From: an uncultured Armatimonadota bacterium
GTDB taxonomy: Bacteria; Armatimonadota; Fimbriimonadia; Fimbriimonadales; Fimbriimonadaceae
Assembly (NCBI GenBank): GCA_903927025.1
Contig: CAIYLG010000012.1
Span: 1 to 64,000 of the forward strand
Length of the DNA stretch: 64,000 nucleotides
Direction of reading: 5' to 3'
The position numbers and the translations under genes were made by a program. Below are positions 1 to 64,000 of this stretch, piece by piece. The notes under the pieces were generated by a model that saw only the letters and a program-made list of their open reading frames with translations, was not told the DNA's origin and searched no databases. Numbering within the stretch: position 1 is the first letter of the stretch; every line of letters starts with the position of its first letter.

Positions 1-839
1 ACGCCTGTTGCGCCAGCGAGGGGAACCACAGAGACGACGGTGGGTGCCACATCGACGACGCCGGTGGTAAACGTCCACGTGTAGTTGCTGACAAGGAATG
101 TTCCTGCGACATCCTTCGCATGCGTTGTGATCACACCCGTGTAGACCGTGCTTCCAACAAGCGGAGCGGTGGGATTGAGGGTGGCCGTATTGTTTGCGTA
201 CGAGACAACTGCTGGTACCGCGGTTCCGCTAGGATCCTTGATATAGAAGGTTGCCGTTGTCAGCGTGGCGGGGTCCATCGCCTTGTTGAACGTGGCGGAA
301 ACGTTGGAACTTACGACGACGCCGGTTGCGTTGCTCGCCGGGATCGTGGAAGAAACCGTCGGCGGAACATCGTTGGTTCCGGTGGTAAAGCTCCACACAT
401 AAGGGGCTTCCAAATGCTGGTTCGCGAGGTTGGTGATGTCAGTTGTGATCGTCACCGTGATCAGGGTGTTCTGTGGCATCAGCCCTGTCACATTGACGGT
501 TGCCTTACTGCCTGAGAACGTCACAACCGTAGGAAGCGTGATGGTTCCCGTTTGGGGCGCACCCTTCAATTGTGCCAGTCCCTTCTTGCCTTTGAAGGGG
601 CCAGCTGCTGCCGGTGCCGTCACCACGATGGATGACGAATTCACGGAGTTCGGATTCATCGGGGTATTGAATGTTGCCGTGATAAGGCTGTCCGTGGGAA
701 CGGCGACAGACCCGTTTGTGGGCGTCACCGAGATGACCGTTGGCCCGATCGCCGATGTTCCCCCGCCTCCGCATCCTGCAATCAGGATGGAGATCGCTAG
801 TAAGAGCGTCCAAAAGACGCCCGAAATTCTTGAATTCAT
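1..839 (-). CDS. Ig-like repeat lipoprotein (3' end outside window)
   Basis: Reading leftward from the ATG at 839, an open frame runs to the window edge, so the C-terminus is missing. The N-terminus is a lipoprotein signal ending in LIAGC followed by a glycine run, so the protein is probably tethered to a membrane. After it come repeats of about 100 residues with the pattern PTVxSxxPxxGxxxVxxxxxxxxATFxxxMxPxxV and a closing VWSFTTG or YTWTFTTG; this is the bacterial Ig-like Big_5 type often found in surface proteins. An AGGAG ribosome site lies about 8 bases before the start. It is followed on the same strand, upstream, by the SLH barrel gene. The exact role is unknown; a structural or adhesive surface role is inferred. 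Confidence 0.8.
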   Translation of the reverse strand, partial: MNSRISGVFWTLLLAISILIAGCGGGGTSAIGPTVISVTPTNGSVAVPTDSLITATFNTPMNPNSVNSSSIVVTAPAAAGPFKGKKGLAQLKGAPQTGTITLPTVVTFSGSKATVNVTGLMPQNTLITVTITTDITNLANQHLEAPYVWSFTTGTNDVPPTVSSTIPASNATGVVVSSNVSATFNKAMDPATLTTATFYIKDPSGTAVPAVVSYANNTATLNPTAPLVGSTVYTGVITTHAKDVAGTFLVSNYTWTFTTGVVDVAPTVVSVVPLAGATG

Positions 840-930
840 GATTTGCTCCTTTAAAAGGGCTGGCTGCCGGTCTCGTTGCCGCGTCGTCGAAGGGAGAGGG
901 TCATGCCGGATGATTGACCCTCTTCGTGAC

Positions 931-2868
931 CTAGAACTTGATCGTCAGTTGGCTTGACAAGAGACCACCTGTGAACCGACCGCCACCGCCTTGGGTGACC
1001 TGGTAGTCGTTGCTCACATCAGAGACTTGGTACTGCAGGGTCAACTTTGCGGAGTCCGATAGGGTGTATCCCACTCTAAAGGTCGACCACTTGTATGAGG
1101 CAGAGTTGCTGCCAGGAGTGTTCGCGACAACCGCAGGGTCAAGTCCTGAGAACTCAGTGTCCTGATATCCCACCATGAGGCTGAGCGCATTGCTCACCTG
1201 CCACGTAAGGCCCACATTCCAGGAATTCATCTTGGTGCCGGAATCAAATCCGGTTGTTCCACCGAAGTCGCTGTTCTTGCCCGTATCCCACTCGCCTCCG
1301 CCTTTAAGCGTCAGCGCATGAGCCATTCGCAAGTGACCTCCAGCGGTCCAGCCCTTGATGTTGGTCGGGTTTCGCTGAATACCAAGCTGTCCCCAATCTC
1401 CAGGAGCAAGGTAGTTGGCTTCAATTTCTCGATAGCCACCCTTGATTCCCCAATCCTTGGACTCATATTTGCCCTCGGCGTGCCAGGCAGCGTTGTTAAT
1501 GCTGTTGACAACGGTTCCGTTCTCTTGGAGATCAGTTTTGGAGTATCCGCCCCCAATTTCGACCTTGGATATGTTGAAGTGAACGTCGCCGCCGTAAATG
1601 ATTAGGCGGTTGGCGCCAGTTCCGTCTACTGGCAGATCCTTGAGCGAATCAAGGACCAGATAAGACAGGTTCAACTTGCCGGTTGTGGGCATCGGAATAC
1701 TCAGCGTTGCGCCCAGAGTTCGATCAAAAGTCATGACCGGATAGGCACCGAAGGCACCATTGAGGGGGCCGGACTGGATTGCGTTCAGCTCGACGCCGTT
1801 GACGCTGGTCAGCTTGCTCGTCGAACCTGCGACGACTTCAAGCTTCGCTCCACCAAGCTTGAATCCAAGGATGCCGCCATCGATGCGATACTTGCCGTCG
1901 TCCCATCGGTCGTTGGCGAAGTACGTCGTGTTGTCGTATCGCTGGAAGATATAGGGTGAAACGCTGTAGGCGACTCGACCCAACTCAGCAGTAAAGGCTT
2001 GTCCACCGATACTGGACCCCAGGGTTACGCTGAAATCCTGGAGGTAAACGTCGGCGTTTGCTTGGACGTACCCGCCATTTGCACCGGGGTGTAGGTCAGA
2101 TTGACCTCCAAACGTGCCAAGCATATTGCCAACGACTAGGGTGCCCTTCCATTTGGGCCCTTCTTCATTGGTACCGGAGAAAGTGAATGCTCCCTCTTCC
2201 AGGGTCGCAAGGTCAGTTGTGAGGCCGGCTGGAGTTCCATTAGGTCCAACACCGTTCAGGTGAGCATCCTGGTCAAGGCCAAACCGATTGTCCCTGCTGT
2301 TGCCAGCAAGCATCAGCAAATTCACATCACCAGTGATGGCGACGTTAGGCTTGCGCTTTTCAAGTCTGGTGACTCGCTCGTTGAGCTCCCCAAGGTCCTT
2401 CTTCATCGCCTCGACGTCGACTCCGAGAGCCTGAAGCTCCTTCTCGAACGTTACGGATAGCTTCTTGAGCTGGGCGATGTCATCGCCATAGGTCTTCATG
2501 CCGTTCACTTCGTTTTGAAGGGCGGCAAGTGCGTCTCGCAAGTTCTGGATGTCTGCCTGAGTGGCAACCCCGTTGAGTTTGTCAGTGAGAGCCTTGATTT
2601 GAGAATCCAAGCCGTCTGTAACGCCCTTTAGGTTGATATAGCAGGCGTGGATGGCAACGGCGAGTTCATACCTTGAGGCTGGCCGGTTGCCACGAAACAG
2701 TCCATCTGGATATCCGACCAGAAGGCCGTCCTTTTTGAGTCGTACCAGGGCTTCAAACGCCCAGTGGTTTTCCGGAACATCCGGAAAGTTGTCGGACGCA
2801 GCGGCAGCCGGAAGAATAATGGTGGCCGCCAGAATCGCCGAGAGAGCGTACTTAACAGTTCGCTTCAT
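931..2868 (-). CDS. SLH-domain outer-membrane beta-barrel protein
   Basis: 645 residues. A signal peptide (about 1-24, ending PAAAA) is followed by one SLH domain (about 28-72, FPDVPENHWAFEAL then LLVGYPDGLFRGNRPASRYELA). A coiled-coil stretch (about 80-170, rich in L, K, E and D) comes next, then a long beta-rich region from about 173 to the C-terminal phenylalanine, with alternating aromatic and polar residues as in a porin barrel. In diderm bacteria that lack Braun lipoprotein, SLH-coiled-coil-barrel proteins tie the outer membrane to peptidoglycan-linked polymer and act as porins; that role is inferred here. An AAGGAG site lies 12 bases before the ATG. It reads toward the Ig-like lipoprotein after an ~90-base gap, and the two could be cotranscribed. 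Confidence 0.88.
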   Translation of the reverse strand: MKRTVKYALSAILAATIILPAAAASDNFPDVPENHWAFEALVRLKKDGLLVGYPDGLFRGNRPASRYELAVAIHACYINLKGVTDGLDSQIKALTDKLNGVATQADIQNLRDALAALQNEVNGMKTYGDDIAQLKKLSVTFEKELQALGVDVEAMKKDLGELNERVTRLEKRKPNVAITGDVNLLMLAGNSRDNRFGLDQDAHLNGVGPNGTPAGLTTDLATLEEGAFTFSGTNEEGPKWKGTLVVGNMLGTFGGQSDLHPGANGGYVQANADVYLQDFSVTLGSSIGGQAFTAELGRVAYSVSPYIFQRYDNTTYFANDRWDDGKYRIDGGILGFKLGGAKLEVVAGSTSKLTSVNGVELNAIQSGPLNGAFGAYPVMTFDRTLGATLSIPMPTTGKLNLSYLVLDSLKDLPVDGTGANRLIIYGGDVHFNISKVEIGGGYSKTDLQENGTVVNSINNAAWHAEGKYESKDWGIKGGYREIEANYLAPGDWGQLGIQRNPTNIKGWTAGGHLRMAHALTLKGGGEWDTGKNSDFGGTTGFDSGTKMNSWNVGLTWQVSNALSLMVGYQDTEFSGLDPAVVANTPGSNSASYKWSTFRVGYTLSDSAKLTLQYQVSDVSNDYQVTQGGGGRFTGGLLSSQLTIKF

Positions 2869-3340
2869 ATTGGGTCAGTGCTCCTTATTGTCAAATCTCA
2901 ACAGGAACGGATTGACCTCTGCCTCGACCCACTTTGTGAAGTCTGCACCAGCCCTGCGTCCGCCTAAGTACCTTTGGGTAGGCGCTTTTGGCGTAGCTTT
3001 CGTATCCTGCCGCGATGGGACTGCGAGCCCCCCGCGTGAGGTCCATTGGGGTCCAATTCGAGCGATTATTGTGATTAAAAGCGCAAGAAGTGGCGTATTG
3101 CTTGGTTATGTGAACGGAGCATCCACAGATGGCGTGCCGTTCGGGTGTTTTTGCTCTCACTTCGTGCCGGTCGGTTTTCTGAGAGTACAGAAAATCGATG
3201 ACGCCAGTTTTCTGACGATAAATTGCCGGACTGGCTTCTTAGTCCCATTGCCTTCAAGAATTGGAACATTGGAATGTGATCCTCCATCGAACAGCGGTGC
3301 GTCAGGGTTGGCATGCGTCCGACAGGCACAGAGAGGCAAT
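2869..3340. other. divergent intergenic region, no gene seen
   Basis: About 470 bases separate the leftward SLH barrel gene from the rightward PRC-barrel gene. Open frames cross it on both strands, but none has a ribosome site or a protein-like composition; the long rightward frame that enters the PRC gene here is antisense to the SLH gene. The region presumably holds the two divergent promoters. I could not assign -35 and -10 boxes confidently. Confidence 0.5.
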
Positions 3341-3802
3341 ATGAAAGACAGAGACTATATACATAAACCAGTAGTGAGCATGGACGACGGTGCCAAGGTA
3401 GGAACCGTGAACGATTTGATCTTTCGCGGTGTTGAGATGGTCTCACTCGTTGTCAAAGGTGAGCGTGGCGAGGGACTCCTGCCTTACGAGCGCGTCAACG
3501 AAAATGGCCCCGACGCTCTGATGATCGACTCCTATACTGCCATTGATTGGAGTTCTGGACTGACGCTGGAGCCAGGGACACGAAGCGTTCATGAGTTGCG
3601 CAAACTCTCCGTTGTCGATGCCGAAGGCAATCTGCTGGGCCGCCTCCACGAGTTCACGATTACGCCAAAGGGTCGAATGGAGGACCTCTACATAAAAACC
3701 GAGGGTGTTTTTGGAATTGGGTCTCACGAATCAGTGGTTTCCCAATCTAGAATTCGTGCGTTTGGTCCGGACGCGATCACCGTTGAGATGGGTAAAAAGT
3801 AG
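3341..3802 (+). CDS. PRC-barrel domain protein
   Basis: 153 residues, cytoplasmic, no signal. Two similar halves are visible: residues about 5-75 (VSMDDGAKVGTVNDLIF then MVSLVVKGERGEGLLPY) and about 85-150 (LSVVDAEGNLLGRLHEFTI then MEDLYIKTEGVFG). This is the tandem PRC-barrel pattern known from RimM C-termini and photosynthetic reaction-centre H subunits, and from many small stress-related proteins. The frame is open far upstream, but that part is antisense to the SLH gene; the ATG at 3341 follows a purine-rich GAGAGG and begins the conserved region. The function in this organism is not known. Confidence 0.8.
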   Translation: MKDRDYIHKPVVSMDDGAKVGTVNDLIFRGVEMVSLVVKGERGEGLLPYERVNENGPDALMIDSYTAIDWSSGLTLEPGTRSVHELRKLSVVDAEGNLLGRLHEFTITPKGRMEDLYIKTEGVFGIGSHESVVSQSRIRAFGPDAITVEMGKK

Positions 3803-3843
3803 GGATTCGGCCACCGCCCATCCAGCATGAAGTGCTTAGATAG

Positions 3844-3869
3844 GAGAGTCCGATTCATCTCGGACTCTC
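3844..3869 (+). terminator. perfect 10-bp hairpin before tlpA-like gene
   Basis: A 10-bp perfect inverted repeat (GAGAGTCCGA / TCGGACTCTC) with a 6-base loop sits 42 bases after the PRC-barrel stop and 7 bases before the next ATG. There is no T-tract. It can be a terminator for the upstream gene or a 5' leader structure of the downstream gene. A GGAGAG ribosome-site-like run lies inside the left arm, so the stem could hide it. Confidence 0.5.
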
Positions 3870-3876
3870 GGCACTC

Positions 3877-5124
3877 ATGAATATACGAACCCTCTCAGTC
3901 CTTGCACTCTGCCTCGCCGGTATTGCGTGCCAATCCCAGACGATCCAAGTAGTTCCGATGGACCATGGTCTCATTGATGCAGTGGGTTACACATCGCCAC
4001 GAGCGATCCCTCTAAGCGCAACTCAGCCTCCCGAAATCACCAAACTTCCAGACCACTTGGTCAACGTCCGGTTTGGCGCCTTTCACATTGGCGGAAAGAC
4101 GTTCTCGGTGTGCATCGGCGATCTGCCGGGCAAGAAATGGCAGCTCTTTGTGGACACAAATGGTGATGGAGACCTAACCAACGACCCAACTCCTGTTTGG
4201 AACCTTATTCACTACAAGGACGAAAAGGGAGTGAGCCACGCGTCGATGGAAGGGTTCGTCAAAGTTGGATTCACCTTGGCGGGCAGTCGCCGCCCGGTCA
4301 CGCTGGGTGTGTACCAATTCGATCCAACCGACCCTGAGAATGCCGGTGAGAAGGAATCCCTGACCTTCTATACGGATTACGCCCTGAAGGGAATCATTCG
4401 AACCGCAAAGAAGAGCTACCCCTTCCTTATCATGGATTGGAGTGCCACTGGGGACTTCACAACCAAACGGGTCGAGTTTCTGATTGACCGTGAACAGATG
4501 GGTAGGGGATACCTTTACGCCACGCGATACCACCTCGACCAGCCGTTCAATTTGGGCGGAACTACCTACGAACTCTCAAAGATTGCCCCCCTTGGCGGTC
4601 CCATGACCATCACGGTCTCCAAGACCACCGTTGCGGAGATACCCATGCCTCGGCGGGCGAAAGTCTTTGCTGTCGGCACCGTCTTTCCTGGGTTTACCGC
4701 CGAAACCATGGACCATTCCCCCATCGACTTTCCACTTGGATTCAAGGGACACCTGGTGATGATCGACTTCTGGGCGACCTGGTGCGGACCCTGTATGGGC
4801 GACGTGCCGGCCACCAAGGCTGCCTACGAGAAGTTTCATGACAAAGGCTTTGACCTGATTGGCATCAGCACCGATGTGAAGGATATGGAAAAACAGGTCC
4901 GGGATGCCGTGTCTCAGCACCAGATGATATGGCCCCAGATCTATGGTCCGAACGCCCGCAAAGCGTGGGAACTGTACAAGCAAGTGTCGATTCCATCCGG
5001 CTTCTTAGTAGATGGCGATACTGGAATGCTCCTAGCGTTTGGCGATGACCTGCGGTCGGATCGCATCATGAAGACAGTTCAGCGGCTGATGGCCAAAAAG
5101 GGACTCCTCAAGAAGGGGTCCTAA
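3877..5124 (+). CDS. exported TlpA/ResA-type thioredoxin-fold protein
   Basis: 415 residues. The N-terminus is a secretion signal (MNIRTLSVLALCLAGIAC); the cysteine at 18 could be lipidated, but GIAC is a poor lipobox. Residues about 20-260 are a beta-rich region without a recognisable family. It contains a calcium-loop-like DTNGDGDLTND (about 93-103) and a second DWSATGDF. Residues about 265-410 form an AhpC/TSA-Redoxin type thioredoxin domain with the active site W302-C303-G304-P305-C306 and the usual cis-Pro region (VSIPSGFLVDGD). It likely acts as a periplasmic thiol-disulfide reductase. The partner is not visible nearby. The start is supported by the signal sequence. Confidence 0.85.
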   Translation: MNIRTLSVLALCLAGIACQSQTIQVVPMDHGLIDAVGYTSPRAIPLSATQPPEITKLPDHLVNVRFGAFHIGGKTFSVCIGDLPGKKWQLFVDTNGDGDLTNDPTPVWNLIHYKDEKGVSHASMEGFVKVGFTLAGSRRPVTLGVYQFDPTDPENAGEKESLTFYTDYALKGIIRTAKKSYPFLIMDWSATGDFTTKRVEFLIDREQMGRGYLYATRYHLDQPFNLGGTTYELSKIAPLGGPMTITVSKTTVAEIPMPRRAKVFAVGTVFPGFTAETMDHSPIDFPLGFKGHLVMIDFWATWCGPCMGDVPATKAAYEKFHDKGFDLIGISTDVKDMEKQVRDAVSQHQMIWPQIYGPNARKAWELYKQVSIPSGFLVDGDTGMLLAFGDDLRSDRIMKTVQRLMAKKGLLKKGS

Positions 5125-5237
5125 ACCGCAAGGAGCAAGTGGCTAAGGCAATGTGTCGTGAAGTGCCACTCACTGTCAAATTCGCGGGACTTTTCGGATA
5201 CCGTGACCGAAGTTTGCCACAAGTCCTAAGTATGGCT

Positions 5238-5264
5238 TTGACACTGAAAATAGGCTGGTAGACT
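5238..5264 (+). promoter_or_regulatory. possible sigma-70-type promoter
   Basis: TTGACA (5238-5243), a short 15-base spacer, then TAGACT (5259-5264). The following ATG at 5273 is only 8 bases away, so a transcript from here would be almost leaderless. The spacer is shorter than usual, so this is a weak call. Confidence 0.35.
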
Positions 5265-5272
5265 CGCGACAA

Positions 5273-6925
5273 ATGAGCCAGCGTCGTCCATTAGCGTCCA
5301 GATTGTTGCGTCCGGCTACTTCGATTTTTAGGTCAAAGTTCTCGGTCTTGGGGTTTGTTTCCATCCTTGCCTTAGCCGGATGCGGCGGAGGTGGAGGCGC
5401 GCCCGTTGGAGGCTGTGGTGGCGTGCTGAAGGGGGCAACGGTGAAGGTGGACTATCCGTCCAGAAGTCTTCCTGCCAACATCAACAACTCCCTCACCAGT
5501 GCCCTTTCTGGAACGGTCATTGTGAAGAGCGCCAACCCATTGGGAGGCGACCTCACGATCAACTTCAACCGTTCTGCAACAGCGGCCGCTCACACGGAAA
5601 CATACAGCATGCCGGACATCAACACCGGCACTTTCAACGCAACCGTGACCTTATACGCGGCGGCCAATCAAGGCGGAGCGGTCGTGGGGACCGCAACCGC
5701 TCAGGACGTGGTCGACTGCGCTGGGCAGTCCCTTAAGGCAGTCACGCTGACTGCCAACATCAAATCTGTCACCGTGACACCACTTACCGTAACCGTTGGC
5801 AGCGGAACCGGACAGCTTGTGTTCACCGCGAAGGATGCTGCCAGTACGCCGGTGGTCATCTCTCCGGGATCTGCGACCTTTAAGGGTGTTGGAGCGGCTG
5901 CAACGGTAACTGCGGATGGTGTGGTCACGCCGGTTTCCGGTGGAACAATCCAAGTGACTGCCACCGTGGACGGCATCGCAAGCCCGGCCGTGACAGTCAC
6001 GGTGAACAACGCGGCGGTGCTTCCTCACTACCACCTCACCGAAATTAAGCCAAATACAACCACGACGAATTCCCTCCAGATTGCGGGAATGAATGCCAGC
6101 GGCCTTGTCGTTGGTGCGGAGAAGGTCAGCAGCACCTCGGGTCTTGGCCTCATCTGGTCGAAGACAGCTGGCGCGACCTACATTGGCAGCTACTGTGTCA
6201 GCGTTGACGACTCCAACGGCGTCCTCGCCCAAAACATTGATGCCTACCAGAACATCACCGGCGTGTTCTACTATCCTAATGCCGGTGCCGGCTCTGGGTA
6301 TAAGTATCCGGACGGTGGGGTAGGAAACTATCCGTGGTTCGTGTTCGGCAACGGAGCGGGAATTGGCGGCACCCAGTATTGGTCGAGCCCAACCGCCGCC
6401 TCAGTCACCATGACCGGCCCCCCGGGCAACACTGGATTCCTGCCCGCCGCCGCAAATAACTCTGGCGTGGTGGTTGGCAGCGGACACGATGTGAACACTT
6501 CATACGGAATCTACTGGCCTACCCCCACGAGTGCTGGTGTTCAGGTCCAGGGAGTGAACGGATTCCCAGGTGCGGTGAGCTCAGACGGAAGAATGGTGGG
6601 CACCAAGGGCGGGGCTCAAGACATGTATTACTGGGCTTCCGGGACCTCAGCGCCATTCATGATTTCCATCGCCAACGTGACTCTGATTCCATCTGGCGTG
6701 AACAACAAGGGCATGTACTGCGGAACGGCGCAGGACAACGCAAACGGCTATCCGTTTGTAGGCACGGTTGCTTCTGGACCGGTCAACCTCACGACGCTGT
6801 TTGACTCCTCGGTCACGGGTTGGACGCTTTACCGAGCGTACGCAATCAACGACCAAGGCTGGATCGTTGGGGACGGATTGGATCCCCAGGGAAGATCCGC
6901 TGGCTTCCTCGCGATTCCACAGTAG
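5273..6925 (+). CDS. lipoprotein with Ig-like domain and HAF repeats
   Basis: 550 residues. A long N-region leads to a lipobox LALAGC and a glycine-rich linker, which predicts an exported, lipid-anchored protein. Residues about 55-160 form a beta-rich domain. About 165-245 resemble a Big_2-type Ig-like domain (VTVTPLTVTVGSGTGQLVFTA ending PAVTVTV). The remaining half has repeats of the HAF type (INxxGxxVG), seen as NNSGVVVGSG, SSDGRMVGTK, NNKGMYCG and INDQGWIVGDG. HAF repeats are beta-propeller-like blades of unknown role that are common in secreted proteins. It has no strong Shine-Dalgarno sequence, and a hairpin follows the stop. Confidence 0.82.
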   Translation: MSQRRPLASRLLRPATSIFRSKFSVLGFVSILALAGCGGGGGAPVGGCGGVLKGATVKVDYPSRSLPANINNSLTSALSGTVIVKSANPLGGDLTINFNRSATAAAHTETYSMPDINTGTFNATVTLYAAANQGGAVVGTATAQDVVDCAGQSLKAVTLTANIKSVTVTPLTVTVGSGTGQLVFTAKDAASTPVVISPGSATFKGVGAAATVTADGVVTPVSGGTIQVTATVDGIASPAVTVTVNNAAVLPHYHLTEIKPNTTTTNSLQIAGMNASGLVVGAEKVSSTSGLGLIWSKTAGATYIGSYCVSVDDSNGVLAQNIDAYQNITGVFYYPNAGAGSGYKYPDGGVGNYPWFVFGNGAGIGGTQYWSSPTAASVTMTGPPGNTGFLPAAANNSGVVVGSGHDVNTSYGIYWPTPTSAGVQVQGVNGFPGAVSSDGRMVGTKGGAQDMYYWASGTSAPFMISIANVTLIPSGVNNKGMYCGTAQDNANGYPFVGTVASGPVNLTTLFDSSVTGWTLYRAYAINDQGWIVGDGLDPQGRSAGFLAIPQ

Positions 6926-6931
6926 TCTGGT

Positions 6932-6959
6932 GCCGGGGATGGGTCTGCTCATCCCCGGC
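6932..6959 (+). terminator. hairpin terminator after HAF lipoprotein
   Basis: A perfect 10-bp stem (GCCGGGGATG / CATCCCCGGC) with an 8-base loop starts 7 bases after the stop codon. The downstream T-tract is weak (CTAGTTTG), so termination is likely but may be partial. Confidence 0.65.
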
Positions 6960-7042
6960 CTAGTTTGTGCGGCTCTGAATTAGGTGTGCGTCCAAAGATC
7001 GTGAAACATCCTGTCGACTGTTGAGGTCAATCAGGACGCACC

Positions 7043-7519
7043 ATGGCACAATCACAGGCTCCAACAATTACTCGTCCACAACTGATCGAACTCCTCAACG
7101 AGGACCTCTCCCGCGAGTATCAAGCCGTCATCGCTTATGTGAACTACTCCCAGGTTTTGAAGGGAGCCAAGTACATGAGCATCGCCAAAGAGCTGGAGGC
7201 GCACGCCCACGAGGAGCTAGCCCACGCCCTTACCATCGCCGGCCAAATTGACTACCTCGGCGGCATGCCCACAGTTACGGCCTCTCCAGTGAGACAGTCC
7301 GATAAGCCCGACGAGATGCTCCGCTTCGATCTTGAGAACGAGAACATCACGGTCGCGAACTACCGCACACGGCTCCGACAGTGCGAATCCCTAGGTGAGT
7401 ACGCCATCGCCGAAAGCATCCGCCTCATCCTCGTTCAGGAGCAGGAGCACCAAGTCGACCTCGCCAACGCCCTCGGCATCGACGTCCCAGATCTGAGCTC
7501 CGAACAGCAACAGGCGTAA
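7043..7519 (+). CDS. ferritin-like / bacterioferritin-type diiron protein
   Basis: 158 residues predicted as a four-helix bundle. Metal-site residues fit the ferritin-like pattern: E25 in helix 1 (SREYQAVIAY), E58-x-x-H61 in helix 2 (AHEELAH), and a second E-x-x-H in the last helix (VQEQEHQVDLA). The length fits bacterioferritin-like or DUF892-like proteins more than Dps. It probably stores iron or uses a diiron centre against peroxide. The ATG follows AGGACGCACC. It is a single gene between the HAF lipoprotein and a repeat-bearing intergenic region. Confidence 0.85.
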   Translation: MAQSQAPTITRPQLIELLNEDLSREYQAVIAYVNYSQVLKGAKYMSIAKELEAHAHEELAHALTIAGQIDYLGGMPTVTASPVRQSDKPDEMLRFDLENENITVANYRTRLRQCESLGEYAIAESIRLILVQEQEHQVDLANALGIDVPDLSSEQQQA

Positions 7520-7634
7520 GAGAGGGTAGGGGTTTCCTAGTTACCATTGGGATGCGCAGAAACATGCCGTTCAGGCTTGGAATGAGGGACTAGACGGTCT
7601 TCATGACGAAAACGAGTGCATTCCAGTGCCGCTC

Positions 7635-7745
7635 AACACCAAGGGTGTTGCCGATGCGAAGCCCACGGTTGGACGCTCTTGCGGCCTACCCTGGGTTCAG
7701 GCGGACCGGTGCCGAAGGTTCCAGGGCCGGAACGCGGCCCCCGCC
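7635..7745 (+). repeat. dispersed intergenic repeat, copy A
   Basis: About 110 bases that recur at 9624 in the same orientation with only scattered differences. It starts with a small hairpin (CAACACC-AAG-GGTGTTG) and ends in a GC-rich hairpin whose stem sequence differs between copies but keeps pairing (GGGCCG/CGGCCC here). Translations of it give short spurious frames. The 7520-7919 interval has nothing else convincing. Confidence 0.75.
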
Positions 7746-7919
7746 GCTCGCGCCCGAACCTCCTGGATTCCAATCCTCGAACGCCATCGGCCAATAACTT
7801 AGAAGATGCGCACCGAGTTTGGCGACTCATGAACCTGTATTCGTGGCGCAACGATCCCCACCAATTGGATTCTCATTAAGAATTGCCACTTTTAGGCACT
7901 AGAATCCGTCTGCCGCAAC

Positions 7920-8867
7920 ATGGCAGGTGATGACAAAAAGCAGGATAAACCCAAGTGGGTTGATGTAGCCACAACTCTTTTGGCGCTAGCTGCCTTCGTC
8001 TACGGATGGGGTAAGGACCGTCAAACCGTTGCTGCTGAATCTGCGAAATCAGCTACAGAAAGAGTGACAAAGGAGCGCGATAATGCCGAAGCCGCAAAGC
8101 AAAGGGATACTGATCGGGCATTTCAATCCCGCCTTGACGCTGAGGAGAAAGCTTTCAAACGCTCAGAAGATGTCAGCAGCAGGCTTTTCGCTAATGGAAT
8201 CGAGTCGATGAGGATCACCGCAGACAGGCAACGGGAGCTACTTGACCTTGCAAACCGCTCGCAGGAAGGGGTTCTTAACCGTCAGGTTGATATGCTTAAG
8301 CAGGCGAACGATCGCCAGATTGCTTCATTCAATCGCCAGGTGAACTTGCAAGCAGCGGAAATCGAAACTGCTCAGGAGCGCTTTAGGAATTTTCGCCAGC
8401 CGCTGTACCTTGAGAAATTGAAGGCGTGCCAGGAAGTCTTTCATGCTCTCGATAAGGTGATCTCACAATCTGACCGCGGACAGGTTAGATCGGGCTTTAA
8501 CAAGTTCTGGGAGTGTTACTGGACTGACATGTTGCTGCTGGAAGACGAGGCAACATGCCAGCAAATGGTCGTTATCGGCGACCTCATGCTGCCATTTCCA
8601 CAAGGTTCCGAATCGAAGGATCAAAGGGTTGCCAATGCCATGGCCATGCGAAGCAAAAACGTCGTGGCTGGCCGACAAATTCAACTCGACCAGCTTTTTT
8701 CCTACGAGCTACTTGACACAAGGCGTAGTGCGATTCGGAAGGCGGAAATCGAGCTCAAAAACATCATCATGGAGAGTTTCAAACAAGACTGGGGCATCAA
8801 ACCGTTTAAGTCAAATCCGATTTCTGAAACGATGGAGAAGGTTTTGAATTCACCTCCTTCACTCTAA
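7920..8867 (+). CDS. membrane-anchored coiled-coil protein
   Basis: 315 residues. A short charged N-terminus is followed by one membrane segment (about 15-29, VATTLLALAAFVYGWG). Then comes a long, highly charged helical region (about 33-160) rich in A, E, K, R and Q, which predicts a coiled coil, and a more globular C-terminal part (about 160-315) with conserved-looking tryptophans. No family is recognised. The layout (inner-membrane anchor, cytoplasmic coiled coil, small domain) resembles the membrane-anchored proteins at 15.9 and 16.8 kb only in general form. The function is unknown. Confidence 0.72.
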   Translation: MAGDDKKQDKPKWVDVATTLLALAAFVYGWGKDRQTVAAESAKSATERVTKERDNAEAAKQRDTDRAFQSRLDAEEKAFKRSEDVSSRLFANGIESMRITADRQRELLDLANRSQEGVLNRQVDMLKQANDRQIASFNRQVNLQAAEIETAQERFRNFRQPLYLEKLKACQEVFHALDKVISQSDRGQVRSGFNKFWECYWTDMLLLEDEATCQQMVVIGDLMLPFPQGSESKDQRVANAMAMRSKNVVAGRQIQLDQLFSYELLDTRRSAIRKAEIELKNIIMESFKQDWGIKPFKSNPISETMEKVLNSPPSL

Positions 8868-9096
8868 CCGGGAATTTATTCAGATGGAATCGCATAAGTG
8901 AAATAGGCAATTCAATTGGTTCATCGTGAGGAATCAATCGGGGTTAATCAGTTCGGAGCAAACTCAGCGAATGGATTAGTGTTCCGCGGCAATGCTGTGT
9001 TCTGCCAAAGATGAACCGAAGACTATTTCTCGTGAGAAACTGGGTGGATAGTCACTCGTTGCGATGCTCAGGCATGTGTAGCCATTTTGACATGGG
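8868..9096. other. intergenic, nothing recognised
   Basis: About 230 bases between convergent genes. No hairpin with a T-tract and no protein-like frame with a start signal was found. Confidence 0.4.
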
Positions 9097-9540
9097 TCAC
9101 TTTTCGTGCACGCTCAAATGGCTAAGGCCCATGACTGCCGCACTGTCAACCGAAGAGTCAGGATCCGGGGTGCGTGCCAATTCAGTCAGATAGCTGATGG
9201 CCCGGTCGTCTCCATGGATACCAAGAGCGATGGCTGCATCGTAGCGCACTCGCGGATCGGAGTCTTTGGTCAACTTCAGAATCGATTCGAAGGCTCTGGG
9301 ATCGCGAGACTTCCCGAGAATCCAGACCGCCCGGAATCTGACTTCTGGGTTCGGATCATTCGTTGCGGCGATAAGAAACTCTGTGGCTCGCGATCCGTAG
9401 TACCGGATGAGAAGGACCTCCGCCTTCGCTGCTGCATCAGAATTCGAATCGCCAAGCGCGGCAACAAGCGCGGCCATGCGTAGCACTGAGCGTCTGCTCG
9501 GTGTTGTCCTTTGTTGAAGCATAAGACCATCAGCATCCAT
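9097..9540 (-). CDS. HEAT-repeat protein
   Basis: 147 residues made of helical repeats of about 31 residues: NDPNPEVRFRAVWILGKSRDPRAFESILKLT, then DSDPRVRYDAAIALGIHGDDRAISYLTEL, then a degenerate third. The D-x-x-x-x-V-R-x-x-A-x-x-x-L-G spacing is the HEAT_2 / PBS-lyase-like pattern used for protein-protein contacts. There is no signal peptide. The start is uncertain: an internal Met at residue 7 or 22 is also possible. No partner is visible in the neighbourhood. Confidence 0.72.
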   Translation of the reverse strand: MDADGLMLQQRTTPSRRSVLRMAALVAALGDSNSDAAAKAEVLLIRYYGSRATEFLIAATNDPNPEVRFRAVWILGKSRDPRAFESILKLTKDSDPRVRYDAAIALGIHGDDRAISYLTELARTPDPDSSVDSAAVMGLSHLSVHEK

Positions 9541-9623
9541 CGAGTTATCTCGTTAGGGTCAAGACTGATTATTGTGAGCCAACGGTCTCGACGAAGCGGG
9601 ACGCTCCACTAGGAGTTTGTCAT

Positions 9624-9735
9624 AACACCAAGGGTGTTGCCTATGCGAAGCCCACGGTTGGACGCTCCGGCGGCCTACCCTGGGTTCAGGCGGATCGGTG
9701 CCGAAGGTTCGGGGACCGCAACGCGGTCCCCGCTT
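9624..9735 (+). repeat. dispersed intergenic repeat, copy B
   Basis: Second copy of the ~110-base repeat, same orientation as the one at 7635. Its terminal hairpin is a perfect 9-bp stem (GGGGACCGC / GCGGTCCCC, 3-base loop). Where copy A differs in the left arm it also differs in the right arm, which suggests selection for RNA or DNA structure. The 9541-9956 gap holds no other supported feature. Confidence 0.75.
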
Positions 9736-9956
9736 TAACGCGGAATATGAGCCTTGAAGTCTCCAACGCGCGTCTCCCACGCTGAAGCCTGGGTCGGCAG
9801 CCGGGTGAACCCAGCGCTCCATCGAGAATTTGCCATCTTCGCCACGCCACTTACCTTCTTGGGACTCATTCCCAAATGCCTCTTCGGCTCCCGTGAATTG
9901 CACTGGGTTTACTGACCCTGCGGAACATTGCCTTGCGATCCCCGATCTGACCGTCG

Positions 9957-10226
9957 ATGACGAATACAAGAAACCTTAAATTGGGCTCAATTGCCCTCCT
10001 GACCATCTGCCTGGCCTCCTTTATCCCCGCCGCAGCCCAGTCAGTACGTCACGTCCGAATGGACTCCACGGCGGCACGAGCCGACATCCGAAGACTGCAG
10101 GTCATCCGACGTCGATGTGTGAAGTACAAGAACTGGGGCAAACTTGCGCAGACCGACCGCCTCATTGCCGAAGACCGCAAGTTCATCCACCAGAACACCC
10201 ACAAGGTTCGAAACGCTGGCGGCTAG
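9957..10226 (+). CDS. small secreted basic protein
   Basis: 89 residues. Residues 1-27 are a clear signal peptide (LGSIALLTICLASFIPAAAQ, cut after AAA or AAQ). The mature part is about 60 residues, very rich in R, K and D, and looks helical (RADIRRLQVIRRRCVKYKNWGKLAQTD). No family is recognised. The signal peptide and the compact ORF make it a likely real gene; no ribosome site was identified. Confidence 0.55.
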   Translation: MTNTRNLKLGSIALLTICLASFIPAAAQSVRHVRMDSTAARADIRRLQVIRRRCVKYKNWGKLAQTDRLIAEDRKFIHQNTHKVRNAGG

Positions 10227-10357
10227 CGAGAATTCGGCGGTCTCAGATTCTGGTTACAGGCGAAGGCTCTCGAGCCAAATCTCGGTTCCCGGAAGTTGAC
10301 GCCTCTCGCATTCCGATTAAACTCACCCTATTGGGTCAACGAGGATGTCCCGGGACT

Positions 10358-10869
10358 TCATGTCAAGTTGATAAGGCAGGCCTTATCGCCTGGCAATGGA
10401 GTCCCGAGGGCTTCCCGCAGGTCTTCTAAGTCACGGAGGTCCTTGCGCCTCCCTGAAGCATTCTTGGTTAGAACGTAGTCCTCCACAGAGAGAAACTTCA
10501 CGTTTAGCCCGGAAATTTGTGCATGGTTGGAGCGTTGGAACGCTTTCTCAAAGTCGCATCCGTCAAGGAACGTAAGGATATCAACTCGCTGAGGATTCAC
10601 TACGAGCTGCAACAGCATCCGATCCTCATTGAGCTGTCTCGCGGCAGAGTCATCGATCGATATACCGAAGTCGGCAATGCGGCTCTGGTCCTGGCTGAAT
10701 TGTCCTCGATCCTGCGGATCCAGATGTCAATATCCTCGGTGAAACGAGTGTGACCTAGGAAGGCAAGGGCATAAGCTCCCACAACTAGGAACTCAACGTG
10801 GTGGGATGTGAATGACTCGATGAGGTCGCGAAAGTCCGGATTTAGATCTTCCACTAGTTGCTCCAACAA
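10358..10869 (-). pseudogene. frameshifted nucleotidyltransferase (AbiEii / DUF6036-like)
   Basis: The N-terminal part (TTG start at 10869) has the minimal nucleotidyltransferase signature VEFLVVGAYALAFLGHTRFTEDIDIWI, including the D-x-D metal pair. The conserved reading then jumps frame near 10672-10677. From ADFGISIDD onward the protein continues in the second frame through LQLVVNPQRVDIL and KFLSVEDYVLTKNASGRRKDLRDLEDL, the usual C-terminal motif with K and D residues. Adding one base at TTGCCGAC would restore one ~170-residue protein. The gene is therefore broken by a single-base deletion, or the assembly has an error there. Relatives act as toxins or accessory enzymes and usually follow a small partner gene, which is also present here. 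Confidence 0.75.
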
Positions 10870-10987
10870 TCGCGGTTAGCATCCGCAATCTTTCAACCCC
10901 AGAAAGCGCACGATTCTGTTGCCGGTTGGCTTCATCTGCCTTTTCGGGGGAATCGAATACCTGAAGTGTGACTTCGCGCTTTCGCAT
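10793..10987 (-). CDS. small partner of the nucleotidyltransferase
   Basis: The start at 10987 gives MRKREVTLQVFDSPEKADEA then NRALSGVERLRMLTAIV. It matches the small proteins of about 70-90 residues (MRxREVxxxxFDSxxEADxADREYxxxLTPEQRLE) that I know directly upstream of AbiEii/DUF6036-like nucleotidyltransferases. The last ~24 residues overlap the nucleotidyltransferase start in another frame and do not look conserved. Either the two genes overlap by 77 bases or this one is also damaged. A partner or antitoxin-like role is inferred from position. Confidence 0.5.
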   Translation of the reverse strand: MRKREVTLQVFDSPEKADEANRQQNRALSGVERLRMLTAIVGATSGRSKSGLSRPHRVIHIPPR

Positions 10988-11042
10988 CTTACTGATTTTA
11001 GCCGCTGGAAGGGACTCGCGAGTCCACCTTTCGCATCCCGTC

Positions 11043-11339
11043 TCAAACCTCGTCAAGGATCGCAGATCGACGTGTTTGGTATTCCACTTCGGTGATGAGA
11101 CCCTGGTTCAGCAGACCTTCGAGCGTCAGAAGGCGGCTTTCGATGGTGGTCTTTGGCGGCTCGACTTTGGAAGGTGCAGTTGCTGGCGTCGGTATGGCAT
11201 CAAGGTCGTTTCGAATCGACGTTTCATTGAAGGAAGCGATGCCATATCCGTTCGTGGTGTAAAGAGAATACAACCGTCCCTTTTCGACAGCCGCTTGCCT
11301 TAACGCCGGATCATTTGGATTGGACCGATATCGCTCCAA
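11043..11339 (-). CDS. SHOCT-domain protein, 5' end unclear
   Basis: About 98 residues from a TTG at 11339. The C-terminal 28 residues (LEGLLNQGLITEVEYQTRRSAILDEV) are a SHOCT domain, a short helical hairpin usually found at the C-terminus of membrane or oligomerising proteins. The protein-like frame continues upstream of the TTG (VISIGQAEIDYKSALERYRS) into the end of the preceding large gene without any ATG or GTG. It may be a 5'-truncated remnant, or may start at the TTG without a ribosome site. Confidence 0.5.
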   Translation of the reverse strand: MERYRSNPNDPALRQAAVEKGRLYSLYTTNGYGIASFNETSIRNDLDAIPTPATAPSKVEPPKTTIESRLLTLEGLLNQGLITEVEYQTRRSAILDEV

Positions 11340-11395
11340 GGCCGACTTATAATCTATTTCTGCCTGGCCAATCGAAATTACCAGCTTCCGGCCAA

Positions 11396-14300
11396 TTACA
11401 GGATCGTCAGCACGGCGCTCTTCGCGACTCCTCCAGAAGTGCTTGCCGAAAGTGTAACCGTCGTCGTCGAAGAAGGGGTCGAAGCTTGAGCCCTAAAACT
11501 GCCGATAGTTCGGCCGGCTGGGATCGTTATTGATCCGGGCACGGTGGCCAGATTGGAGCTGCTGGACAGTAAAACGACCAGACCGCCTACCGGCGCGGCG
11601 GAGGTGATGGTGACGGTTCCGTTGGCGCTCTTTCCTCCCTTAACGGTGGAGGGGCTGAGCGTGACCGATTTGACTGCCGGCGGGTTGATCGTCAGCGTCG
11701 CACTCTTCGAATTCACTCCAAGCTTTCCAGTGATCGATGCCACAGTGAGGGTTGCCACGGGAAGGGTCCTAACCGTGAAAGTGGCGCGTGATGCGCCGGA
11801 ACCGATTATCACTGTGCCCAATACAGCAGCGGCAGACGTGCTGCTAGAGAGCGTGATCTTCAGGCCACCCATCGGGGCGGGACCGCTGATCTTCACGGAT
11901 CCAAGGGAGTTCGCGCCGCCGACCACAGAGCTTGGGGCAAGGTTCAGGGAGGTAAGGGAAGGGGCAAGGATCGTTAGAGTAGCGCTCGCCGATCCGCCGT
12001 TCAAAGTCGCCGTGATGGTCGCCGATTTCTGAGCGGCCACCGCCGAGGTCCGAATGTTAAACGTTCCCTGTGTCTTTCCGTAGCCAACCGTCACCGTTCC
12101 TGTCACCGAGGCAGATGGCGAACTGCTTTTCACCTTGACGACAAGTCCGCCCTTCGGCGCGGGCGCTGTAAGCGTCACGGTTCCAATGGAAACCGTTCCT
12201 CCAATAACCGACGATGGGGAAAGCGTGATGGAAGCCGGAGTCGTCGCGTCGATCTGCAGGGTCGCCGTTTTCGAGACAGACCCAGCCGTCGCCTTCACAG
12301 TGGCCAGCACTTGTTTCGTCACAAATTTCGTATTGACCGTAAAGGTTGCTGAGGCCTTGCCACTCGCGACTGTAACCATGGATGGGACTAGGGCGGACGG
12401 GCTGCTGCTGGAAAGCTGAACGATCACCCCATTCGGGCCGGCTGCGCCACTGAGGGTTACCGTGCCGGTCAACGGATCACCGCCAGCCACTTCGGACGGT
12501 GAAAGGCTGAGCCCAGAAACAGTTGGCGCCAGCACCGTCAGCGTCGCCGTTAGGTTTGCGCTCCCGAGGGTCGCCATGATCGTCGCAGTTGACTGGGATG
12601 AAACGGGGAAGGTTGTCACCGTGAATATCGTCGACGTTTTGCCTGCCGGCACCGTGATCGAGTTGGGCACCATTCCGCTCGATAGGCTGCTGGAAAGCGA
12701 GACGGGCAGACCTCCGGGCCCGGCCGGGCCGCTGATGGTGAGGGTCCCGGTCGCTGAAGTACCTCCAATCACGCTGGTAGGATTCAGCGTCAGGCCCATC
12801 AGGGTCGGCGGCAGGATGGTTAAGGTCGCAGTCTTTTCCGTCGCACCGTGACCGGCGGTAATCGTTGAGGAGAATTGGGCGTTGACTCCGGTGGTTGTCA
12901 CCGTAAATGTTGCTGTCGTTGCTCCGCTGGGGACGGAAACCGAGGCAGGAACTATCGCGCTTGCCGAGCTAGATGACAGCGGAACCGTAGCGCCTGCGGA
13001 TGGAGCCGGGGACGCCAGGGTGAGGGTTCCCGTGGACGATGTACCGCCCTGAACTGACGTTGGGTTGAGCGTCACGCTACTGAGGGCAGGCAGATAGAAG
13101 GGGTTTGGCGAGATCGCGATGGAGACCAGAAATGGGTTGCTGTAGCCGACTTTGGTTCCGTCCGGCGATACGTAGGCAAAGTTTTGGCCAGATGAACTGA
13201 GAAATCCCCCGTTGTAATCTGCCGCAAGGGTTTGTGCAGCGACGTCGATTACCTGAATCCCATTGTTGGTGCCGACGAACAGATACTGACCGTCCTTCGT
13301 GAACGAAACCGAGGTGGCATTGAGAGTCTTGGCCGCGAGCGGCAGCGAAGCGATGAGCAATCCGGACGACACATTCCACTGCTGGACCACGCCAACCTCG
13401 TCGGATATGGAGGTTCCTGCAATCCCGCCGGCAACCACCGTTGTTCCGTCCGGCGAAAATGCCGCTGAGTAGACAGCCATGAGGTTGGAAGCACTCAGCG
13501 TTGAGACCAGCGCGCCCGTCGACACATTCCAAACTTCCACAAAGCCGTCTAGAGCCGAGTTGACCTTGCTCACGCCGCCTATTGCCAGCCGGGTCCCATC
13601 GGGAGAGAAAGCGACTGAATAGATGTGATAGTTTTCGGAGCTTCCAAATGGTCGGATGAGTGTTTTGGAAGCGACGCTCCAGAGTTCCACGATTCCGCCG
13701 GCGGGACTGGTTCCTCCAGTCGCCAGGGTGCTTCCATCAGGTGAGAACGCCATTGCGGTAACGCCGGAGGAGGCGGACGTCGGAAGCGTCCCGTAAAGGC
13801 TTCCGGAGGGAATTCCCCATAGTTCGATGACTCCAGCAGAGCTGACCTCACCGCCATCGGCGAGGAGGGAACCCAATGGCGAGAACGCCATCGCATTGAA
13901 GCCATAAGTCGCGGAGGAATTGAGCGTCGCCGTCAGTTGACCGGTGGCGGTGTTCCACACATTGACGAGGGCCAACCGATCGGCGGTCATGTTCGTCGAT
14001 AACCCTCCTGCCGCAATCGTGACGCCATCTGGCGAGAGTGCGAACGCTCCTATTCCCTCGAGCGGGTCGGTAACGGTCGACTGTATGAGCGACCAGTTGG
14101 ACGTGCTCCATTCATCAATCACCCCGAGGAGGCCGCTGTTGTTCGCGTTCGAAACGTTCGCATAGCCGCCATCAAGGAGCTTCTTGCCATCGGGCGAGAA
14201 CTGAACTAAGTTGGTGACAGGAAGGTTATTGTTCAGCGTCGCGATCGCGTTGCCGCTGGCGATGCTCCAAAGTTCGATGCTGTTGGTATTGAACGAGTCG

Positions 14301-15199
14301 GCAAGCGTCGTCCCGTCTGGGGAAATGGCGACGCTGGTCACGAAGGTTGACGCGGCCGTCGGAAAGGTCTTCAAGATCGTGCCCGTCGTCACGTTAAAGA
14401 CACCTAAGATGCCTTGGCTTGTGCCTAAACCGAAGTTGGCAACCTCAGAACCGTAGGCGAGCTTGGTGCCGTCCGCAGAAAAGGCAAGCGCCGAAGTTGC
14501 CAGATTGACCGACGTGACGAAGCCGTTCGTCTGGGTTTGGGTCGTGATGTCCCAGAGTTCGACGGCGCCGTCTCCCATGCCGTCATAGCCACCCAGGGCA
14601 ACCGTATGGCCATCCGGAGAAACTGCCATGCTCGCCGGGTTATGGATGTCAGTCAGCGGGGATCCGACAAGCGTCGAAGTCGCCAGGTCCCAAAGCTCGA
14701 ATGGCCCAGCAGTCGCGTTCGCGCCCCCGAGGTCGATGAGGGTTTTGCCATCCGTAGAGAACCCGATGCCTGCGATCCCAATCGCCTTAGTTGGCAGCGA
14801 TGCGGTTTGTTGTCCGGTGGCGATATTCCAGACTTCAACCACCGTGTGTCCCGTTTGAGTTGCGCCTCCGTCGGCGAGCGACTTGCCGTCCGGCGAAAAT
14901 GCGATCGGCCCCACCCCCTGTCCCATCACCAAAGCGCTGGGCAGGCAACGGATCACTTGGTGGGTCGCAACCGAGATAACTTGGATACCATTCCGGCCCG
15001 CCACCGCCATCTTCGTCCCGTCCTTCGAGTATGTGGCGGCCGTGACCTGACTCACGGAACTGTACTCCCAAGTGACAGGCAAAGCAGATTGCGCGGATGC
15101 CAGCCGAGGCGCGACGCAAAGCAACCCTGCAAGAAGAGGGATCTTTCGCCCTAGTAACCCGAGAATGCCAAGCCGGTTCAATCGATTCACCGTGTCCAA
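11396..15199 (-). CDS. secreted WD40 propeller protein with six Ig-like repeats
   Basis: 1267 residues. Signal peptide 1-36 (ending RLASA). Residues about 45-690 contain many WD40-type blades with the recurrent AFSPDGTxLAxGG ... VELWDxATG pattern, enough for two propellers. From about 700 to the end there are six consecutive beta-sandwich repeats of about 93 residues. Each opens with SVTLNPTSVxGGxxxxGTVTLxxPAPxGG and closes with ATFTVxTxxVxxxxxATITA. Such proteins are common in secreted inventories of Armatimonadota-like and Acidobacteria-like genomes; binding or scaffolding outside the cell is inferred. There is no anchor at the C-terminus. The internal repeats could recombine. Confidence 0.85.
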   Translation of the reverse strand: MDTVNRLNRLGILGLLGRKIPLLAGLLCVAPRLASAQSALPVTWEYSSVSQVTAATYSKDGTKMAVAGRNGIQVISVATHQVIRCLPSALVMGQGVGPIAFSPDGKSLADGGATQTGHTVVEVWNIATGQQTASLPTKAIGIAGIGFSTDGKTLIDLGGANATAGPFELWDLATSTLVGSPLTDIHNPASMAVSPDGHTVALGGYDGMGDGAVELWDITTQTQTNGFVTSVNLATSALAFSADGTKLAYGSEVANFGLGTSQGILGVFNVTTGTILKTFPTAASTFVTSVAISPDGTTLADSFNTNSIELWSIASGNAIATLNNNLPVTNLVQFSPDGKKLLDGGYANVSNANNSGLLGVIDEWSTSNWSLIQSTVTDPLEGIGAFALSPDGVTIAAGGLSTNMTADRLALVNVWNTATGQLTATLNSSATYGFNAMAFSPLGSLLADGGEVSSAGVIELWGIPSGSLYGTLPTSASSGVTAMAFSPDGSTLATGGTSPAGGIVELWSVASKTLIRPFGSSENYHIYSVAFSPDGTRLAIGGVSKVNSALDGFVEVWNVSTGALVSTLSASNLMAVYSAAFSPDGTTVVAGGIAGTSISDEVGVVQQWNVSSGLLIASLPLAAKTLNATSVSFTKDGQYLFVGTNNGIQVIDVAAQTLAADYNGGFLSSSGQNFAYVSPDGTKVGYSNPFLVSIAISPNPFYLPALSSVTLNPTSVQGGTSSTGTLTLASPAPSAGATVPLSSSSASAIVPASVSVPSGATTATFTVTTTGVNAQFSSTITAGHGATEKTATLTILPPTLMGLTLNPTSVIGGTSATGTLTISGPAGPGGLPVSLSSSLSSGMVPNSITVPAGKTSTIFTVTTFPVSSQSTATIMATLGSANLTATLTVLAPTVSGLSLSPSEVAGGDPLTGTVTLSGAAGPNGVIVQLSSSSPSALVPSMVTVASGKASATFTVNTKFVTKQVLATVKATAGSVSKTATLQIDATTPASITLSPSSVIGGTVSIGTVTLTAPAPKGGLVVKVKSSSPSASVTGTVTVGYGKTQGTFNIRTSAVAAQKSATITATLNGGSASATLTILAPSLTSLNLAPSSVVGGANSLGSVKISGPAPMGGLKITLSSSTSAAAVLGTVIIGSGASRATFTVRTLPVATLTVASITGKLGVNSKSATLTINPPAVKSVTLSPSTVKGGKSANGTVTITSAAPVGGLVVLLSSSSNLATVPGSITIPAGRTIGSFRAQASTPSSTTTVTLSASTSGGVAKSAVLTIL

Positions 15200-15500
15200 C
15201 TCCCCTGTCGACGCGTGCTTCTACTGTACAGCGAGATTGAGAAATGTTCGCCGCAACCATGCCAAGGACTCTTCGTACCGTCCGGAACGACCGCCGCCAC
15301 GACTTAACGGTCGGCAACATTGGCTGAAGACTTCATGAATCGTCCCAATTCAGACTATGCTCGGCTTTTGCCGATATTCATGGGGAATGTTTAAGAATTC
15401 ACAGGGTTCTCGTGCCGGAGAATGGATCCCTGGGCGCGCCTCGCCCTGCTCCCCTCCGTGCATTCCCTAAATTCAAACCTTGGGTTTCGGAAGCTGAAAA
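15200..15500. other. intergenic upstream of the WD40 gene
   Basis: About 300 bases that should hold the promoter of the leftward WD40/Ig gene. No clear -35/-10 pair, RNA gene or protein-like frame was found. Confidence 0.4.
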
Positions 15501-15594
15501 ACTGGAGCCCTCGACGAGAATTCTCTGGATCCCGCCGTAGGGAAATGAACGAAGTGAATCGGGACGAACCCGTGACCTCTTCTTTACCAAAGAG
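15501..15594 (-). repeat. interrupted third copy of the tRNA-Thr attachment sequence
   Basis: Bases 15501-15521 and 15565-15594 are together identical to the 3' part of the tRNA-Thr gene at 59260-59334 (T-arm, acceptor stem and CCA end on the minus strand). A 43-base insertion separates the two parts. The right part shares with the copy at 18775 one extra base (G) that the tRNA gene lacks. It is best read as a scar of an older integration at the same tRNA gene. The rest of 15595-15923 has no supported gene. Confidence 0.8.
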
Positions 15595-15923
15595 AAAATT
15601 GCGGGTTCAACCGCACGGTTTCGAGTCTGTCGACGTCTCCTGTAGTCTCTCATTATATCGCTCAGCTGAGAGACCTTCGAGAGACCAGGATTGATCAGCA
15701 GGCATCTTCCTCCAGTACCCAGATCTCTCGAATGGCTACACATCGAAAGCCGAAAGACGGTTCGACAGGATCGTCCGGTCTTGAAAGCCCTTTCAACTCG
15801 TAGGATGCTTCCCGGTCGTGAATCCCTTTTCGAATGGAGCTGAACAGCCTGGTGCCTATCCCGGCTTCTAATTTTTTTTTGCCATTATATTGCCGTCAGC
15901 GGAGCCGATGGTAAGCTGGCCAC

Positions 15924-16721
15924 ATGCAAGCTGATGAACCGACAGCGAAAAACGAAGCAATTGCCGGCTCAAGCGAAAAGGCGGCAAGTAGTAGCCCTAG
16001 GAAGCACTGGCTGGACTACATTCTGGGCGTCATAGCGCTCGCTGGGTTTATGTACGGAATCTCGGACCGTTTGCAGAGGCCGGCATTGTCTTGTGTAGCG
16101 CATGAGGTGAATCTTTCGCCAACGGACTCGTTTTCGGTCATGATGTTCAACTTTATCAATTCATTCTCAGATCCTGCCGAGCAGGTTGACATGGATAAGA
16201 AGTTCGACACCGAACTCCGTCGCCTTGGCTATTCAGATACGGAGATTCATAAACTGAAGGACAGTAAGAATCCGCAACTTACTCAGACTGAGCGGCACCG
16301 GGCTGCTTATGCTGTCGCGCGCATGCAGTCAATGTTTTCGGACAAGATCTCCAGGTCTATAGGTAACCAGGTCATTCCGCCGGGTGGAGTGATTCTTCTG
16401 CACATTGAAAATAGCGGACGTGTCGACGCTGAAGGAGTCAACATCGAGATTAGATCGGTGCTAGACATTAAGGATATATCGGTTCAGGCACCTGGCCTAG
16501 ACTTTCACACAGTTGTCGACAAAGGTGTTGGCTGGGTCAAGTTCGACAGACTCAGCCCAGCATCTCATGTTGAAATCGCTGCGTGGTTGAGCGCGAACTT
16601 TCTTGGTTCACAATACGATAAGGATAGTATCGACATCACGGCAAAGAATCTGCCAGTTCTCCATGCCCCGATTGTGGAACTCGGGCCCAGCCCTGCAGGC
16701 GTATCTCAGCCCAGTCACTAG
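15924..16721 (+). CDS. membrane-anchored protein, paralogue of 16769-17575
   Basis: 265 residues: a polar N-terminus, one membrane segment (about 33-48, YILGVIALAGFMYGIS) and a soluble domain. The domain has a helical first half (FDTELRRLGYSDTEIHKLKD, then HRAAYAVARMQSMF) and a beta-rich second half (IPPGGVILLHIENSGRVDAEGVNIEIRS). This order matches the converging gene at 16769, where GYSDTEI corresponds to GFSNADI and GVILLHIENSG to GIVLVHFKNGT. No known family is recognised. It lies between two copies of the tRNA-Thr attachment repeat, so it probably came in with a mobile element. Confidence 0.7.
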   Translation: MQADEPTAKNEAIAGSSEKAASSSPRKHWLDYILGVIALAGFMYGISDRLQRPALSCVAHEVNLSPTDSFSVMMFNFINSFSDPAEQVDMDKKFDTELRRLGYSDTEIHKLKDSKNPQLTQTERHRAAYAVARMQSMFSDKISRSIGNQVIPPGGVILLHIENSGRVDAEGVNIEIRSVLDIKDISVQAPGLDFHTVVDKGVGWVKFDRLSPASHVEIAAWLSANFLGSQYDKDSIDITAKNLPVLHAPIVELGPSPAGVSQPSH

Positions 16722-16768
16722 GAGATAAAGATGCTCCAGCTAGCCGAGAGACAGCTTCGAACGACAGG

Positions 16769-17575
16769 TCACTCGTTTGGATTTCCCAACAAGCATGGTG
16801 CGGTGATGGTCTCGATCGATAAGTGGATCGGCGCGTGCCCGTCTAGCGTCATATCTAAGGTGTCCTTGACGCCCTCTGTCAGAGTTTTTCCACCTATAGA
16901 TCCGACTACTACAACAGCATCCCGCGCCTCGGAAGGTTCTAGTGAGGCGCAGTATAGGCGAACATGTCCTGCCGATATTTCACTATGGCAGCCAGTAGAA
17001 TTCCAGTCTTTAACTTGAAGAACTTCATACGACGAAGTCAGGTCTGCTCGAAGGTGACGCAGACTTCGGTTTGTTCCGTTTTTGAAGTGAACCAGCACGA
17101 TTCCGCGGTACGGGAAAAACGGACCATCCGCGGCATGTTCTTGTTGCGGTAATGTTGCGAGATAAACGAGTATTTTAGCGTACTCCACCCTTTGACGCTC
17201 GTAAGTCGGCAGATTTGCTAGCTCCTTGGCAGACTTGTCCGAGTGTTTTGCGTATGACGAGATGTCGGCATTAGAGAAGCCATGCGAGGATAGAGCAGTT
17301 ACAATCAACGAGTTTAGCTGCGATTTTTGGCTGGGGTCAAAGATCATGTCGGCGGCCCCATACATAGATTGGCGGACCGAACTTATGAATGTCGATGGCC
17401 GTTCGGCGTAGATCGCTGTTACGATCAGATCACCGGAATCTGATTTGAAGCGTAAGCCGGCGATCACGATAGCGATCGCTACCAGAAGAAATAGAGCGCC
17501 GCGACTTGTCCGGAGTATTCTCGGAGAGCCAGTTATCCTGTACAATGCGCTTGCTCTATGCATGATTTCCAGCAT
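16769..17575 (-). CDS. membrane-anchored protein, paralogue of 15924-16721
   Basis: 268 residues with one membrane segment (about 27-42, ALFLLVAIAIVIAGL). It then has a helical part (LSSHGFSNADISSYAKHSD, YERQRVEYAKILVYLATL) and a beta-rich part (YRGIVLVHFKNGTNRSLRHL, ADLTSSYEVLQVKDW). The order and several motifs parallel the gene at 15924, which points toward it, but the sequences have diverged strongly. The beta part may bind a partner in the manner of an Ig-like or CARDB domain; this is only a suggestion. The function is unknown. Confidence 0.7.
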   Translation of the reverse strand: MLEIMHRASALYRITGSPRILRTSRGALFLLVAIAIVIAGLRFKSDSGDLIVTAIYAERPSTFISSVRQSMYGAADMIFDPSQKSQLNSLIVTALSSHGFSNADISSYAKHSDKSAKELANLPTYERQRVEYAKILVYLATLPQQEHAADGPFFPYRGIVLVHFKNGTNRSLRHLRADLTSSYEVLQVKDWNSTGCHSEISAGHVRLYCASLEPSEARDAVVVVGSIGGKTLTEGVKDTLDMTLDGHAPIHLSIETITAPCLLGNPNE

Positions 17576-17827
17576 AGACGTTTCCAGCCAAAAGCGTCCA
17601 AATGCACTTGGTGCTGGTATGTCGGCATTAGAAAGGTCCCGAGCCAGATCGACGATGGAGAGTTAATGGGCGAGCTTCTTCCTCGCCACCAGGCTCGCCA
17701 TTTTTGCGCTTTTTGCCCAGGAGCTTATTGTCGAAATACGCCGAGCATTGACCAGTTCGCAGCCAGTCCACTTGCGACTGTCTATTGCTGAGCAAATAAA
17801 GTAGGATTGTGTTCGACCGGCCGCTGT
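17576..17827. other. intergenic, nothing recognised
   Basis: About 250 bases between two leftward genes; the short frames here lack start signals and protein-like composition. Confidence 0.4.
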
Positions 17828-18133
17828 TCAGATACTGCGTGCGTCTTCAAGCCAATCGTCGAATTCCTCTGGCGTGAACGTGAGGACAAGGCCAATCTCC
17901 GTCGTTTCTGGCCCAAATCTTTCAACAAAGAACGTTCGGAGGTTCCGTTGCCGATCGGCCGAATTAAGGCCACGGAAATCTCTTCTCACGACGTAGCCGG
18001 TGATGTTAGATCCAGGACGTTCTCGCTTAACGTCGAAGCTTTCGCCGTTGGCGTGGTCGGTAACGCTCTCCAGTTCTTGAATCACTCGATTGACGTCCAA
18101 GTGAGCCGCATCGGCTTGTCCTAGTCCTGCCAT
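17828..18133 (-). CDS. small protein coupled to a HEPN-type gene
   Basis: 101 residues, starting at the ATG at 18133 with a good GGAGAG site 4 bases upstream. Visible motifs are LDVNRVIQELESVTDHANGE and a C-terminal half GYVVRRDFRGLNSADRQRNL then EIGLVLTFTPEEFDDWLED. The mid-part resembles an alpha/beta fold of BolA type (VxSxDFxGLxxxxRQ), but the match is too short to name it. Its start overlaps the true end of the HEPN-type gene by 13 bases, so the two were translationally coupled and probably form a pair. Confidence 0.62.
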   Translation of the reverse strand: MAGLGQADAAHLDVNRVIQELESVTDHANGESFDVKRERPGSNITGYVVRRDFRGLNSADRQRNLRTFFVERFGPETTEIGLVLTFTPEEFDDWLEDARSI

Positions 18134-18552
18134 TTCATCTCTCCGTACTTCAAGATCTCGTTGGCGATATCGATCATCGCAATTCCATTTTCCTTCAGCA
18201 TATCCTTCGCCTACTGATGCCGGCCGATGCGGTTGAAGTGCGACCTTAGCTTTGCGCCCGAGCAATAGCGATGATTATTGCGCCAAAGAATGGCCATATC
18301 ATTTATTGACGCCCTCAGTTGCTCAGTCCGTTTCACCGGCATCCGCCGAAGGTAGGCGTCGCTCAAGGCGGACAAATCGTGCCTGGCGTCAAAGTCCGGC
18401 GCAACTCGAACGAGATAGCCCCGAAACATGCACTCGACGGCAAGGCCGGCCGCCAAATGTGCGGCCAAATAATCGCCTCGTGCCTGCGCATTTGTTGCCT
18501 CAACGAACCGCTCGCCGGCCGCCTCTCGATATTCCTGAGCGTCAAAACGCAT
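18121..18552 (-). pseudogene. HEPN-type protein interrupted by an in-frame stop
   Basis: From the Met at 18552 the frame gives MRFDAQEYREAAGERFVEA, then YLAAHLAAGLAVECMFRGYL and FDARHDLSAL, a HEPN-like helical bundle with the H-D-L element. The frame meets TAG at 18211-18213 and then continues in the same frame with AKDMLKENGIAMIDIANEIL and KYGEMKW to TAG at 18121, exactly overlapping the next gene's start. The post-stop residues look like the natural end of the family. A single CAG-to-TAG change would explain it. Either it is a nonsense mutant or there is readthrough. HEPN proteins are often RNases in defence or toxin pairs. Confidence 0.68.
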
Positions 18553-18693
18553 CTTCAAGAGGTTACCAGCAGGGCCACGGCTGGTCGGATCCTTCGAATC
18601 ATTACACACCTGGCTTGACCTCTTCTATGGCATAGAAGTGGTCAGGCGTCTGATGTGAATCGAAGTTTCTCCGGGATGGGCGTGGGTCTCTCA

Positions 18694-18723
18694 CTTGGTC
18701 TCTCAATTATTTGAGAGACCAAG
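18694..18723. repeat. 13-bp perfect inverted repeat
   Basis: CTTGGTCTCTCAA and its complement separated by 4 bases, lying 52 bases left of the prophage boundary. No T-tract follows, so it is not an obvious terminator. A related TCTCTCA / TGAGAGA pair occurs near 15650, just after the older attachment scar. Confidence 0.7.
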
Positions 18724-18774
18724 CCGCGGACAGACCTAATATTATTAGGTGCCACGAAATACTTAGGTACAAAG

Positions 18775-18823
18775 CTGGAGCCCTCGACGAGAATCGAACC
18801 CGTGACCTCTTCTTTACCAAAGA
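18775..18823 (-). repeat. left attachment repeat of the prophage
   Basis: 49 bases identical to 59259-59307, the 3' portion of the tRNA-Thr gene from the anticodon-stem side of the variable region through the CCA end. It marks the left end of the 40.5-kb element. A protein-like reading across it is an artefact of the antisense tRNA sequence. Confidence 0.9.
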
Positions 18824-19020
18824 GTTTTTATTGTGCCGAGGACCGCAATTTGAAGCTGGACGTGCTTTGATTATGGTCGAAATCGTCCACTTTTTCCATG
18901 GCGTCTGGTCAAGTTTTGGTCAAGTCTTTTGGTGAGTTGCCCACCGTGTAGGATGATTCCTGAATTGTGATTTGGGTGTTAATCTGCCAGCGGTCAGGAC
19001 CTTCATGCAGAATTGACGCT

Positions 19021-19048
19021 TCGACCTCAAATCACACGTCTCTATAAT
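19021..19048 (+). promoter_or_regulatory. promoter of the R-M cassette, likely leaderless
   Basis: TCGACC (19021-19026), a 16-base spacer and a perfect TATAAT (19043-19048). The ATG at 19054 begins only 5 bases after the -10 box, where transcription itself should start, so the mRNA would have no leader. No ribosome site lies before this ATG, which fits leaderless translation. Confidence 0.55.
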
Positions 19049-19053
19049 GTCCT

Positions 19054-20235
19054 ATGCACAGCCCGAACCTTTCAACTGCTCCAATTGAAACTTCAGAGGT
19101 TCTCAATGACGTCCACGGGTTCTACGAGTTCTTTGCGGGTAGCGGAATGGTGCGAATCGGCTTAGGATCTGGGTGGAACTGTCTGCTCGCCAATGATTTC
19201 AGCAAAGCGAAATGCGCCAGCTACTCTGCTAACTTTGGCGGTGAAGACCTTGTTGAGGGAGACATTGCGATGATTGCGACCGATTCCATTCCTCGTGGGG
19301 CGAGATTGGCTTGGGCCTCATTTCCGTGTCAGGACTTAAGCCTCGCGGGTTCTCGAAATGGCCTGAGTGCCAAACGAAGTGGAACATTTTGGGCTTTCTG
19401 GCAACATATGCAGAAGCTAGAGGCATTGGGAAGTAAAGTGCCGATAATTGCTCTGGAGAACGTAGTCGGCTTGCTATCGTCTGGCGGAGGCGAAGACTTT
19501 AGGAGTCTGATCGAGACACTTTCATGTTCGTACCGCGTTGGGGCAGTAGTGATGGACGCAGTTCACTGGCTTCCTCAAAGCCGGCCCCGTTTGTTCATAG
19601 TAGCCGTCGCGAAAGAGATTGAAGTCCCGGAGCAACTAACGTGTGTCGCACCACGATCCCCGTGGCATCCCATGACGATCCAGAGAGCTTTTGATGGATT
19701 GAGTTCCGATCTCCGAGATGCATGGATTTGGTGGGATATTCCGTGTCCAACGCCACGTGAAACTACATTGATCAACGTCATTGAGCACGAGCCAAAGGGA
19801 GTCAAGTGGAACTCACCTGAAGCAACTCAGCGACTCCTTTCGATGATGTCACCTGCCAACATTGCAAAAGTAAACCAAGCGCGCAAGCGCGGTGTAGAGA
19901 TTGTTGGCACGATCTATAGGCGAACACGACCGACAGAATCTGGAGAACGCCAGCAACGAGCGGAAGTACGGTTCGACGGCGTGTCAGGATGTCTACGGAC
20001 TCCGAGCGGTGGTAGTAGTCGTCAGACGATCTTGGTTGTTAACGGCGATGATGTGCGCTCCCGATTGTTATCCCCCCGTGAGGCGGCCAGGTTGATGGGA
20101 TTGCCGGACACCTACAAACTTCCCGAAAACTACAATGACGCCTACCATTTGGCTGGCGATGGAGTAGCCGTCCCCGCCGTTGAATGGCTTCAGCGTCATC
20201 TGCTGACGCCATTGGTTGAGGCCATGAAGCCGTGA
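19054..20235 (+). CDS. DNA (cytosine-5) methyltransferase of R-M unit 1
   Basis: 393 residues. Methyltransferase motifs are in order: I (FYEFFAGSGM, about 23-32), IV with the catalytic cysteine (FPCQDLSLAG, C92), VI (ALENVVGL), VIII (QSRPRLFIV) and the C-terminal motif IX-X region (LSPREAARLMGLPDTYKLP then LAGDGVAVPAVEWL). The target-recognition region is about 235-330. It transfers a methyl group from S-adenosylmethionine to C5 of cytosine in an unknown site. The next gene starts inside its stop codon (GTGA) and encodes a nuclease-like protein, so this is the modification half of a type II-like R-M pair. Confidence 0.9.
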   Translation: MHSPNLSTAPIETSEVLNDVHGFYEFFAGSGMVRIGLGSGWNCLLANDFSKAKCASYSANFGGEDLVEGDIAMIATDSIPRGARLAWASFPCQDLSLAGSRNGLSAKRSGTFWAFWQHMQKLEALGSKVPIIALENVVGLLSSGGGEDFRSLIETLSCSYRVGAVVMDAVHWLPQSRPRLFIVAVAKEIEVPEQLTCVAPRSPWHPMTIQRAFDGLSSDLRDAWIWWDIPCPTPRETTLINVIEHEPKGVKWNSPEATQRLLSMMSPANIAKVNQARKRGVEIVGTIYRRTRPTESGERQQRAEVRFDGVSGCLRTPSGGSSRQTILVVNGDDVRSRLLSPREAARLMGLPDTYKLPENYNDAYHLAGDGVAVPAVEWLQRHLLTPLVEAMKP

Positions 20236-21101
20236 GGCACCCAGTTGTCCCGTGTGAAATCCTTCCTGAGACTAAAGCGCGAATAGATCAATTTGCTGAG
20301 TCATTGAGAGAAGCCGCGCCTCGCATCGGTGAGCACGGACTGTCAAACGCTGAATTCTGGGAATCAGGTCTGTTCGGTGCTGCGGTTGAGCGATTACGGG
20401 GTCAGCAGGCGGCCTCCACCGCAATTAAGTACGGCTTCGTAAGGTCGATTTTGAGTCAACTTAAGATCGCAGGTGAAATCGCTGAGTTTGATTACACCGG
20501 CACTGGCGAGCGCCACGATTTTGAAGTTATATATCCCGACGGCTTCAAGGTCGCCATCGAAACGAAGGGTTGTCTTGACGGCAACAACACTAACATCTTT
20601 CTCAGACCCGCATCCGCTGACGAATTTGTGATTTGGTCGCTTTGCCAAAATCCTGGTGCCGATCCAAGGCACAATGTCTGGTCAGGAATCCACACTCGAC
20701 TCGGCGCGGAAGTCATTCATAGGAAGGAGCGTGTTGACACACTGGTGGTTTGGGACATGATCTGCGGCACTGTTGGCCGCCCTTGTCCCAAACTTGTTGC
20801 AGAACCGAACCGCGCGGTGGTCCTGTCCGACGGCAAGACGGTTCCTCCGCCTTGCCTATATCTGTTCCCTCGCACAGTCCCAGACGCCAGAAACAACCCG
20901 CATCCGAGATGCTGGTCGATGAATGAACTTCGCTTTGCTTCCAGTCTCTCTCGTGTCTTTGGCACTAATGCAACCGAGGCAGTCAGCGTAAGCATCGAGG
21001 TTAGGATGTCCGGCCCTGACGTCGAAAGGATGACTACGTTTTCGGTCAATGGGTCCATAATCGCTCAATCAGGTTGGACAAAGCTGAGTCGGGCTAGATA
21101 A
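20232..21101 (+). CDS. putative restriction endonuclease of R-M unit 1
   Basis: 289 residues from a GTG overlapping the methyltransferase stop. A PD-(D/E)XK-like core is visible: D96 followed by a strand and then E110-T-K112 (VAIETKG), preceded by helices (AIKYGFVRSILSQLKIAGEI) as in many small REases. It has no membrane segments. The overlap with a cytosine methyltransferase gene makes it the likely cognate nuclease, cutting unmodified DNA at the same site. I do not recognise a named family, and assignment of the catalytic residues is inferred. Confidence 0.7.
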   Translation: MRHPVVPCEILPETKARIDQFAESLREAAPRIGEHGLSNAEFWESGLFGAAVERLRGQQAASTAIKYGFVRSILSQLKIAGEIAEFDYTGTGERHDFEVIYPDGFKVAIETKGCLDGNNTNIFLRPASADEFVIWSLCQNPGADPRHNVWSGIHTRLGAEVIHRKERVDTLVVWDMICGTVGRPCPKLVAEPNRAVVLSDGKTVPPPCLYLFPRTVPDARNNPHPRCWSMNELRFASSLSRVFGTNATEAVSVSIEVRMSGPDVERMTTFSVNGSIIAQSGWTKLSRAR

Positions 21102-21159
21102 CTGCAAGACACTTACCATTCTGCTAGGCTCCGAGGTACGCTCTCGCCCGGACTGCAAG

Positions 21160-22191
21160 ATGAAAATAACAGCGATTGATCTATTTTGCGGGGCTGGTGG
21201 CTTGACACATGGCCTTCAGCAAGTTGGCATAGACGTCAAAGCTGGAATTGACGTTGATGCGTGTTGCCAATTTCCTTATGAGTCGAATAATGCCTCAGAA
21301 TTTATCTTGCGCGATGTGCAAGCCCTAACAAGCAACGACTTGCAGGCAATGTTTAACTCATCCGATATTCGGTTGCTTGCGGGCTGTGCGCCTTGTCAAC
21401 CGTTTAGCACCTACTCTCAAGGAAGGAGAGCCAAGAAAGACGATGATCGCTGGAAGCTACTCAACAGATTTGTCGAACTAGTCGACGAATGCAGGCCAGA
21501 ATTAGTGACTATGGAGAATGTGATGGGTCTCCAAAGACACACTATTTTCTCCGAATTTGTTAAGCGGTTACAAGGATTTGGTTATCATGTTAATTGCAAC
21601 ATCTTGTTTGGACCTAAATATGGTTTACCTCAAACTAGAAAGCGATTAGTTGTACTAGCTTCTCGCCTTGGCTGGCCAGAATTACACAAGCCGGACTCCG
21701 AACCGGTCACGGTTCGAGACGCAATCGGCTTGATAGATAGTCTTGAAGCTGGCGAGTGTCACTCAACGGATATTCTCCATAGGGCTTCGGGAATGTCCGA
21801 CATCCAAAAATCTCGGTTACTTGCGTCAACCCCTGGTGGGTCATGGCGAGATTGGCCTGAACACTTAAAGGCCGCATGCCATGCTTCTATGGATCGCACG
21901 TCGTATATCAGTGTTTACGGTCGAATGGAATGGGATCAGCCGTCACCTACGATTACAACACAATTTTACGGCATTGGTCATGGAAGATTTGGGCACCCAG
22001 ATCAACTGCGCGCGATCACTCCACGAGAAGCGGCAATTCTTCAGGGCTTCCCCGCACACTATTCGTTTTTCAAAGAACCAGAGGATTTCGCATTCAATCG
22101 GGCGGGACGAATGATTGGAAACGCAGTCCCGGTTCCGCTTGGAGCACTCATAGGGGAATCATTTACTACCCATGTCAACACGCGAGCTTGA
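21160..22191 (+). CDS. DNA (cytosine-5) methyltransferase of R-M unit 2
   Basis: 343 residues. Motif I is IDLFCGAGGLTHGL (6-19), motif IV GCAPCQPFS with C79, motif VI TMENVMGL, motif VIII LPQTRKRLVVLA, and motifs IX-X RAITPREAAILQGFP then IGNAVPVPLGALI. This is a compact Dcm-type enzyme with a short target-recognition region (about 195-275). Its last 20 bases overlap the start of the GHKL ATPase gene, so the two are coupled. It protects host DNA against the adjacent ATPase-nuclease; this is inferred from context. The pair appears AT-richer by eye than the surrounding late genes, which would suit separate acquisition. Confidence 0.92.
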   Translation: MKITAIDLFCGAGGLTHGLQQVGIDVKAGIDVDACCQFPYESNNASEFILRDVQALTSNDLQAMFNSSDIRLLAGCAPCQPFSTYSQGRRAKKDDDRWKLLNRFVELVDECRPELVTMENVMGLQRHTIFSEFVKRLQGFGYHVNCNILFGPKYGLPQTRKRLVVLASRLGWPELHKPDSEPVTVRDAIGLIDSLEAGECHSTDILHRASGMSDIQKSRLLASTPGGSWRDWPEHLKAACHASMDRTSYISVYGRMEWDQPSPTITTQFYGIGHGRFGHPDQLRAITPREAAILQGFPAHYSFFKEPEDFAFNRAGRMIGNAVPVPLGALIGESFTTHVNTRA

Positions 22192-24127
22192 ACTAGATAT
22201 CCGACTGTCTGTTCTCGATGATCTTGGACTGAGGCTTTATAGCAGCACACCTGCTGTCCTTTCTGAAATCGTTGCGAACGCTTGGGACGCCGATGCGGAT
22301 CTTGTGGAGATCACACTCAACCCAGACGATCAGACAATTGTCATTACGGATAACGGCGAGGGGATGACATTTGAGGAAGCTCAGTCGAGATTCCTAACCG
22401 TCGGTTATCGAAGACGTGACCTCCGCCCTGTACGAACTGATAAATATGATCGCCCGGTCATGGGCAGAAAGGGCATTGGAAAACTAGCACCTCTAGCAAT
22501 TGCTGACAACGTTATTGTTGAAACTAGAAAGGACGGCCAATTTGTTAGCTTTGAACTTGATGTGAATCGTATCCGACAGGATATTAAGGATAATGTCAGA
22601 CACAAGCCACGGATAATTGGTGAAGGGATAACAAGCTCTCCCAATGGAACAACGCTTCGTATCAGCAAGCCCAGACGCCAGTTGCAGTGGGCAGAAGCAG
22701 CGCTCAAAAAGAGACTTGCGAGAAGATTTGCAATCATCGGCCCGTCATATAGTTTTCAGGTTCTGGTAAACGATATTCCTGTGAGCCCCGACGACGTTGA
22801 CTATTACGGCAGGGTCCAGTTTGCTTGGAATTACAATCTCGCTGAATCCGATTCTACACACCAAAAGCTATCGAAACCTCCAAGATGGGAGACTAGATTG
22901 CACGAGTATTTGGATGATTCTACGGGGACAAGCTATCGGTTTACAGGTTGGATTGGCACGGTCGAAAAGACAACAGACCTGGAAGATAACCGCCAGAAAT
23001 TCGGAGGAATAGCTGTTTTCTCCAGGGGAAAGCTCTCTCACGAAGACGCAACGACGCTAGTAGGAGACGATCACCTCTTCACTAAGTACCTTGTTGGTGA
23101 AGTTCAAGCTGACTTTCTAGACGAGGATGGTGCGGAAGATATCGCGACCTCGAACAGGCAAGGACTACTCGAAGATGATCCGCGCGTCGATGTCCTTCGG
23201 AAGTTTCTTGTGCAAGAGCTAAAGTACATCGGAAGTAAGTGGACCGAGTATCGACAAAAACTGGGTGAAGAGAAGGTTGAGGAAAATCCAGGTGTCAAGC
23301 AGTACCTAAACAGCCTACAGCCGGATCCAAGAAAACTGGCAAAACGATTACTAGGAAAAATTTGGGCGGCGAAGGACGACGTCTCAGATAGGGCAGAGCT
23401 AATTCGAGCCGGAATTTTGCTTTGTGAGAATCTAAGAGTGACCGAATCGCTTCACCGAATTGAACAAATGGATGTTGCAGACGTGGAGTCACTGCGCTCA
23501 GCATTTGAGCTTGTCGATGTCCTTCAGGCGACTCAATACAGACAATTAATCGAGGCACGTCACAATGTGATCGAGGTCTTTAAGAAGATCACAAATGACA
23601 ACGAAAAGGAGAAAGTTCTACAGGAGCACATTGCCAAGCACTTGTGGCTACTGAACCCTGGTTGGGATGTCGTCCCAACGAGAGGTGCCCTTGAAGTAGA
23701 GGTTAACCTTAAGGATTTGGCATTGAAATTGAAGGGGACGGGCTCGACAGAAGAGAAGTTAAGGCGCCTGGATATTTTCTATAGTGCTACCAGCACGACG
23801 CACGTGATAATCGAGTTGAAGCGCTATGCGGCCCGGCCGTCGATAGGAGAACTGATTGATCAAGTGAAACTTTACCGTCAGGAAACTCAGAAGATTCTTG
23901 ATAGCTCGGGACGCGGCTCAGAATCTATTGAGATATACATTCTCCTTGGACAACATACCGAAGGAACACCTGCTCAGCGACTTGAAGGCGAGCAGATGCT
24001 TGGCGTGCTGAAAGGACGAATTGTCCTCTATGATGAACTCATCAACCGTGCCCAAAAGCTACACGAGGGATATTTGAACATCACGAGCGATTCGATTCGA
24101 CTGACGACAATCCTAGCAAGTGTCTGA
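22172..24127 (+). CDS. MORC-like GHKL ATPase fused to PD-(D/E)XK nuclease domain
   Basis: 651 residues. The N-terminus is a GHKL ATPase of HATPase_c_3 type: N-box E32-I-V-A-N36-A-W-D39, G1 box D59-N-G-E-G-M, G2 box G97-R-K-G-I-G-K103. A transducer-like region follows to about 330, then a helical region. The C-terminal third (about 480-620) has HLWLLNPGWDVVP, then L533-D534 and I547-E548-L-K550-R, the D...E-x-K arrangement of a Shedu/DUF4263-like nuclease. Prokaryotic MORC-type ATPases linked to REase-fold domains in R-M loci were described by Iyer, Abhiman and Aravind. It is probably an ATP-dependent restriction enzyme working with the overlapping methyltransferase. Confidence 0.82.
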   Translation: MSTRELELDIRLSVLDDLGLRLYSSTPAVLSEIVANAWDADADLVEITLNPDDQTIVITDNGEGMTFEEAQSRFLTVGYRRRDLRPVRTDKYDRPVMGRKGIGKLAPLAIADNVIVETRKDGQFVSFELDVNRIRQDIKDNVRHKPRIIGEGITSSPNGTTLRISKPRRQLQWAEAALKKRLARRFAIIGPSYSFQVLVNDIPVSPDDVDYYGRVQFAWNYNLAESDSTHQKLSKPPRWETRLHEYLDDSTGTSYRFTGWIGTVEKTTDLEDNRQKFGGIAVFSRGKLSHEDATTLVGDDHLFTKYLVGEVQADFLDEDGAEDIATSNRQGLLEDDPRVDVLRKFLVQELKYIGSKWTEYRQKLGEEKVEENPGVKQYLNSLQPDPRKLAKRLLGKIWAAKDDVSDRAELIRAGILLCENLRVTESLHRIEQMDVADVESLRSAFELVDVLQATQYRQLIEARHNVIEVFKKITNDNEKEKVLQEHIAKHLWLLNPGWDVVPTRGALEVEVNLKDLALKLKGTGSTEEKLRRLDIFYSATSTTHVIIELKRYAARPSIGELIDQVKLYRQETQKILDSSGRGSESIEIYILLGQHTEGTPAQRLEGEQMLGVLKGRIVLYDELINRAQKLHEGYLNITSDSIRLTTILASV

Positions 24128-24176
24128 CGATTCTCAACACGCCGCACCTCCGCTCTAGCCTCCGTATAATAAAGAC

Positions 24177-24386
24177 GTGCTCGACCTTCTCGGATCTTTT
24201 GTCCACTGGGTGACAGGCTTCTTCCCATACTGGGTGGCAGTCGCTTGGGTCATCTTCGCTGGCGGAATAGTAATGGCCGTGGTGGTGTCGATCATTCGCG
24301 GGGTGACGTATGTCAGAGACAAAATCCGGGCATGGCGACGACCAACGCCGAAGCAGGAAGCGAACGGACAGTTCACCCTCTTCTGA
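24177..24386 (+). CDS. small two-segment membrane protein
   Basis: 69 residues from a GTG at 24177. Two hydrophobic segments (about 4-20 and 20-43, FVHWVTGFFPYWVAVAWV then GGIVMAVVVSIIRGV) precede a basic tail (RDKIRAWRRPTPK). A TATAAT lies 6 bases before the GTG, so it may be a leaderless gene. It is the last gene of the rightward cargo cassette and is followed by the bidirectional terminator. It could be a holin or a membrane effector, but nothing specific supports either. Confidence 0.5.
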   Translation: MLDLLGSFVHWVTGFFPYWVAVAWVIFAGGIVMAVVVSIIRGVTYVRDKIRAWRRPTPKQEANGQFTLF

Positions 24387-24484
24387 GACGGCTTATCCCA
24401 AGACACCTGAGACACTTCAGCTTGCCAACTCAGAACAACTGCCTTCTGAACCCGGCAGGTATCCGAAGACGAAGGAGTAAACGC

Positions 24485-24526
24485 AAAACAGCCCCATCGC
24501 TCCCGAAGGAACGATGGGGCTGTTTT
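24485..24526. terminator. bidirectional hairpin terminator
   Basis: A perfect 15-bp stem (AAAACAGCCCCATCG / CGATGGGGCTGTTTT) with a 12-base loop. The A/T ends of the stem give a T-run on either strand. It separates the rightward R-M cassette from the leftward late operon, whose last stop is at 24533. Confidence 0.92.
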
Positions 24527-24532
24527 GAAGGC

Positions 24533-24745
24533 TTACGATTCGGCGAATCGACCTTTAATGTTGGCGATGAAGTATCGGCCAGCGGAAGGAGCAGTAATCA
24601 ACCCTTGATACACTTGGCTTGGCACTCCGAGATACGTGTACGACTTTCCGTCGTCCAAGGTGATCTCCAGCGACTTATCGTCAGGATCATATTGAGCCGT
24701 GGACATCCAAGAGCTTCGTAGCTCGACTGGCTCAGTGTCGGCCAT
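24533..24745 (-). CDS. KTSC-domain protein
   Basis: 70 residues from the ATG at 24745, which overlaps the stop of the fibre-like gene (ATGA). The region from STAQYDPDDKSLEITLDDG to YTYLGVPSQVYQGLITAPSAGRYFIANIKGRF is the KTSC domain, named for a protein fused to lysyl-tRNA synthetase. It is a small beta domain found in many phage and bacterial proteins and has no firm function. It is the last gene of the late operon. Confidence 0.8.
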   Translation of the reverse strand: MADTEPVELRSSWMSTAQYDPDDKSLEITLDDGKSYTYLGVPSQVYQGLITAPSAGRYFIANIKGRFAES

Positions 24746-25374
24746 CAGATCGTGAACCATGCCGATCCATTCCAATACACGGTGACGGACGCGTAGTTTT
24801 CGTTCAACACGTAAGTCGATGCGCCGTCGATTGTGGTGCCGTTGGCACTCACGATGATGTTCGCCGAGAGAGCATTCCCGCCCTCATCCTTAATTATCAG
24901 CATCTGCCCCTGGAACGCACCAGACGAAGGCAGATTAAGAGTCCCGCCAGACGTTCCTATAACACCGTTTAGCAAGGGTGTGAAGACCGACGAACCGATA
25001 GTGCCGATGGTGCCACCATTAGAAGCCCACTGGGTTTCTGCATAACCAAACTGGATCGGCATTGCATAAGCGGCGGCGACGTTAAAACCGCCAACGGTGT
25101 ACAGAATTCCCGCCATTCCACTAGGAAGTTTCACGTTGCCGCTCTCAACGAACAAGCCGTTGTAAGCTGTCACTCCACCAGTGGCCGTCAAGCCGTTGTA
25201 GATCGTCAGTCCAGCCGACGGGTTCCAATTCATTTCCCCACCCACACCCTCAATGGTGCTCGTGGTTCCCCAGATGGCAACGTCACCTGACGTGCCAGTT
25301 CCGGTAACGATATTTGACGGTAGCGGAGTCCCTCCACCACCACCGGCCGGTGTCATTTCAGCGACATTCAGCAT
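24745..25374 (-). CDS. phage fibre- or tail-tip-like protein
   Basis: 209 residues, rich in G, T, S and N, with no signal peptide. Low-complexity repeats (GLTATGGVTAYNGLFVESGNV) lead to a C-terminal beta module ending SANGTTIDGASTYVLNENYASVTVYWNGSAWF. This ending closely resembles the C-termini of phage fibre proteins (DGxxTYTLxxxYxSVTVxxDGTxW). It likely helps bind the host surface. The start directly overlaps the stop of the next upstream gene. Confidence 0.6.
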   Translation of the reverse strand: MLNVAEMTPAGGGGGTPLPSNIVTGTGTSGDVAIWGTTSTIEGVGGEMNWNPSAGLTIYNGLTATGGVTAYNGLFVESGNVKLPSGMAGILYTVGGFNVAAAYAMPIQFGYAETQWASNGGTIGTIGSSVFTPLLNGVIGTSGGTLNLPSSGAFQGQMLIIKDEGGNALSANIIVSANGTTIDGASTYVLNENYASVTVYWNGSAWFTI

Positions 25375-25682
25375 TAACCGATTTCCTTGGCGCTGTACGC
25401 CGTGCTACAGGTGATGTACGGAACGATGGATCGCCCGATCTTGAGCGTAAGAGCGCTCCCCGATGGAATGTGATAGTCGAATGCCGAACTCGATACCGTA
25501 GGTGCGGATGAGCCGTTCTCGACAAGCGTTACATAGGCGTCGTCGGCTCCGACTGCCGTGATTACCAAAGCCATGCGTTCAAACGACGCTGGCGAAGTCC
25601 ATGAAAGCGCAACGCTCGATGCCGAACTTCCGGTGGTGCTGCCTCCAATATTTCTGGCGATGTATTCCTCGCAAAATGACAT
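25374..25682 (-). CDS. small virion-like beta protein
   Basis: 102 residues beginning MSFCEEYIARNIGGSTTGSS, with a strong AAAGGAGCAACG ribosome site. It is predicted to be all-beta (MALVITAVGADDAYVTLVENG, ALTLKIGRSIVPYITC). It lies between the giant internal protein and the fibre-like protein, so a tail or fibre accessory role is likely. The family is not recognised. Confidence 0.6.
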   Translation of the reverse strand: MSFCEEYIARNIGGSTTGSSASSVALSWTSPASFERMALVITAVGADDAYVTLVENGSSAPTVSSSAFDYHIPSGSALTLKIGRSIVPYITCSTAYSAKEIG

Positions 25683-25762
25683 GATTCGTTGCTCCTTTCA
25701 AATGAAAAAGGGGCCCTGGCGAGTGCCAAGCCCCTTGTGGGATTTCTGTTGTTGTTGCTCCG

Positions 25763-28700
25763 TCACCTAGCTGGTGGGAGTCCTGCCTTAAGGCGCCGGA
25801 TGAAGTTCTGGAAGTCTTCCGGGCTGTAATTCTTCTTGTTGTTCTGGGTCGCGTTGATCAGCTTCTTGGCGATGTCTCCGGCGATCATTCGCTTCTCTTG
25901 CTGAGTGGCGACGTCGTAGACGTTCAACGCTTGGTCAATCGACAGGCTCTTGAGCATCTTCGGCAACACATCGCCTTGTGAGTGGCTAAAAACGTATTTA
26001 GCCTCGGTGTTTGTCACCTTCAAGTCGCGTAGCTTCTTGAGAGCGTCTCCTTTCTCGCCATTGCGGATCATGCCGACGACTTGGCTCAACTGCTGTTGAC
26101 GGTTTGCCTGCTCGGTTGTGCGGCTGCCCTTTGGAACTTGCTCGAAGGCGTAGTGCTGAGCTAGCTCGATTGCCCTTGTCTTACTTATGGCCGCGCTTGC
26201 TTTGTTCAATCCAGCAAGGGCAAGGTAGTTCACCTTTCCGGTGTCGTTGAACTGGTTGACGATGTTGCTTGCCGTGAACGGTAGAGCACTCTTGCCATAG
26301 AACTTGAGAAGGGACTCGCCCTTCTTGTACCAAGGATCGTCTTCGGCAACGATCTTATTTCCGAAGTAGTCCGTTCCTGTGATCACACTCCACAAGTCGC
26401 TTGCGAGAGGAGATGCTTTCGACTTGAGCGTTCCGACAAGATCGTTCGTGTAGCCCCAGTAATCCTTCATGTACGACGGCAAAGACAGTCGTTCGTCAGT
26501 TCCATCGGCATTCTTGCGGCCAGTCAATGGGAAGTACAAGTCGCGCAATCTAGTTGGTGCCTTGCCAGTGAGCAAGTATTGAGCCATAGCTCCGTACAAA
26601 CCGACAGTGATTGGCAATGCCGCTGTGTACGCAAGTCGATGGCTTGGCTCAATTTCTCCTGATGGGCTCTTGCGTAATCTCAGGATGTTGCCTGGAACAT
26701 CGAGGGCACCTCCACCTAGCTCCCTAGCTGTACCAAGTGTCCAGCCGACTGACCTTGTGGATGCCATGGCTAGATCCTTCACGACTGGATGCCAGAACAG
26801 ATTGTCGTGTACGCATTGGCCAAATCGGTTGTCGATGCTATCCCAAGCCTTGGCGGCCATCGCCCTGAACTGTTCTTCAGTGATTGGCTTCCCGCCCAAC
26901 CTGTCAAGATCGGCCTGTAATAGCTGAGAGAACGCCCCGAGCTTCACTCGTGGAACAACTTGTTGCATAAGGTGGCGTCCTGCCCACTCAGTTGCAGCAA
27001 AAGGAGCGGATTTGGCAGTGCCCCAGATTTCCTTTCGTCCTAAAGCCGTCTGGAATCGCTTGATAGCTTCGTTCGTGTAGATATCAGGTTGCTGGAATCG
27101 CCCACCGCCTTTGATCACTCCGTCGATGATCGTCCGCATCTTTGGATCGCCAATCCCATCGAGAAATGCTTTGGTGATTTCACCGCCTGTCTTGAAGTCG
27201 CGAACAGGAGTCAGTGGATTGACACCCATGACAGCGTGTTTGGCGAGCTTGCCTGGGTTCATCTTCGTTCCCTTCGACATTTCTTCCAAGCCAAGTGCCA
27301 TTTCTGAGATCATCGAGTTGAACCCAGTCGTGACGTAGTGGAATCCACTAAACCCTAGGTTGAGCTGGTTGATTGAGTTGTTCAGGGCCATGTACTGTTT
27401 GATGCCGAACATGTGTCTCAATCCCTTTGCGAGAGCGTTGTTCATGACTGCGGCCACTTCGGTGGGAGCAATGTAGTGTCCAAGTGTATGAACACCTGGT
27501 GCCCGTATCTCAGCACTGTTGGTGCCAAGCACTAGCGACGGCTTGATGTCTCGAAGTGTCTTAAGTTGTGGCTTGGAGTCGATGAACTTCTCGAACAGCT
27601 TTGTCGTTTCAGGAGCGATCTTCTCAAGTAAATGAGGGGCATGGACATAGGCGTGAACGAGGTTCGCCACCATTTCCTGTTGTTTTTCGGTGTACCGCTT
27701 GTACGAATTCGACACAGTCGATCCTTCATATCGAAGCGCGGCTAGCTTCTTCATCTCAGCCAAAGTGACGTCTCTTTCAGGTCCCTGGAACAGCGCGCGG
27801 CGCAGACCCATCTTGCGGTCGATTGCGTGGCCAAGCTCGTGAGTCAAGACGGTTTCGGGGCCGCCAAACTTCGTTTCGATTCCTGCTTTGGACTCCAATC
27901 CCCAAGCGTCGGGATGCCCCTTGAGCGACACGTTTCGTTGTGTCCTCACTCCCAGGTCGTGAGCCAGCCGGTGAAGCTGATCGAACATCTTTTCGTCGAA
28001 CGCCTCATGGATCAACATGACGCCGTTGTGATTGACTTGGAACAGCTTGTCATCGAGCTTGGTGTAGCCATCAGGCATGGGAGCACCCACCCGCAGATAC
28101 TTCACTTGCCCGGTGTCCTTCATTTCCTTAAGGAGCCGTTGCGCGTTCACGAACATGTCCATTTGGTGGGCATGCGCCAACACCATATCGACTGGGTTGT
28201 CAGAGATCGGCTTGAATCCCTTGGACAGTCCTTCCTCAATCGTGGACATCGAACGCTTCTTGAGAGCAGACTTTCCACCTTCAAGCGGCCGCTTCTGACT
28301 CCTAATCCATTCGCTCACAACACCGGGCTTTTCCCAAAGGTGAGGGAAATAATTCGTGTAGTAGTGCTTGAGCAGTCCCTTGCCAAGAGCTTGAACTTCT
28401 GCCCTCTTAGTGTCAAGAATCTGTCGGATTTCTCTGGCGAACTGATCAAGTTCAGGACTGCCTTGCGGATCGCCCGCTTCCATTCTTTTGATGAATTCGT
28501 AGTTGTCGGCGGGTGATCGCTTGGCAAAGAAGTCGTGCGCGTGCTTCAGCGCATAGGCGTCTTTGGCTTGTTGTCCGGCAATAGTCGCAAAGTGTTCGCG
28601 AAGGCGTAATCCCATGCCCTTGGCACCCGTTCCGAGCGACATCGGCATAAACGTTTTCTTGAACGACGTCGCCGCTTGGGAAAGAACGTTTGCTTCCTTG

Positions 28701-31700
28701 GGAGTCACGCTGATAGGTCCGGGAGGTGTTGCACCGGTTGGTCCTGGATTCATCACGATCTTTGGCGCCCCGTTGTTTCCTGGGCCTGGTTTGCCTTTGG
28801 CTTCGTTTGGGCCTTCTTTGACAGCCATTGAAGCGTTCGGCTTCTCGATCTTTGCTTTAGGTTGCTTGTACGGTACGGTTTGATCTGGAGTGGACTCGAT
28901 CCCTCTTTGCACCACGACACCGCGAGTCTCACCGGTCTTCGGGTCGATGATTCGCAGGGGTTGTTTCAGGTCGGAAGGTGCAAGGATTTCGTAACCGCGC
29001 TTGTAGATCATGTCTGCCAGCGGTCGCCTGACTTGGGCTATCTCGCCATTCTTGCCCTTCAGCCAAACGAACTTCTTGCCAGCGTCTGTGTAGAGGGGCT
29101 TGGCGATATTTGTCTTGTCGCCTTTGGCGTTGTTGAACACTGCGTCGATGTGCTGAGATGTCTTTCCGGTGGGGTGCGACTGCACAACATCGTGAGCTTC
29201 ATGCTCACCAAGGAACATGATTTCAGGCGTTCCGCTTACAGGCTGTCCCTTGAACTCTCCGTGGATGTAACTTGGCGAGTTGCCGTAATACTCCTTAGGA
29301 TGCGTTGGTGGCGCGCCTTCAAATGGAGTTCCTCCAACAGCTTCATTTAGCGCCTTGGCTTGAGCTTGGCTGTGGACAGTGAATTCGCCATCGCCGGGAA
29401 TCTTGATCGCTACGCCAGTTGATGGAGTTCCCTCGGGCGTGGTGTATCCAAGGATCGCCCCAGAGTGGCCCTTCTGTGCGTTTACATTGGGAGGTAGTTC
29501 TTCGTTGGCACTCTTGAGCTTCTTGGAGAGATAGCCAGTCTGAGACGGTGTTAGTCCAGCTTTGCCCTTGCGTTCTTTCTTCGACGCGGCCTCAACATTG
29601 GCTTCTTCGACAGGATCTGTCTCGACAGCTTTCGGCTTTGGTGCGTCTTCAGGCTTCTCACTGTCATCGTGAAGTGTCTCAACAGGATCGGAGATAGCAG
29701 GATCGGCAACGACCTTAGGAGCCTTCGGCTTCTTCTCTTTAGGCGTTTTTGGCTTTGGCTCAGCTTTTGGTGGCTCAGTTGGAGTGGGAGTAACTTCCGA
29801 CTGTGGAGCTTCCTCAGTTGGCTTATTCGCTTCCTCAATCGCTCGTTCTTTATTGAGCCTGTATTGTTGGTCCGCAATGCGGTTGAGGCCGCCATCGGGC
29901 CGAGAATCAGTGTGCTCAGACGTTGTTTGAGAACGCCTGATCGCTTCGTCCGGCTCGCGCCCGGAGTCGGGAGTGAACCTGACACCGTTATTCTCCCAAA
30001 CGTCGATGGCCTGTGCTATCAGGTGCGAATCAGTTACTTGGGTTGCTGCAAACCAGTCGAGTGCCTTGATCTGGCGTCTTCCGCTGAGCTTGCTCTTTGC
30101 AACTGCGTCCAGGACTTCGGGAGTCCAAATCTTGTGAATGTGCGAGTCATGATCGCCAGCGTGAGTCTCAACAAAGTCGGCGGCCTCAGGCTTGAGTCCC
30201 ATCCGTACAGCCTTGTCTAAAATCTGGTCATTGGCTTCATGTCGCGCCTGGTCCTCATCTCCACCGAACGCATCGCCAATCTGTTTGCTCGTTGGCTTCT
30301 CGAATTGCGGTGTCGGGTGAATACCCTCGGTGTTGTGATCGACTGGAATCCCCAAGCCAAACGGATCAGTTTCACGAGGGATGATCGGCTGTCCATGCTC
30401 GTCGTAAGTAACCGGCGAAATTCGCTTGTTTGGTATTGGACCTGGGTCCTTGCGGAATCCAGGTGTGGCAGGCTGTTCAGGCTTTGAATGCAACCCAAGC
30501 GGGTCGTCAATGTTGAAGCCGTTAGCAAGATTGCGCTTGGACTGGTTGAGTGCAATCTGTCCCAACCGATTTGAGTTGTCGAGGTTGGCGCCGTGGATTT
30601 CCTGTTGCTTCTTGAAGAAGTCGATTGCATCTCGTGTGGCTGCAGCTTCGCTCAGTCCGAGCTTTGCACCCAAGCGATAGAGCGATCCGTCGGCAATGGA
30701 TCGCTTGATGAAGCTCTTGAAATGTGCTCCTCCCTGAAGTGTTGCGGCCACATTCAGGAAGCGTCCGAACCTGTCCGAGCCGGATATGTTTGGATCGAAT
30801 ACGTTTAGGCTTTGCGCGGCCTGTCCAATAAGTCCGGGAACGTTCTTGATTCCCTGTATCGGGTGTTGAACGCCATAGGCTGCACCTTTTGCGACTTGCA
30901 TCGGAGTGGTGATTAGGCCACCAAGGAAGTTCAATGCTTCGTGAGCGTAAGGAGCGTCTTCGGCAGATAATCCGGTTGACTTCTCGTACACCTGAGACAG
31001 TGTCGAAGCCATTTCACCTATGTACTGATCGGCTGTAGCAAACCTCTTCTGATTCGGGTTGGGAGTTGTGAAGGCGTTCTGATTAGGAGCAAGGCCAGCC
31101 TCATTGATCTGGTTTTCGCGTTGTGCGAGGTTAGGGGCACCTTGGAATGGTCCTTGTTGTCCAGTGACTTTGCTGACTTGGCGTTCGGCCACGTTGCGTG
31201 GCAATGAACCGCCGTTTCGCAATTCGACGATGTTGTGCCCGTTGTCGAGCATCGTCTTGAATGCTTTGTAGTCGAATGGGAGCCGGTCGAATGGATCGGC
31301 TTTGGGCTTGTCCTCGGTAAGTTGGTATCCGCCCGTATGCCAAATGCCTCTGGCATCTGGAAGCGCTTCCATCTGGGCTTTGGTTCGCGGCTTGACTCCG
31401 TCTATCTGCTGGGGAAGCCCCTGCATCTTCTGAAGCTGAAGGTAGTAGTTCGAGACATCCTGCCTTTGACGTGTCGCATCGTAACCAGCGGCCTCAAGTT
31501 TCTGAATTGAGGCTTCCATCTGCCTCACTTGCTGTTGGAGAGACTTGACACGCTTGTCATCGACAATCGTCCGCGTGTCACCGCCGTTGATCCTGATCTT
31601 TACAGGAGTGTCGGAAACAGGTGGCTTGCCAAGGAGCGATGACTTCGTTTGAGGCTTCGGCTTTGACTTTGGTGGCGAATTCAGTCCGAGTGGATCGGAC

Positions 31701-31813
31701 ATAGTAAAGTTCATCCCGGCATTGCCGCGAAGCATCGTCTCAAAGTCGTTGGGTTTCTCCTGAGTTTTGCCTTTTGGCTTGAGCCCTAGCGGATCGTTTA
31801 TGTCGAACTGCAT
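25763..31813 (-). CDS. giant internal virion / polyvalent protein with zincin motif
   Basis: 2016 residues, largely soluble. A metallopeptidase-like motif H1325-E-L-G-H1329 sits in ETVLTHELGHAIDRKMG. Residues about 850-1000 have beta-rich segments (GEFTVHSQAQAKAL, PLRIIDPKTGETRGVVVQ), and the C-terminal ~600 residues are helical with several hydrophobic stretches. The N-terminal quarter repeats a short motif, [FN]-x-[IM]-x-DPLGL, at about 7, 40, 436 and (as DPFGL) 482. Very large late proteins of podoviruses are packed in the head and ejected with the DNA; polyvalent proteins with peptidase domains act on the host. That role is inferred. Its ATG shares one base with the stop of the preceding gene. 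Confidence 0.7.
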   Translation of the reverse strand: MQFDINDPLGLKPKGKTQEKPNDFETMLRGNAGMNFTMSDPLGLNSPPKSKPKPQTKSSLLGKPPVSDTPVKIRINGGDTRTIVDDKRVKSLQQQVRQMEASIQKLEAAGYDATRQRQDVSNYYLQLQKMQGLPQQIDGVKPRTKAQMEALPDARGIWHTGGYQLTEDKPKADPFDRLPFDYKAFKTMLDNGHNIVELRNGGSLPRNVAERQVSKVTGQQGPFQGAPNLAQRENQINEAGLAPNQNAFTTPNPNQKRFATADQYIGEMASTLSQVYEKSTGLSAEDAPYAHEALNFLGGLITTPMQVAKGAAYGVQHPIQGIKNVPGLIGQAAQSLNVFDPNISGSDRFGRFLNVAATLQGGAHFKSFIKRSIADGSLYRLGAKLGLSEAAATRDAIDFFKKQQEIHGANLDNSNRLGQIALNQSKRNLANGFNIDDPLGLHSKPEQPATPGFRKDPGPIPNKRISPVTYDEHGQPIIPRETDPFGLGIPVDHNTEGIHPTPQFEKPTSKQIGDAFGGDEDQARHEANDQILDKAVRMGLKPEAADFVETHAGDHDSHIHKIWTPEVLDAVAKSKLSGRRQIKALDWFAATQVTDSHLIAQAIDVWENNGVRFTPDSGREPDEAIRRSQTTSEHTDSRPDGGLNRIADQQYRLNKERAIEEANKPTEEAPQSEVTPTPTEPPKAEPKPKTPKEKKPKAPKVVADPAISDPVETLHDDSEKPEDAPKPKAVETDPVEEANVEAASKKERKGKAGLTPSQTGYLSKKLKSANEELPPNVNAQKGHSGAILGYTTPEGTPSTGVAIKIPGDGEFTVHSQAQAKALNEAVGGTPFEGAPPTHPKEYYGNSPSYIHGEFKGQPVSGTPEIMFLGEHEAHDVVQSHPTGKTSQHIDAVFNNAKGDKTNIAKPLYTDAGKKFVWLKGKNGEIAQVRRPLADMIYKRGYEILAPSDLKQPLRIIDPKTGETRGVVVQRGIESTPDQTVPYKQPKAKIEKPNASMAVKEGPNEAKGKPGPGNNGAPKIVMNPGPTGATPPGPISVTPKEANVLSQAATSFKKTFMPMSLGTGAKGMGLRLREHFATIAGQQAKDAYALKHAHDFFAKRSPADNYEFIKRMEAGDPQGSPELDQFAREIRQILDTKRAEVQALGKGLLKHYYTNYFPHLWEKPGVVSEWIRSQKRPLEGGKSALKKRSMSTIEEGLSKGFKPISDNPVDMVLAHAHQMDMFVNAQRLLKEMKDTGQVKYLRVGAPMPDGYTKLDDKLFQVNHNGVMLIHEAFDEKMFDQLHRLAHDLGVRTQRNVSLKGHPDAWGLESKAGIETKFGGPETVLTHELGHAIDRKMGLRRALFQGPERDVTLAEMKKLAALRYEGSTVSNSYKRYTEKQQEMVANLVHAYVHAPHLLEKIAPETTKLFEKFIDSKPQLKTLRDIKPSLVLGTNSAEIRAPGVHTLGHYIAPTEVAAVMNNALAKGLRHMFGIKQYMALNNSINQLNLGFSGFHYVTTGFNSMISEMALGLEEMSKGTKMNPGKLAKHAVMGVNPLTPVRDFKTGGEITKAFLDGIGDPKMRTIIDGVIKGGGRFQQPDIYTNEAIKRFQTALGRKEIWGTAKSAPFAATEWAGRHLMQQVVPRVKLGAFSQLLQADLDRLGGKPITEEQFRAMAAKAWDSIDNRFGQCVHDNLFWHPVVKDLAMASTRSVGWTLGTARELGGGALDVPGNILRLRKSPSGEIEPSHRLAYTAALPITVGLYGAMAQYLLTGKAPTRLRDLYFPLTGRKNADGTDERLSLPSYMKDYWGYTNDLVGTLKSKASPLASDLWSVITGTDYFGNKIVAEDDPWYKKGESLLKFYGKSALPFTASNIVNQFNDTGKVNYLALAGLNKASAAISKTRAIELAQHYAFEQVPKGSRTTEQANRQQQLSQVVGMIRNGEKGDALKKLRDLKVTNTEAKYVFSHSQGDVLPKMLKSLSIDQALNVYDVATQQEKRMIAGDIAKKLINATQNNKKNYSPEDFQNFIRRLKAGLPPAR

Positions 31814-33066
31814 TACTCGATCCCCGCTTTCTTCTTGATGTATTTGCCAAGTGTCTCCGCACTCTTTCGAGCGTTATCGAACTCCTTCTGCAAGCTCCCT
31901 TTGCGCTTGTTGGCCGTGCCGATGGCATCGAGCGCGCCCTGATCTTTGAGGAGAGCGTTCGGAGTCTGCGTCTTGATAACTGAGTCCTGTTCTTTGATCG
32001 CTTCTTGTATCGCCTTCATGTTTCCGCTGAGTGAGCGGTTGTATTCGGTGATCCACTTGGCGTTCGGGTCGATAGACTTGCCAGATCGCTGAGCTTTGGC
32101 GATCATCGCTGAGTTGCGCTCCATATCGGAGTTCATCTTTGCGATCCGTACTTGGAGCAACTTCGGAGCCCATTCGTAGGTTTGAGCAAGATTCTTTTGC
32201 TTCTGCGCGTTTAGGTCGATGGTGGACTGCTCACGCTTGGTTCGCGTTTTCAGTTCGTTGATCTTCAGCGGACCAATCGCTTTGTCTTGAGCCGTTTTGC
32301 CCTTGACTTGCTCTGTTCGAGCGCCCTGAAGGTCAATAGCTGACTGATCCTTCGGCGATGGCAACGTAGCCGTCTTTGAGGCTTCGTCGAGCGTCTTCTC
32401 AAGCTCCGTTGGATCGTAACCGGCTTCCTGGACTCCTGGACGATCTGCTACCAAATGCGACTTGAGCCCACTTATGCCAAGCATTCGGGCAAACGGATAC
32501 GGCGAATTTAGTAGCTTGCGATATCCCTCAAGGTCCCGTGCTTTCTGAGCGATCTTCGCACGATGCTCTTGAGAGTCGAGCGCGGCCTTCTTCATCGTCT
32601 CGTTGAAGTCGTCTAGCTTCGATTGCCTTGTGTCTTGCTTGTCTTGTTCGGCCTGATCCTCCATGTCCTTCTTGTCTTGAAGGAGTCGCGCAGCATCTTC
32701 GGTCTCGAATCCTGATCGAGCCATCGCCATTTGTCCCTGTCGCTGGTATTGGGATTGGTTCTGCTGATTGGTCTCGTTGTCTCGCTGATCCTTCGCCGCC
32801 TTGTAGTGATCGTAGAATGCCGATCCGGCAGTATTCGCCTTGTTTCGGGTTGGATCAAGAGCGGCGGCTGCAAGTGCCGCGGCCATGATGCCTAAGCCGA
32901 CTCGATGATGTTCTGGCGTTGGTGGCTTCGATTGAAGTTGCTTTAGATACAGGTCACGCGCATTGTGAAGATGTGTCATCGCTCGCTTGTGAAGCGACTC
33001 TGGCGTTTCTGGAGCAACCACCGGCGCTGGATTCTGTGGCTGTGTTTGTGGTGTGTTGTCGTCCAT
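31813..33066 (-). CDS. coiled-coil internal virion protein
   Basis: 417 residues, almost wholly charged helix: about 95-185 and 225-417 are rich in Q, K, D, E and A. There is a short hydrophobic stretch near 57-72 (VGLGIMAAALAAAALDP). It starts in the stop of the upstream gene and ends at the start of the 2016-residue protein. The position and composition match the medium-sized ejection proteins of podoviruses, as in the T7 gp15 or P22 gp20 region, but no sequence family is recognised. Confidence 0.6.
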   Translation of the reverse strand: MDDNTPQTQPQNPAPVVAPETPESLHKRAMTHLHNARDLYLKQLQSKPPTPEHHRVGLGIMAAALAAAALDPTRNKANTAGSAFYDHYKAAKDQRDNETNQQNQSQYQRQGQMAMARSGFETEDAARLLQDKKDMEDQAEQDKQDTRQSKLDDFNETMKKAALDSQEHRAKIAQKARDLEGYRKLLNSPYPFARMLGISGLKSHLVADRPGVQEAGYDPTELEKTLDEASKTATLPSPKDQSAIDLQGARTEQVKGKTAQDKAIGPLKINELKTRTKREQSTIDLNAQKQKNLAQTYEWAPKLLQVRIAKMNSDMERNSAMIAKAQRSGKSIDPNAKWITEYNRSLSGNMKAIQEAIKEQDSVIKTQTPNALLKDQGALDAIGTANKRKGSLQKEFDNARKSAETLGKYIKKKAGIE

Positions 33067-33917
33067 TATTCGTCTCCTGATTCATCGGAATCGTCTTTGC
33101 TTGCTGGAGGAGCACTCGCTCCACCCGTCGCCATTCCACCAACACCGTAAGGCCCGACTCCCATGCCAAACGGGGCATATCCACTGAGGGGGTTGCTGTC
33201 TGAGCCTCCTAGACCGGCTGGAGCGGTGGGTCCAAGTGGAACAGGTGATTGGCTGGTGGTGTTGAAGTTGAAGTTCATCCCTCCGCCGTTGTCGCCGTTG
33301 CTTCCGCCTCCGCCTGCTTCGCCTCTGCCAAGACCGCCGAGATAGTCGCCGGCCATCGAGCCGAGAAACTGGCCCAAACCTTGCCCAAGCTCTACACGAG
33401 GTGCCCCGTAAATGCCAGAAGTCAGTTGTCCGAGTTCTGCCATTCCTGGGAGTTGCTGAGCCTGCTGAAGCTGTCCCATCAGGTTTTGGGCTTGGGAAAG
33501 CTGGTATTGCGGGCTGTTAATCATCTGCTGGTACTGGTTGGCTTGCTCAGCCGCAGCGTTGGTGATTCCTTGGTTCTGACCTGCTGTGAGAGCCGGAGAT
33601 AGTCCGGCTGCAGCATCGGCTTGATCTGCCTGTTTCGATGCTTGGGCCGCGTTCGAGTAGGCGGCGTTATTCACCATCTGCGTCCGTGCCTGCTGGTTAC
33701 CGGGAGATGCCAACATGAGCATGCGGTTCATGTCCGCTTCTTGCGTCGGAACCAAAGAGTCGGAGTAGGCTTGCTCCTGCTGTAGCGATGGGAACATCTG
33801 CTTCAACAAGGCGGCGTAGTCGCCTGTCAGCCCTGCTTGTTGAGCTTCCTGACCCTGTAGAGCATTCGTACCACTGGGTGTGAAAGCTGATTGTAAAGCT
33901 GATCCTACTGCTGACAT
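33066..33917 (-). CDS. Q/A/G-rich internal virion protein
   Basis: 283 residues. Residues 1-175 are Q- and A-rich helix (ALQGQEAQQAGLTGDYAALL, NQYQQMINSPQYQLSQAQNL), and the remaining third is disordered with glycine runs and an acidic end (KDDSDESGDE). This is typical of small phage ejection or head-tail proteins. It abuts the GNAT-like gene upstream. Confidence 0.58.
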   Translation of the reverse strand: MSAVGSALQSAFTPSGTNALQGQEAQQAGLTGDYAALLKQMFPSLQQEQAYSDSLVPTQEADMNRMLMLASPGNQQARTQMVNNAAYSNAAQASKQADQADAAAGLSPALTAGQNQGITNAAAEQANQYQQMINSPQYQLSQAQNLMGQLQQAQQLPGMAELGQLTSGIYGAPRVELGQGLGQFLGSMAGDYLGGLGRGEAGGGGSNGDNGGGMNFNFNTTSQSPVPLGPTAPAGLGGSDSNPLSGYAPFGMGVGPYGVGGMATGGASAPPASKDDSDESGDE

Positions 33918-34259
33918 CTAGGTGTTGATCCTCACGAAATAACTGTCGATAGATGCTCTGGGACTGTCCAACAACCTGAGCATCGAGGGGTTGTCGGCTG
34001 TAACGTGGAAGAGGCAATTCGAGTAACCGAGTGCCTTTGCGTGCTTGGCGACTGCCTGAATGAGCCTTGCGGCCACTGTCGGATCGTCGCTAAACACAGC
34101 GAGGTCACGAATAAAGAATTCAGGGAAATCGGGCGTGTAACCTATGAGAAGCCGGTAGGCGATCTTGCCAACGACAACGCCGTCTGACTCGCACAAGAAC
34201 CCATCGTCACCGTCCAAAAGAATCGCTTTCTCTTGGTCGGTGGGTGGTCGAATCATCAA
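33918..34259 (-). CDS. GNAT-like acetyltransferase
   Basis: 113 residues with GNAT features: strand FLCESDGVVVGKIAYRLL, then FFIRDLAVFSDDPTVAARLI (motif A region), and the helix QAVAKHAKALGYSNCLFHV followed by a short tail. The canonical Q/RxxGxG/A acyl-CoA loop is weak (DDPTVAA), so activity is uncertain. GNAT proteins do occur in the late operons of podoviruses between tail and internal protein genes. The start overlaps the previous stop by four bases. Confidence 0.6.
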   Translation of the reverse strand: MMIRPPTDQEKAILLDGDDGFLCESDGVVVGKIAYRLLIGYTPDFPEFFIRDLAVFSDDPTVAARLIQAVAKHAKALGYSNCLFHVTADNPSMLRLLDSPRASIDSYFVRINT

Positions 34260-34762
34260 CTAAAGGTTTCGACCAGCCAGACATCGCACTTCTGTAAAGT
34301 GGTGTTGATCTGGTACTGGATGCTTTGCCCTGAAACGGGACACTCTAGGTAGAAACTCTGCTCTCCTGAGTAACTTCCGAAAACGCCGATGATCCGGCAA
34401 GCGATTCTTGTCGCCGATCCTGAGTTGGCTCGAAAGTCTAGTTCGCGTTCAACGTTGTCTGGAGAACCAGACGTTTTGCAATATCCAGTGAGCGTTACTC
34501 TCTTCACCCCGGAGCCGATGTATGAACTCAAGTCGATTGTCGTCCAGCCAACCGCCGTGCCACTTGAAATGATCTGAATGGGCGGGTTGACTTCGGTCCA
34601 ACCCGTGGTAGTCGTGGACTTTGGAGTAGAACTGGTGGTGGTTGAGCTAGCCGATGCAGCCTGTTGCGTTGTGATCTGCTGAACCTTCTGGTTCAACTGC
34701 GCAAGAGCCAACCCAAGCTGATCCGTCGTTGGACTTGGAGTCGTAACACCTGTCGAGAGCAT
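34256..34762 (-). CDS. tail-associated protein with coiled N-terminus
   Basis: 168 residues from the ATG at 34762, five bases before the end of the upstream hub gene's stop codon. Upstream in-frame codons overlap the hub gene and are not protein-like. Residues 15-35 predict a short helix (LGLALAQLNQKVQQITTQ), then a Ser/Thr linker, then a beta domain (GWTTIDLSSYIGSGVKRVTL ... SFYLECPVSGQSIQYQ). The layout resembles a small trimeric tail or fibre attachment protein. No family is recognised. Confidence 0.58.
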   Translation of the reverse strand: MLSTGVTTPSPTTDQLGLALAQLNQKVQQITTQQAASASSTTTSSTPKSTTTTGWTEVNPPIQIISSGTAVGWTTIDLSSYIGSGVKRVTLTGYCKTSGSPDNVERELDFRANSGSATRIACRIIGVFGSYSGEQSFYLECPVSGQSIQYQINTTLQKCDVWLVETFS

Positions 34763-34766
34763 TGGA

Positions 34767-37364
34767 TTAACCAGGGCCAGCTCCTGACATTCCTGTGCTT
34801 GACAGGTAGGTGCATAGCGAGTAAATCTGGTTACCGGCTGGCAAGTTGCCCGTGATGGTGATTGAGACAGCCATACCGCTTCCACCGGGCTGGACATTCT
34901 GTCCACCGGTGATCATGTTGGTAGCGGTCTCCCAAAGCCAAGCCGTATCGAGCGGAGAGTTGATCAAGTTGATCGTCCCATCGTTGTTGGCGTTGGGGTT
35001 GTTCTTCCAGTTTCGGGTGATAGTCAGCGTTTCGTACGCTTCATCGGCAACGATGCCAACGGCGCCATTGGTTATTCGGAACCACATGCGGTCATGGAGC
35101 ATGGGTGTCGTGATCGTGATCGGAATTGCTGTCCCGGCGTCCGTCGATTGTCCCGGCGTTTCTGTCTGATACACGAGTCCAGCGTTGGAAAAGGCGTAGA
35201 TCACGCGAAGAGGAGCAGTATCGACACTGACTAGCCCTGTGGCGTTTCCAGCGGCCAAGACGTCTTCGCACCACTCGTTGTAGAGTTCTTCGAAGATCAA
35301 TATGTGAGTCTGGTTGGCCACCCCAAGAGGTTGATAGGCGAGATAATATCGCTCGTTCGCTACAGAAGCGGAAGCATGCGAAAGGTTGGCCGTCAAGAGC
35401 TTGTCGTCGATCTTGTTTCGACTTATGACACTCACCTGGCCACCTGAATATCGGCGGACTTGACGTTCCTCGTCCACCCAGTACACGGCATTGAGATGGT
35501 TGGCAATTGAACCTGGGAAAGGACAGCCATGGCGATCTACTTGAGATGGCGCGCTTAGGCTTGTCGCGTCGAATCCGTTTAGAATCCAAATGGAGCGGTC
35601 GGTGAAGACAGCAACGACATTGACACCGATCAATGAGCCGGTGATGATCGAAAATCCAGTGACGTGCTCACCTGGGAATGTGTCTACGGTGGGGGAATAA
35701 GGATCGGCATACGAAGCCGACACGAAGCGGACTGTCTGTCTAAACCGTGTCGGATAGTTATATCCGCTCACCCAAACGTCTGCTTTGGCCGTGCCAACAC
35801 CGCCGACAAACAACCTTCCGTTGCTTGCCACCATGCTTGATCCCTTCGGCATGGGTAGGTGATAGGCGTCTGGCAAGATTCGGGCTGTGTTTTTGTCCGC
35901 CGTGGCTGTCGTATCGTTGTAGGTGAGAATCTGTCCGGCTGTTGTCGTCACCCAAGCGTTCGAGACAAACGTGTTCACCGTCACCGATTCGGCCAAGTCG
36001 TAGGTGAGTTCGCCTGCGTCCATACGGTAGATGTTTAGCGTGTCAGTGCCATTCTGAATCTCTCCAGCCGTGACGTTCTGATAGCTCACCGTCGAGTTGT
36101 AGTAAAGGAGTTCGCTGTTTGGAAGCGTCAAACCGTTGTTCGGAGTTCCGGCTGAAGCCTGCAGCGTGGCTGTATTCGTTGTGAGGAACTGCCCAAAGCT
36201 CTCTGCTCTCGATTGGCTGTTCTGCCAAGCGATTCCGTACTCGCAACCGCCAAGGATCGTCCCTGAGGCCGCAATCAAGAAGAAGTCGGCTGTCTGTTCG
36301 GTCGATGGTGCCGTACCACCCACCCACGTAAATCGAATCGCCGTCCAAGCGGTCATGGCAAGTGAGGTCGTGTCTAGGCCATCCAAGCTGAATGCAACGG
36401 CGTAAGTGTTCGCGTTCGCCGGATCGACGTCCGTGACGTAAATTGGCCATGTGAGAGAGGAAGGAGACGACGGATCGTACACCGTGACGTTTGCGCCCGA
36501 TCCCTCGTTGTAAAGCTGAATCTTGAGGTTGGACCAAAGACCAATGTAGGTGGAGTTGACGATGAAGATGATCTGTCTTGAACCGACAATGTTGTACGAC
36601 GGTGCGCCAATTGTCCAATCAAAAACGCTGTAGTTACCGCTGGCAACGCTCGTGCCGATGGTCATTTGTGCGGCCAGATTGTCAGCAGACCCGATGTCGC
36701 CCATGATGAGCGAACCCGTTGTTCCTGGGTTGTTTCCGTACACAACGCCAATTCGATTCGCTTGCCAGATGGGTGCTTTCTTGGGCCAATCCAGTAACAC
36801 TTGCTGAGTGCTCGTAACAGTCGGCGGCGTTATTGGTTGGTGGATCGAGACTTGCTCGTGAACAGACTGTGATGGATCGTAAATCCTGGGGTAGTCCGTT
36901 CCGTTCTGAGCGACTAGGATTTCCTTGCCAGTGTTGTCGGTGACAACCGCAAAGCAAACGCTCAAGCCAGTTGTGAGCCGTGTATTTCCGTTTCGTGCAT
37001 CAGTCGATCCATCGTGTGTGATCTCAGTCCAGGCGAAAGATGAGGTGTTGAGATTCCAAAGTGAAACGGGATTGCCTGAGCCAAACTGATAGGCCACGAT
37101 GATCACTTCGGTGCCTTGAAGTGAACACGAACATGCACCTTGATAGATCGGTGTGTGCCCACCACCAGAAGGATCGACAGGTGCAGCCGACGTGAGTTGC
37201 GACAATCCTTGTCGCACCTTTAGTTGAAGCTCGTCAAAGCGGAGGTTGCTTAGCTGATTGAAATAACCGGGGGGAAGGGAAGCCGGAGATACGGCTGAGC
37301 GCATGCCTCTGACGGGAGCACTCGCTGGCTCAAAAAGTGTATGGATGTTCGTGTTCTGAGCCAT
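34767..37364 (-). CDS. tail hub / tail tubular-type protein
   Basis: 865 residues, all-beta. The C-terminal 350 residues carry the pattern of podovirus tail-hub or stabilisation proteins: FPGEHVTGFSIITGSLIGV, VFTDRSIWILNGFD, GCPFPGSIANHLNAVYWVDEERQVRRYSGG, ISRNKIDDKLL and RYYLAYQPLG. These are propeller-like blades seen in T7 gp12 / P22 gp10-like proteins. It should close the portal-connector channel below the head. The N-terminus (MAQNTNIHTLFEPASAPVRG) is disordered. Confidence 0.7.
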   Translation of the reverse strand: MAQNTNIHTLFEPASAPVRGMRSAVSPASLPPGYFNQLSNLRFDELQLKVRQGLSQLTSAAPVDPSGGGHTPIYQGACSCSLQGTEVIIVAYQFGSGNPVSLWNLNTSSFAWTEITHDGSTDARNGNTRLTTGLSVCFAVVTDNTGKEILVAQNGTDYPRIYDPSQSVHEQVSIHQPITPPTVTSTQQVLLDWPKKAPIWQANRIGVVYGNNPGTTGSLIMGDIGSADNLAAQMTIGTSVASGNYSVFDWTIGAPSYNIVGSRQIIFIVNSTYIGLWSNLKIQLYNEGSGANVTVYDPSSPSSLTWPIYVTDVDPANANTYAVAFSLDGLDTTSLAMTAWTAIRFTWVGGTAPSTEQTADFFLIAASGTILGGCEYGIAWQNSQSRAESFGQFLTTNTATLQASAGTPNNGLTLPNSELLYYNSTVSYQNVTAGEIQNGTDTLNIYRMDAGELTYDLAESVTVNTFVSNAWVTTTAGQILTYNDTTATADKNTARILPDAYHLPMPKGSSMVASNGRLFVGGVGTAKADVWVSGYNYPTRFRQTVRFVSASYADPYSPTVDTFPGEHVTGFSIITGSLIGVNVVAVFTDRSIWILNGFDATSLSAPSQVDRHGCPFPGSIANHLNAVYWVDEERQVRRYSGGQVSVISRNKIDDKLLTANLSHASASVANERYYLAYQPLGVANQTHILIFEELYNEWCEDVLAAGNATGLVSVDTAPLRVIYAFSNAGLVYQTETPGQSTDAGTAIPITITTPMLHDRMWFRITNGAVGIVADEAYETLTITRNWKNNPNANNDGTINLINSPLDTAWLWETATNMITGGQNVQPGGSGMAVSITITGNLPAGNQIYSLCTYLSSTGMSGAGPG

Positions 37365-37425
37365 AAACTTGCGCGCGAATAGCCCGCCCCGACGCTGCCA
37401 GACTCCGGCTTGGGCTATTCAGGCT

Positions 37426-38073
37426 TTAGTAGCGAATTCGTGGAATCCGCATTTGAACGGCGGCTTTGTCTCTCGACATGCGACCGTAGCTGTAAGTGAT
37501 AAGGCGTTCGTATTCGCGGGCCGACAATCCCGCAAAGAACTGGCTTTGCTCTGGGTGGTACATGTCGCACCAGCGTTCAAGCACTCTGTAGAGCCATGCA
37601 TTGCCCGTTCTCGCCATCGAAGGAAGCGAGTCGCTTATGCCTAAAGGCGTGTCCGATGTCTGCGAACAGAAGAGCGTGACAATTGGATATCCGGCGTTAG
37701 TGGAAGTGTCTGGAGCCGGAACTAGCCCAAGATTGCCACCGCGATCATAGATGTAATAGGGTGTTGACGGTGGGTAGTTGCGCCACGTCGGGTTATTGTC
37801 ATCGAGCCTGTCGATGTTGGTCTGCTTGAGCTTCTGGTAGTCGCCGGCCTGGGACATGTAGGCCGCTTCCCATATTCGCAGAACGGTGTCTGGCAGGGCG
37901 TATTCCTGCTGTCCAGCCGTAAGATTCACCATTACAGCAACGTCCGGCGTGAGCCTGATGTTCTCGATGATCTCTTGGTGAACGTCGTTGAGTAACGACA
38001 AGAACACTGCTTGCGGAATGTCCGCAAAGTGAGTCTGGGCCGCCGTGAACAGGTTGGTGACGGTTATCGCCAT
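37426..38073 (-). CDS. head-tail connector (adaptor) protein
   Basis: 215 residues, mostly helical, starting MAITVTNLFTAAQTHFADIP. Motifs FLSLLNDVHQEIIENIRL, QEYALPDTVLRIWEAAYM and SMARTGNAWLYRVLERWCDM resemble the gp4/gp11-type adaptors that sit between portal and tail hub. The position immediately before the hub gene supports this. It overlaps the upstream gene by ten bases. Confidence 0.6.
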   Translation of the reverse strand: MAITVTNLFTAAQTHFADIPQAVFLSLLNDVHQEIIENIRLTPDVAVMVNLTAGQQEYALPDTVLRIWEAAYMSQAGDYQKLKQTNIDRLDDNNPTWRNYPPSTPYYIYDRGGNLGLVPAPDTSTNAGYPIVTLFCSQTSDTPLGISDSLPSMARTGNAWLYRVLERWCDMYHPEQSQFFAGLSAREYERLITYSYGRMSRDKAAVQMRIPRIRY

Positions 38074-38324
38074 CGTCTAGGGCCCTCCTCGTAATAAATG
38101 TCACCGACAACTTTGCCATTCCACTGAGTGCGGATTCGGGATTCTGGAAACCACTCACCGCTGTACTCACAGCGAACCGGATCGCCTACGCCACGGTGGA
38201 TTGAGTAAGGGTTAGAGATAATCGGTGTAAAGCCAAAAATGTGAGTGCAAAGAACGCTTTGCGTGTTTGGATAATTCGTGGGGTTCCACGGAGCGGGAGC
38301 AAGCCACGGCGTGACTGTTATCAC
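38064..38324 (-). CDS. small phage protein
   Basis: 86 residues with PW-rich N-terminus (TPWLAPAPWNPTNYP) and a C-terminal DPVRCEYSGEWFPESRIRTQWNGKVVGDIYYEE, which looks like a small zinc-free beta domain with two cysteines. It lies between connector-region genes and overlaps both neighbours. A head-completion role is possible; the family is unknown. Confidence 0.5.
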   Translation of the reverse strand: MITVTPWLAPAPWNPTNYPNTQSVLCTHIFGFTPIISNPYSIHRGVGDPVRCEYSGEWFPESRIRTQWNGKVVGDIYYEEGPRRWR

Positions 38325-38824
38325 GAGAGCTTTCCTCTTTGGGCTGTCTCAGTCCCCTGCGTGTAGGTTCCGGCGATCTTGGCGGTGTTGTCTCGCTTAT
38401 AGATCGTGTAATTCGAGCCGTTCAGCGTGTTGAGGTTGATCGCTGCGGCCATGATGTCCAGCACGATTCCTTCAAACAGCACGACTGACTGATCGAGCGC
38501 GGCACCAGTTGCCTCAGTAAGCCTAAGCGGAACGATTTCGGCGGCTTGAGCGAACGCGCTTCCACTAGTCGTGGTGACAGAAACGACAACTCCGTTTGCG
38601 GTCATTTCCGTGGCCGTCAAGTCGAGATAGACGACACCCGGCATGCCACTCTCGGTGGGTGTATTAGTCGTGGCTACGGATGAGCCGTCATCTTTGGAAA
38701 TAGTGGCCGCGAGTCCTGACAATCCACCTGATATGAGTAGCCCTGTTGCTGGGTCGTAGAAGGCTATTCGGACTCGGAATGGCTGTCCATATACGGGAAA
38801 AGCTGTTGAATTTGATGCTGCCAT
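38321..38824 (-). CDS. phage structural protein, Ig-like N-terminus
   Basis: 167 residues. An Ig-like first half (VYGQPFRVRIAFYDPATGLL, VVYLDLTATEMTANGVVVSV) is followed by a helix (LDIMAAAINLNTLNGSNY) and the ending YKRDNTAKIAGTYTQGTETA. This ending is a common one in short phage proteins encoded between capsid and connector genes. The family name is not recalled. It overlaps its neighbours by a few bases. Confidence 0.58.
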   Translation of the reverse strand: MAASNSTAFPVYGQPFRVRIAFYDPATGLLISGGLSGLAATISKDDGSSVATTNTPTESGMPGVVYLDLTATEMTANGVVVSVTTTSGSAFAQAAEIVPLRLTEATGAALDQSVVLFEGIVLDIMAAAINLNTLNGSNYTIYKRDNTAKIAGTYTQGTETAQRGKLS

Positions 38825-39612
38825 TATCGTGTCCTTAAACTTGGAAAGCGGACTAATCCCCCGCTTGGTGGGTTGGTGTTGATCTGCACCGATGGGCTTG
38901 TATGCGGTCCAAAGAAAGCTAGAGCCGCGCCAAAGTACGTGTTCACGTTGCTGTTGGCGTCCGTCACAGACCCTCCGGCGACGCCAGGTTCAATCACGAA
39001 CTTGGAGCCAAGGAGCAAGCCGGCCGAAATCGTCGGAGCACTTGCGGTCTGACCACCCAAAGCCCACGTCCATCCAGTTTCGTAGTGCTTGACCGGATTG
39101 GTCGAATACAGGGCGTAGCCGTTTGAAGGAGCCGAACCTAGTGGATCGGCGCCGGTTGAAGCGTTGTAATACGCGTAGCTGTTGGACCAGTATTCGACTC
39201 GTTGCGAAGTGGTCGAAGTGAAGCCTGAGTTGTAAGCGGGACCGCTTCCACTTGCGTGAGCAAGCTGATCGGCGGTTAGGTTCGATATGCCGTGGACTTC
39301 CTCAACGATTGAAGAGAATTGGTGACCACCACTGCCAAACAGAACTTCGTAGTTGGTCGGCGGAGTGGATGGAACCGTGCACACGCAGACCGCGACTCCA
39401 GCATTGGCAACACCACCAAAGTAGGCAAACTCGACACCAGCCGAACCACAAAGTAGAAGGTCGATGTTGATGCCGTTCGTCAATCCCAAATAGAGGATCA
39501 GCGTGTTGCCAGGAGTCGGGACGAAATCCAGATTCAGCTTCCAACTTGAAGCCGTGTCAAAAGAATTCGTCCCGTCACCTGAGCCTGCTCTTTGCCGATT
39601 GACGAGGTTCAT
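38824..39612 (-). CDS. beta-rich capsid-module protein
   Basis: 262 residues, all-beta, rich in G, S, T, N and Y, without a signal peptide. Pattern: FDTASSWKLNLDFVPTPGNT, LILYLGLTNG, GVAVCVCTVPSTPPTNYEVL, SSIVEEVHGISNL, AGLLLGSKFVIEPGV, GAALAFFGPH. This resembles lectin-like proteins used as capsid decoration or fibres. It lies two genes downstream of the major capsid gene. The exact role is unknown. Confidence 0.55.
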   Translation of the reverse strand: MNLVNRQRAGSGDGTNSFDTASSWKLNLDFVPTPGNTLILYLGLTNGINIDLLLCGSAGVEFAYFGGVANAGVAVCVCTVPSTPPTNYEVLFGSGGHQFSSIVEEVHGISNLTADQLAHASGSGPAYNSGFTSTTSQRVEYWSNSYAYYNASTGADPLGSAPSNGYALYSTNPVKHYETGWTWALGGQTASAPTISAGLLLGSKFVIEPGVAGGSVTDANSNVNTYFGAALAFFGPHTSPSVQINTNPPSGGLVRFPSLRTR

Positions 39613-39624
39613 AGAACCGCGCCC

Positions 39625-40140
39625 TTACGGGGCGAAATACCCCTCGACATAGACTGTGATCGGACTTGAAGCACCGAGGGTCACGGCACCGTTGTTGAAC
39701 ACCTGAAGTCCAACGTCCGTGGTCGCACCTGGAGCGGCCTTGTTGATGATGCAGTTGTCGGTGACACCAGAAGCACCATCGTTTGCTGGCAATGTGTAAC
39801 CGGTGTTAGCGGTGAGTTCAGCGACAGCCACTGCGGCCACCACGTTGCCTGCGGAGTCCTGGATATTGATTCCAGTTCCCCCGCTGGCCGCGTTGGCACC
39901 GTTTACGTAGATGTCTGCTCGGGTGACGTAGCATCGCCAACCCTTTGGCACCTGGTTGTCTGGGATGATCGTTGTGACGGCGCTAGCCCCGCTTACCGCG
40001 TGACTCACCTGACAAACGAACGTGTACGAATCCGGGATGTTGTAGTAGGTTGGGCCTTCGCTCAACACCATTGGGCCAGCAGTAAAGCGCTTCGCTAATG
40101 CTGCAAGCCCACCCTTAAAAGTAGATGATTCTGCTGGCAT
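39625..40140 (-). CDS. capsid-module beta protein
   Basis: 171 residues from the ATG at 40140, five bases before the end of the major capsid stop codon; earlier in-frame codons belong to the capsid overlap. The N-terminus is helical (KGGLAALAKRFTAGPM), followed by an all-beta part (SYTFVCQVSHAVSGASAVTTI, YVTRADIYVNGANAASGG, ITVYVEGYFAP). It may be a minor capsid or fibre protein. No family is recognised. Confidence 0.58.
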   Translation of the reverse strand: MPAESSTFKGGLAALAKRFTAGPMVLSEGPTYYNIPDSYTFVCQVSHAVSGASAVTTIIPDNQVPKGWRCYVTRADIYVNGANAASGGTGINIQDSAGNVVAAVAVAELTANTGYTLPANDGASGVTDNCIINKAAPGATTDVGLQVFNNGAVTLGASSPITVYVEGYFAP

Positions 40141-40145
40141 TGTCT

Positions 40146-41057
40146 TTACGCTCCCACCGTTCCCCAAGTACCGTGCGCGTCTCTCCATCCGGCAAGCAAC
40201 TTCTGGGAAGCAACGTAGCGGTTGAACAGTCGCTCGTCCTTGGACAGTTTCTCGATGCTGTACGGCTTAAAGTGGATCATGAAAAGACCCTGTTCTTCGT
40301 TGTCGCTGTATCGAGCAAACCACGCCGTGTTCGACGTGTAGTAAGGAATCGTCTCGAACTCGATCTTCCAACGGGCGTATGCCTTGTCGTTGTTATTGGT
40401 GCCTACCAATCGCTCGGAATTCGCAATCGCCCAAGCACGTCCGTCGAGGGCAACGGGCACCTTAACGGTGATCGCACCGTCGTAAGGCATGATGTCACCG
40501 CGTGCAGACACCTGATTGCGCATGTCGGACTTCATCTGCTCGATGGCAAGAGGCCCGAAAGCGAGATTCGATCCTGTGCTGGAGATGTTGGACAGCGGAT
40601 AGCCGTTGTTGCTGTGTCCGCTTTGGTAGAGGGTTTCGCCTCCAACCATCCCGGCCACTGTCGAAGTAAATCCGAGATTGTCCAGTGAGGCCGCAATCAG
40701 GTTCTGCTTCAACATGAAGCTCTTCGCGATTGCTGGCTGTAGACCAACGATGATTCGGTACTGATCGCTCCATGCGACGTCATCGGAGAACTCGATCATC
40801 TTTCCGATTCGCTCGGGATAGAAGTTCTTCACGAACAGCGCCTGATAGTCGTCTGTTGGTGCGGCAGCGCCTTCGGCGAAATCTTCAGCAGGACCGAAGC
40901 CCGCAAGGGACTTCATCTTGTAGTAGCTCTGCTTTGTCTTGAGGACAGTGCCTACGATGCGTTCTGAGTAGTCGGTGTACTTCTCACTCTCGACTTTGAA
41001 CAGCTTGTCTATGCCTAGGTGACCGATGTCACCCAGAGATGTTTCTGTGAATGCCAT
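40146..41057 (-). CDS. major capsid protein, HK97-fold type
   Basis: 303 residues. The N-terminal part (MAFTETSLGDIGHLGIDKLF, EKYTDYSERIVGTVL, FAEGAAAPTDDYQALFVKNF) and the long helix FMLKQNLIAASLDNLGF are like Mu gpT-type major head subunits. The E-G-A-A region, F-x-x-R-I-G-K-M-I strand and a C-terminal FEKLSKDERLF-like helix fit. The size, and the position after a decoration-like gene and a scaffold-like gene, strongly support this. The usual AGGAGCACGATAAG ribosome site precedes the ATG. Confidence 0.72.
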   Translation of the reverse strand: MAFTETSLGDIGHLGIDKLFKVESEKYTDYSERIVGTVLKTKQSYYKMKSLAGFGPAEDFAEGAAAPTDDYQALFVKNFYPERIGKMIEFSDDVAWSDQYRIIVGLQPAIAKSFMLKQNLIAASLDNLGFTSTVAGMVGGETLYQSGHSNNGYPLSNISSTGSNLAFGPLAIEQMKSDMRNQVSARGDIMPYDGAITVKVPVALDGRAWAIANSERLVGTNNNDKAYARWKIEFETIPYYTSNTAWFARYSDNEEQGLFMIHFKPYSIEKLSKDERLFNRYVASQKLLAGWRDAHGTWGTVGA

Positions 41058-41058
41058 C

Positions 41059-41586
41059 TTATCGTGCTCCTGTTAGTGCGCTGAAAGCAGCGCGGACTTC
41101 CACCCAAACGGCGGGATATTCGATAGTTCCAGCGCCGGTAGTGCCGTTAAGCCAGCCTGGGTAGTCCTCTGCAGCGATGCCAACAATCGTCACGGCGACG
41201 TTGGTAGTGGAACCGTTGTCAACGGCGAATCCGCCCGAACTCAAGTTGTGGAGTTCGTACTTGACGCCAAGTTCGTTGGTGTTGAACACAGCCGAAGATG
41301 GAGTCGCGTTGTAGAGAGGCAATTTGAACTGCGTCCCTGGTTGCGCGATGATCACGCCGACGCTTTTCTTGAGGTTGCCGTAGTCGTCCAAGGCACTTTC
41401 GTTTGCCTGGCCTACGATAAGGGCGCCACTACCTACATTGCTACCGGCAGCAACAGCTAGTTGAAGCTGTCCGCTACCGTTGAATGTGAGGAAGTCACCC
41501 TTGACGAATGTCTGTGATGCCGCTACTGGAAACTTGTCAATATGTAGCGGGCCACGGGTTTCGAATAGTCTTACTAGTCCTGCCAT
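41059..41586 (-). CDS. capsid decoration-like protein
   Basis: 175 residues directly upstream of the major capsid gene. The pattern MAGLVRLFETRGPLHIDKFP, VKGDFLTFNGSGQLQLAVA and GALIVGQANESALDDYGN is that of small beta-rich head-decoration proteins (DUF2190-like or gpD-like), which often precede the capsid gene. A GGAGGGG ribosome site lies just before the ATG. Confidence 0.6.
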   Translation of the reverse strand: MAGLVRLFETRGPLHIDKFPVAASQTFVKGDFLTFNGSGQLQLAVAAGSNVGSGALIVGQANESALDDYGNLKKSVGVIIAQPGTQFKLPLYNATPSSAVFNTNELGVKYELHNLSSGGFAVDNGSTTNVAVTIVGIAAEDYPGWLNGTTGAGTIEYPAVWVEVRAAFSALTGAR

Positions 41587-41645
41587 TTACCCCTCCTGAG
41601 GGTGGTTGTGGGGTCCTGGCAGTCACCCGTATTAGTTATGTGTTC

Positions 41646-42029
41646 TTACTGTTCGGGCATTCGACCTACAACGTCTACCAATCTCACTGGTTTTGTTTCA
41701 CGGTCGTTAATGTCGTTCCCTTTGTCTGTTGATCTCATCCTGCGTTTGGTTTCTTCGGCGATGCTCTTGATATGAGCGTCGTAATCTTCCTTTGCACACG
41801 ATAACAAGCTGAACTTCTTGCTTGGACAGTGTCCGGGCTGATAGCCATGATCAACATAGAAATCGTCACCACTAGCCGTCATGGTGTTATTCATGTATTG
41901 CTCGTGGAGCGGTTCGAATTGGTCGTAAGCAGTCTCGGTTTCAACGAGGAGATAACTGCGATTTGGATCCTTCTGGAACTTGGGTGTCTTGGGATCGCGT
42001 GTCTGTGAAAAAACTGGTTTGGTTGACAT
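41646..42029 (-). CDS. phage protein of unknown role
   Basis: 127 residues beginning MSTKPVFSQTRDPKTPKF. It has a central block NRSYLLVETETAYDQFEPLH and two cysteines in GHCPSKKFSLLSCAKEDYD, then a basic helix (IAEETKRRMRS). It lies between the scaffold-like and decoration genes. The family is unknown; a capsid-assembly role is inferred only from position. Confidence 0.52.
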   Translation of the reverse strand: MSTKPVFSQTRDPKTPKFQKDPNRSYLLVETETAYDQFEPLHEQYMNNTMTASGDDFYVDHGYQPGHCPSKKFSLLSCAKEDYDAHIKSIAEETKRRMRSTDKGNDINDRETKPVRLVDVVGRMPEQ

Positions 42030-42632
42030 TTATCGTTTCCCCTTCAGGTCGGCTTCGTCGATCTGAACGCCGTATTGCTTGAGAACTGCGTTCCACTCGT
42101 CAAGCTCTGACTTCTGCTTGCCTGAAATCTGCTTTGGTCGCTCTGTATTCACCGGCGACGGCTTGGCAACTGTCCGAAGCGAAGCCGGAACGTACTTGCC
42201 CTTGCGGAAAAGCTCAGATGCCTTGGCGTCGGCAAGGAGTTCATGCACCTTGTTGACCTTGGCGGCCTGCAAATCCTCGTAAGTGCGGTAGCTACCGATC
42301 CTGTTTCGGATGTCTGCCTTTGCGTCGGCAGGAAGGTCGGGGTACATCGCGTTTACTTCGGCGATCATTTCCTCTTCAAGTCGCATAGCCTTTCGCGCTT
42401 CGAACGTCGGGTCGTAGAAGCTGTCGTTCAAGGCTTGCTGGAACTGCTGTGGAGGCTGTTGCGGTGCCTGGAACTGCTTCAACGCCTCAAAGAATTCGGC
42501 TCGTGTCAGTGGTGCGGAAAGATCGTCTGCTACCGGTTCGGCTTCCGGTTCTGTGTCGAACAGAGTGTCCGGTGAGTAGTCGTCTTCGTAGCCCTCGTCT
42601 ATTTGATCGGGCAGCGTTTCGTCGTCAATCAT
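42030..42632 (-). CDS. putative scaffolding protein
   Basis: 200 residues from MIDDETLPDQIDEGY at 42632; a Met 14 codons upstream lies inside the previous gene. It has the usual scaffold layout: an acidic disordered N-terminus (about 1-50, rich in D and E), a Q-rich helix (FFEALKQFQAPQQPPQQFQQ), a central helical region (MRLEEEMIAEVNAMYPDLPADAKADI) and a basic C-terminal helix ending DEADLKGKR. It sits between portal and capsid genes. This layout, rather than sequence identity, supports the call. Confidence 0.62.
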   Translation of the reverse strand: MIDDETLPDQIDEGYEDDYSPDTLFDTEPEAEPVADDLSAPLTRAEFFEALKQFQAPQQPPQQFQQALNDSFYDPTFEARKAMRLEEEMIAEVNAMYPDLPADAKADIRNRIGSYRTYEDLQAAKVNKVHELLADAKASELFRKGKYVPASLRTVAKPSPVNTERPKQISGKQKSELDEWNAVLKQYGVQIDEADLKGKR

Positions 42633-42876
42633 TGATTTCTGTGTCTCCTTTCTGTGCAGCCAAATCGGCCGCAAATCGTTTGCTAAGCAACTCGTCCAAG
42701 AGCCTGTTCTCCCCCACCAGCTTCAGGATTTCCGATTGTGCTTGGTCTGACGGAAGACTCAGCGATTGGCGGTAGATGGACTCCTTGTTGCGTGACTTGA
42801 GGCGGGAGAGATGGCATTTGATTTCCTGCCATTCCAGGGTGATTCGGAGCCATAGCTCCCATGCTTCTTGGGTCAT
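42625..42876 (-). CDS. small helical protein overlapping the portal gene's 3' end
   Basis: 83 residues from an ATG at 42876 with a strong AAGGA site 6 bases before it. Its first 194 bases lie inside the end of the portal gene in a different frame. The protein looks genuine: MTQEAWELWLRITLEWQEIK then helices SEILKLVGENRLLDELLSKR and FAADLAAQ. The portal's overlapping tail is proline- and glycine-rich and poorly constrained. It may be a head-assembly or scaffold partner; the scaffold-like gene starts eight bases before its stop codon ends. Confidence 0.65.
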   Translation of the reverse strand: MTQEAWELWLRITLEWQEIKCHLSRLKSRNKESIYRQSLSLPSDQAQSEILKLVGENRLLDELLSKRFAADLAAQKGDTEIND

Positions 42877-44566
42877 TGGGCATTCCTTGCGGGGTGGGTG
42901 CCGGTCGTTCACGCTGAATCTTGTCGGCGCCGGGAATACCGGCACAAGCGAGACTGAGCTTTGCGATTTCGTAAAGATCGAACTGAGAGGCAGGGTTTTG
43001 ACCCATCGCCCAAAGCTGTTGCAGAGTCGCTAGGCGGGCCATCGGAGCATCAGCAGGTGTCTTCCCGTTTGGTTCCCAGGACACTGCTCGCTTAAGATCG
43101 TCTTGCGACACCTTTTGCTCGGGATAGAGCAATCGCCAGACAATGTATTGGTCTGCAAGGACTTCGCAAGTGAATGCGGCCATCTGTCCGAAGGACAGCG
43201 TGAACATTGCGATGTACTCTTGAAGCCCGACACTCATGCCCTGCTGAATCGCTTGGGTTTGTGTTGCCGTTAGGCTCGATTTCGCTTCTTCGGCACCGAG
43301 TGAGTTAGTCGAAACTCGGGCCACCATGTCTCCGTTTCGCTCGCAAGCGGCGATCTGTTGGAGCAATGGCTGAGCGTTAAATTGTGTTGTTGCTTGGAAC
43401 GGCTGGCCACCACCGCCTTCTGTTTCAAGGTAGCTGTACGGCTTGTATTGGCTGTACTTTTCGTTGTCTAGCCGTGGTCCGAAGATCGGCGGGGCCGAAG
43501 CCATGTAGCTTCCGTTGTAGACAAGTGCGTTGAGCTTGTCATACAAGTCTTGGAGTGGGGACAGATTACGTCCAACGCTTTTTCCGCTCCAAAAGTATTC
43601 GTCTGTTAGCAGTTCGCTCGTGAAATACGGTGGCCGCGAATATGGCCAAGCCTGCAAGTCGAGCAGATAATTCTGATACGGAGCCAAGACAGCCCGGTAG
43701 TAGCGTTCAAGGCCTCTTTCATCCGGCAACTTGACGTACAGTTCGAACAGTTCGACAAGTTCTGTTTCAGGGAATCCGCTAAAAACGCTGGGCGACGTCA
43801 ATGCTGAAACGATTGACATCATGTCGTCGTGGGCTTCTGGCGAATCACCACCCACTAGTTCGTAGTCTCGGTTGTCGAAGTATTCGCCAAGCCTCTGGCG
43901 TTCCTTGATGTAGGCAAGTCGAGCGTAAAATCGGTGGCCGACAAGCATTGCCGACTGAATTCCGTCTACTGCCGAAGGCGCAATTACGAAGTCGTTCGGG
44001 TGGATCGAGTCGATCTTGATTCCGGCAAACCTTACTGGGCCGTGTTGAATGTCTTCGATTTGATCGGAGCCTTCAGGAAGAATCCCACCGGGTTGAAACT
44101 CGAATGCGAGTCGCCAGACACCTTTGTTGTGAAGGGCCGCGTTAAGCGCGACACCTCGGCAAGCCCTGTCAAATCCGCCTGACTCCCACTGTCGGTGAAC
44201 GATGGCTTCTAGCCTTGTCGAAAGTTCATCGCCAAGCCCGCTGACAGCGAGCATGAGTGGGTGTTGACGCGCTACGACACTGCAAATCTGTCCGACAAGT
44301 GTGTCGATTCGCGGTTGAAGGAACGGAATGTGTAGCGGAGACATGCCCTCGTCTGGGGCCGTGTCATAAGCTGGAGGATCGTTGCGCTGATAGCTCTCGG
44401 TTCGGAGCCAAATCTCTGGAAGTGAGCCTTTCGCGGTGATCGCTTGTTGGACAAGCGTCGAAAGCTGGAGAGCGACTTTATTTCGGTCGGACTGAGTCCT
44501 AGCGATCTTTGGAATCTGGCGGACTATAACGACTTCTTCAATGTCGTTGTTAGTCTCGTTGGTCAT
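42683..44566 (-). CDS. portal protein
   Basis: 627 residues. The N-terminal helical domain has HIPFLQPRIDTLVGQICSVV, LMLAVSGLGDELSTRLEAIV and GVALNAALHNKGVWRLAFEF. Later come DFVIAPSAVDGIQSAMLVGH, GRNLSPLQDLYDKLNAL and a long helix region (EEAKSSLTATQTQAIQQGMS). These match P22-type portals of podoviruses in size and order. A low-complexity proline tail (about 560-627) overlaps another gene. It forms the dodecameric DNA channel at one capsid vertex. Confidence 0.78.
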   Translation of the reverse strand: MTNETNNDIEEVVIVRQIPKIARTQSDRNKVALQLSTLVQQAITAKGSLPEIWLRTESYQRNDPPAYDTAPDEGMSPLHIPFLQPRIDTLVGQICSVVARQHPLMLAVSGLGDELSTRLEAIVHRQWESGGFDRACRGVALNAALHNKGVWRLAFEFQPGGILPEGSDQIEDIQHGPVRFAGIKIDSIHPNDFVIAPSAVDGIQSAMLVGHRFYARLAYIKERQRLGEYFDNRDYELVGGDSPEAHDDMMSIVSALTSPSVFSGFPETELVELFELYVKLPDERGLERYYRAVLAPYQNYLLDLQAWPYSRPPYFTSELLTDEYFWSGKSVGRNLSPLQDLYDKLNALVYNGSYMASAPPIFGPRLDNEKYSQYKPYSYLETEGGGGQPFQATTQFNAQPLLQQIAACERNGDMVARVSTNSLGAEEAKSSLTATQTQAIQQGMSVGLQEYIAMFTLSFGQMAAFTCEVLADQYIVWRLLYPEQKVSQDDLKRAVSWEPNGKTPADAPMARLATLQQLWAMGQNPASQFDLYEIAKLSLACAGIPGADKIQRERPAPTPQGMPNDPRSMGAMAPNHPGMAGNQMPSLPPQVTQQGVHLPPIAESSVRPSTIGNPEAGGGEQALGRVA

Positions 44567-45247
44567 TTAGGCCGCTAGCGCCACCTCGTCTGGGACTATG
44601 ATCGCCTCGATTGCATCATCGGAACAGACACCAAGATCGGGATCGCCCTCGATCATGTCTATCTGCAGCATGGCGTTCGGGTTGTATAGGACTCGCGTGC
44701 CAACTGAGAACTCAGAGTCAGGTCCGGCGCTCACGATGGTGCCGATGTTCGTGCGATAGACACTGTTGTCGGACAGGTGGATAAGTCCTTCCTGCTTGAC
44801 AGTCGGGTCGCGCTTCACAAGTAGATTTCGCTTGAGTGGTGTCATGTTGAGTTCGTTGTCTAAGAGGGCTAAAACCGAGTCGCTCCAGTCGTAGAGTTCG
44901 CATTCACCGGGAGCCGCGCCATAAACGCCGTAGCATCGGACTTCGCCCTTGGCCTTGTAAGTGCCAGCTTCAAAGTCCGTTCGCCAAGTGCCATCGTAAG
45001 CGCGCACGACAACAGCGTCACCTGGCCGCAAGCCAGTGTCTGAGCCTGCCGAAAGCACGATTCCAACATCAGGTCGCTCGTTTCCGGCGACTTTGTCTGG
45101 CAAGTGAATCAATCCGCGCTTCTTTTCGAAGGGAGCCATCTCGATGACAACACGGCCACGTGGACACCTAATGTGCCTTGATCCGTTTTGCCAGTCGATC
45201 TCGGGAAGTCCCTTAAGGTGAATTTGGAGAACGTTCTCGCCTTGCAT
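44567..45247 (-). CDS. tandem GroES-like (double Cpn10) co-chaperonin
   Basis: 226 residues with two successive Cpn10 folds. Domain 1 (about 30-130): GRVVIEMAP, mobile-loop-like G45-L-I-H-L-P-D51, VGIVLSAGSDTGLRPGDAVVV and the closing WSDSVLALLD. Domain 2 (about 137-222): KRNLLVKRD, G154-L-I-H-L-S-D160, IGTIVSAGPDSEFSVGTRVLY and the closing SDDAIEAIIVPDE. GLIHL corresponds to the GGIVL contact with GroEL. T4 gp31 is a single-domain phage Cpn10; a double one resembles chloroplast Cpn20 in layout. It likely directs host GroEL to fold the capsid protein. It lies between the terminase-side genes and the portal gene. Confidence 0.82.
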   Translation of the reverse strand: MQGENVLQIHLKGLPEIDWQNGSRHIRCPRGRVVIEMAPFEKKRGLIHLPDKVAGNERPDVGIVLSAGSDTGLRPGDAVVVRAYDGTWRTDFEAGTYKAKGEVRCYGVYGAAPGECELYDWSDSVLALLDNELNMTPLKRNLLVKRDPTVKQEGLIHLSDNSVYRTNIGTIVSAGPDSEFSVGTRVLYNPNAMLQIDMIEGDPDLGVCSDDAIEAIIVPDEVALAA

Positions 45248-45555
45248 TAATTCTTGTGCTTGGTGTGTCGGCGCCGTTTGTGAGCCTTGACAGTTACTGT
45301 CTTCTTGGAGACAGTTCGTTTGTGCGACTTGACATGGGTGTGCTCACCGAGTTCCTTGTCTGCCTTTCGATCCACCTTTTCTTCGGCGGCCTTGGACATC
45401 TTCCCGGCGTGTTCCTCTTTGCTTGCGTAACTCTTGGCTACTCGCGCATGTGTTTTGTCGTTGATCGGATAGGAGCCGTGTCCGGGTGCTTTCTCCGGGA
45501 ACACGAAGTCACTCTTCGGCAGAGACTCTCTCTGCTTTGAAGTGAGCTTCGACAT
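45247..45555 (-). CDS. SAFxxP/HAR-motif phage protein with basic tail
   Basis: 102 residues. MSKLTSKQRESLPKSDFVFP and SYPINDKTHARVAKSYASK are the signature of a small phage family (KLTxxxRxxLPxSxFxxP ... YPIxDxxHARxAL), which I recall as DUF6582 without certainty. The C-terminus is very basic (KSHKRTVSKKTVTVKAHKRR). The stop overlaps the GroES-like gene's start. The function is unknown; the basic tail suggests nucleic-acid contact. Confidence 0.62.
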   Translation of the reverse strand: MSKLTSKQRESLPKSDFVFPEKAPGHGSYPINDKTHARVAKSYASKEEHAGKMSKAAEEKVDRKADKELGEHTHVKSHKRTVSKKTVTVKAHKRRRHTKHKN

Positions 45556-45786
45556 TTACTTGCTCACCTTTTTGTGTCGCTTGTGGGCTGTTTTCTTCTT
45601 TGCCGACTTCTTGGCTGTCTTCTTTTTGGCTTTGCCTTTGTGGAGCTTCGCCATTTCCTTCATTAAAGATGGAGCATCCATTTCTTCGGAGCCCTTCTTC
45701 TTCATCGAATGCTTGCGCTTTCGCTTGGGCATGTCCATGCCGCCGTGTCCCAATTCCATTCCTAAGTCGCTACTAGTGATTGCCAT
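45556..45786 (-). CDS. very lysine-rich small phage protein
   Basis: 76 residues from the ATG at 45786 (CAGGAGAGAAGAAA before it). The N-terminus has Gly and Met (GMELGHGGMDMPKRKRKHS). The C-terminal half is almost all K, A, H and T (LHKGKAKKKTAKKSAKKKTA), like a histone H1 tail. It probably binds DNA or RNA or is packaged with the genome; this is inferred from charge alone. Confidence 0.58.
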   Translation of the reverse strand: MAITSSDLGMELGHGGMDMPKRKRKHSMKKKGSEEMDAPSLMKEMAKLHKGKAKKKTAKKSAKKKTAHKRHKKVSK

Positions 45787-46030
45787 TTTCTTCTCTCCTG
45801 TCCATCGAAACGATTGTCTCAATCCTGGTAAGCGACTTAGAGATGTCGTGATACTGTGTTTCGAGACTCAATAGCCGTGCTTCAACACTCGTTATTCGCT
45901 TGTCCGTACTAAACTTGTTGGCCTGGTATCGCACGGCGAATGTGGCAAGGCCAATCATGAAAGCTCCAATGCTCACCAGCAGCGGCCATAGCTTTATCAC
46001 TGCGTCAAGGGTCGTTTCGTCTGGGTGCAT
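45773..46030 (-). CDS. membrane-anchored coiled-coil phage protein (holin- or spanin-like)
   Basis: 85 residues: one membrane segment (about 12-33, IKLWPLLVSIGAFMIGLATFAV) and then a heptad-rich helix (ITSVEARLLSLETQYHDISKSLTRIETIV). Phages often encode such proteins as class III holins or DUF2730-like components near the terminase or lysis genes. No endolysin was found next to it. It overlaps the TerL nuclease half by 26 bases. Confidence 0.6.
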   Translation of the reverse strand: MHPDETTLDAVIKLWPLLVSIGAFMIGLATFAVRYQANKFSTDKRITSVEARLLSLETQYHDISKSLTRIETIVSMDRREENGNH

Positions 46031-46922
46031 TGCTAGTTAATTTCCGAACTGAGTTGCCTGTTCCCTTGATGATTTTCTGCGCTTCCATAACTGCGTACTG
46101 AAGTGCGTCGGAACAGTGCGAATACTTGTCTTTGATGGGCAAGAGTAAGTCTTTACTTGTGGCCTCTTTACCGACAGGTGGCCGTAGTCGATATCCACCT
46201 CGCATGGCCGCAAGTAGAGTCGGACAGTTTTTGCCGTTGATAAACATCCTTGGCGATTCAGCGTCGATCCAATCTGTCAAAGCCCATGTCACCGCACCTA
46301 ATCGGGCGTGTAGGTTGTTCGTCATCGGCTTGATGTCAACGCCGAACTTGCGCGCCTCCGACCAAGCTGATGTTCCGTTTGCACCAGATCGCTGGGTGAC
46401 TGTCTGATCACCGCACCACAAGATGTCATCCCAGAATCCGGGAAACATCTTTGTCAAGATCGCCAGCACACGCGGACAAAATTGCGACATGGGTTCCGCG
46501 CCGTCGTGCGTGATCTCCAAAATGGCCGCAAGCTGATAGAACGGCGGTGGGCCGACTTCTAAGAGCACAGCAGCCGGATAAAGTGTCTGACCGCAGTCAA
46601 TGCCGAGAATGTAGCGGCTTCCTTTCTGTAGCTCCCAATCGTTCTGTTGGAGATACAGCGGACAGTGAATCGCGTCCGAGTAGTCGGCGAAAACAGGTTC
46701 GCCGTCGAACACAGATACGTCAAGCTCAAGTTCACGTCTCCATTCCCTGGATGGAATTCCAACCTTCGCTTTCTCTGCCCATTGCGGAGTCTTGTCCGGG
46801 TCGGCAGAGTAGTGGATGCGGAGTACGCGACAGCCGCTCCTCGATGTGTAGAGTTCACAACCGAAAGGAACGGGCGGAGGAATCGTCTGAGTTAGTCCTG
46901 CGCGTTGGAAGCTGGAGGAGTG
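46005..46922 (-). CDS. large terminase, nuclease half (no usable start in frame)
   Basis: The open frame runs from just after a TAG at 46923-46925. Conserved terminase sequence begins near FQRAGLTQTIPPPVPFGCEL and continues through RVLRIHYSADPDKTPQWAEK and WRRELELDVSVFDGEPVFA. The RNase-H-like nuclease residues follow in YILGIDCGQT, ILWCGDQT and HCSDALQY. The only in-frame start codon is a GTG at 46712, which would drop ~70 conserved residues. Joined to the ATPase half at 47047, it would give a normal-length TerL without the ~125 bases between. Expression could need frameshifting from the small overlapping gene, or the terminase may be inactive. Confidence 0.75.
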   Translation of the reverse strand, partial: HSSSFQRAGLTQTIPPPVPFGCELYTSRSGCRVLRIHYSADPDKTPQWAEKAKVGIPSREWRRELELDVSVFDGEPVFADYSDAIHCPLYLQQNDWELQKGSRYILGIDCGQTLYPAAVLLEVGPPPFYQLAAILEITHDGAEPMSQFCPRVLAILTKMFPGFWDDILWCGDQTVTQRSGANGTSAWSEARKFGVDIKPMTNNLHARLGAVTWALTDWIDAESPRMFINGKNCPTLLAAMRGGYRLRPPVGKEATSKDLLLPIKDKYSHCSDALQYAVMEAQKIIKGTGNSVRKLTSNAPRRNDP

Positions 46923-47050
46923 CTAGTAGACACGCCAAGAATCGCCTGGGCATCTTTGAGCAAAGCTACAACTTTCGTGAGATGGAACGTGTTGGCGATC
47001 AAGATGGCCGCCGTTAGGATCGTGATGATGTCTGTGTGATTTAGGTTCAT
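46892..47050 (-). CDS. 52-residue membrane peptide inside the terminase locus
   Basis: Its ATG overlaps the ATPase-half stop (GCATGA). It encodes MNLNHTDIITILTAAILIAN, then TFHLTKVVALLKDAQAILGV and a polar tail ending SNAQD. One clear membrane segment (about 8-24) is present, so it could be a holin-like or superinfection-type peptide. Its last ~30 bases overlap the nuclease-half frame at -1. The ribosome site is weak, and coupling to the upstream gene is likely. Confidence 0.55.
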   Translation of the reverse strand: MNLNHTDIITILTAAILIANTFHLTKVVALLKDAQAILGVSTSTPPASNAQD

Positions 47051-47772
47051 GCTGCAATTAGTTCCAAAAATTCTTCGTTAGGCGATGCGTTCGCAATCAT
47101 CGTCGGGTGGCCGCCAACTGAAGTCGGCGATCCCTGACAAACTGTTACGGCTTGGCCCCAAGTGTTTGCGAGGCGATCATAAGCGGATCCCTCTTCGCAA
47201 CAAACGCCTGTGACGCCAGTACCTCTGAACGACTCACCGCGCTGATTGATCGAAGTGATTCGCGAGCCGTTTGGCAAGATCAAGCTGTCTAGTCGCTGAT
47301 CGTTCATCGGGCCGTAGAACAGGGAGTCGTCGAGTCTCCAATCTGGATTACGCTTCTGAATCTGATCGTACATGTACCAAGAACGCCATACATGTGCTTG
47401 TGCGTCGGAGAATGTCTGGCCGGCGATGAGTTGATTCGCCTGAGACAGTCCAGCGTCTTGAAGCTCAAGCGCGCGACAGAGCCACGAGATGATAAGCCGT
47501 CGCGATTTGAGACAGATGAACGGCTGGCCTTGGGCCTTAGAGTCGGTCCAGTGCCACACGAAGAACTCGATATAGTCCTTTCGGGGAAGCTGTTGTGTCT
47601 GCCGATCTGCCTCGTTCCACGTCCAAATCTTGTCGTAGATGAAAGCCAGGCGGGATTCGTAGGAGCCGTCGTTGTAGGGAGCGGGCCATAGACATCTGCC
47701 TTCGCCCATTATTTCCTTGGCCGCATAGAACGCATGTTCCATCGCTTGAAATGGATCGTTCTTTGATGCCAT
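47047..47772 (-). CDS. large terminase, ATPase half
   Basis: 241 residues from MASKNDPFQAMEHAFYAAKE at 47772, whose ATG overlaps the small-terminase stop (TGATG). The ATPase motifs are an adenine/Walker A-like FICLKSRRLIISWLCRALEL, then FYGPMNDQRLDSLILPNGSRI and GVTGVCCEEGSAYDRL as Walker B with the catalytic EE. The coupling motif region is TMIANASPNEEFLELI. It stops directly after LIAA, where other terminases continue into the linker and nuclease. The motor domain is thus present, but separated from the nuclease frame. Confidence 0.78.
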   Translation of the reverse strand: MASKNDPFQAMEHAFYAAKEIMGEGRCLWPAPYNDGSYESRLAFIYDKIWTWNEADRQTQQLPRKDYIEFFVWHWTDSKAQGQPFICLKSRRLIISWLCRALELQDAGLSQANQLIAGQTFSDAQAHVWRSWYMYDQIQKRNPDWRLDDSLFYGPMNDQRLDSLILPNGSRITSINQRGESFRGTGVTGVCCEEGSAYDRLANTWGQAVTVCQGSPTSVGGHPTMIANASPNEEFLELIAA

Positions 47773-48122
47773 CAAACGTCCTTGATTGCCTTCCGGCAAT
47801 CGGAAATCCATTCGTGAAGATGCTCTTCAGACAGATACTTAGCTGTTACTCTGGCGATTGTGGCAAGCACTTCTTCGTTGCTGAGCGACACTTCGACACG
47901 TTCGCCCAAGCCATATTGGCCGAGCGCTTTGATCGCGTCGATTCTGTCTTTGGATCGGTTGGTGGTGCCATCGGCGATCTGTTCGAGTGTTGAAATCCGT
48001 TTCTCGAACGCCAGCTTGCAGGCTTCTCGAACTGCGGACTTCGGACTGCCAGCACCTGGCCATCCTCCCTTTCTTGGGTTGTTGCCAATGTAGGCGCCTA
48101 AGTTTGCCGAACTGTCTGCCAT
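47772..48122 (-). CDS. putative small terminase subunit
   Basis: 116 residues from the ATG at 48122. The N-terminal NPRKGGWPGAGSPKSAVREA is followed by helices KLAFEKRISTLEQIADGTTN and KDRIDAIKALGQYGL, then EVSLSNEEVLATIARVTAKYL. A GRPxGS-like loop plus a helical oligomerisation region next to TerL is usual for TerS proteins, which recognise the pac or cos site. The call rests mainly on position and layout. Confidence 0.6.
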   Translation of the reverse strand: MADSSANLGAYIGNNPRKGGWPGAGSPKSAVREACKLAFEKRISTLEQIADGTTNRSKDRIDAIKALGQYGLGERVEVSLSNEEVLATIARVTAKYLSEEHLHEWISDCRKAIKDV

Positions 48123-48202
48123 CGAAATCACCGTTTGGCTAGGTAAGTGAAGGAATAGAATTTCACTTACGGCTATGCCAGGTAGTGAAGATATACAAGT
48201 TT

Positions 48203-48700
48203 TTAGGCGTCTTCACCTGCATGATTTGAAGGAAAGTTCAGGTGTGCAAAGTCGCCGTGTAATTCGATAGCCTTGCTATCGTAAGCCCTTGCGGCCTCTT
48301 CGGGCGTCGTGAAGTAGCCAAGGTGATAACGATTTCCGTGGTGTTCGATATGCGATCTGTAACGAATGTCGTTACGACGTGGAGAAAGACTTACGCCCTT
48401 GAAACCGGTCTTGGTATCAAGTCTAACTTTCTGGTTAGCGATGTTCTGGGACTGAGTACATATCCGAAGATTGGACCGCCTGTTGTCAAGAGTGTCGCCG
48501 TTGATGTGATCAACTTGCTCACCGATCTTGGCATCAAGAATAAGACGATGCAGAAAGATAGCTTGCTTACCAGGTTTGGTAACGACATACACATGTACCT
48601 TGGAGCGATGGGCGTGCCATACATATTGGGAGACCAATTCATAGTCTTCATCATCAACAGTAGCTGTATAGCCTTGTGTCAACGGAATCGTGTAGCTCAT
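48203..48700 (-). CDS. HNH endonuclease with AP2 DNA-binding domain
   Basis: 165 residues. The HNH core is IFLHRLILDAKIGEQVDHIN then GDTLDNRRSNLRICTQSQN, with the D-H and N-x-x-x-N-L-R elements. The AP2 domain follows as GFKGVSLSPRRNDIRYRSHI, RYHLGYFTTPEEAARAYDSK and AIELHGDFAHLNFP. This is a free-standing homing-endonuclease type common in phage genomes. Its neighbour is the terminase module, which is also interrupted. It may be responsible for that insertion, or may be an independent parasite. Confidence 0.85.
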   Translation of the reverse strand: MSYTIPLTQGYTATVDDEDYELVSQYVWHAHRSKVHVYVVTKPGKQAIFLHRLILDAKIGEQVDHINGDTLDNRRSNLRICTQSQNIANQKVRLDTKTGFKGVSLSPRRNDIRYRSHIEHHGNRYHLGYFTTPEEAARAYDSKAIELHGDFAHLNFPSNHAGEDA

Positions 48701-48877
48701 CCATAGCTAATCTTATGGAGCGATCTTGAAACACTGCAGCCCCGAAACTTTTCAGACTTTGCTTCTACCGAAAATGTCGATACTATGTTTTCCGCTGACG
48801 CTATGGACCGGGGGTGGGGGGTGGGCCACAGGTATTGCTTCAACGGCAAAGTTTCAATAGGGAGTGAACTACCACCC

Positions 48878-49369
48878 CTAAGCGACCCGAACGCCTGCTC
48901 CAACGCAATCGCCGGAGTCCATCAGACGGAGCGCATGGATGGTTGAACGGCACCAGTTGGACTTGATCCGTCCGGCGATCCGTTCCAGGGTGCGTCGTTC
49001 CCCTTCGGTGATCAGATCGCCGTATCCGAGTTCAACGAAGTCGGATATGTGAAGTCGATAACTTGGTTCGACGTCCAGGGCAGTGTCGTGAAGCTGTCCA
49101 TGGCGACGCGCATACAAGGTGTAGAGGATCCCTCTCACCACCGGCGGTTCATGGCGCAAAGATCGTTCGATGTCCAGGAAGCACAATGCCACATCAGGAA
49201 CGCTTCCAAGCCGTTTGAGGACTCTCCGTCGTTCGTCGTCGGCGATCTTGGGATAGTTGATGCCACCCGTCTCTCGATGCCCTACGACACGTCCCCAACC
49301 CCAAAGGAGTCGAGCTAGTTCACGGTAGGCGGACAGGGGAATCGTTGGCTCTGGCTTGCTGGCAGGCAT
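48878..49369 (-). CDS. putative late-gene regulator (antiterminator Q-like)
   Basis: 163 residues. IPLSAYRELARLLWGWGRVV then GGINYPKI resembles the W-G-x-W ... Y-P N-terminus of phage Q-type antiterminators. VVRGILYTLYARRHGQ and the C-terminal ERIAGRIKSNWCRSTIHAL could be a sigma-4-like helix-turn-helix. It is the first gene of the leftward late operon, where such regulators usually sit. The similarity is partial and the call is tentative. Confidence 0.4.
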   Translation of the reverse strand: MPASKPEPTIPLSAYRELARLLWGWGRVVGHRETGGINYPKIADDERRRVLKRLGSVPDVALCFLDIERSLRHEPPVVRGILYTLYARRHGQLHDTALDVEPSYRLHISDFVELGYGDLITEGERRTLERIAGRIKSNWCRSTIHALRLMDSGDCVGAGVRVA

Positions 49370-49457
49370 GCTTTCCTTTTACAGATTTGTGAAGCTCCCA
49401 CCTGCATTTGAACCTGTTGAGCACTAGAGGTTCCCTTAACGCTCACGATCTTGTCTA

Positions 49458-49498
49458 TGAGCACTTGACGTGTTGATTAGTGCTCAAGTACGCTTGAG
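49458..49498. promoter_or_regulatory. operator-like palindromes between late and early operons
   Basis: TGAGCACT (49458-49465) and its complement AGTGCTCA (49479-49486) form one inverted repeat. A second, CTCAAG-TACG-CTTGAG (49483-49498), overlaps it. Further GAGCAC copies lie nearby (about 49428-49435). The cluster lies between the leftward late operon start and the rightward early operon, as expected for a phage control region. The binding protein is unknown. Confidence 0.5.
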
Positions 49499-49543
49499 AG
49501 TGCCTGCCCATGTTACGAGCACGGGACAGGCGAGGAGTAACCC

Positions 49544-49642
49544 ATGTACGACATGACAACTCCATCAGGCAGTTTACTGTCCGGTGGCACTGCGAAATCC
49601 CGGCGAAATTCGGGGCGATCTTGGAAGGTGTGCAGTCAATGA
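49544..49642 (+). CDS. 32-residue early peptide
   Basis: Starts 6 bases after GAGGAG, an excellent ribosome site, with MYDMTTPSGSLLSGGTAKSR and a basic end (RSWKVCSQ). Its TGA overlaps the ATG of the next gene. It is probably the first gene of the early operon; a coding or leader role cannot be told apart. Confidence 0.5.
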   Translation: MYDMTTPSGSLLSGGTAKSRRNSGRSWKVCSQ

Positions 49643-49791
49643 GCATCGACAGATCGGAAGTATCAAGAGCGTTGGCTAAAGCCCTGGCTTTCAAGGCATG
49701 CGGAAAGCAAGCCGAAGCCGAAGAATGGGCACGTGAGCTGGTCCGGCTCCTGGAGTGTGCGGACATTCTCAAGGAGTCGGATACGAAATGA
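49639..49791 (+). CDS. small helical early protein
   Basis: 50 residues (MSIDRSEVSRALAKALAFKA then CGKQAEAEEWARELVRLLEC), fully helical and amphipathic. It starts in the stop of the 32-residue peptide and ends overlapping the next start, so it is part of a coupled early operon. A longer frame opens at 49510, but that stretch overlaps the peptide with the better ribosome site. The function is unknown. Confidence 0.55.
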   Translation: MSIDRSEVSRALAKALAFKACGKQAEAEEWARELVRLLECADILKESDTK

Positions 49792-50117
49792 GCACTGATC
49801 CGCGTATCCGGTTTCGATCAGCCACAAACTGGGATGAAGCGTTCCAGTGTGCAATCGACAACTTTCCTAAAGCCAAGTTCGTCAAGCTCGATCACGACGG
49901 AAGTGCTCACGTCGGAAGAGACAGATGTTCCCTCAAAGGGTTGTCTGTCTTCCCTGATGGCGATGTCGTCTCGATCTATGGCTATCAAGCGTCCTACCAC
50001 TTGCAAGATCGCCTGAGCAATACGTCCTTGTCGCTCATGCTGTCCCTTTCGGACGCAAAGCAACTCGCCTATTCGATCATCGACCAAGTGAAGGCAATGG
50101 AGGCTGAAAATGCCTGA
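49788..50117 (+). CDS. early phage protein of unknown function
   Basis: 109 residues from an ATG overlapping the upstream stop (ATGA). A beta-rich N-part (RIRFRSATNWDEAFQCAIDN, FVKLDHDGSAHVGRD, VVSIYGYQASYHLQ) and a C-terminal helix (LSLSDAKQLAYSIIDQVKAM) are visible. No family is recognised. Confidence 0.58.
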   Translation: MSTDPRIRFRSATNWDEAFQCAIDNFPKAKFVKLDHDGSAHVGRDRCSLKGLSVFPDGDVVSIYGYQASYHLQDRLSNTSLSLMLSLSDAKQLAYSIIDQVKAMEAENA

Positions 50118-50268
50118 CAAAATTGAATGGCGTGGACAAGTGTACGACGTGCCCGACATGGACACCCTAGGCGAGTGGTTCATGGACAGCGTATGCGAAA
50201 CGCCCGATGGCGACACAGTCGAGCATGACCACCCAGATAGCTGGTTCTATCTGTTGGGGCTGATATGA
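50110..50268 (+). CDS. small acidic early protein
   Basis: 52 residues, MPDKIEWRGQVYDVPDMDTL, acidic (ETPDGDTVEHDHPDSW) with an aromatic C-terminus. It overlaps both neighbours (8 and 4 bases), which supports it as a coupled gene even though it is short. The strong negative charge resembles DNA-mimic anti-restriction peptides, but nothing more specific is seen. Confidence 0.5.
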   Translation: MPDKIEWRGQVYDVPDMDTLGEWFMDSVCETPDGDTVEHDHPDSWFYLLGLI

Positions 50269-50624
50269 TGGCTCCCCGCTTCGGCGGGGACCTGCTCCCC
50301 GATGAAATCCTCGCCTCGTTGCCCGATCTGTACGCCACTGAGACAGACGCCGACCCGATGGTGTCCGTGAAATTGTTTACGCCGGACGCCGGATGGACAT
50401 GGTGGGTGCTCGAAGCCAGCCGACGGGACGTCGAGGGGATCGTTGAGACGGACGACGAAGACGACGTGATTCTGCTCCGTCTTGTCCAAGGGCAAGAAAC
50501 GGAGCTTGGCTATGTGTCCCTTCGTGAGTTGGCATCCTACCGCTCAGGGTTTGGGCTTGGCATTGAACGCGACTTGCACTGGAGACCTAAACGTTTGTCC
50601 GAGATTCGAGACTCGCTTGCATGA
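50265..50624 (+). CDS. DUF2958-family protein
   Basis: 119 residues. The pattern LPDLYATE, MVSVKLFTPDAGWTWWVLEA, ILLRLVQGQETELGYVSLRE and GLGIERDLHWRPKRLSEI matches DUF2958 (LPxLYxTE ... KLFxPxxxWTWYxxE ... GxExELGYFSLxEL ... GLxIERDLxFxP). The family is widespread on phages, plasmids and integrative elements, with no known biochemistry. The start is one of two adjacent ATGs. Confidence 0.8.
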   Translation: MMAPRFGGDLLPDEILASLPDLYATETDADPMVSVKLFTPDAGWTWWVLEASRRDVEGIVETDDEDDVILLRLVQGQETELGYVSLRELASYRSGFGLGIERDLHWRPKRLSEIRDSLA

Positions 50625-50668
50625 ACACCGGGGGATGCGGCAGCATCCCCACCATAAGGAAACCTCAG

Positions 50669-51349
50669 ATGAAAAAGAAGCAAATCAAGACGGACGCACC
50701 ACTCCGAGCAGTGATCTATCGGCGCGTCTCGACGGACGACCAAGCCGAAAGCAAGTTGGGTTTGGAAGCCCAGGACGAAGCCACCAAGTCCATGTGCGCG
50801 TACAAGAAGTGGACCATCGTCGGCCAGTTCTGCGACGAAGGCGTCAGCGGACGCAAAGAATCACGACCTGACTTCGACAAGGCATTGTCGATGCTCGCCA
50901 ACAAAGAAGCCGACGTTCTGGTAGTGAAGTCCCTCGATAGGATCAGTCGATCAGCGATCCACTTCCTGAAAGTCATGCAAACAGCGGACGCCGAAGGATG
51001 GGACGTCGCGATTCGTGATCTCGACCTCGATACGCACAGTGAGGCTGGCCGCATGGTGCTGACGATTCTCGCGGCCGTCGCAGAATGGGAGGTGGAAGTG
51101 ATCCGCCGGCGAACACGGGACGGACTCAAAGCCAAGATCGCCAGAGGGGAGAGAGTCGGACGCGAACGTGTGGTGGGTGACGACGTCGTAGAACGGATCG
51201 TGAAACTGAAAGACGCCGGGACGACATTCAGAAGCATAGCTTCGGCATTGGACCTCGATGGCGTTGCCACCCCCAACGGTGGCAGGGCTTGGCAATACTC
51301 CACCGTGAGGAAAATCTACGACAACGCCAAGAAAGCCATGAAAATCTAG
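50669..51349 (+). CDS. serine recombinase (resolvase/invertase type)
   Basis: 226 residues from MKKKQIKTDAPLRAVIYRRV. The catalytic domain has YRRVSTDDQAESKLGLEAQD with the nucleophilic serine, VSGRKESRPDFDKAL, VLVVKSLDRISRSAIHFL and the long helix MVLTILAAVAEWEVEVIRRR. A C-terminal helix-turn-helix (IVKLKDAGTTFRSIASALDL then WQYSTVRKIY) completes a small resolvase. The phage already has a tyrosine integrase, so this enzyme may resolve dimers, invert DNA or act on an origin. An upstream in-frame start at 50621 lacks a good site; GGAAACCTCAG precedes 50669. Confidence 0.88.
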   Translation: MKKKQIKTDAPLRAVIYRRVSTDDQAESKLGLEAQDEATKSMCAYKKWTIVGQFCDEGVSGRKESRPDFDKALSMLANKEADVLVVKSLDRISRSAIHFLKVMQTADAEGWDVAIRDLDLDTHSEAGRMVLTILAAVAEWEVEVIRRRTRDGLKAKIARGERVGRERVVGDDVVERIVKLKDAGTTFRSIASALDLDGVATPNGGRAWQYSTVRKIYDNAKKAMKI

Positions 51350-51744
51350 GTTGTGGGAAGATGGCTCGATCCAATATCGTGCCTCTACGGTCAACGTAGG
51401 GGCACGTTTTTCTTTGAGAATCGGCGAATCGGCGTTTTTGGCGTTCTACGGCGATTTACGACGTGTATTTGGTTTGTCGTGCGTGGAATGTCGCAGTATC
51501 AGTTTAGTCGCGTACACGATGGCCACAGGTGGCAAAGATCGCGGGCGTAGTCTTTTGCTGTTTATCAGCTATCACGGTTGGACAGAGTCCAACATAATAG
51601 AGTAACCCGGAAGCGATCCTCTACTCTTACTCTATTTCCTTATGTTCTAAAGAGAAATCATTCTTTCGTCTTTTAGTTTCCTGCTCGTGAAGCGATTGGA
51701 GCGACCGCAGGGAGCGTAAAGAGCAAACGAGCAGGAAGGGGTAA

Positions 51745-51766
51745 TCCGACTCGCTTGCGAGTCGGA
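51745..51766. repeat. 10-bp hairpin palindrome
   Basis: TCCGACTCGC-TT-GCGAGTCGGA, a perfect inverted repeat. It lies in the non-coding region between the recombinase and the excisionase-like gene, 136 bases before the iteron array. It may be a recombinase site, part of an origin, or a terminator for the recombinase gene (no T-tract). Confidence 0.65.
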
Positions 51767-51901
51767 AAGGATCTACTGTATCTGACTTTCCTGATCCTCG
51801 TACCGTCAGTGACTGTAATCTCCCAAATTGTCAGTCTTCCTACCTGTAGGAATAACTTGTTAAACAACCTGTACAGTGAAATGCGATTTTGAACTCGTGA
51901 C

Positions 51902-52015
51902 CATTTCCCATTCCGGTTTCTTGGGAAATGATTGCTGAGAATTGGGAAATGATTGCCTGGAATTGGGAAATGATTAGGCTCATTTTGGGAAATGGTTACT
52001 GAAAAATGGGAAATG
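51902..52015. repeat. iteron-like array, 21-bp period
   Basis: Five direct copies of TGGGAAATG[AG]TT have their GGG at 51923, 51944, 51965, 51987 and 52008, a spacing of 21-22 bases (two DNA turns). An inverted copy lies at 51902-51910. Spacers differ, so only the core is kept, as in replication iterons or cooperative operators. The genes just downstream (52080, 52274) are candidates for the binding protein. Confidence 0.82.
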
Positions 52016-52079
52016 GTTGTCGCAAAAAGGATTAATAGAACTGTAGGTATTTGATCTCCGTTCACATAATCAACTATGG

Positions 52080-52277
52080 ATGAGACAACAATTCATAGGA
52101 ATAGACGATGTAGCTAAGATTCTTGGTTGCAGTTATCAGACGGCTTGGAGATGGACCAAGATGGGCCATGTCCCATCGAAGAGAGTAGGCGACACAAAGA
52201 ACACTTGTTTAGTACCCATTAAGGAATTCGAAGAACAGTTCGGTGTCACGGTGACATTGGAGGAGCCCTTGGCATGA
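52080..52277 (+). CDS. MerR/excisionase-like helix-turn-helix protein
   Basis: 65 residues. IGIDDVAKILGCSYQTAWRW then TKMGHVPSKRVGDTKNTCLV is the wing-helix layout of the MerR-like HTH_17 family. The whole protein is the DNA-binding domain plus a short tail. It starts 65 bases after the iteron-like array, so it may bind there. A CATAAT box sits 10 bases before the ATG, so the transcript may be near leaderless. Confidence 0.72.
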   Translation: MRQQFIGIDDVAKILGCSYQTAWRWTKMGHVPSKRVGDTKNTCLVPIKEFEEQFGVTVTLEEPLA

Positions 52278-52897
52278 GCGGTGTGGCTTCCTCCAAATAC
52301 TGCCATGTAAACACATACATGGTGCCAATGAATCAAGATCGCCGAATCGTCGTTGAGATGGCAAAGCGGGCGATTTTAGCGGTGCTGATCTCTGCTTACC
52401 GAGTGAATCCTGATCACTCACTTTGGGCAAAGTCAATCGTTCGGCGTGTAGACACACAAGGACAGCTAGAGGACAAGGTGCTGTTCAGGCTGATCGACGA
52501 GCCAGACTGCGCACTGATCTACAAGCGCGACCACGGTTGTGTGGACAACAAGCCACAAAGTAAATACCGCCTGGCCAATTGCATGGGCCACAAGGTTCAC
52601 GATCTCCGTTTCCGACAAGATCGCCGAAGGACTTACTACAACGGCGAATGGGTGAGTGCCCAGGACTTAGCTTCGAGTTCCCTGAACATCCACGGTCTGG
52701 ATCGACGCAGTTTCAACTACCGAATCCACCGGCTCAATCAGCTTGCCGAATATGCGTTGAGCACGCCACGGACTGTAATCGGTGGTCGAACCAAGAGTGT
52801 GGCTGATTGGGACGAGGTTGGCGAAGATGAATTTGACCACCTAATCAGCTCTCTCGATCTTCAACATGAAATGGAGGTGGCGTATGCAGGACTATAG
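52274..52897 (+). CDS. early protein with C-terminal HTH-like motif
   Basis: 207 residues, starting in the stop of the upstream gene (ATGA). The N-terminal part (RIVVEMAKRAILAVLISAYR) is helical. A DNA-contact-like basic stretch (LRFRQDRRRTYYNGEW) follows, and then VSAQDLASSSLNIHGLDRRS with FNYRIHRLNQLAEYALSTPR. The last resembles the phage motif GLSxxTLxxRIxRGWSxExALTTP, a helix-turn-helix. It could be the replication or iteron-binding protein; this is only a proposal. Confidence 0.58.
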   Translation: MSGVASSKYCHVNTYMVPMNQDRRIVVEMAKRAILAVLISAYRVNPDHSLWAKSIVRRVDTQGQLEDKVLFRLIDEPDCALIYKRDHGCVDNKPQSKYRLANCMGHKVHDLRFRQDRRRTYYNGEWVSAQDLASSSLNIHGLDRRSFNYRIHRLNQLAEYALSTPRTVIGGRTKSVADWDEVGEDEFDHLISSLDLQHEMEVAYAGL

Positions 52898-53426
52898 ACA
52901 CCAGCCAGTGGGCGATCCCGTAATGATCTCCGGCAAAGTTGTGAAGATCGTGGAGCGCGGGCTCTGGCGACGTGTCGTATCCAAAACGGAAGACGGTGGG
53001 TCTGTCGTCCTTTGCGGTACGGACTTGCTTCACTTGCGAATCGGCATGGATTTCCAAGCCCTGGCTTGGGAGCAATATCACGAGACGTTCGGCAAGCAGT
53101 ACACCACCAAGAAGCCATTTCGCTATTTCATCGAGGCCAAGGAGTTCATGACTCACCGTTTGGCAGAGTGGGACATCTTTCGTGCCATCGGTGAGACAGA
53201 AAGTCGAAGGACGTACGCGGCCTATTTAGCCCGCCATGACAGGAACCTCAATTTCCTTACAGTCGAGGCGATCTTAGCAAAGCCCTGGAAGCGGGCAGAT
53301 TTCAAGGATGACGCCACACGTTACGACAACGCAATGGCGGTGTTACGGGACGTGCCGGAGAAAAAGCCAGTTGGTGTCTTGCAGTCCGTCATCGACGCCA
53401 TCAATGGATTGGGTGGTGAGAAATGA
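52884..53426 (+). CDS. stand-alone OB-fold protein resembling RecD2 N-terminus
   Basis: About 180 residues from MQDYRHQPVGDPVMISGKVV (an ATG six codons upstream is also possible). Residues about 15-75 read VMISGKVVKIVERGLWRRVV ... GTDLLHLRIGMDFQALAWEQ and YHETFGKQYT. This matches the OB domain before RecD2/TraA-type helicases (GxVxxIxxxxxG ... GxxLxxGxWxxHxxYGxQF). A helical C-terminal part has IFRAIGETESRRTYAAYLAR. No helicase motifs follow. A single-strand-binding or recombination-accessory role is suggested. Confidence 0.55.
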   Translation: MQDYRHQPVGDPVMISGKVVKIVERGLWRRVVSKTEDGGSVVLCGTDLLHLRIGMDFQALAWEQYHETFGKQYTTKKPFRYFIEAKEFMTHRLAEWDIFRAIGETESRRTYAAYLARHDRNLNFLTVEAILAKPWKRADFKDDATRYDNAMAVLRDVPEKKPVGVLQSVIDAINGLGGEK

Positions 53427-53512
53427 CAAAGACCAACGCACGTCGCAAGTCAGTTTCCAACGTTGTTCGAGAGATCTTCCTGGAAGCGAAACGAAAGGGG
53501 AGAAAGCGATAA
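53423..53512 (+). CDS. 29-residue basic peptide
   Basis: MTKTNARRKSVSNVVREIFL followed by EAKRKGRKR. The ATG overlaps the stop of the OB-fold gene (ATGA), the arrangement used throughout this operon. It is too short for a family assignment; the strong charge suggests nucleic-acid binding. Confidence 0.42.
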   Translation: MTKTNARRKSVSNVVREIFLEAKRKGRKR

Positions 53513-53696
53513 CGACACTTTGGAAATAACAGCCGCAAAAGTCGCCAACGACCTCAAAACGGCTCTTTTGTAACCGCGCGACAATAAAACGCTCTTCATG
53601 TAACCGATGACTCTAGCGTTGGTATTGCATGAAGAGGGTGGGTTTAGTCCATTTCGAACCTGAAACGACGATTTTTCGAGGATCTTTCGGCTTTAC

Positions 53697-53740
53697 TTGA
53701 CAATTTAACGCATTCGCTGGTATATTACTTTAGTAATATA
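53697..53740 (+). promoter_or_regulatory. early promoter overlapped by a palindromic operator
   Basis: TTGACA (53697-53702), an 18-base spacer and TATATT (53721-53726). The palindrome TATATTACT-TT-AGTAATATA (53721-53740) covers the -10 box and the start site, the classic position for repression. A ribosome site (AGAGGAAACAACAC) and the gene at 53783 follow. A 9-bp inverted repeat (CTCTTCATG ... CATGAAGAG, about 53591-53635) lies further upstream. Confidence 0.72.
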
Positions 53741-53782
53741 ATGCACGACTTGTAATTGGCCGCGCATTAGAGGAAACAACAC

Positions 53783-54253
53783 ATGAGTACAGCTACTTAT
53801 TTTCGAAGGGGAGAGGGCAAAAGCGTAAACGCTCAGATCGCAGAATCTGAAGGTCGCAAGACTGCCTCAGGGTGGGCATCACATCTTGGAAGGCGAATTT
53901 CAGCGTCTGACATCAAGGAAGCTCTAGGTCAGCGTGAATGGCACCACACCGGGAAATACGCCTCTGAAACTTTCTACTACGACAGGCATGAGATTGACGA
54001 CGGAATGAAGGCGATTATTGCGGCCCGCGACGCTCGACTAGCTCAGGCGAAAGAGATTGCAGTCAGGATAGGACACGCTACTGTCAAATGGACGGAATGG
54101 ATCGGAATCAAGCGACCCACTAAGGTTCAGAAGAGCTACACAGGTGAGGTCGAGCTTCGTGGCGACTGGGTGTCATTTGACGGCCGTAAGAAACGGACGA
54201 CAGCTAATTCGTTTGTCGGGATCGAGTGGACAGCGGAACAGGTGTCGGCATGA
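53783..54253 (+). CDS. early phage protein of unknown function
   Basis: 156 residues with a good AGAGGA site. Motifs: NAQIAESEGRKTASGWASHL, RRISASDIKEALGQREWHHT, KYASETFYYDRHEI, a helix EIDDGMKAIIAARDARLAQAK and a C-terminal beta part (SYTGEVELRGDWVSFDGR). It is the first gene under the palindrome-covered promoter, so it is strongly regulated. No family is recognised. Confidence 0.6.
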   Translation: MSTATYFRRGEGKSVNAQIAESEGRKTASGWASHLGRRISASDIKEALGQREWHHTGKYASETFYYDRHEIDDGMKAIIAARDARLAQAKEIAVRIGHATVKWTEWIGIKRPTKVQKSYTGEVELRGDWVSFDGRKKRTTANSFVGIEWTAEQVSA

Positions 54254-54525
54254 GCAAAGATCGACAAGCACGCCAGATGTTCGAGCAGATCAAGTCTAAG
54301 AACTTGGTTGCCGAAATCTGGGAACTACTTACAGAAGAAGCCATCAATGCGATTGGCTTCGAAAACGTGAATGACGCTGTCAAAACTGTCCATCAGGGCA
54401 TCTTGGCTGAAGCACTCTCCAAATACACCAATCCGCTGTCACCGGAATACCAACCCGAGTTTGACGCTCAGATCAGAAGCCTCCGCCCCGACTGGTTTGA
54501 GGATGAGATGGAGGTGACGGCGTGA
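54250..54525 (+). CDS. small early protein
   Basis: 91 residues from MSKDRQARQMFEQIKSKNLV, overlapping the upstream stop (ATGA). It is helical (VAEIWELLTEEAINAIGFEN, DAVKTVHQGILAEALSKYT) with an acidic C-terminus (RPDWFEDEMEV). Unknown function. Confidence 0.55.
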   Translation: MSKDRQARQMFEQIKSKNLVAEIWELLTEEAINAIGFENVNDAVKTVHQGILAEALSKYTNPLSPEYQPEFDAQIRSLRPDWFEDEMEVTA

Positions 54526-54824
54526 GCAATCACGGCAGACAACGCTTTGACTATCGAGGATGGCCCGTGTACACTAGTTGGGATCAAATCCCGGCCAATC
54601 TGTGCACGATTACGGCTTTGAAAAAGCGGGGTGTGAAGGTTGACGACCACGTCTTACCGGTTGCTTTCAAGGTAGGCGGCCAAGGTCCGTTTGGCTTGTA
54701 CGACGTTGAAATGCTAAGCCCGGATCGTTTCGCATTCAACAATGCTACGAATTTCCGCATGGCCGTCCTTTCATCCCGGCTTCGACGCCAGCAAGCTGCA
54801 CAAATCGCCAGCTCATCCACATAA
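54522..54824 (+). CDS. small early protein
   Basis: 100 residues from a GTG that overlaps the upstream stop (GTGA). FDYRGWPVYTSWDQIPANLC, TITALKKRGVKVDDHVLPVA and VGGQGPFGLYDVEMLSPDRF suggest a small alpha/beta domain. It is the last gene of the rightward early operon; a terminator follows after ~220 bases. Confidence 0.52.
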   Translation: MSNHGRQRFDYRGWPVYTSWDQIPANLCTITALKKRGVKVDDHVLPVAFKVGGQGPFGLYDVEMLSPDRFAFNNATNFRMAVLSSRLRRQQAAQIASSST

Positions 54825-55042
54825 TTTAATGTACAGAGCCCATAAAATAGGCAATGTCAGCGGACAGTTGAATAGCGAGAGACATAGGTGCAAAACAAAG
54901 GGGAGTCGGAGTGATCTGGCTCCCTTTCTATTTGTCAGGCTGCAGGAACTCCCGTCTCGATCACAAAATACTAAGTGAAGGTTCGCTTAGTTCTCGACCT
55001 TCTACTCATCGCGATACACGCCATGGTGTCGCTTGTTTCCTT

Positions 55043-55078
55043 GGCCGCCTTCATCTCGGGCGGCCTTCCTTTTATCTT
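55043..55078 (+). terminator. rho-independent terminator of the early operon
   Basis: Stem GGCCGCC / GGCGGCC (7 bp, 9-base loop), followed by TTCCTTTTATCTT. It lies at the junction with the leftward gene at 55072 and stops rightward transcription from the early operon. Confidence 0.8.
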
Positions 55079-55389
55079 GGACGGGGCAACCGCGCGTACT
55101 CGTGGTCGTTGACTATAAGTGTCACTTGAGTCGGATGGACAGCCATGTCATGCACAGTGCGACCATGATCGCCGACTTTGCCGACTGCGTACGCAACTGT
55201 CTTCACCGCTTCCTCGATGATCGCTTCATCGTCCGTCATGTCTAACCCGATCTTTGCTGTAAGCCGCATTGCCACGGGCACGATGGGAGCGTTGGGTGGA
55301 ATTGGATTCAGGAATAGCCCATTAAGGACGTGTAGGGCGATCTTGCGGCCCTGCGCGCTCATGTTGTTCGGTAATAGCTCGATCACCAT
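55072..55389 (-). CDS. protein downstream of the third methyltransferase
   Basis: 105 residues. MVIELLPNNMSAQGRKIALH, LFLNPIPPNAPIVPVAMRLT and DDEAIIEEAVKTVAYAVGKV give a plausible alpha/beta composition. It follows the methyltransferase on the same strand after ~34 bases. It might be an R-M accessory, but no nuclease motif is visible. The function is unknown. Confidence 0.48.
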   Translation of the reverse strand: MVIELLPNNMSAQGRKIALHVLNGLFLNPIPPNAPIVPVAMRLTAKIGLDMTDDEAIIEEAVKTVAYAVGKVGDHGRTVHDMAVHPTQVTLIVNDHEYARLPRPR

Positions 55390-55422
55390 GTTTGGTGATT
55401 CGAGAGACAGGGCAGGCGATCC

Positions 55423-56403
55423 TTAGGCTGACAACACCTTGCCGATCCAATCAAAGACAGCCTGAGCAACCGGTACAACAATGCCGTCGCCGCACGCATG
55501 CCGTCTTTGTGCATCTGATCCGATGCATGCCGTGAATCCGGCTGGAAGCCCCATCAACTCTTCGTGTGCCGTGACAGACAGCTTATGTACCTGTCCATCC
55601 CATCGGACAATTGCGCGGCCCGTCTTGGTGAGTGTCACCATATGCCCAATTCCAAAACTACTATTCGAATGATTGCAGTGAAAAATCGGTTTGCTTCGCC
55701 AACTGTCTGGAACTTTGCCGACACCGATAAAGCTGTCTGCTAGGTGCTCAAAGCCAGGCTTGCCGTGTCTGTTTATTCTGTTTCGCAAGTTCGAAAGTGT
55801 CTCAGGCTTCACGACGTCCCCAAGCCAGTTCTGAGGCACTGAAGACAGATTCACGACACTTGATGGCACTCTGAAGGCGACTCGGTTGACAGGACGATCT
55901 TTGCGAACATACACCAAAAACAGTCGCTTGCGGGATTGTGCGAGCCAGTTCTGAGAACTGAGTGTCTCGCGAAAGATCAGGTGATAGCCAAGTCCCTCGA
56001 TCAAGTTGAGACAGGTTTCGACATCCTTTACACGTGTGCTGTACAGCATCGCTGGAACGTTTTCGATCAGGACAACTTCGGGCCGCACTTCATCAACAAG
56101 CCGGATGGCTTCGAACAGTAAGGCTCCGCGATCATCGTTCAAACCCTCTGCCATACGGTTGCCGACGCTAAAACTAGGACAGGGTGTCGAAACAAACAGT
56201 AGGTTGGGATCGCACAAGTCGCGGCCACAGACAGTTCGCAGATCGGCAAGATGCCTTGCTGTTGGATAATGGAAAGCAAGACATTTTCGCCTCGCGTCGT
56301 CAATCTCAACTGTTGAAACGCATTGCGCGCCGGACAGTTCGGCTCCGTAACTTCCTAACCCGGCTCCCGCGGCCAATGAGGCGAAGCGAATTCGAGCGTT
56401 CAT
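55423..56403 (-). CDS. third DNA (cytosine-5) methyltransferase, PCP variant
   Basis: 326 residues from MNARIRFASLAAGAGLGSYG at 56403, whose ATG overlaps the upstream stop. Motif I is FASLAAGAGLGS; motif IV is STPCPSFSVG with C75, so the usual P-C-Q is P-C-P. Motif VI is VVLIENVPAML, motif VIII AQSRKRLFLVYV, and the C-terminal motifs are TAHEELMGLPAGF and CGDGIVVPVAQAVFDWI. No adjacent nuclease is evident, so it may be an orphan phage methyltransferase that shields phage DNA from host restriction. Confidence 0.88.
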   Translation of the reverse strand: MNARIRFASLAAGAGLGSYGAELSGAQCVSTVEIDDARRKCLAFHYPTARHLADLRTVCGRDLCDPNLLFVSTPCPSFSVGNRMAEGLNDDRGALLFEAIRLVDEVRPEVVLIENVPAMLYSTRVKDVETCLNLIEGLGYHLIFRETLSSQNWLAQSRKRLFLVYVRKDRPVNRVAFRVPSSVVNLSSVPQNWLGDVVKPETLSNLRNRINRHGKPGFEHLADSFIGVGKVPDSWRSKPIFHCNHSNSSFGIGHMVTLTKTGRAIVRWDGQVHKLSVTAHEELMGLPAGFTACIGSDAQRRHACGDGIVVPVAQAVFDWIGKVLSA

Positions 56404-56810
56404 ATCCGCTCGAATTCCTGCAAGAATAATCGAGCGGACTCCGCATTGGTCACCTTTTTCCTTGTGCTCGACCTCACCCATGCTTTTGCACGGAAATCCT
56501 TGTCGAACCAAACATTAATGCCCTCCACACGAACGACAGTAACGATGATCCGTTCGCGGCCAGCAATCTTCGTTCGCTTTCGAAACCGCGCACCTTCCTG
56601 GAATATCTCCGTCAAGTTGAAAGGCGTATTGAGCGTTGCTGTCTTGGCTGTATTTGGCGACTCCACGACTGTGACAGGTATTTCCACCTTGGCCGTGGCC
56701 GCAGGGGGTTCCGGCGGTCCTTCCGCCAGTGTCTTTTCGATCAGGGATGCCAGTAGCGCCTCAGGGTTTGAGGACAGAGAAAGTAGCCTCTTAATCTTGT
56801 CGTTTTCCAT
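56400..56810 (-). CDS. hypothetical protein upstream of the methyltransferase
   Basis: 136 residues. A helical N-terminus (MENDKIKRLLSLSSNPEALL) and a Pro/Ala linker lead to a beta-rich C-terminal part (GARFRKRTKIAGRERIIVTV, NVWFDKDFRAKAWVRS). It is coupled to the methyltransferase by an ATGA overlap. It could be a regulatory or DNA-binding partner; no family is recognised. Confidence 0.58.
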   Translation of the reverse strand: MENDKIKRLLSLSSNPEALLASLIEKTLAEGPPEPPAATAKVEIPVTVVESPNTAKTATLNTPFNLTEIFQEGARFRKRTKIAGRERIIVTVVRVEGINVWFDKDFRAKAWVRSSTRKKVTNAESARLFLQEFERI

Positions 56811-56870
56811 AATGCCGTCATGGTGAACGGCAACGAAATCAACGATCTACGGGCAACTGTCCAGAGCCGT

Positions 56871-57275
56871 TCAGTGTGTCGGCTTTACTGGCCGCGCCTC
56901 ATTTCTCAAGCGTCTTTTGAGAGTCACGACGTCATGTCGTGCCATGCAATTCGCACGAATTCCCTCTCGCCTGTAGAAGCTGAATTCGCCACGTTTGGCA
57001 CGGTTGAACAAGTCGGTTCGTGATATCCCGCAGATAGCCATTACTTGGTAGATATCGTAATGCCCTTGCTTTTCGACAGGCTTCGACTTCACCTTACGTG
57101 GTGATTTCGGTCGTTGAGTGGGTCGGTTTTTGCGATCCTCGGCAACTGCGGCCCTGACTTCGCTCCTTGTCATCAAAGTCCACTGAGCGTCAAGGTGTCT
57201 TTGTAGATACCGTTCACGGCTGGAATGCCGTTCAAACGGTTCAAGCTGGGCTGTAGCAAACGCCGTAGACTTCAC
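56871..57275 (-). CDS. HTH-containing phage protein
   Basis: 134 residues. The basic middle region (RPTQRPKSPRKVKSKPVEKQ) leads to a MerR-like helix-turn-helix: YDIYQVMAICGISRTDLFNR then AKRGEFSFYRREGIRANCMA and RHDVVTLKRRL. It is the first gene of the leftward block that carries the third methyltransferase. It may be a repressor or control protein for this block; the identity is unknown. Confidence 0.6.
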   Translation of the reverse strand: MKSTAFATAQLEPFERHSSRERYLQRHLDAQWTLMTRSEVRAAVAEDRKNRPTQRPKSPRKVKSKPVEKQGHYDIYQVMAICGISRTDLFNRAKRGEFSFYRREGIRANCMARHDVVTLKRRLRNEARPVKPTH

Positions 57276-57448
57276 TTCTTTATAGACGCGGTAGTGCTCA
57301 AAAGCGTTTTATTTCACGCTGGACGGCTGTGTACAGTTGGGTGTTGCATGAGGTTATGACGGCCCTCCATCATCTTAATTGTTCTGAAGCAAGAACGGTT
57401 AAGCAGTCCAGTGCTGTATTTCGAGTGACGAGGAGTCGTAATGACTGA

Positions 57449-57790
57449 GTGTCCAGCATCACGAGCCAGAGAGACTACGCTAGCGCCACTGCAAAGAACA
57501 AGTTGGGTTTGACCACCACAACTTTGGGAAAGGGGATGGAGCTGTTTTCATCCCCAATCCCTTTCAGAGTCGATATGGAAATTCCGCAGTCATCAAAGTC
57601 GCAAACGATGGAAGTAGCTCCCCTGTTACTTCCCGTCCGGGTGGTGGCGAAAATGTTGGGAAGATCGAAGTCGCGGATTTACGAACTTTGCCTATACGGT
57701 GAGCTTCGCTCGATCAAGGACGGTGCCTCGATTTTGATCCCCGCCGACGAACCAGCGAAATGGCTTGCCCGGAAGCTGAAGCAACGCTAG
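57449..57790 (+). CDS. excisionase-like HTH protein
   Basis: 113 residues, but the true start may be at 57536, 57575 or 57608. The conserved part is LLLPVRVVAKMLGRSKSRIY, ELCLYGELRSIKDGASILIP and ADEPAKWLARKLKQR, an HTH_17 / Xis-type domain. It converges on the integrase gene; the two stop codons overlap at CTAG (57787-57790). An Xis role fits its place beside the integrase. A 7-bp hairpin (GGGGATG / CATCCCC) lies inside its 5' part. Confidence 0.62.
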   Translation: MSSITSQRDYASATAKNKLGLTTTTLGKGMELFSSPIPFRVDMEIPQSSKSQTMEVAPLLLPVRVVAKMLGRSKSRIYELCLYGELRSIKDGASILIPADEPAKWLARKLKQR

Positions 57791-59148
57791 AGCTTCCAGC
57801 CCCCTGACAGTCTTCTCTGCGCGTCCTTGAACGCTTGCGTAGTTATGTCGGTGTAGCTCTTGAACGTGACTGTGTCGCCCGTGTGACCCATCAAGCCCAT
57901 GCGTGTTGGTTCCGGTATGCCGACTTCAGCGGCGTAGCTGGCAAATGAGTTCCGCGTGTCTCGGAAGACGATCTTGTCCCAAACATTGGGAAGATGTATC
58001 TTGCGTTGCTTTGCGAGCGTGATAACAGAATTCAAGTCTTTGTTATCTGTCTTTTCGCCTTTCGCCACCAACGTCATTCGTGAACAGAGTGTTGTCCAAG
58101 CAATGCGAAAGTTAGCAGCCTGTTTCAGCTTTCCGTCAGCAGTTCCAAAAACCAAACCGTCGCCATTTTCCTTGAGTCGCTTCATGATCGGTAGGAGTTG
58201 GTCGGGCACTGCCACCCATCTGTATCTGGGTTCGGCTTGTGTTCCGCGTTTCGGATACGACAACGCCTGAGGCACCACGTCGCCGTAGGGAACGCCATCC
58301 TCATCGACGTGACGCGCATGTCGCCGGAGGGCACGGTCAACAAGAACGGCTTTCTTTTCCAGGTCGATTCGTTTCCCTCGCAAAGCCATGACTTCACCGT
58401 GTCTCATCCCTGTGAGCATCCCAATGGTGAACATGTCGGCGATCCATCGGACTAACAGTCCTCGCTCGACTAAACAGTCCAAGACAAACATGACGTTGGC
58501 GAAGTCTTGGCTTTCCATCGTCGTCCGTGCGCGCATTGAAGGAGCAATAGATTGGAGATTCTCAAATGGATTGAGCATCTCAAAGAACTCCATATCAATT
58601 GCGGTTTTGAAGTATCCACCCAGGTCGATTCGACACTCTTTGAGTTGCGACAAGCCTTTTTCGCCTTGGAGTTTGGCTTCCATCTCCGTAACCCATTCCT
58701 GAGCGTGTCTGCGTCTAACTGTCTGAAGCGGCCACTCACCCCAATACGGCTCGATGTGGTTCTTCCATCGTCCTTCTTTCGCTGAAGCCCGGACACGGCT
58801 GAGATTCTTCCAGGTGTGCGCCCTACAGTATTCGTACAGATCGCCCACTGTGTGAATTCCGTCGTTCGTTGACGACTTGACCAAAACTTGACCAATTCCG
58901 CCTTCTTTGCGGTTTTCGGGGCGCGTCGATTCTGCGTATTTGACAGCGTCTTCAGGCTTGGCGAATGACTTCACGGGAAATCGGACAGGACGACCGCGTT
59001 CCGTTCGCCTGACTTTCACCACCCATCTCCCATTTGGCGTCTCTTTTGTGCGGTACTGGGTTGCCGACGAGAAATACACGCTCTCGCCAGTGTGGAGGCG
59101 TCTGTTTAGCTTGTCAGAAAGCTCGGGTTTCTTTCCCAAATCGCTCAT
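57787..59148 (-). CDS. tyrosine-type phage integrase
   Basis: 453 residues. An N-terminal arm-binding part (about 20-90) and a core-binding SAM-like domain (about 100-200, TVGDLYEYCRAHTWKNL ... HAQEWVTEMEAKL) precede the catalytic domain. The catalytic residues are R249 in GMLTGMRHGEVMAL, R399 in FRDTRNSFAS, H422 in LMGHTGDTVT and Y432 in FKSYTD. The box II histidine is replaced (R-D-T-R instead of H-x-L-R), which still occurs in some integrases. The gene reads away from the tRNA-Thr site, where it inserts the phage. A leaderless or weakly signalled start lies ~110 bases from the attachment site. Confidence 0.93.
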   Translation of the reverse strand: MSDLGKKPELSDKLNRRLHTGESVYFSSATQYRTKETPNGRWVVKVRRTERGRPVRFPVKSFAKPEDAVKYAESTRPENRKEGGIGQVLVKSSTNDGIHTVGDLYEYCRAHTWKNLSRVRASAKEGRWKNHIEPYWGEWPLQTVRRRHAQEWVTEMEAKLQGEKGLSQLKECRIDLGGYFKTAIDMEFFEMLNPFENLQSIAPSMRARTTMESQDFANVMFVLDCLVERGLLVRWIADMFTIGMLTGMRHGEVMALRGKRIDLEKKAVLVDRALRRHARHVDEDGVPYGDVVPQALSYPKRGTQAEPRYRWVAVPDQLLPIMKRLKENGDGLVFGTADGKLKQAANFRIAWTTLCSRMTLVAKGEKTDNKDLNSVITLAKQRKIHLPNVWDKIVFRDTRNSFASYAAEVGIPEPTRMGLMGHTGDTVTFKSYTDITTQAFKDAQRRLSGGWKL

Positions 59149-59258
59149 GAAGTGATATATATCACATCGCGTCTGGTCAAGTTTTGGTCAAGTTTCGTGT
59201 TTTGGAGCGCAAATCCGATGCAGTAACTTCGAGATTTTTGCTGATTTGAACCTAAAAA

Positions 59259-59307
59259 CTGGAGCCCTCGACGAGAATCGAACCCGTGACCTCTTCTTTA
59301 CCAAAGA
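59259..59307 (-). repeat. right attachment repeat (within tRNA-Thr)
   Basis: 49 bases identical to 18775-18823, covering the 3' half of the tRNA-Thr gene. Recombination with the left copy would release a ~40.5-kb circle and leave an intact tRNA gene. Confidence 0.9.
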
Positions 59308-59334
59308 AGTGCTCTGCCGCTGAGCTACGAGGGC
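59260..59334 (-). tRNA. tRNA-Thr(GGT)
   Basis: Acceptor stem GCCCTCG / CGAGGGC, D-arm GCTCAGCGGCAGAGC, anticodon stem CTTCT / AGAAG around the loop TTGGTAA (anticodon GGT, reads ACC and ACU), T-arm ACGGGTTCGATTCTCGT and an encoded CCA end. It is intact and is the integration site of the prophage. Confidence 0.95.
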
Positions 59335-59343
59335 TTATTTAGC

Positions 59344-59428
59344 TGGTGGGGAGTGTAGGATTCGAACCTACGAAGGCATCGCCGACAGATTTACAGTCTG
59401 TTCCCATTGGCCACTCGGGCAACTCCCC
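59344..59428 (-). tRNA. tRNA-Tyr(GTA)
   Basis: 85 bases, with acceptor stem GGGGAGT / ACTCCCC, anticodon stem ACAGA / TCTGT with loop CTGTAAA (anticodon GTA), a long variable arm as in class II bacterial tRNA-Tyr, T-arm with GGTTCGAATCC, and an encoded CCA. It lies 9 bases upstream of tRNA-Thr in the same direction, so they are likely cotranscribed. Confidence 0.95.
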
Positions 59429-59608
59429 AACCGGTTCAGAAATATACCTCAACTCGCCCCGTTGCAGCCTACGCTGCATCTTCTGGTGACCCTTCCTCAG
59501 TGACATTCCGAAAATTGCGGGACAACCTCGTAAAAGCTGCAGATTCAGTCTTTTGGCCTAAATATCGCGGAAATTGTGCCGAAAACAAATTTGAGGCCTT
59601 TTCCTCTC

Positions 59609-60481
59609 ATGAAACCATCCGCCCCGCTTACCACCGCCAAGCAGATTGACCCGCAACACTTTGCCGGCAAGGTCTTGGGTGTTGCCGTCGTAGCGACACT
59701 CATCCCGACCCTGGCATTGACGGTCACGCTCCTAGAAAGCCGTCCCGAGACTCCCCGGGCTGCCCTAGGACTGATCCTGGCAATCGTTGTCGTGGTAGCA
59801 GGCATCGCCTACTTCGAGATACGCAAACTGCTTCGGCCGGTTGACGTTCTCACTCGCTTCGTCAACACGTTTGTGGCGACGGGCGAACTGATTGAGGTGC
59901 CTGAGGAGATGGATGACGAGCTGAATGGGCTGATTCGCAATACGCGCAACGCCATCGTCCGACTCGATTTGGCCAATCGAGAATTGGCGGTGGTGTCGCG
60001 CCTTGACATCCTTACCGGGCTCTCCAACCGTGCTTTCAGCACCCAGCGGCTGGAGCAGGACCTTGCCCGAGCCAGACGATCTGGCACCCCCGTCACCATC
60101 ATCACCACCGATATCGACGGATTCAAGCGAATCAACGATCAGTACGGCATCAACGTCGGAGACGCCTGTCTCCGCTACGTGGCGGATGTCGCCAAGTCCT
60201 GCATTCGAGAAGGGGATTGGATCTCCCGATGGGGCGCCGATGAATTCCTGATCATGCTGTGGGATGCTAAGTACTCCAACGCTGAGGAAGTCATCAATCG
60301 AATCCGCCACAAGCTCGCCACCTCGGAAGAAACCCACGACGCGGGCATCAACCTCAGCGCCAGCTTCGGCTTTGCCCAATACAGTCCAACCGAAAGTAGC
60401 CAGGACCTATTTCTGAAGCTGGATGCCGCCCTCACCCGGGCGAAGAAGTTCGGCTGCGGACAATCGTCCAGCGCCCAATAG
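59609..60481 (+). CDS. membrane diguanylate cyclase-like protein (GADEF)
   Basis: 290 residues from the ATG at 59609 (a GTG at 59576 would add 11). Two membrane segments (about 23-40 and 53-70) are followed by a HAMP-like linker (RPVDVLTRFVNTFVATGELI) and a GGDEF domain: SRLDILTGLSNRAFSTQRL, ITTDIDGFKRINDQYGINVG, the inhibitory-site R-E-G-D, then R-W-G-A-D-E-F. The active-site motif is GADEF instead of GGDEF, so cyclase activity is uncertain, although the metal and base-binding residues around it remain. If active it makes cyclic di-GMP at the inner membrane. Confidence 0.82.
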   Translation: MKPSAPLTTAKQIDPQHFAGKVLGVAVVATLIPTLALTVTLLESRPETPRAALGLILAIVVVVAGIAYFEIRKLLRPVDVLTRFVNTFVATGELIEVPEEMDDELNGLIRNTRNAIVRLDLANRELAVVSRLDILTGLSNRAFSTQRLEQDLARARRSGTPVTIITTDIDGFKRINDQYGINVGDACLRYVADVAKSCIREGDWISRWGADEFLIMLWDAKYSNAEEVINRIRHKLATSEETHDAGINLSASFGFAQYSPTESSQDLFLKLDAALTRAKKFGCGQSSSAQ

Positions 60482-60534
60482 CCGCGACGCCCAAGCAGGT
60501 AAACCCAACGTAGACCTCGGGGAAGGTTTACGAC

Positions 60535-61419
60535 ATGAAGATACTGCTGACAGGCGCCACGGGCTTTATTGGGAAACGACTGGTGAGTCGGCTCACCAAA
60601 GACGGCCACAGCTGTGTGGTTGCCACCCGACACCCTGAAACTGCCACCCCGATTCCCGACGCGAGGCTGGTCTCCTACACCGCCAAGATAGATGCCGAGG
60701 CGGTGATCAATCTCGCTGGTGAAACCGTAGCGGGACGGTGGACAGTAGGGAAGAAGGAGCGCATCCTCACCTCTCGCGTCAACCTCACCGAGAACCTTGT
60801 CGCCAACATCGCAAAGGCCGATTCTAAGCCGAAGGTCTTGCTGTCAGCCTCCGCCACCGGATTCTATGGCGACCGTGGGAATGAGATTCTCACCGAGGCC
60901 TCGCCTATCGATCCCCAGCATCACTTTCTGGCTCAGGTGTGCGAGAAGTGGGAGGGAGCTGCCAATAAAGCCTCTGAATTGGGCATCCGGGTCGTGAATC
61001 TGCGCACGTCCAACGTTCTCGACCCTGCTGGTGGAATGCTTGCCAAATTGTTGCCGCCGCTTCGGCTGTCTCCATTCATCGTCCCGTTCGCGCCCAAGGC
61101 GTACATCCCCTGGATTTCGATGGAGGATGAGATTGAACTCATCGTCTTTGCGCTGCAGACCGAGTCGATTTCCGGGCCCATGAACCTGGTTGCCCCGAAC
61201 CCAGAGACCTCCCTTGAATTCCACCACGCCCTGGGGCGAATCCTCCATCGGCTGGTACTGGGCAAGGTGCCAGATTTCGTGCTGAAGGTTGCACTCGGAG
61301 AGTTTTCAGAAGCGCTCCTTGCGAGCGAGCGCATCCTCCCCCAAGTCGCGCTGGATGCGGGGTACCAGTTCCGGCACCCCGATCTTTCCCTATTTCTGCT
61401 TAAGGCGTACGGACGCTGA
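60535..61419 (+). CDS. TIGR01777-family epimerase-like SDR protein (YfcH type)
   Basis: 294 residues. A Rossmann NAD(P)-binding start MKILLTGATGFIGKRLVSRL is followed by VINLAGETVAGRWTVGKKER, the family block LLSASATGFYGDRGNEILTE and, near the end, GPMNLVAPNPETSLEFHHAL and SEALLASERILP. This is the typical size and order of YfcH/SDR39U1-like proteins, whose substrate is not known. A GGGGAAGG run lies upstream of the ATG. It converges on the hydrolase gene with a two-base gap. Confidence 0.88.
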   Translation: MKILLTGATGFIGKRLVSRLTKDGHSCVVATRHPETATPIPDARLVSYTAKIDAEAVINLAGETVAGRWTVGKKERILTSRVNLTENLVANIAKADSKPKVLLSASATGFYGDRGNEILTEASPIDPQHHFLAQVCEKWEGAANKASELGIRVVNLRTSNVLDPAGGMLAKLLPPLRLSPFIVPFAPKAYIPWISMEDEIELIVFALQTESISGPMNLVAPNPETSLEFHHALGRILHRLVLGKVPDFVLKVALGEFSEALLASERILPQVALDAGYQFRHPDLSLFLLKAYGR

Positions 61420-61421
61420 CA

Positions 61422-64000
61422 TTAGCGGCGAAACGTCCAAGTTGAACCCTTGACGCGCTGCATCAGATTCAGGAGGGATCCGCAGAGATTTGCGCGTGGC
61501 TGCACGGCACAGTACGGCATGCCATCTTCGAACACGTCCACCCAGTCGTGAAGGCATTGCTCCCCGGTGACGCCTGTGAGCCTGTCATCCATCAGCCCGG
61601 CGTACATCGCAGCCTGACTCGCAATCGGACCCCGTCCAACCACGAGGATGTGCGAGCTGTACTTGCGCAGCCCTTCGGCAGCACGGACGATCTGCCAACC
61701 GTCCAAGAACGGGACTGAGGAGCCGAGATATACCGGATAGCGCATGTCGATATCAGACAGTTCGCCGATTCCCACGGTGTCCAGATACAAAGTCGCCACC
61801 CCTTCGACCGGTGGAATGAGTGCCTGGGCCGCTGCTTTGCCGACATCGGCAACCACGATGCAGACGCGCTCCACCGGCCCCTTCGGCATGATGAGGATTC
61901 CTGGGATTTTCAGCCCAGGTTGGGCCTCAAAGATCACGCCGCGCTTCTCACCAGTGCCGATCTCCTGCCATTTGAGGTCAGTCTTAGCCGGCAGTCCGCC
62001 GTTGACGCGGAACACGTCCTCAATGCTCACCTGCTGAGGCGCAGCTGCAAGCGATTCCTTAGCGAGGTCCCGCATCGTGCGCTCATCAGCGGCTGGAGGG
62101 TCTAGGACGAGGAGGCTGCGGTCCGTCGAGGGGACGGCGACGAGGTTGGGCTCGGGAACCGGAGAGCCATCCCCGACCCCACGCAGGTACTTGTTGAAGA
62201 ACCCGATCATCTGCTCCCGCATGCTTCGGTTGTAGTCGTGGCCGCCCGGATACACGGTGCTGAGAGTGTCGGCATCCTTGCCGAACAGACCCCACATCTC
62301 CTGCATCTTTTTATGGGTGAGGTTCATGCCTGCAGGGGTGAACTCGCCATCATTTTGAGCCCCCATGATGTACACCGGCTTGGGTGCCTGAATGCCGATC
62401 ACGTCCGAGCGGTCGCCAATCTGGCTTGTGCCGGGAACGTGGTTGCACAGGCAACCGTTGTCTGGTGCCAGTTCCATGCTGGACATGTACACCACCGGTA
62501 CTGCCGCTGAGTAGCGGTCGTCCGCGGCGAATGTATACAGCGTCGCCAAGCCGCCGCCAGAGGCTCCGGTGATGCCGACATGGGCCATGTCCGTATCCGG
62601 TCGGGTTGCTATGTAGTCGAGGCCGCGGATGGCGTCCCACACGTAGTAGCCGGTGGTGTTGGTGCCACCCTCCAACATAAAGTAGTCGTCGTGTTCCCCT
62701 TCTGCCCTTCGCTCGATGAGGCTGTCCCCCTCGAAGCTGTGGCCGGGACTGTCGATCGCGATGGCGATGTACCCCTGAAGCGCCTGGAATTGGCAGCGGT
62801 ACTGGACCCGATCCTGGTCCTTTTTGTACTGCCAGTGCCCATTTACATTCACGATCACGGGTCGACGCGTGGGGCCAGGACCATCCGGAACGTACACGTG
62901 AGCGGTGACATAGAACTTCGGCCTGCTCTCGAAAACAATCTTTTCGATGTGGTAGCCGTTGCCCTTTAGCACCCCAGTCTGCCGGGCATTCAAAGGCGTC
63001 TTCGGAGGCATCGGGTCGAGACCGAGCATGCGCAGAAGCTGGTGTTTTCGGTCGGCGCGAACCGCCTCAAAGTCGGTTCGCTTCGGCGTGGGTCTCGCCG
63101 ATTTGCGCTGGACCTCAGCGCGGAAGAATGCATCCACTTGGGCGCGGCCCTTTCCGCCCAAGACGTCATCGTCCATCAGAGGACCGGGAATCGGAGTGAA
63201 AGAATTCATGCCTTGCTCCCTTGCAATGAGTTCGCCAACGGTGAGAAAGCCCACGTTGAGGGCATTCATCATGTCTGGATAGAGGGCGGTCGAGTAGAGC
63301 GGACCTTCGGTACCCGGATCGATGAGGAGGACACTCTTCTTCGGGTCGGTTTGGGTCAGAAGCGTTTTCAGTGCCTGAGCGGCAGGCGGATAGGTCATTC
63401 GCTGCATGAACCGTCCCGCCAGCACGTAGATGTCGCCCTTTCCGTAGTGCATGTGGGCGACCCCTCCGTTCCCGGGAATCTCCCAGCCTTCGCTCGGCAG
63501 AAAGTGCTGGATGGCAATCTCCGGGGTATGAATGGTCGGTAGTCCGAGCAGTCCGCCTGGATCAAAGATCCCGCGGTTGGGGCTCCACTCCGCCGCGAGT
63601 GGCTTCGGAAGAAAGTCAAGCGGATACCGGTTTCCAAGGAAATCCTGCTGCATCACGATGAGGGTGACGCCGCGCTTGACTGGGTCTAACAGCTTGCGCT
63701 TCGTCGTGCGGTCAAAGCGAAAGAAGTTAGAGCCACGCGGTGCGATCAGCATCGTGCCAATCTTCTGCGGATCGATCACTTTCGGGTTGAGGAACCGCAT
63801 CGCCTCTTCGTTTCCGTAGATCTGGGGCGTGGGGCCGGGCATGGCAGGAATGACGATGTACGGCTTTTCGCCCTTCTCGAAATTCGGGAGACGGACAATC
63901 CCGAAGGAATTATCAACTTCAAGAGCAACGCACTGGCCGCATCGGTCTGCTGGTACAGAGGCACTGAACAGATCCCCTTGCCTCACCATTGGCACTTTAT
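61422..64000 (-). CDS. large alpha/beta hydrolase (5' end outside window)
   Basis: The frame is open to the window edge, so the N-terminus, probably including a signal peptide, is missing; at least 857 residues are present. The first ~290 resemble a beta-rich/Rossmann-like region (TMLIAPRGSNFFRFD, GVTLIVMQQDFLGNRYPLDF). From about 350 there is an alpha/beta hydrolase of the acetyl-xylan-esterase / dipeptidyl-peptidase type: RRPVIVNVNGHW, GYIAIAIDSPGH, nucleophile in GITGASGGGLATLY, acid in GAQNDGEFTP and histidine in VYPGGHDYN. A further ~200-residue C-terminal module follows. It is likely a secreted carbohydrate esterase or similar; the substrate is unknown. Confidence 0.72.
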   Translation of the reverse strand, partial: KVPMVRQGDLFSASVPADRCGQCVALEVDNSFGIVRLPNFEKGEKPYIVIPAMPGPTPQIYGNEEAMRFLNPKVIDPQKIGTMLIAPRGSNFFRFDRTTKRKLLDPVKRGVTLIVMQQDFLGNRYPLDFLPKPLAAEWSPNRGIFDPGGLLGLPTIHTPEIAIQHFLPSEGWEIPGNGGVAHMHYGKGDIYVLAGRFMQRMTYPPAAQALKTLLTQTDPKKSVLLIDPGTEGPLYSTALYPDMMNALNVGFLTVGELIAREQGMNSFTPIPGPLMDDDVLGGKGRAQVDAFFRAEVQRKSARPTPKRTDFEAVRADRKHQLLRMLGLDPMPPKTPLNARQTGVLKGNGYHIEKIVFESRPKFYVTAHVYVPDGPGPTRRPVIVNVNGHWQYKKDQDRVQYRCQFQALQGYIAIAIDSPGHSFEGDSLIERRAEGEHDDYFMLEGGTNTTGYYVWDAIRGLDYIATRPDTDMAHVGITGASGGGLATLYTFAADDRYSAAVPVVYMSSMELAPDNGCLCNHVPGTSQIGDRSDVIGIQAPKPVYIMGAQNDGEFTPAGMNLTHKKMQEMWGLFGKDADTLSTVYPGGHDYNRSMREQMIGFFNKYLRGVGDGSPVPEPNLVAVPSTDRSLLVLDPPAADERTMRDLAKESLAAAPQQVSIEDVFRVNGGLPAKTDLKWQEIGTGEKRGVIFEAQPGLKIPGILIMPKGPVERVCIVVADVGKAAAQALIPPVEGVATLYLDTVGIGELSDIDMRYPVYLGSSVPFLDGWQIVRAAEGLRKYSSHILVVGRGPIASQAAMYAGLMDDRLTGVTGEQCLHDWVDVFEDGMPYCAVQPRANLCGSLLNLMQRVKGSTWTFRR

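What the first reader, a model, noticed from the sequence alone, without database searches (positions are those of the whole stretch)
21160..24127. Cytosine methyltransferase coupled to a MORC-like GHKL ATPase with a C-terminal nuclease domain
The ATPase carries intact N, G1 and G2 boxes and a Shedu/DUF4263-like D...E-x-K region, and its start overlaps the methyltransferase. This is the R-M-linked bacterial MORC type described by comparative genomics. ATP use by a single-chain MORC-nuclease in restriction is poorly studied, and here it is phage cargo.
Basis: partly seen in the sequence, partly recalled or inferred. Interest (0 to 1): 0.7.

Follow-up and report, generated by a model that had tools for sequence, protein, structure and literature searches.

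The report
Prophage-borne MORC-like restriction enzyme with methyltransferase
A bacterial virus hidden in this genome carries a two-gene immune system, a DNA-marking enzyme plus an ATP-binding DNA-cutting enzyme of an already named restriction-enzyme family whose ATP-binding part resembles human MORC proteins.

Summary
But the protein has a name: it matches NCBI's curated 'BbrUII/HgiDII family restriction enzyme' full-length, over the cut-off (611.7 vs 550 bits). By architecture it is the paraMORC3 type of Iyer et al. 2008. Its nuclease domain is homologous to that of methyltransferase-free GHKL-Shedu proteins; the published example VcSduA needs both ATPase and nuclease residues for phage defence. 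A C5 methyltransferase lies within 3 kb in 53 of 56 close relatives and in 0 of 9 of the Shedu-like branch. The ATPase model fits MORC2-4 best. The genes lie just inside attL of a 40.5-kb prophage in a tRNA-Thr gene, so 'phage cargo' holds; many viral contigs carry the pair. Most likely a working R-M system, probably reading GTCGAC (indirect support only), in which ATP closes a MORC-like clamp on unmethylated DNA and pairs two nuclease domains. New member of a known kind; the open point is what ATP does in an enzyme filed as Type II.

The parts
21160..22191 (+). M gene: C5-cytosine DNA methyltransferase (343 aa), HgiDII/BbrUII-type partner
   Evidence: PF00145 1.6e-51; TIGR00675 dcm over cut-off; PADLOC Type II MTase models; target-recognition region as conserved as the catalytic core among the family's partner MTases
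22172..24127 (+). R gene: GHKL-S5-helical-PD-(D/E)XK restriction enzyme (651 aa), BbrUII/HgiDII family, paraMORC3 architecture
   Evidence: NF050001 611.7 bits vs cut-off 550, residues 7-650; PADLOC REase_II PDLC03419 9e-69
22196..23254 (+). GHKL + S5 (transducer) ATPase module, residues 9-361
   Evidence: model m14d944e46309 (mean pLDDT 81.7); best PDB matches mouse MORC3 Z 25.7, other MORC2-4 entries Z 22.3-25.1, SMCHD1 22.8, Hsp90 about 20-23
22265..22279 (+). N box, E32...N36
   Evidence: 52 of 52 rows identical at E32 and N36
22349..22363 (+). G1 box, D60-x-G62-x-G64
   Evidence: 52 of 52 rows identical at D60 and G64
22463..22483 (+). G2 box, G98-R-K-G-I-G-K104
   Evidence: 52 of 52 rows identical at G98, K100, G103, K104
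23180..23596 (+). helical region, residues 337-475
   Evidence: helices 337-369, 373-381, 384-400, 404-432, 438-475 in the model
23597..24127 (+). C-terminal Shedu-like PD-(D/E)XK nuclease domain, residues 476-651: E480, D534, E548-x-K550, Q564, Y568
   Evidence: conservation; profile match to GHKL-Shedu C-terminal domains; Shedu hits in 12 of 52 relatives
19054..20235 (+). M1: second C5 methyltransferase, of a neighbouring, separate R-M pair
   Evidence: PF00145 1.6e-38; adjacent to R1 in 26 of 26 viral relatives
20232..21101 (+). R1: restriction enzyme of the neighbouring pair
   Evidence: PADLOC REase_II PDLC03501 5.2e-92; no Pfam or NCBIfam hit
18771..18823 (.). attL: 53-nt copy of the 3' part of tRNA-Thr
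   Evidence: 98% identical to 59255-59307
59255..59307 (.). attR, at the 3' end of the intact tRNA-Thr gene 59260-59334 (-)
57787..59148 (-). integrase next to attR
   Evidence: phrog_1 integrase 3.6e-37

Best explanation
A complete two-gene restriction-modification system carried as prophage cargo. The methyltransferase marks a cytosine in each strand of a short palindrome, most likely GTCGAC, throughout the lysogen's DNA. The partner is the restriction enzyme. Its GHKL module binds ATP and dimerises, as MORC and MutL do, closing a clamp round DNA; in the closed dimer two C-terminal PD-(D/E)XK domains meet at an unmethylated site and cut both strands; hydrolysis resets the clamp. The lysogen is thereby protected from competing phages, and the prophage is favoured. 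Shown here: the genes, motifs, family membership, genetic linkage, prophage setting and MORC-like model. Inferred: restriction itself, the site, and the ATP-gated clamp order of events.
For: Curated restriction-enzyme family over cut-off across the full length; same name in RefSeq for relatives in E. coli, a copy of the PhiR44_1 pair being in 30 of 5,426 genomes. C5 MTase within 3 kb in 53 of 56 non-redundant close relatives, 34 on the same strand and 19 on the opposite one, so linkage survives rearrangement. All ATP-box residues tested and E480/D534/E548 kept in 52 of 52 rows, so both activities are under selection. MORC2-4 are the best structural matches. Both kinds of residue were shown necessary in VcSduA (passages). 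Site: M.HgiDII is an experimentally characterised GTCGAC m5C enzyme (passage); between the window and 55 other family partner MTases the target-recognition region is as conserved (42-57%) as the catalytic core (43-56%), whereas for the unrelated M1 it is 15% vs 24%. Prophage borders and integrase.
Against: No activity data for this pair. The site is not supported by avoidance: 44 non-redundant viral carriers do not avoid GTCGAC more than other palindromes (196 seen, 255.9 expected; rank 24 of 64), and control contigs without the enzyme avoid it more (97 vs 178.4; rank 2). The window protein scores only 611.7 bits against NF050001 where two phylum relatives score 787 and 745, and it sits on a long end branch (1.33), so its specificity could have drifted. 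HgiDII and BbrUII were found as ordinary Type II enzymes (recalled); whether they need ATP I could not read.
Confidence: 0.8

Rival explanations
1. The GHKL protein is a Shedu-type defence nuclease that senses infection (for example DNA ends) by itself, and the methyltransferase is only a neighbour or an accessory that keeps it from attacking self.
For: Nuclease domain is homologous to that of the MTase-free GHKL-Shedu branch, and that branch matches solved SduA (8ti8, E 0.0046). VcSduA acts without an MTase. In 19 of 53 linked relatives the MTase is on the opposite strand.
Against: Linkage in 53 of 56, against 0 of 9 in the MTase-free branch, which forms a separate clade (SH-aLRT 100; label changes 5 vs 12.5 in shuffles, 0 of 500 as low). 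NF050001 is named after known restriction enzymes.
Confidence: 0.12
2. The protein is the ATPase/nuclease subunit of one larger system with the upstream pair M1-R1 (19054-21101).
For: Four genes on one strand within 5.1 kb; one viral contig of 26 has a GHKL gene right behind M1-R1 (L250).
Against: M1-R1 occur together without a GHKL gene in 25 of 26 viral contigs, and the GHKL gene has its own overlapping M gene; 53 of 56 relatives have one nearby.
Confidence: 0.03
3. A decayed or silent remnant kept only as prophage baggage, with the M gene active and the R gene not.
For: The protein is divergent within its family (end branch 1.33); no expression data.
Against: Both frames are open over full length and every tested catalytic residue is kept.
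Confidence: 0.05

Closest known systems
BbrUII/HgiDII family restriction enzymes (NCBIfam NF050001)
   Same: Full-length match over the equivalog cut-off; adjacent C5 MTase
   Different: One of the more divergent members; site not determined
paraMORC3 (Iyer, Abhiman, Aravind 2008, PMC2292703)
   Same: GHKL + S5 + C-terminal restriction-fold domain with E-D-ExK
   Different: A subset of paraMORC3 genes stand alone; this one has an overlapping cytosine MTase gene
VcSduA, GHKL Shedu (type I-D) of Vibrio cholerae (PMC12137116, 2025)
   Same: N-terminal GHKL ATPase, C-terminal Shedu-like PD-(D/E)xK nuclease
   Different: VcSduA is a single-gene system; the Shedu-like branch found here is about 585 aa, has no C5 MTase nearby and forms its own clade, while the window protein lies in the MTase-linked clade
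ParaMORC3 + Dcm of Escherichia phage PhiR44_1 (PV340563)
   Same: Same enzyme pair as cargo of a phage, 33% identity
   Different: The two genes are convergent and lie between the portal gene and the replication gene gpA
MutL / eukaryotic MORC2-4
   Same: ATPase module fold (mouse MORC3 Z 25.7; E. coli MutL Z 17.4)
   Different: Carries its own Shedu-like nuclease; no CW domain found

Membership tests
BbrUII/HgiDII restriction enzymes (NF050001) | Whole-protein score over the curated cut-off | tested here: met
   611.7 vs 550 bits, residues 7-650 of 651 to model 2-658 of 659
BbrUII/HgiDII restriction enzymes (NF050001) | Cognate m5C methyltransferase next door | tested here: met
   21160-22191, overlapping
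BbrUII/HgiDII restriction enzymes (NF050001) | Recognition of GTCGAC | tested here: inconclusive
   TRD conservation in favour; avoidance test gives no support
BbrUII/HgiDII restriction enzymes (NF050001) | Site-specific double-strand cleavage | not testable with these tools
   needs enzyme
paraMORC3 | GHKL domain with the ATP motifs followed by S5 domain | tested here: met
paraMORC3 | C-terminal restriction-fold domain with E-D-ExK | tested here: met
   E480, D534, E548-x-K550; profile match; fold of the isolated domain not searched
MORC proper | S5 motif GhXhhpXXRhl | tested here: not met
   window has GIAVFSRGKL followed by S: K for R and S for the last aliphatic; motif as printed in PMC2292703
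Shedu (SduA) | SduA_C / DUF4263 domain | tested here: inconclusive
   window: no Pfam hit at E<=1; 12 of 52 relatives hit PF14082; hhalign to GHKL-Shedu domains 98.3
Type II restriction-modification | Cleavage without ATP | not testable with these tools
   intact ATP site raises the question; no assay

The most novel reading that the evidence does not exclude
The BbrUII/HgiDII enzymes, filed as orthodox Type II, are ATP-gated MORC-like clamp nucleases, and they and the methyltransferase-free GHKL-Shedu proteins are two branches of one machine that differ only in how self is spared: by methylation in one, by infection sensing in the other. An NTP-dependent restriction class would then be hidden under a Type II label, with a close bacterial counterpart of eukaryotic MORC silencers as its motor.
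Probability: 0.35. Interest if true: 0.65.

Novelty: new member of a known kind. Interest (0 to 1): 0.32.

Why it matters
The pair itself is a further member of a named family. Its use is as a test case: a single chain with an intact MORC-like ATPase and a nuclease, paired with a methylase of likely known site, makes the role of ATP in this class directly testable, and allows restriction to be compared with methyltransferase-free Shedu defence in one architecture. It also documents that this R-M type is common cargo of viral contigs.

Tried and rejected
Site from avoidance. The prophage (18771-59307) has 1 GTCGAC, at 21481 inside the M gene, against 18.9 expected, rank 4 of 64 palindromes, which looked like support. 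It is not: several palindromes are as depleted there (CGATCG 0/33.5, AAGCTT 0/21.1, ATCGAT 0/21.0), and over 44 non-redundant viral carriers (of 54; 10 near-copies dropped) GTCGAC ranks 24 of 64, while 24 non-redundant control contigs (of 26) rank it 2. I dropped the idea.

O'Connell Motherway 2009 and Gu 2025 are not held; Dusterhoft 1991 was seen only as a citation.

Empty site: flanks searched in 20 genomes of the genus hit mainly the tRNA genes themselves, so I could not show an empty site in a relative; the element's borders rest on the repeat and the integrase.

The whole-model fold searches are filled by the ATPase domain; no nuclease appears in the rows shown, which does not count against it. 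A search of PDB sequences with the C-terminal profile gave 0 matches. A library search for PhiR44 found nothing relevant. The host was not identified.

Full report
WHAT IS THERE. The first is a C5 cytosine DNA methyltransferase (PF00145, 1.6e-51). The second has an N-terminal GHKL ATPase (PF13589, 2.7e-19; PF02518, 9.2e-6) and no other Pfam domain at E<=1.

WHAT IT IS. NCBIfam settles the name: NF050001, 'BbrUII/HgiDII family restriction enzyme', an equivalog model, matched from residue 7 to 650 with 611.7 bits against a cut-off of 550. PADLOC's Type II restriction-enzyme models agree. RefSeq uses the same name for relatives in E. coli, where a near-identical copy of the PhiR44_1 gene pair is in 30 of 5,426 complete genomes; other copies there are called 'ATP-binding protein'. 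Within the window's phylum, 3 of 291 genomes searched are over the cut-off, this one included. With the protein as query the genome has one match, itself.

MOTIFS. I aligned the protein with 51 relatives, mostly from viral contigs. The ATP-binding residues E32, N36, D60, G64, G98, K100, G103 and K104 are identical in 52 of 52 rows; so are E480, R532, D534, E548 and Y568; K550 and Q564 are kept in 43 of 52.

STRUCTURE. A model on 52 sequences has mean pLDDT 81.7, pTM 0.70, with low confidence at residues 500-514 and 529-532. Among solved structures the ATPase module (residues 9-361 and somewhat beyond) matches mouse MORC3 best (Z 25.7, rmsd 2.9, 296 aligned), then other MORC3, MORC2 and MORC4 entries (Z 22.3-25.1), SMCHD1 (22.8) and Hsp90 proteins (to 22.8); a shallower model gave a similar order with MutL at Z 17.4. 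Foldseek's own ranking puts Hsp90/TRAP1 first by E-value. 'MORC-like' is therefore fair, with Hsp90 close behind. The strict MORC S5 motif printed by Iyer et al. is met only approximately, so the paraMORC3 label fits better: GHKL, S5, then a C-terminal restriction-fold nuclease with E-D-ExK (section read).

THE NUCLEASE DOMAIN. Three lines support PD-(D/E)XK of the Shedu kind. Pfam's SduA_C matches 12 of 52 relatives. The profile of 16 family C-terminal domains aligns with that of 8 GHKL-Shedu proteins, probability 98.3, E 1.9e-14, with the E480, D534, E548/K550 and Q564 columns in register; a methyltransferase control gives 0.2 with either profile. The GHKL-Shedu profile in turn finds solved SduA 8ti8 (E 0.0046), and all five members of that branch that I scanned hit SduA_C, one over the gathering score. 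Against: the family profile itself finds no PDB chain, the window protein alone has no Pfam nuclease hit, and the isolated domain was not folded.

LINKAGE AND TREE. Of 94 non-redundant GHKL proteins placed in a tree (those with own-profile score of at least 120 and 500 aa; shorter and weaker rows dropped), 81 have a C5 methyltransferase within 3 kb. Among the 56 close relatives (score 480 or more) it is 53; 34 on the same strand, 24 of them touching or overlapping, and 19 on the opposite strand. A separate clade of nine proteins of about 585 aa, the Shedu-like ones, has none (SH-aLRT 100). The label needs 5 changes on the tree against 12.5 in shuffles, none of 500 as low; near-copies inflate this. 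The window lies at the base of the 62-row clade (59 MTase-linked) on a long branch, and that placing is not strongly supported.

SETTING. A 53-nt copy of the tRNA-Thr 3' end at 18771-18823 repeats that at 59255-59307 (98%); the intact tRNA-Thr is at 59260-59334, and an integrase (phrog_1, 3.6e-37) abuts it at 57787-59148. Portal and tail hits lie between. So the R-M genes are inside a 40.5-kb prophage, just within attL. Upstream, 19054-21101 is a second, independent R-M pair: its two genes are adjacent in 26 of 26 viral relatives, only one of which has a GHKL gene nearby. The GHKL pair is common cargo: 114 of 144 matched stretches of viral contigs encode relatives, of which the best 80 were kept, and one sequenced phage has a gene annotated ParaMORC3 beside Dcm, among genes named as in P2. 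In the phage collection it was one of two records matched.

HOW IT LIKELY WORKS. Methylation by the M enzyme spares the lysogen. The R enzyme binds ATP, dimerises through its GHKL heads, closes on DNA and brings two nuclease domains to an unmethylated palindrome. Shown here: intact sites and fold. Shown by others in a protein of the same architecture: both ATPase (E27A) and nuclease (K557A) residues are needed for defence by VcSduA, and a dimer with a clamp-like middle domain is predicted (passages of PMC12137116). Inferred: the order of events and that it applies here.

THE SITE. M.HgiDII is reported as an m5C enzyme for GTCGAC (passage of PMC5867850); that BbrUII has the same site is recalled. 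The region between motifs VIII and IX, where C5 enzymes read their site, is 42-57% identical between the window and the 55 other family MTases, the same as the core (43-56%); for unrelated M1 it is 15% against 24%. When specificity differs this region usually diverges more than the core (established knowledge), so one shared site is likely. A palindrome-avoidance test gave no support. I put GTCGAC at about 0.6.

NOVELTY. The enzyme type, its R-M linkage, its MORC kinship and its occurrence in phages are in print or in public annotation. What is not settled in anything I could read (searches; 8 of 10 allowed) is whether the BbrUII/HgiDII enzymes use ATP. Papers seen: PMC2292703 first part, section 5 and passages; PMC12137116, PMC8011034, PMC5867850 and PMC4618763 passages only; the rest as search listings.

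Noticed in passing
window 19054-21101: A second R-M pair (C5 MTase plus a restriction enzyme with no Pfam or NCBIfam match, PADLOC PDLC03501); the two genes are adjacent in 26 of 26 viral relatives.
   Followed up: partly
window 55423-56511 (-): A third C5 cytosine methyltransferase in the same prophage (PF00145 2e-34; phrog_116); no nuclease partner was looked for.
   Followed up: no
window 18771-59307: Strong avoidance of several 6-nt palindromes in the prophage: CGATCG 0 of 33.5 expected, AAGCTT 0 of 21.1, ATCGAT 0 of 21.0, GTCGAC 1 of 18.9, CTCGAG 0 of 14.2; the rest of the window holds 13 GTCGAC.
   Followed up: partly
window 15497-15594: A third, interrupted copy of the tRNA-Thr att sequence left of attL, and several copies on one contig of a same-genus genome (G093:C155): perhaps a tRNA-Thr insertion hot spot with tandem elements.
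   Followed up: no
L109, L111, L117, L118, L120, L123, L112, L035, L032 (nuclease domain): Nine distant MTase-linked relatives carry E-F-M-R where others have E-x-K, and R for Q in the following helix: a variant or altered active site.
   Followed up: no
L006:5544-7432: The ATPase half (381 aa) and the nuclease half (290 aa) are separate overlapping ORFs in this viral contig: a split gene or a frameshift.
   Followed up: no
plasmids NZ_CP021355, NC_008762: Methyltransferases about 50% identical to this M gene lie at or beside genes annotated MAE_28990/MAE_18760 family HEPN-like nuclease: the same MTase type may have changed partners.
   Followed up: no
G000:C12:179016-179525: A second GHKL protein gene on the same contig (686-aa open frame, 65.5 bits to NF050001, below cut-off).
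   Followed up: no
L250:7411-11659: One viral contig has a distant GHKL gene directly behind an M1-R1 pair.
   Followed up: no
window 18211-18609 (-): ORF left of attL with a weak HEPN domain match (E 0.0091, below cut-off).
   Followed up: no

Follow-up and report, generated by a model that had tools for sequence, protein, structure and literature searches.

The window analysed here is a stretch of 64,000 nucleotides from an uncultured Armatimonadota bacterium. Among phage head genes it carries an uninterrupted open reading frame, starting with ATG, whose 226-residue product holds two Cpn10 (GroES) domains in tandem. The features at and around this gene, with their coordinates in the window, their strand and the basis of each assignment, are as follows.

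44567–45247, minus strand: tandem Cpn10 (double GroES-like) co-chaperonin gene, 226 aa (Pfam Cpn10, 41.5 bits; AF2 with Foldseek and VIA-align)
44858–45175, minus strand: Cpn10 domain 1, residues 25–130 (Pfam, 18.0 bits; GroES fold, Z 8.4; tree clade, 96/87)
45095–45115, minus strand: mobile-loop motif 1, GLIHLPD, residues 45–51 (sequence; low pLDDT; hydrophobic residues in 8/8 N-domains)
44594–44851, minus strand: Cpn10 domain 2, residues 133–218 (Pfam, 27.4 bits; GroES alignment over residues 134–218, Z 10.1)
44768–44788, minus strand: mobile-loop motif 2, GLIHLSD, residues 154–160 (sequence)
42683–44566, minus strand: portal protein of SU10 type, 627 aa (PF23899, 55.9 bits; junction sequence)
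45247–45555, minus strand: small basic conserved phage protein, upstream (phrog_16160, a family of unknown function, 62.8 bits)
46005–46712, minus strand: terminase large subunit, nuclease part, separate ORF (43% identity to the C-part in locus L010; GIDCG and HCSDALQY)
47047–47811, minus strand: terminase large subunit, ATPase part, separate ORF (35–38% identity to ORFs of loci L010 and L011)
40146–41057, minus strand: putative major capsid protein, 303 aa, ~33 kDa (capsid-position protein of Planktothrix phage Pra-JY27, E 4e-6)
37426–38073, minus strand: head/adaptor structural protein (phrog_399, 50.9 bits)
57787–59148, minus strand: tyrosine integrase (PF00589, 29.7 bits)
59259–59307, no strand: putative att site, a 49-bp perfect repeat inside tRNA-Thr (59260–59334)
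18775–18823, no strand: putative second att site, the same 49 bp

The co-chaperonin gene is packed tightly between its neighbours, as the stop codon of the upstream small protein overlaps its ATG (TAATG) and the portal ATG directly follows its own stop (TAA-ATG). The initial annotation had described a phage-borne tandem Cpn10 adjoining the portal gene, and both the Pfam match in two stretches and this junction uphold it; the podovirus label that came with it, still putative, fits the SU10-type portal. The co-chaperonin stop and the portal start are in contact, overlap or are separated by at most 4 nt in seven of eight loci, the junctions in genomes G080 and G127 having been read by eye. In the exception, G074, the portal lies approximately 7.8 kb away, and this locus looks like a disturbed element. 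The sequence of the junction makes the two genes appear translationally coupled. Terminase genes lie upstream of the co-chaperonin gene, and the loci have capsid, adaptor and head-closure genes in common on its downstream side; four related loci conserve the putative capsid protein, whose counterpart in Pra-JY27 carries a Mu GpT note.

Three related phages, namely that of the window, L010 (4898–5755 and 5768–6523) and L011 (10905–11639 and 12493–13356), have the large terminase subunit divided at a similar point into ATPase and nuclease ORFs; the spacing between the two ORFs is 12 nt, about 300 nt or about 850 nt. In the window, the frame of the nuclease part remains open beyond the ORF on its upstream side, as far as about 46800. 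Two large-terminase coding sequences are likewise present in podovirus ct2G2228, and the terminases of G080, G127 and G085 are single ORFs. Beside the terminase genes of the window lies an HNH endonuclease with an AP2-like domain, of the homing-endonuclease type (48203–48700, minus strand).

The 49-bp repeat beside the integrase bounds what the sequence indicates to be a prophage of ~40.5 kb, inserted in a tRNA-Thr gene. Partial copies of the repeat at 15497–15521 and 15565–15593 suggest that a second or older element lies next to it. Besides the tyrosine integrase, the prophage contains a serine recombinase (50621–51349, plus strand; resolvase domain at 133 bits and a partial recombinase domain). 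Its tail region includes an ORF of 2016 codons (25763–31813, minus strand) with a marginal PHROG tail match only, and for which Pfam and NCBIfam gave no match. A WD40 beta-propeller protein of 1267 residues (11396–15199, minus strand) lies outside the prophage. Just inside the prophage end, a restriction-modification cluster occupies 19054–24127 on the plus strand, and a third C5 methylase is found at 55423–56511:

19054–20235 and 21160–22191, plus strand: two C5-cytosine methylases
22172–24127, plus strand: restriction enzyme of the BbrUII/HgiDII family (611.7 bits)

Elsewhere in the host genome there are two ordinary groES and two groEL genes, on contigs C53 and C14; both groEL genes lie outside the prophage contig. 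A GroEL partner therefore exists in the host.

The presence of two Cpn10 domains is confirmed by several lines of sequence evidence. PF00166 (Cpn10) matched the whole protein in two stretches with an E-value of 1.4e-10. When the halves were searched alone, the C-half lay above the curated cut-off of 21.1 bits, and the N-half lay below it (E 0.003). We also trained an HMM on 18 GroES proteins, taken from the loci retrieved for the analysis, and it gave 11.9 bits for the N-half and 18.7 bits for the C-half; both values exceed every one of 2000 shuffles per half (maxima of 5.7 and 6.0 bits, respectively), and the best other tested ORF of the window reached 4.5 bits. The phage GroES family phrog_3188 recognised domain 2 only (25.8 bits, E 1.4e-5). 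As had been claimed, each half carries a mobile-loop motif and the closing helix-strand, the latter seen by alignment as VRCYGV...WSDSVLALL and as DLGVCSDDAIEAIIV. A fusion of two genes by frameshift was considered and rejected, given the uninterrupted frame and the existence of five tandem relatives.

Structure models were calculated with AF2 from shallow alignments (6 and 8 sequences). The whole protein, with the six-sequence alignment, reached a mean pLDDT of 69.4 and a pTM of 0.69, and the N-half alone a pTM of 0.70. For the whole model, both Foldseek and VIA-align ranked first a tandem protein, the Cpn20 chain of Chlamydomonas (7ekq_R; Foldseek E 2.3e-5; VIA-align Z 10.9, rmsd 3.6 over 166 residues), followed in VIA-align by GroES (Z 10.1 to 8.2) and T4 gp31 (Z 7.0 to 7.3). 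Because domain 2 fills the match list of the whole model, the N-half was modelled separately; its 15 leading VIA-align rows were all of Cpn10 type, the best with a Z of 8.4 (3nx6/1wnr) over 65–71 residues, and dehydrogenases scored 5.8 or less. A Z near 8 is modest when taken alone, and together with the sequence evidence it makes the predicted GroES fold of the N-half convincing. The refuting outcome named with the initial annotation, a predicted structure in which one half or both lack the GroES fold, did not occur: GroES-like models were obtained for both the whole protein and the N-half.

The two GLIHL motifs are written in different codons (GGA TTG ATT CAC TTG versus GGA CTT ATC CAC CTG), which indicates that the pair does not stem from recent DNA copying. 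The core of the loop is I-H-L, with an unusual central histidine, and not I-V-L or I-I-L. Hydrophobic residues are kept in the domain-1 loops of all eight members, and in G110 and G127 the loops of domain 2 have become degenerate. As expected of a mobile loop, residues 42–57, around motif 1, have pLDDT values below 50. The roof beta-hairpin of GroES is missing from the alignment of both halves, each of which has ~10 residues fewer between the AGxD segment and the PGD/VGT turn; this hairpin is present in GroES and absent from gp31, and does not strictly define the Cpn10/GroES superfamily.

We searched for relatives in 291 genomes of the phylum. A sequence search retrieved proteins from G095 (two copies, 43–44% identity), G110, G127 and G080, and a profile search added G085 and G074. 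Five of these seven relatives are tandem proteins and two, those of G080 and G085, consist of one N-type domain each, both under Pfam detection; with the window protein, six of eight members are tandem, with lengths of 192–274 aa. Pfam Cpn10 matched in two stretches in G110 (45.8 bits) and in both G095 copies (35.5 and 32.3 bits), and the tandem assignment of G127 and G074, both below Pfam significance, comes from the alignment only. Since domain 2 is missing or degraded in some relatives, a single domain may be enough in this lineage.

A phmmer search of the PDB with the single window sequence missed Cpn10 and returned weak, unrelated matches only, so that an alignment profile was needed. The family profile placed Chlamydomonas Cpn20 first (E 7.9e-9, positions 20–195). 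In the phylum it matched 208 of the 291 genomes, and among the matches listed most were GroES-sized frames whose alignment fell in the N-domain region of the profile; this gives independent support for the N-half.

In the G095 pair, pN versus pS was 0.19 versus 0.78 for the N-half and 0.25 versus 0.82 for the C-half; with low pN and saturated synonymous sites, both halves are under purifying selection. In a domain tree without plant sequences, in which 6 of 23 nodes are starred as strong and most deeper forks are weak, the N-domains group as a clade (support 96/87 for the seven from Armatimonadota) and share a motif specific to their lineage, R-x-Y-D/H-G-x-W; no pairing of N-domains with C-domains is seen. 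A recent internal duplication was rejected on this lack of pairing and on the differing GLIHL codons.

Searches for viral relatives by sequence gave no match for the window protein in phage records or, as a single sequence or an alignment, in IMG/VR. The window portal had no match in either collection, the single-domain protein of G085 had none in phages, and the G110 protein gave matches at E ≥ 1 only.

We consider it probable, from the sequence, that the protein serves the phage as a co-chaperonin, capping host GroEL in order to fold a head protein, either portal or capsid. It would be the double-domain co-chaperonin, of Cpn20-like architecture, of a temperate phage of ~40 kb. During lytic growth its chains would come together in a ring built from linked Cpn10 domains, which would bind host GroEL through the hydrophobic mobile loops, the retention of these loops being the reason to expect GroEL binding, and would close the chamber in place of host GroES so that the phage head protein is folded. 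Three or four chains would place six or eight domains on the seven-fold GroEL ring. Double-domain Cpn10 has been discussed for plastids and the apicoplast, and how an even number of domains sits on the seven-fold ring is still debated (PMC3542282, PMC5780408). Three or four chains are plausible in view of plastid cpn20, for which tetramers, or both trimers and tetramers, have been reported, and of concatenated GroES with six to eight domains, which is functional with GroEL (PMC3542282, PMC5780408).

The likeliest clients would be the portal, given the apparent translational coupling, or the capsid protein. The tight gene junction favours the portal, and the precedent of T4 favours the capsid protein, for which cage size alone would be a weak argument since the putative capsid protein has only 303 residues. 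The initial annotation had suggested that a double-domain cap might alter the folding cage for the capsid protein. The portal is ~69 kDa, above the usual limit of the GroEL cage. The 627-residue portal, whose start codon comes at once after the co-chaperonin gene, is as good a candidate for the client as the capsid protein, or a better one. Features that count against a co-chaperonin role are the I-H-L loop core, the degenerate domain-2 loops, the single-domain members and the two host groES genes.

Some of these features would also suit a repurposed fold that works independently of GroEL and directly on the portal, either aiding its assembly or forming a minor part of the portal vertex, with the function residing in the conserved domain 1. 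The tight junction with the portal gene, the separate clade of the N-domains with its R-x-Y-D/H-G-x-W motif and the absence or degeneration of domain 2 in some members point this way. We nevertheless regard such a role as unlikely, considering that every domain-1 sequence keeps its hydrophobic mobile loop, that the model has its lowest confidence in this loop, as expected of a genuine mobile loop, that the equivalent protein of phage phi18:3 carries no virion MS/MS note, and that Cpn10 proteins with a classical GGI loop occupy the same kind of head module in ct2G2228 and Pra-JY27. Hetero-rings or competition with host GroES, by which the protein would bias GroEL towards phage clients or inhibit host folding, would find a parallel in plastid Cpn20, which acts in hetero-oligomers with Cpn10 (PMC5780408), and host groES is indeed present twice; the phage and host GroES families are very diverged, however, and we hold modulation of the host chaperonin to be distinctly improbable.

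Two further readings arise from individual database matches. Entry 7ekq, the source of the best structural match, is a chloroplast ClpP complex with Cpn20, Cpn23 and Cpn11 chains, and a cap for ClpP or another ring machine could be imagined; yet that match reflects the tandem fold, and nothing in the operon points to ClpP, which makes this very improbable. A fragment of a GroES-like alcohol dehydrogenase was suggested by PF08240 (ADH_N), at 23.8 bits just above the cut-off. Cpn10 scores far higher, the gene lies in a head operon, two Cpn10 domains fill the 226 residues with no match to a Rossmann domain, and dehydrogenases align with the whole model at a Z of 6.3 or less, against 10.9 for Cpn20 and 10.1 for GroES. 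The fragment was thus rejected, its probability being negligible.

The co-chaperonin reading can be set against known phage systems. Like the window protein, T4 gp31 is phage-encoded, has a GroES fold and lacks the roof loops (PMC6318259); it aligns with domain 2 at Z 7.0 to 7.3 and with the N-half at 6.6 to 7.9. Gp31 is a single-domain heptamer, whereas the window encodes a fused pair at the portal gene. The view in the initial annotation that known phage co-chaperonins have one domain each is not supported as a rule. We found 140 INPHARED records matching GroES, and in the 18 that were checked with Pfam the annotated Cpn10 ORFs were single-domain-sized (about 85–160 aa) except for gp096 of Cellulophaga phage phi18:3. 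A fold search of viral models (BFVD) also returned tandem-length proteins, including S0A356 from phi18:3. Gp096 (200 aa) is annotated simply as GroES; its predicted structure aligns along the whole chain with the window protein, Pfam places Cpn10 in its C-half and leaves its N-half unrecognised, and it is probably a tandem Cpn10. Near-identical copies occur in phi13:2, phi19:3 and phi46:3. The gene lies just upstream of terminase and portal, with a small gene and the terminase intervening before the portal; many of its neighbours have the virion MS/MS note that it lacks, and the hosts of phi18:3-type phages are Bacteroidota, unlike that of the window prophage. The window-family profile gave no significant match to gp096, with no detectable sequence similarity, which gives no support to a shared origin of these two tandem proteins.

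Podovirus ctfjg026 encodes a hypothetical protein of 187 residues just before terminase and portal (L099, 5896–6459; UOF82516.1). With 24% identity to gp096 (E 9e-3), it looks like a diverged tandem Cpn10, judging from this weak similarity and a reading by eye. Both ctfjg026 and phi18:3 have a separate single Cpn10 elsewhere. BFVD gave three more tandem-length fold matches (A0A516L046, A0A516LTQ1 and A0A516LJK4), as well as an uncharacterised 129-residue protein of Cellulophaga phage phi14:2 (Crassvirales; S0A2F3) whose fold resembles that of the Cpn10 model (E 2.3e-4); Pfam Cpn10 was not found in the phi14:2 genome. In ct2G2228, Pra-JY27 and Pelagibacter phage HTVC027P, a gene for a single-domain Cpn10 with a loop of the classical GG type precedes the capsid gene within the cluster of head genes. 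In ct2G2228 and Pra-JY27, where the loop is GGI, this gene follows just after the portal-position gene, while that of the window precedes the portal. Thus the tandem Cpn10 of the window is probably not unique, given gp096, and single-domain Cpn10 in head modules was known already; tandem phage forms labelled simply GroES are probably present in public data. A search of the open literature, with subscription papers and preprints outside its scope, retrieved no paper remarking on a tandem phage Cpn10.

We advance more tentatively, as a possible though doubtful joint reading, that, outside plastids, phages evolved a Cpn20-type lid, even-numbered, roofless and coupled to the portal gene, that is dedicated to portal folding or assembly. 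It would comprise a six- or eight-domain cap for the seven-fold GroEL ring, synthesised along with the portal through translational coupling, and an architecture that arose or was kept separately in phages of Armatimonadota and of Bacteroidota (Cellulophaga-type). A natural, small, prokaryotic double Cpn10 with single-domain sisters in related phages would offer a clean system for the even-number question. The fixed portal junction suggests that the portal, and not the capsid alone, may depend for its folding on a dedicated co-chaperonin of the phage.

The closest architectural counterpart is plastid Cpn20, to which the initial annotation had rightly likened the protein, as the Chlamydomonas chain is the top full-length PDB match by both profile and fold. 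Both are head-to-tail double Cpn10 proteins in one chain, with a mobile-loop motif in each domain. The window protein differs in being bacterial and prophage-borne, in having no transit peptide and in sharing ~19% identity with Cpn20. It also has no roof hairpins, in contrast to apicomplexan cpn20, which is reported to keep its roof domains (PMC3542282).

What the first reader, a model, noticed from the sequence alone, without database searches (positions are those of the whole stretch)
46005..47772. Large terminase split into two frames around a 52-residue membrane-peptide gene
The ATPase half ends at TGA 47047-47049 right after the normal coupling region. The nuclease half resumes in another frame just after TAG 46923-46925 and has no start codon before its conserved part. 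If ~125 bases are left out, the two halves join into a TerL of ordinary length. The inserted piece encodes a hydrophobic peptide whose ATG overlaps the ATPase stop and whose end overlaps the nuclease frame at -1. Options: a mini-gene insertion that kills packaging, a -1 frameshift making a membrane-peptide/nuclease fusion, a very short spliced or bypassed segment (the pre-stop codon GCA recurs in the nuclease frame at 46901-46899), or a functional two-part terminase.
Basis: partly seen in the sequence, partly recalled or inferred. Interest (0 to 1): 0.8.

Follow-up and report, generated by a model that had tools for sequence, protein, structure and literature searches.

The report
Two-gene split large terminase
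The protein that pumps DNA into this phage's head, normally one chain, is here encoded as two separate proteins (the ATP-burning core, and the lid plus DNA-cutting part), and the same split appears in dozens of lineages of uncultivated phages, so it looks like a working two-part motor and not a broken gene.

Summary
In a 40.5-kb prophage (53-nt repeats at a tRNA, integrase) of an Armatimonadota genome, the large terminase (TerL) is read as an ATPase gene (47772-47047, -) and a nuclease gene (about 46883-46005, -), with a 52-codon hydrophobic ORF between. It is unlikely to be a dead gene. Relatives in the same genus and family are split at the same point with different material between the halves: one stop codon, 0.85 kb with an antisense ORF, or 5.8 kb. 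In a survey, 119 loci were split and 12 contiguous (73 split clusters at 80% identity); gaps run from overlaps to several kb, and six loci have the nuclease gene first. Catalytic residues are nearly invariant; dN/dS is about 0.08 in both halves of split relatives. No intron, intein or unusual RNA fold was found at the junction. AlphaFold models match T4 gp17 109-300 and 361-562: the cut lies inside the ATPase domain, between the ASCE core and the lid, which travels with the nuclease. Best explanation: a functional two-subunit TerL (assembly inferred, not measured). All annotated phage records opened have one-piece TerL, and I found no description of this split. New variant of a known kind.

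The parts
47047..47772 (-). terL-A: ATPase half (ASCE core), 241 aa, stop TGA 47049-47047 just after motif III
   Evidence: model matches T4 gp17 109-300, Z 18.1
47485..47508 (-). deviant Walker A KSRRLIIS (residues 89-96 of terL-A)
   Evidence: K89 and R91 in 67/67 aligned sequences, S/T96 in 67/67
47191..47193 (-). Walker B catalytic Glu194 codon
   Evidence: 67/67
46892..47050 (-). 52-codon ORF with one hydrophobic stretch; ATG overlaps the terL-A stop (ATGA)
   Evidence: no family match
46005..46883 (-). terL-B: lid plus linker plus nuclease, 292 aa from a proposed ATT start at 46883 (frame open from 46922)
   Evidence: nuclease part matches D6E TerL Z 19.2
46701..46883 (-). first 61 residues of terL-B: end of the ATPase domain and lid
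   Evidence: by position between the matched ranges: T4 gp17 about 301-360, D6E about 187-233
46596..46598 (-). nuclease Asp96 codon
   Evidence: 75/75
46407..46409 (-). nuclease Asp159 codon
   Evidence: 75/75
46107..46109 (-). nuclease Asp259 codon
   Evidence: 73/75
47772..48131 (-). probable small terminase ORF; its stop TGA overlaps the terL-A start
   Evidence: position only; no confident family match
42683..44566 (-). portal protein
   Evidence: phrog_332, phrog_1216
57787..59148 (-). phage integrase
   Evidence: phrog_1, E 3.6e-37
18771..18823 (.). left 53-nt repeat (prophage border)
   Evidence: 98% identical to 59255-59307
59255..59307 (.). right 53-nt repeat, in a tRNA gene (59263-59334)

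Best explanation
The large terminase of this prophage is a functional two-subunit enzyme made from two genes. TerL-A is the ATP-hydrolysing ASCE core. TerL-B carries the last strand(s) of the ATPase domain, the lid (transmission) subdomain, the linker and the RNase H-like nuclease. The two proteins are proposed to associate without a covalent bond and so rebuild one TerL, with ATP-driven lid movement crossing a protein-protein interface. Shown from sequence and models: two separate genes, a conserved cut site, conserved active sites, purifying selection in split relatives. Inferred: assembly and activity, and, in this phage, translation of TerL-B from an ATT codon coupled to the 52-codon ORF.
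For: Same cut in same-genus and same-family relatives with unrelated spacers. Survey: 119 split, 12 contiguous; in 72 of 73 split representatives the ATPase ORF reaches the end of the ATPase profile and stops a median of 8 residues later. Nuclease-first order in L058, L059, L061, L063, L103, L115, with L059, L061, L103 and L115 confirmed by PHROGs. dN/dS medians 0.077 (nuclease) and 0.081 (ATPase) in 21 pairs of split relatives. Catalytic residues nearly invariant. PHROGs TerL profile phrog_2 is divided between the two proteins in L027, L031, L035, L103, L115. Structure matches: A half to T4 gp17 109-300, B half to T4 361-562 and D6E 234-417. One-piece relatives L024 and L041 have both halves in one frame with only 16 and 36 residues between the profile matches, so nothing essential is missing. 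The prophage has matching end repeats, integrase and portal.
Against: No protein, expression or virion data. The complex could not be modelled here. The window's nuclease frame lacks a standard start codon, and the nearest AGGA lies 12 nt before the ATT. The assembly is in 66 contigs and not checked against reads. dN/dS was measured in relatives, because the window's nearest copies are too diverged. The G036 copy (5.8 kb apart, an ORF of non-phage look between) may be a decaying prophage.
Confidence: 0.85

Rival explanations
1. The gene is broken: a small insertion or frame change killed terL and the prophage can no longer package DNA.
For: No standard start codon for the nuclease half in the window; the G036 copy may be decaying.
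Against: Same cut site in dozens of lineages, low dN/dS in both halves of split relatives, intact active sites, intact prophage ends.
Confidence: 0.08
2. The halves are joined in this phage by recoding: a -1 frameshift from the 52-codon ORF, or ribosome bypassing from GCA to GCA.
For: The frames overlap, there is no standard start codon, and GCA recurs in the nuclease frame at 46901-46899.
Against: No slippery heptamer seen; the RNA fold is ordinary; relatives have antisense ORFs, kilobases or reversed gene order between the halves.
Confidence: 0.04
3. RNA or protein splicing (intron, trans-splicing or split intein) rebuilds one TerL.
For: [quoted passage not shown] an in-frame LAGLIDADG insertion exists in L182.
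Against: No intron match in Rfam for the window or nine relatives; ATPase halves stop a median of 8 residues after the domain, leaving no room for an intein half.
Confidence: 0.03

Closest known systems
Large terminase (TerL) of tailed phages: T4 gp17, D6E, P74-26
   Same: ASCE ATPase core, lid, linker and RNase H-like nuclease, with matching folds and active-site residues
   Different: Known ones are one polypeptide; here the chain is broken between the ASCE core and the lid
One-piece relatives L024, L041 (IMG/VR) and Burkholderia phage BcepC6B gp03
   Same: L024 and L041 are the closest one-piece homologues found; BcepC6B was the best hit among annotated phages
   Different: Both halves in one frame
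Jug phage terL split by group I introns (PMC12363816)
   Same: terL in 2-3 pieces
   Different: RNA splicing restores one coding region there; here no intron was found, and the pieces can be kilobases apart or in reverse order
Split NrdA of Aeromonas phage Aeh1 (recalled, not looked up)
   Same: A phage enzyme encoded as two genes whose products assemble into an active enzyme
   Different: There a homing endonuclease sits at the split; none was found in the gaps examined here
PHROGs half-length 'terminase large subunit' families 5653, 10250, 6672, 7579
   Same: Match these halves
   Different: Catalogued only as TerL; I found no description of them as partners in a two-gene enzyme
Herpesvirus terminase pUL15
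   Same: Nuclease fold match (4iox, Z 11.7); coding region in two exons (recalled)
   Different: Joined by mRNA splicing into one protein (recalled)

Membership tests
Tailed-phage large terminase (TerL) | ASCE ATPase fold with P-loop Lys and catalytic Glu | tested here: met
   T4 gp17 Z 18.1; K89, R91, E194 in 67/67. The P-loop is a deviant form without GK[ST]
Tailed-phage large terminase (TerL) | RNase H-like nuclease with catalytic acids | tested here: met
   D6E Z 19.2, P22 Z 16.8; D96 75/75, D159 75/75, D259 73/75
Tailed-phage large terminase (TerL) | ATPase and nuclease on one polypeptide | tested here: not met
   Two genes in the window and in the other split loci
Tailed-phage large terminase (TerL) | Beside small terminase and portal genes | tested here: inconclusive
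   Portal found; the small terminase is placed by position only
Tailed-phage large terminase (TerL) | ATP-driven DNA packaging | not testable with these tools
   needs biochemistry
Intron-split terL (Jug phages) | Group I intron between the pieces | tested here: not met
   No Rfam match at E <= 1 in window 44000-50000, none at gathering score in nine relatives
Intein or split intein in TerL | Intein splicing domain at the junction | tested here: not met
   ATPase halves stop a median of 8 residues after the domain; no intein match on the window halves
Homing-endonuclease-split gene (Aeh1 NrdA type) | Endonuclease gene at the split | tested here: not met
   The window split holds only the 52-codon ORF. 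In relatives, none of the gap ORFs sent to Pfam and none by a crude motif scan. An HNH gene lies upstream of terL, not at the split

The most novel reading that the evidence does not exclude
Many uncultivated phage lineages run a packaging motor whose ATPase core and whose lid plus nuclease are separate, exchangeable proteins, so that the number or timing of lid-nuclease subunits can differ from that of the cores, for example joining or leaving at initiation and at headful cutting.
Probability: 0.2. Interest if true: 0.9.

Novelty: new variant of a known kind. Interest (0 to 1): 0.72.

Why it matters
How ATP hydrolysis in the ASCE core is passed to the lid and on to DNA is a debated step of viral DNA packaging (competing models summarised in PMC5727402). 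Here evolution has cut the chain at that step and kept both pieces under selection in many lineages. That offers a naturally separable system in which binding, ATPase, translocation and cutting can be measured piece by piece. It also means that pipelines using TerL as a single-gene marker can miss these phages: Pfam found no TerL match in either window half or in ten relatives' proteins.

Tried and rejected
Pfam and PHROGs on the window halves gave no TerL match. Single-sequence scans of IMG/VR with each half found nothing; alignments solved this. Rfam for introns: nothing (only two tRNAs in the window). RNA fold of the insert: ordinary. Promoter and terminator scan of the junction: nothing. 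Homing endonuclease in the gaps: none found. Annotated phage records with similar TerLs: all one-piece. A short predicted structure from a cultured phage (Streptomyces phage JXY1, 298 aa) might be a lone half; not followed up. A recollection that phage annotators use separate 'ATPase domain' and 'nuclease domain' terminase names could not be confirmed in the paper library. A search of the own genome for a second TerL gave one weak hit, with a family that also rings in 11 of 14 control genomes.

Full report
What is there. On the minus strand of the window a large terminase is written in two frames. The first gene, 47772-47047, is the ATPase half; the ORF before it (47772-48131, probable small terminase by position) ends on its start codon. 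The ATPase stop TGA overlaps the ATG of a 52-codon ORF with one hydrophobic stretch (47050-46892). The second gene is open from 46922 to 46005 but has no ATG, GTG or TTG before its conserved part. By alignment with relatives it begins at about ATT 46883, 8 nt after the stop of the small ORF. The region belongs to a 40.5-kb prophage with 53-nt flanking repeats at a tRNA gene, an integrase and a portal gene. The host genome is in the same genus as an assembly labelled Armatimonadetes.

It is recurrent. Same-genus genome G017 has two further copies and same-family genome G036 one. In G017:C92 the two ORFs lie in one frame, separated by a single TGA, with a GAGG motif before a TTG start for the second gene. 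In G017:C70 they are 0.85 kb apart with an antisense ORF between; in G036 they are 5.8 kb apart. IMG/VR scans with alignments brought in more than 100 further contigs. Profile searches of all six frames classed 119 loci as split and 12 as one-piece. In the other 25 no ATPase half was seen, because the contig ends or because the ATPase part of the annotated phages lies outside the profile. At 80% identity the split ones form 73 clusters. Gaps run from short overlaps to several kb, and in L058, L059, L061, L063, L103 and L115 the nuclease gene comes first; L059, L061, L103 and L115 were confirmed as TerL halves by PHROGs. The search motif lies in a part shared by both forms, but the seeds were mostly split sequences, so 119:12 is not a frequency among phages at large.

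It is under selection. In 21 pairs of split relatives dN/dS has a median of 0.077 for the nuclease half and 0.081 for the ATPase half, none above 0.19. The nuclease acids are kept in 75/75, 75/75 and 73/75 sequences, and K89, R91 and E194 of the ATPase half in 67/67.

Where the cut is. AlphaFold models of both window halves are confident (mean pLDDT 90 and 88). The ATPase half matches T4 gp17 109-300 and P74-26 up to residue 192. The second half matches nuclease domains only from about its residue 61 on: T4 361-562, D6E 234-417, P74-26 from 257. Its first 61 residues therefore stand, by position, for roughly T4 301-360, D6E 187-233 and P74-26 193-256, which belong to the ATPase domain. The D6E structure paper places lid residues Y213, M216 and R224, and the linker 230-241, in or next to that stretch (PMC5727402). 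So the chain is cut between the ASCE core and the lid, and the lid goes with the nuclease. The cut is at the same place across relatives: 72 of 73 split ATPase ORFs reach the end of the ATPase profile and then stop after a median of 8 residues.

History. On a tree of the nuclease part the split and one-piece states are mixed: at least 6 changes are forced by well-supported branches, 13 on the best tree. The window's own clade (support 100) holds four split and two one-piece members. Repeated splitting, repeated fusion or both occurred; the direction is not resolved.

How it works. Best supported: two proteins assemble without a covalent bond into one functional TerL. That step is inferred; nothing here measures binding. 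In the window the ATGA overlap and the 8-nt spacing suggest translational coupling through the 52-codon ORF and a rare ATT start. Most relatives have an ATG, GTG or TTG; seven other representatives also showed no standard start before the profile match in an automatic check. The 52-codon ORF is not what defines the split: other gaps hold other genes, such as a PCMT-type methyltransferase and a histidine phosphatase. Small hydrophobic ORFs that start at the ATPase stop do recur, in L027, L144, L161 and L184.

What was excluded or weakened. Introns: no Rfam match. Inteins at the junction: no room. Bypass or frameshift: no slippery site seen, no unusual RNA fold, and no use for either in relatives with distant or reversed halves. 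A second TerL of this family in the genome: none.

Known or new. The annotated phage records with similar TerLs that I opened all have one-piece genes. Ten literature searches gave one report of split terL, in Jug phages, where group I introns are spliced out (PMC12363816). PHROGs holds half-length TerL families, so such halves have been catalogued. The library holds only open-licence papers, so the lack of a description is weak evidence. I rate it a new variant of a known kind.

Noticed in passing
window 19054-24127 (+): Cargo inside the left end of the prophage: two DNA cytosine methyltransferases and two type II restriction-enzyme-like proteins.
   Followed up: partly
window 44567-45247 (-): A 226-aa protein with a GroES-like stretch sits between terL and portal; a similar-looking protein follows terL in L002 and L004.
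   Followed up: partly
window 48203-48700 (-): Free-standing HNH-AP2 endonuclease gene just upstream of the terminase genes.
   Followed up: partly
L182:2399-3976: The ATPase half carries an in-frame insertion of about 270 residues with a LAGLIDADG domain, intein-like.
   Followed up: partly
window 47485-47508 (-): The P-loop is KSRRLIIS, without the usual GK[ST]; its K and R are invariant across the aligned family. From memory this resembles the deviant P-loop of lambda gpA.
   Followed up: partly
L058, L059, L061, L063, L103, L115: Nuclease gene upstream of the ATPase gene.
   Followed up: yes
window 47050-46892; L027, L144, L161, L184: Small hydrophobic ORFs that start exactly at the ATPase stop codon recur in several lineages.
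   Followed up: partly
window 50621-51349 (+): Serine recombinase or invertase-like gene inside the prophage, besides the integrase at its end.
   Followed up: no
window 45773-46030 (-): An 85-codon ORF with a hydrophobic N-terminal stretch and a possible coiled coil starts inside the end of the nuclease gene; only weak PHROGs matches.
   Followed up: no
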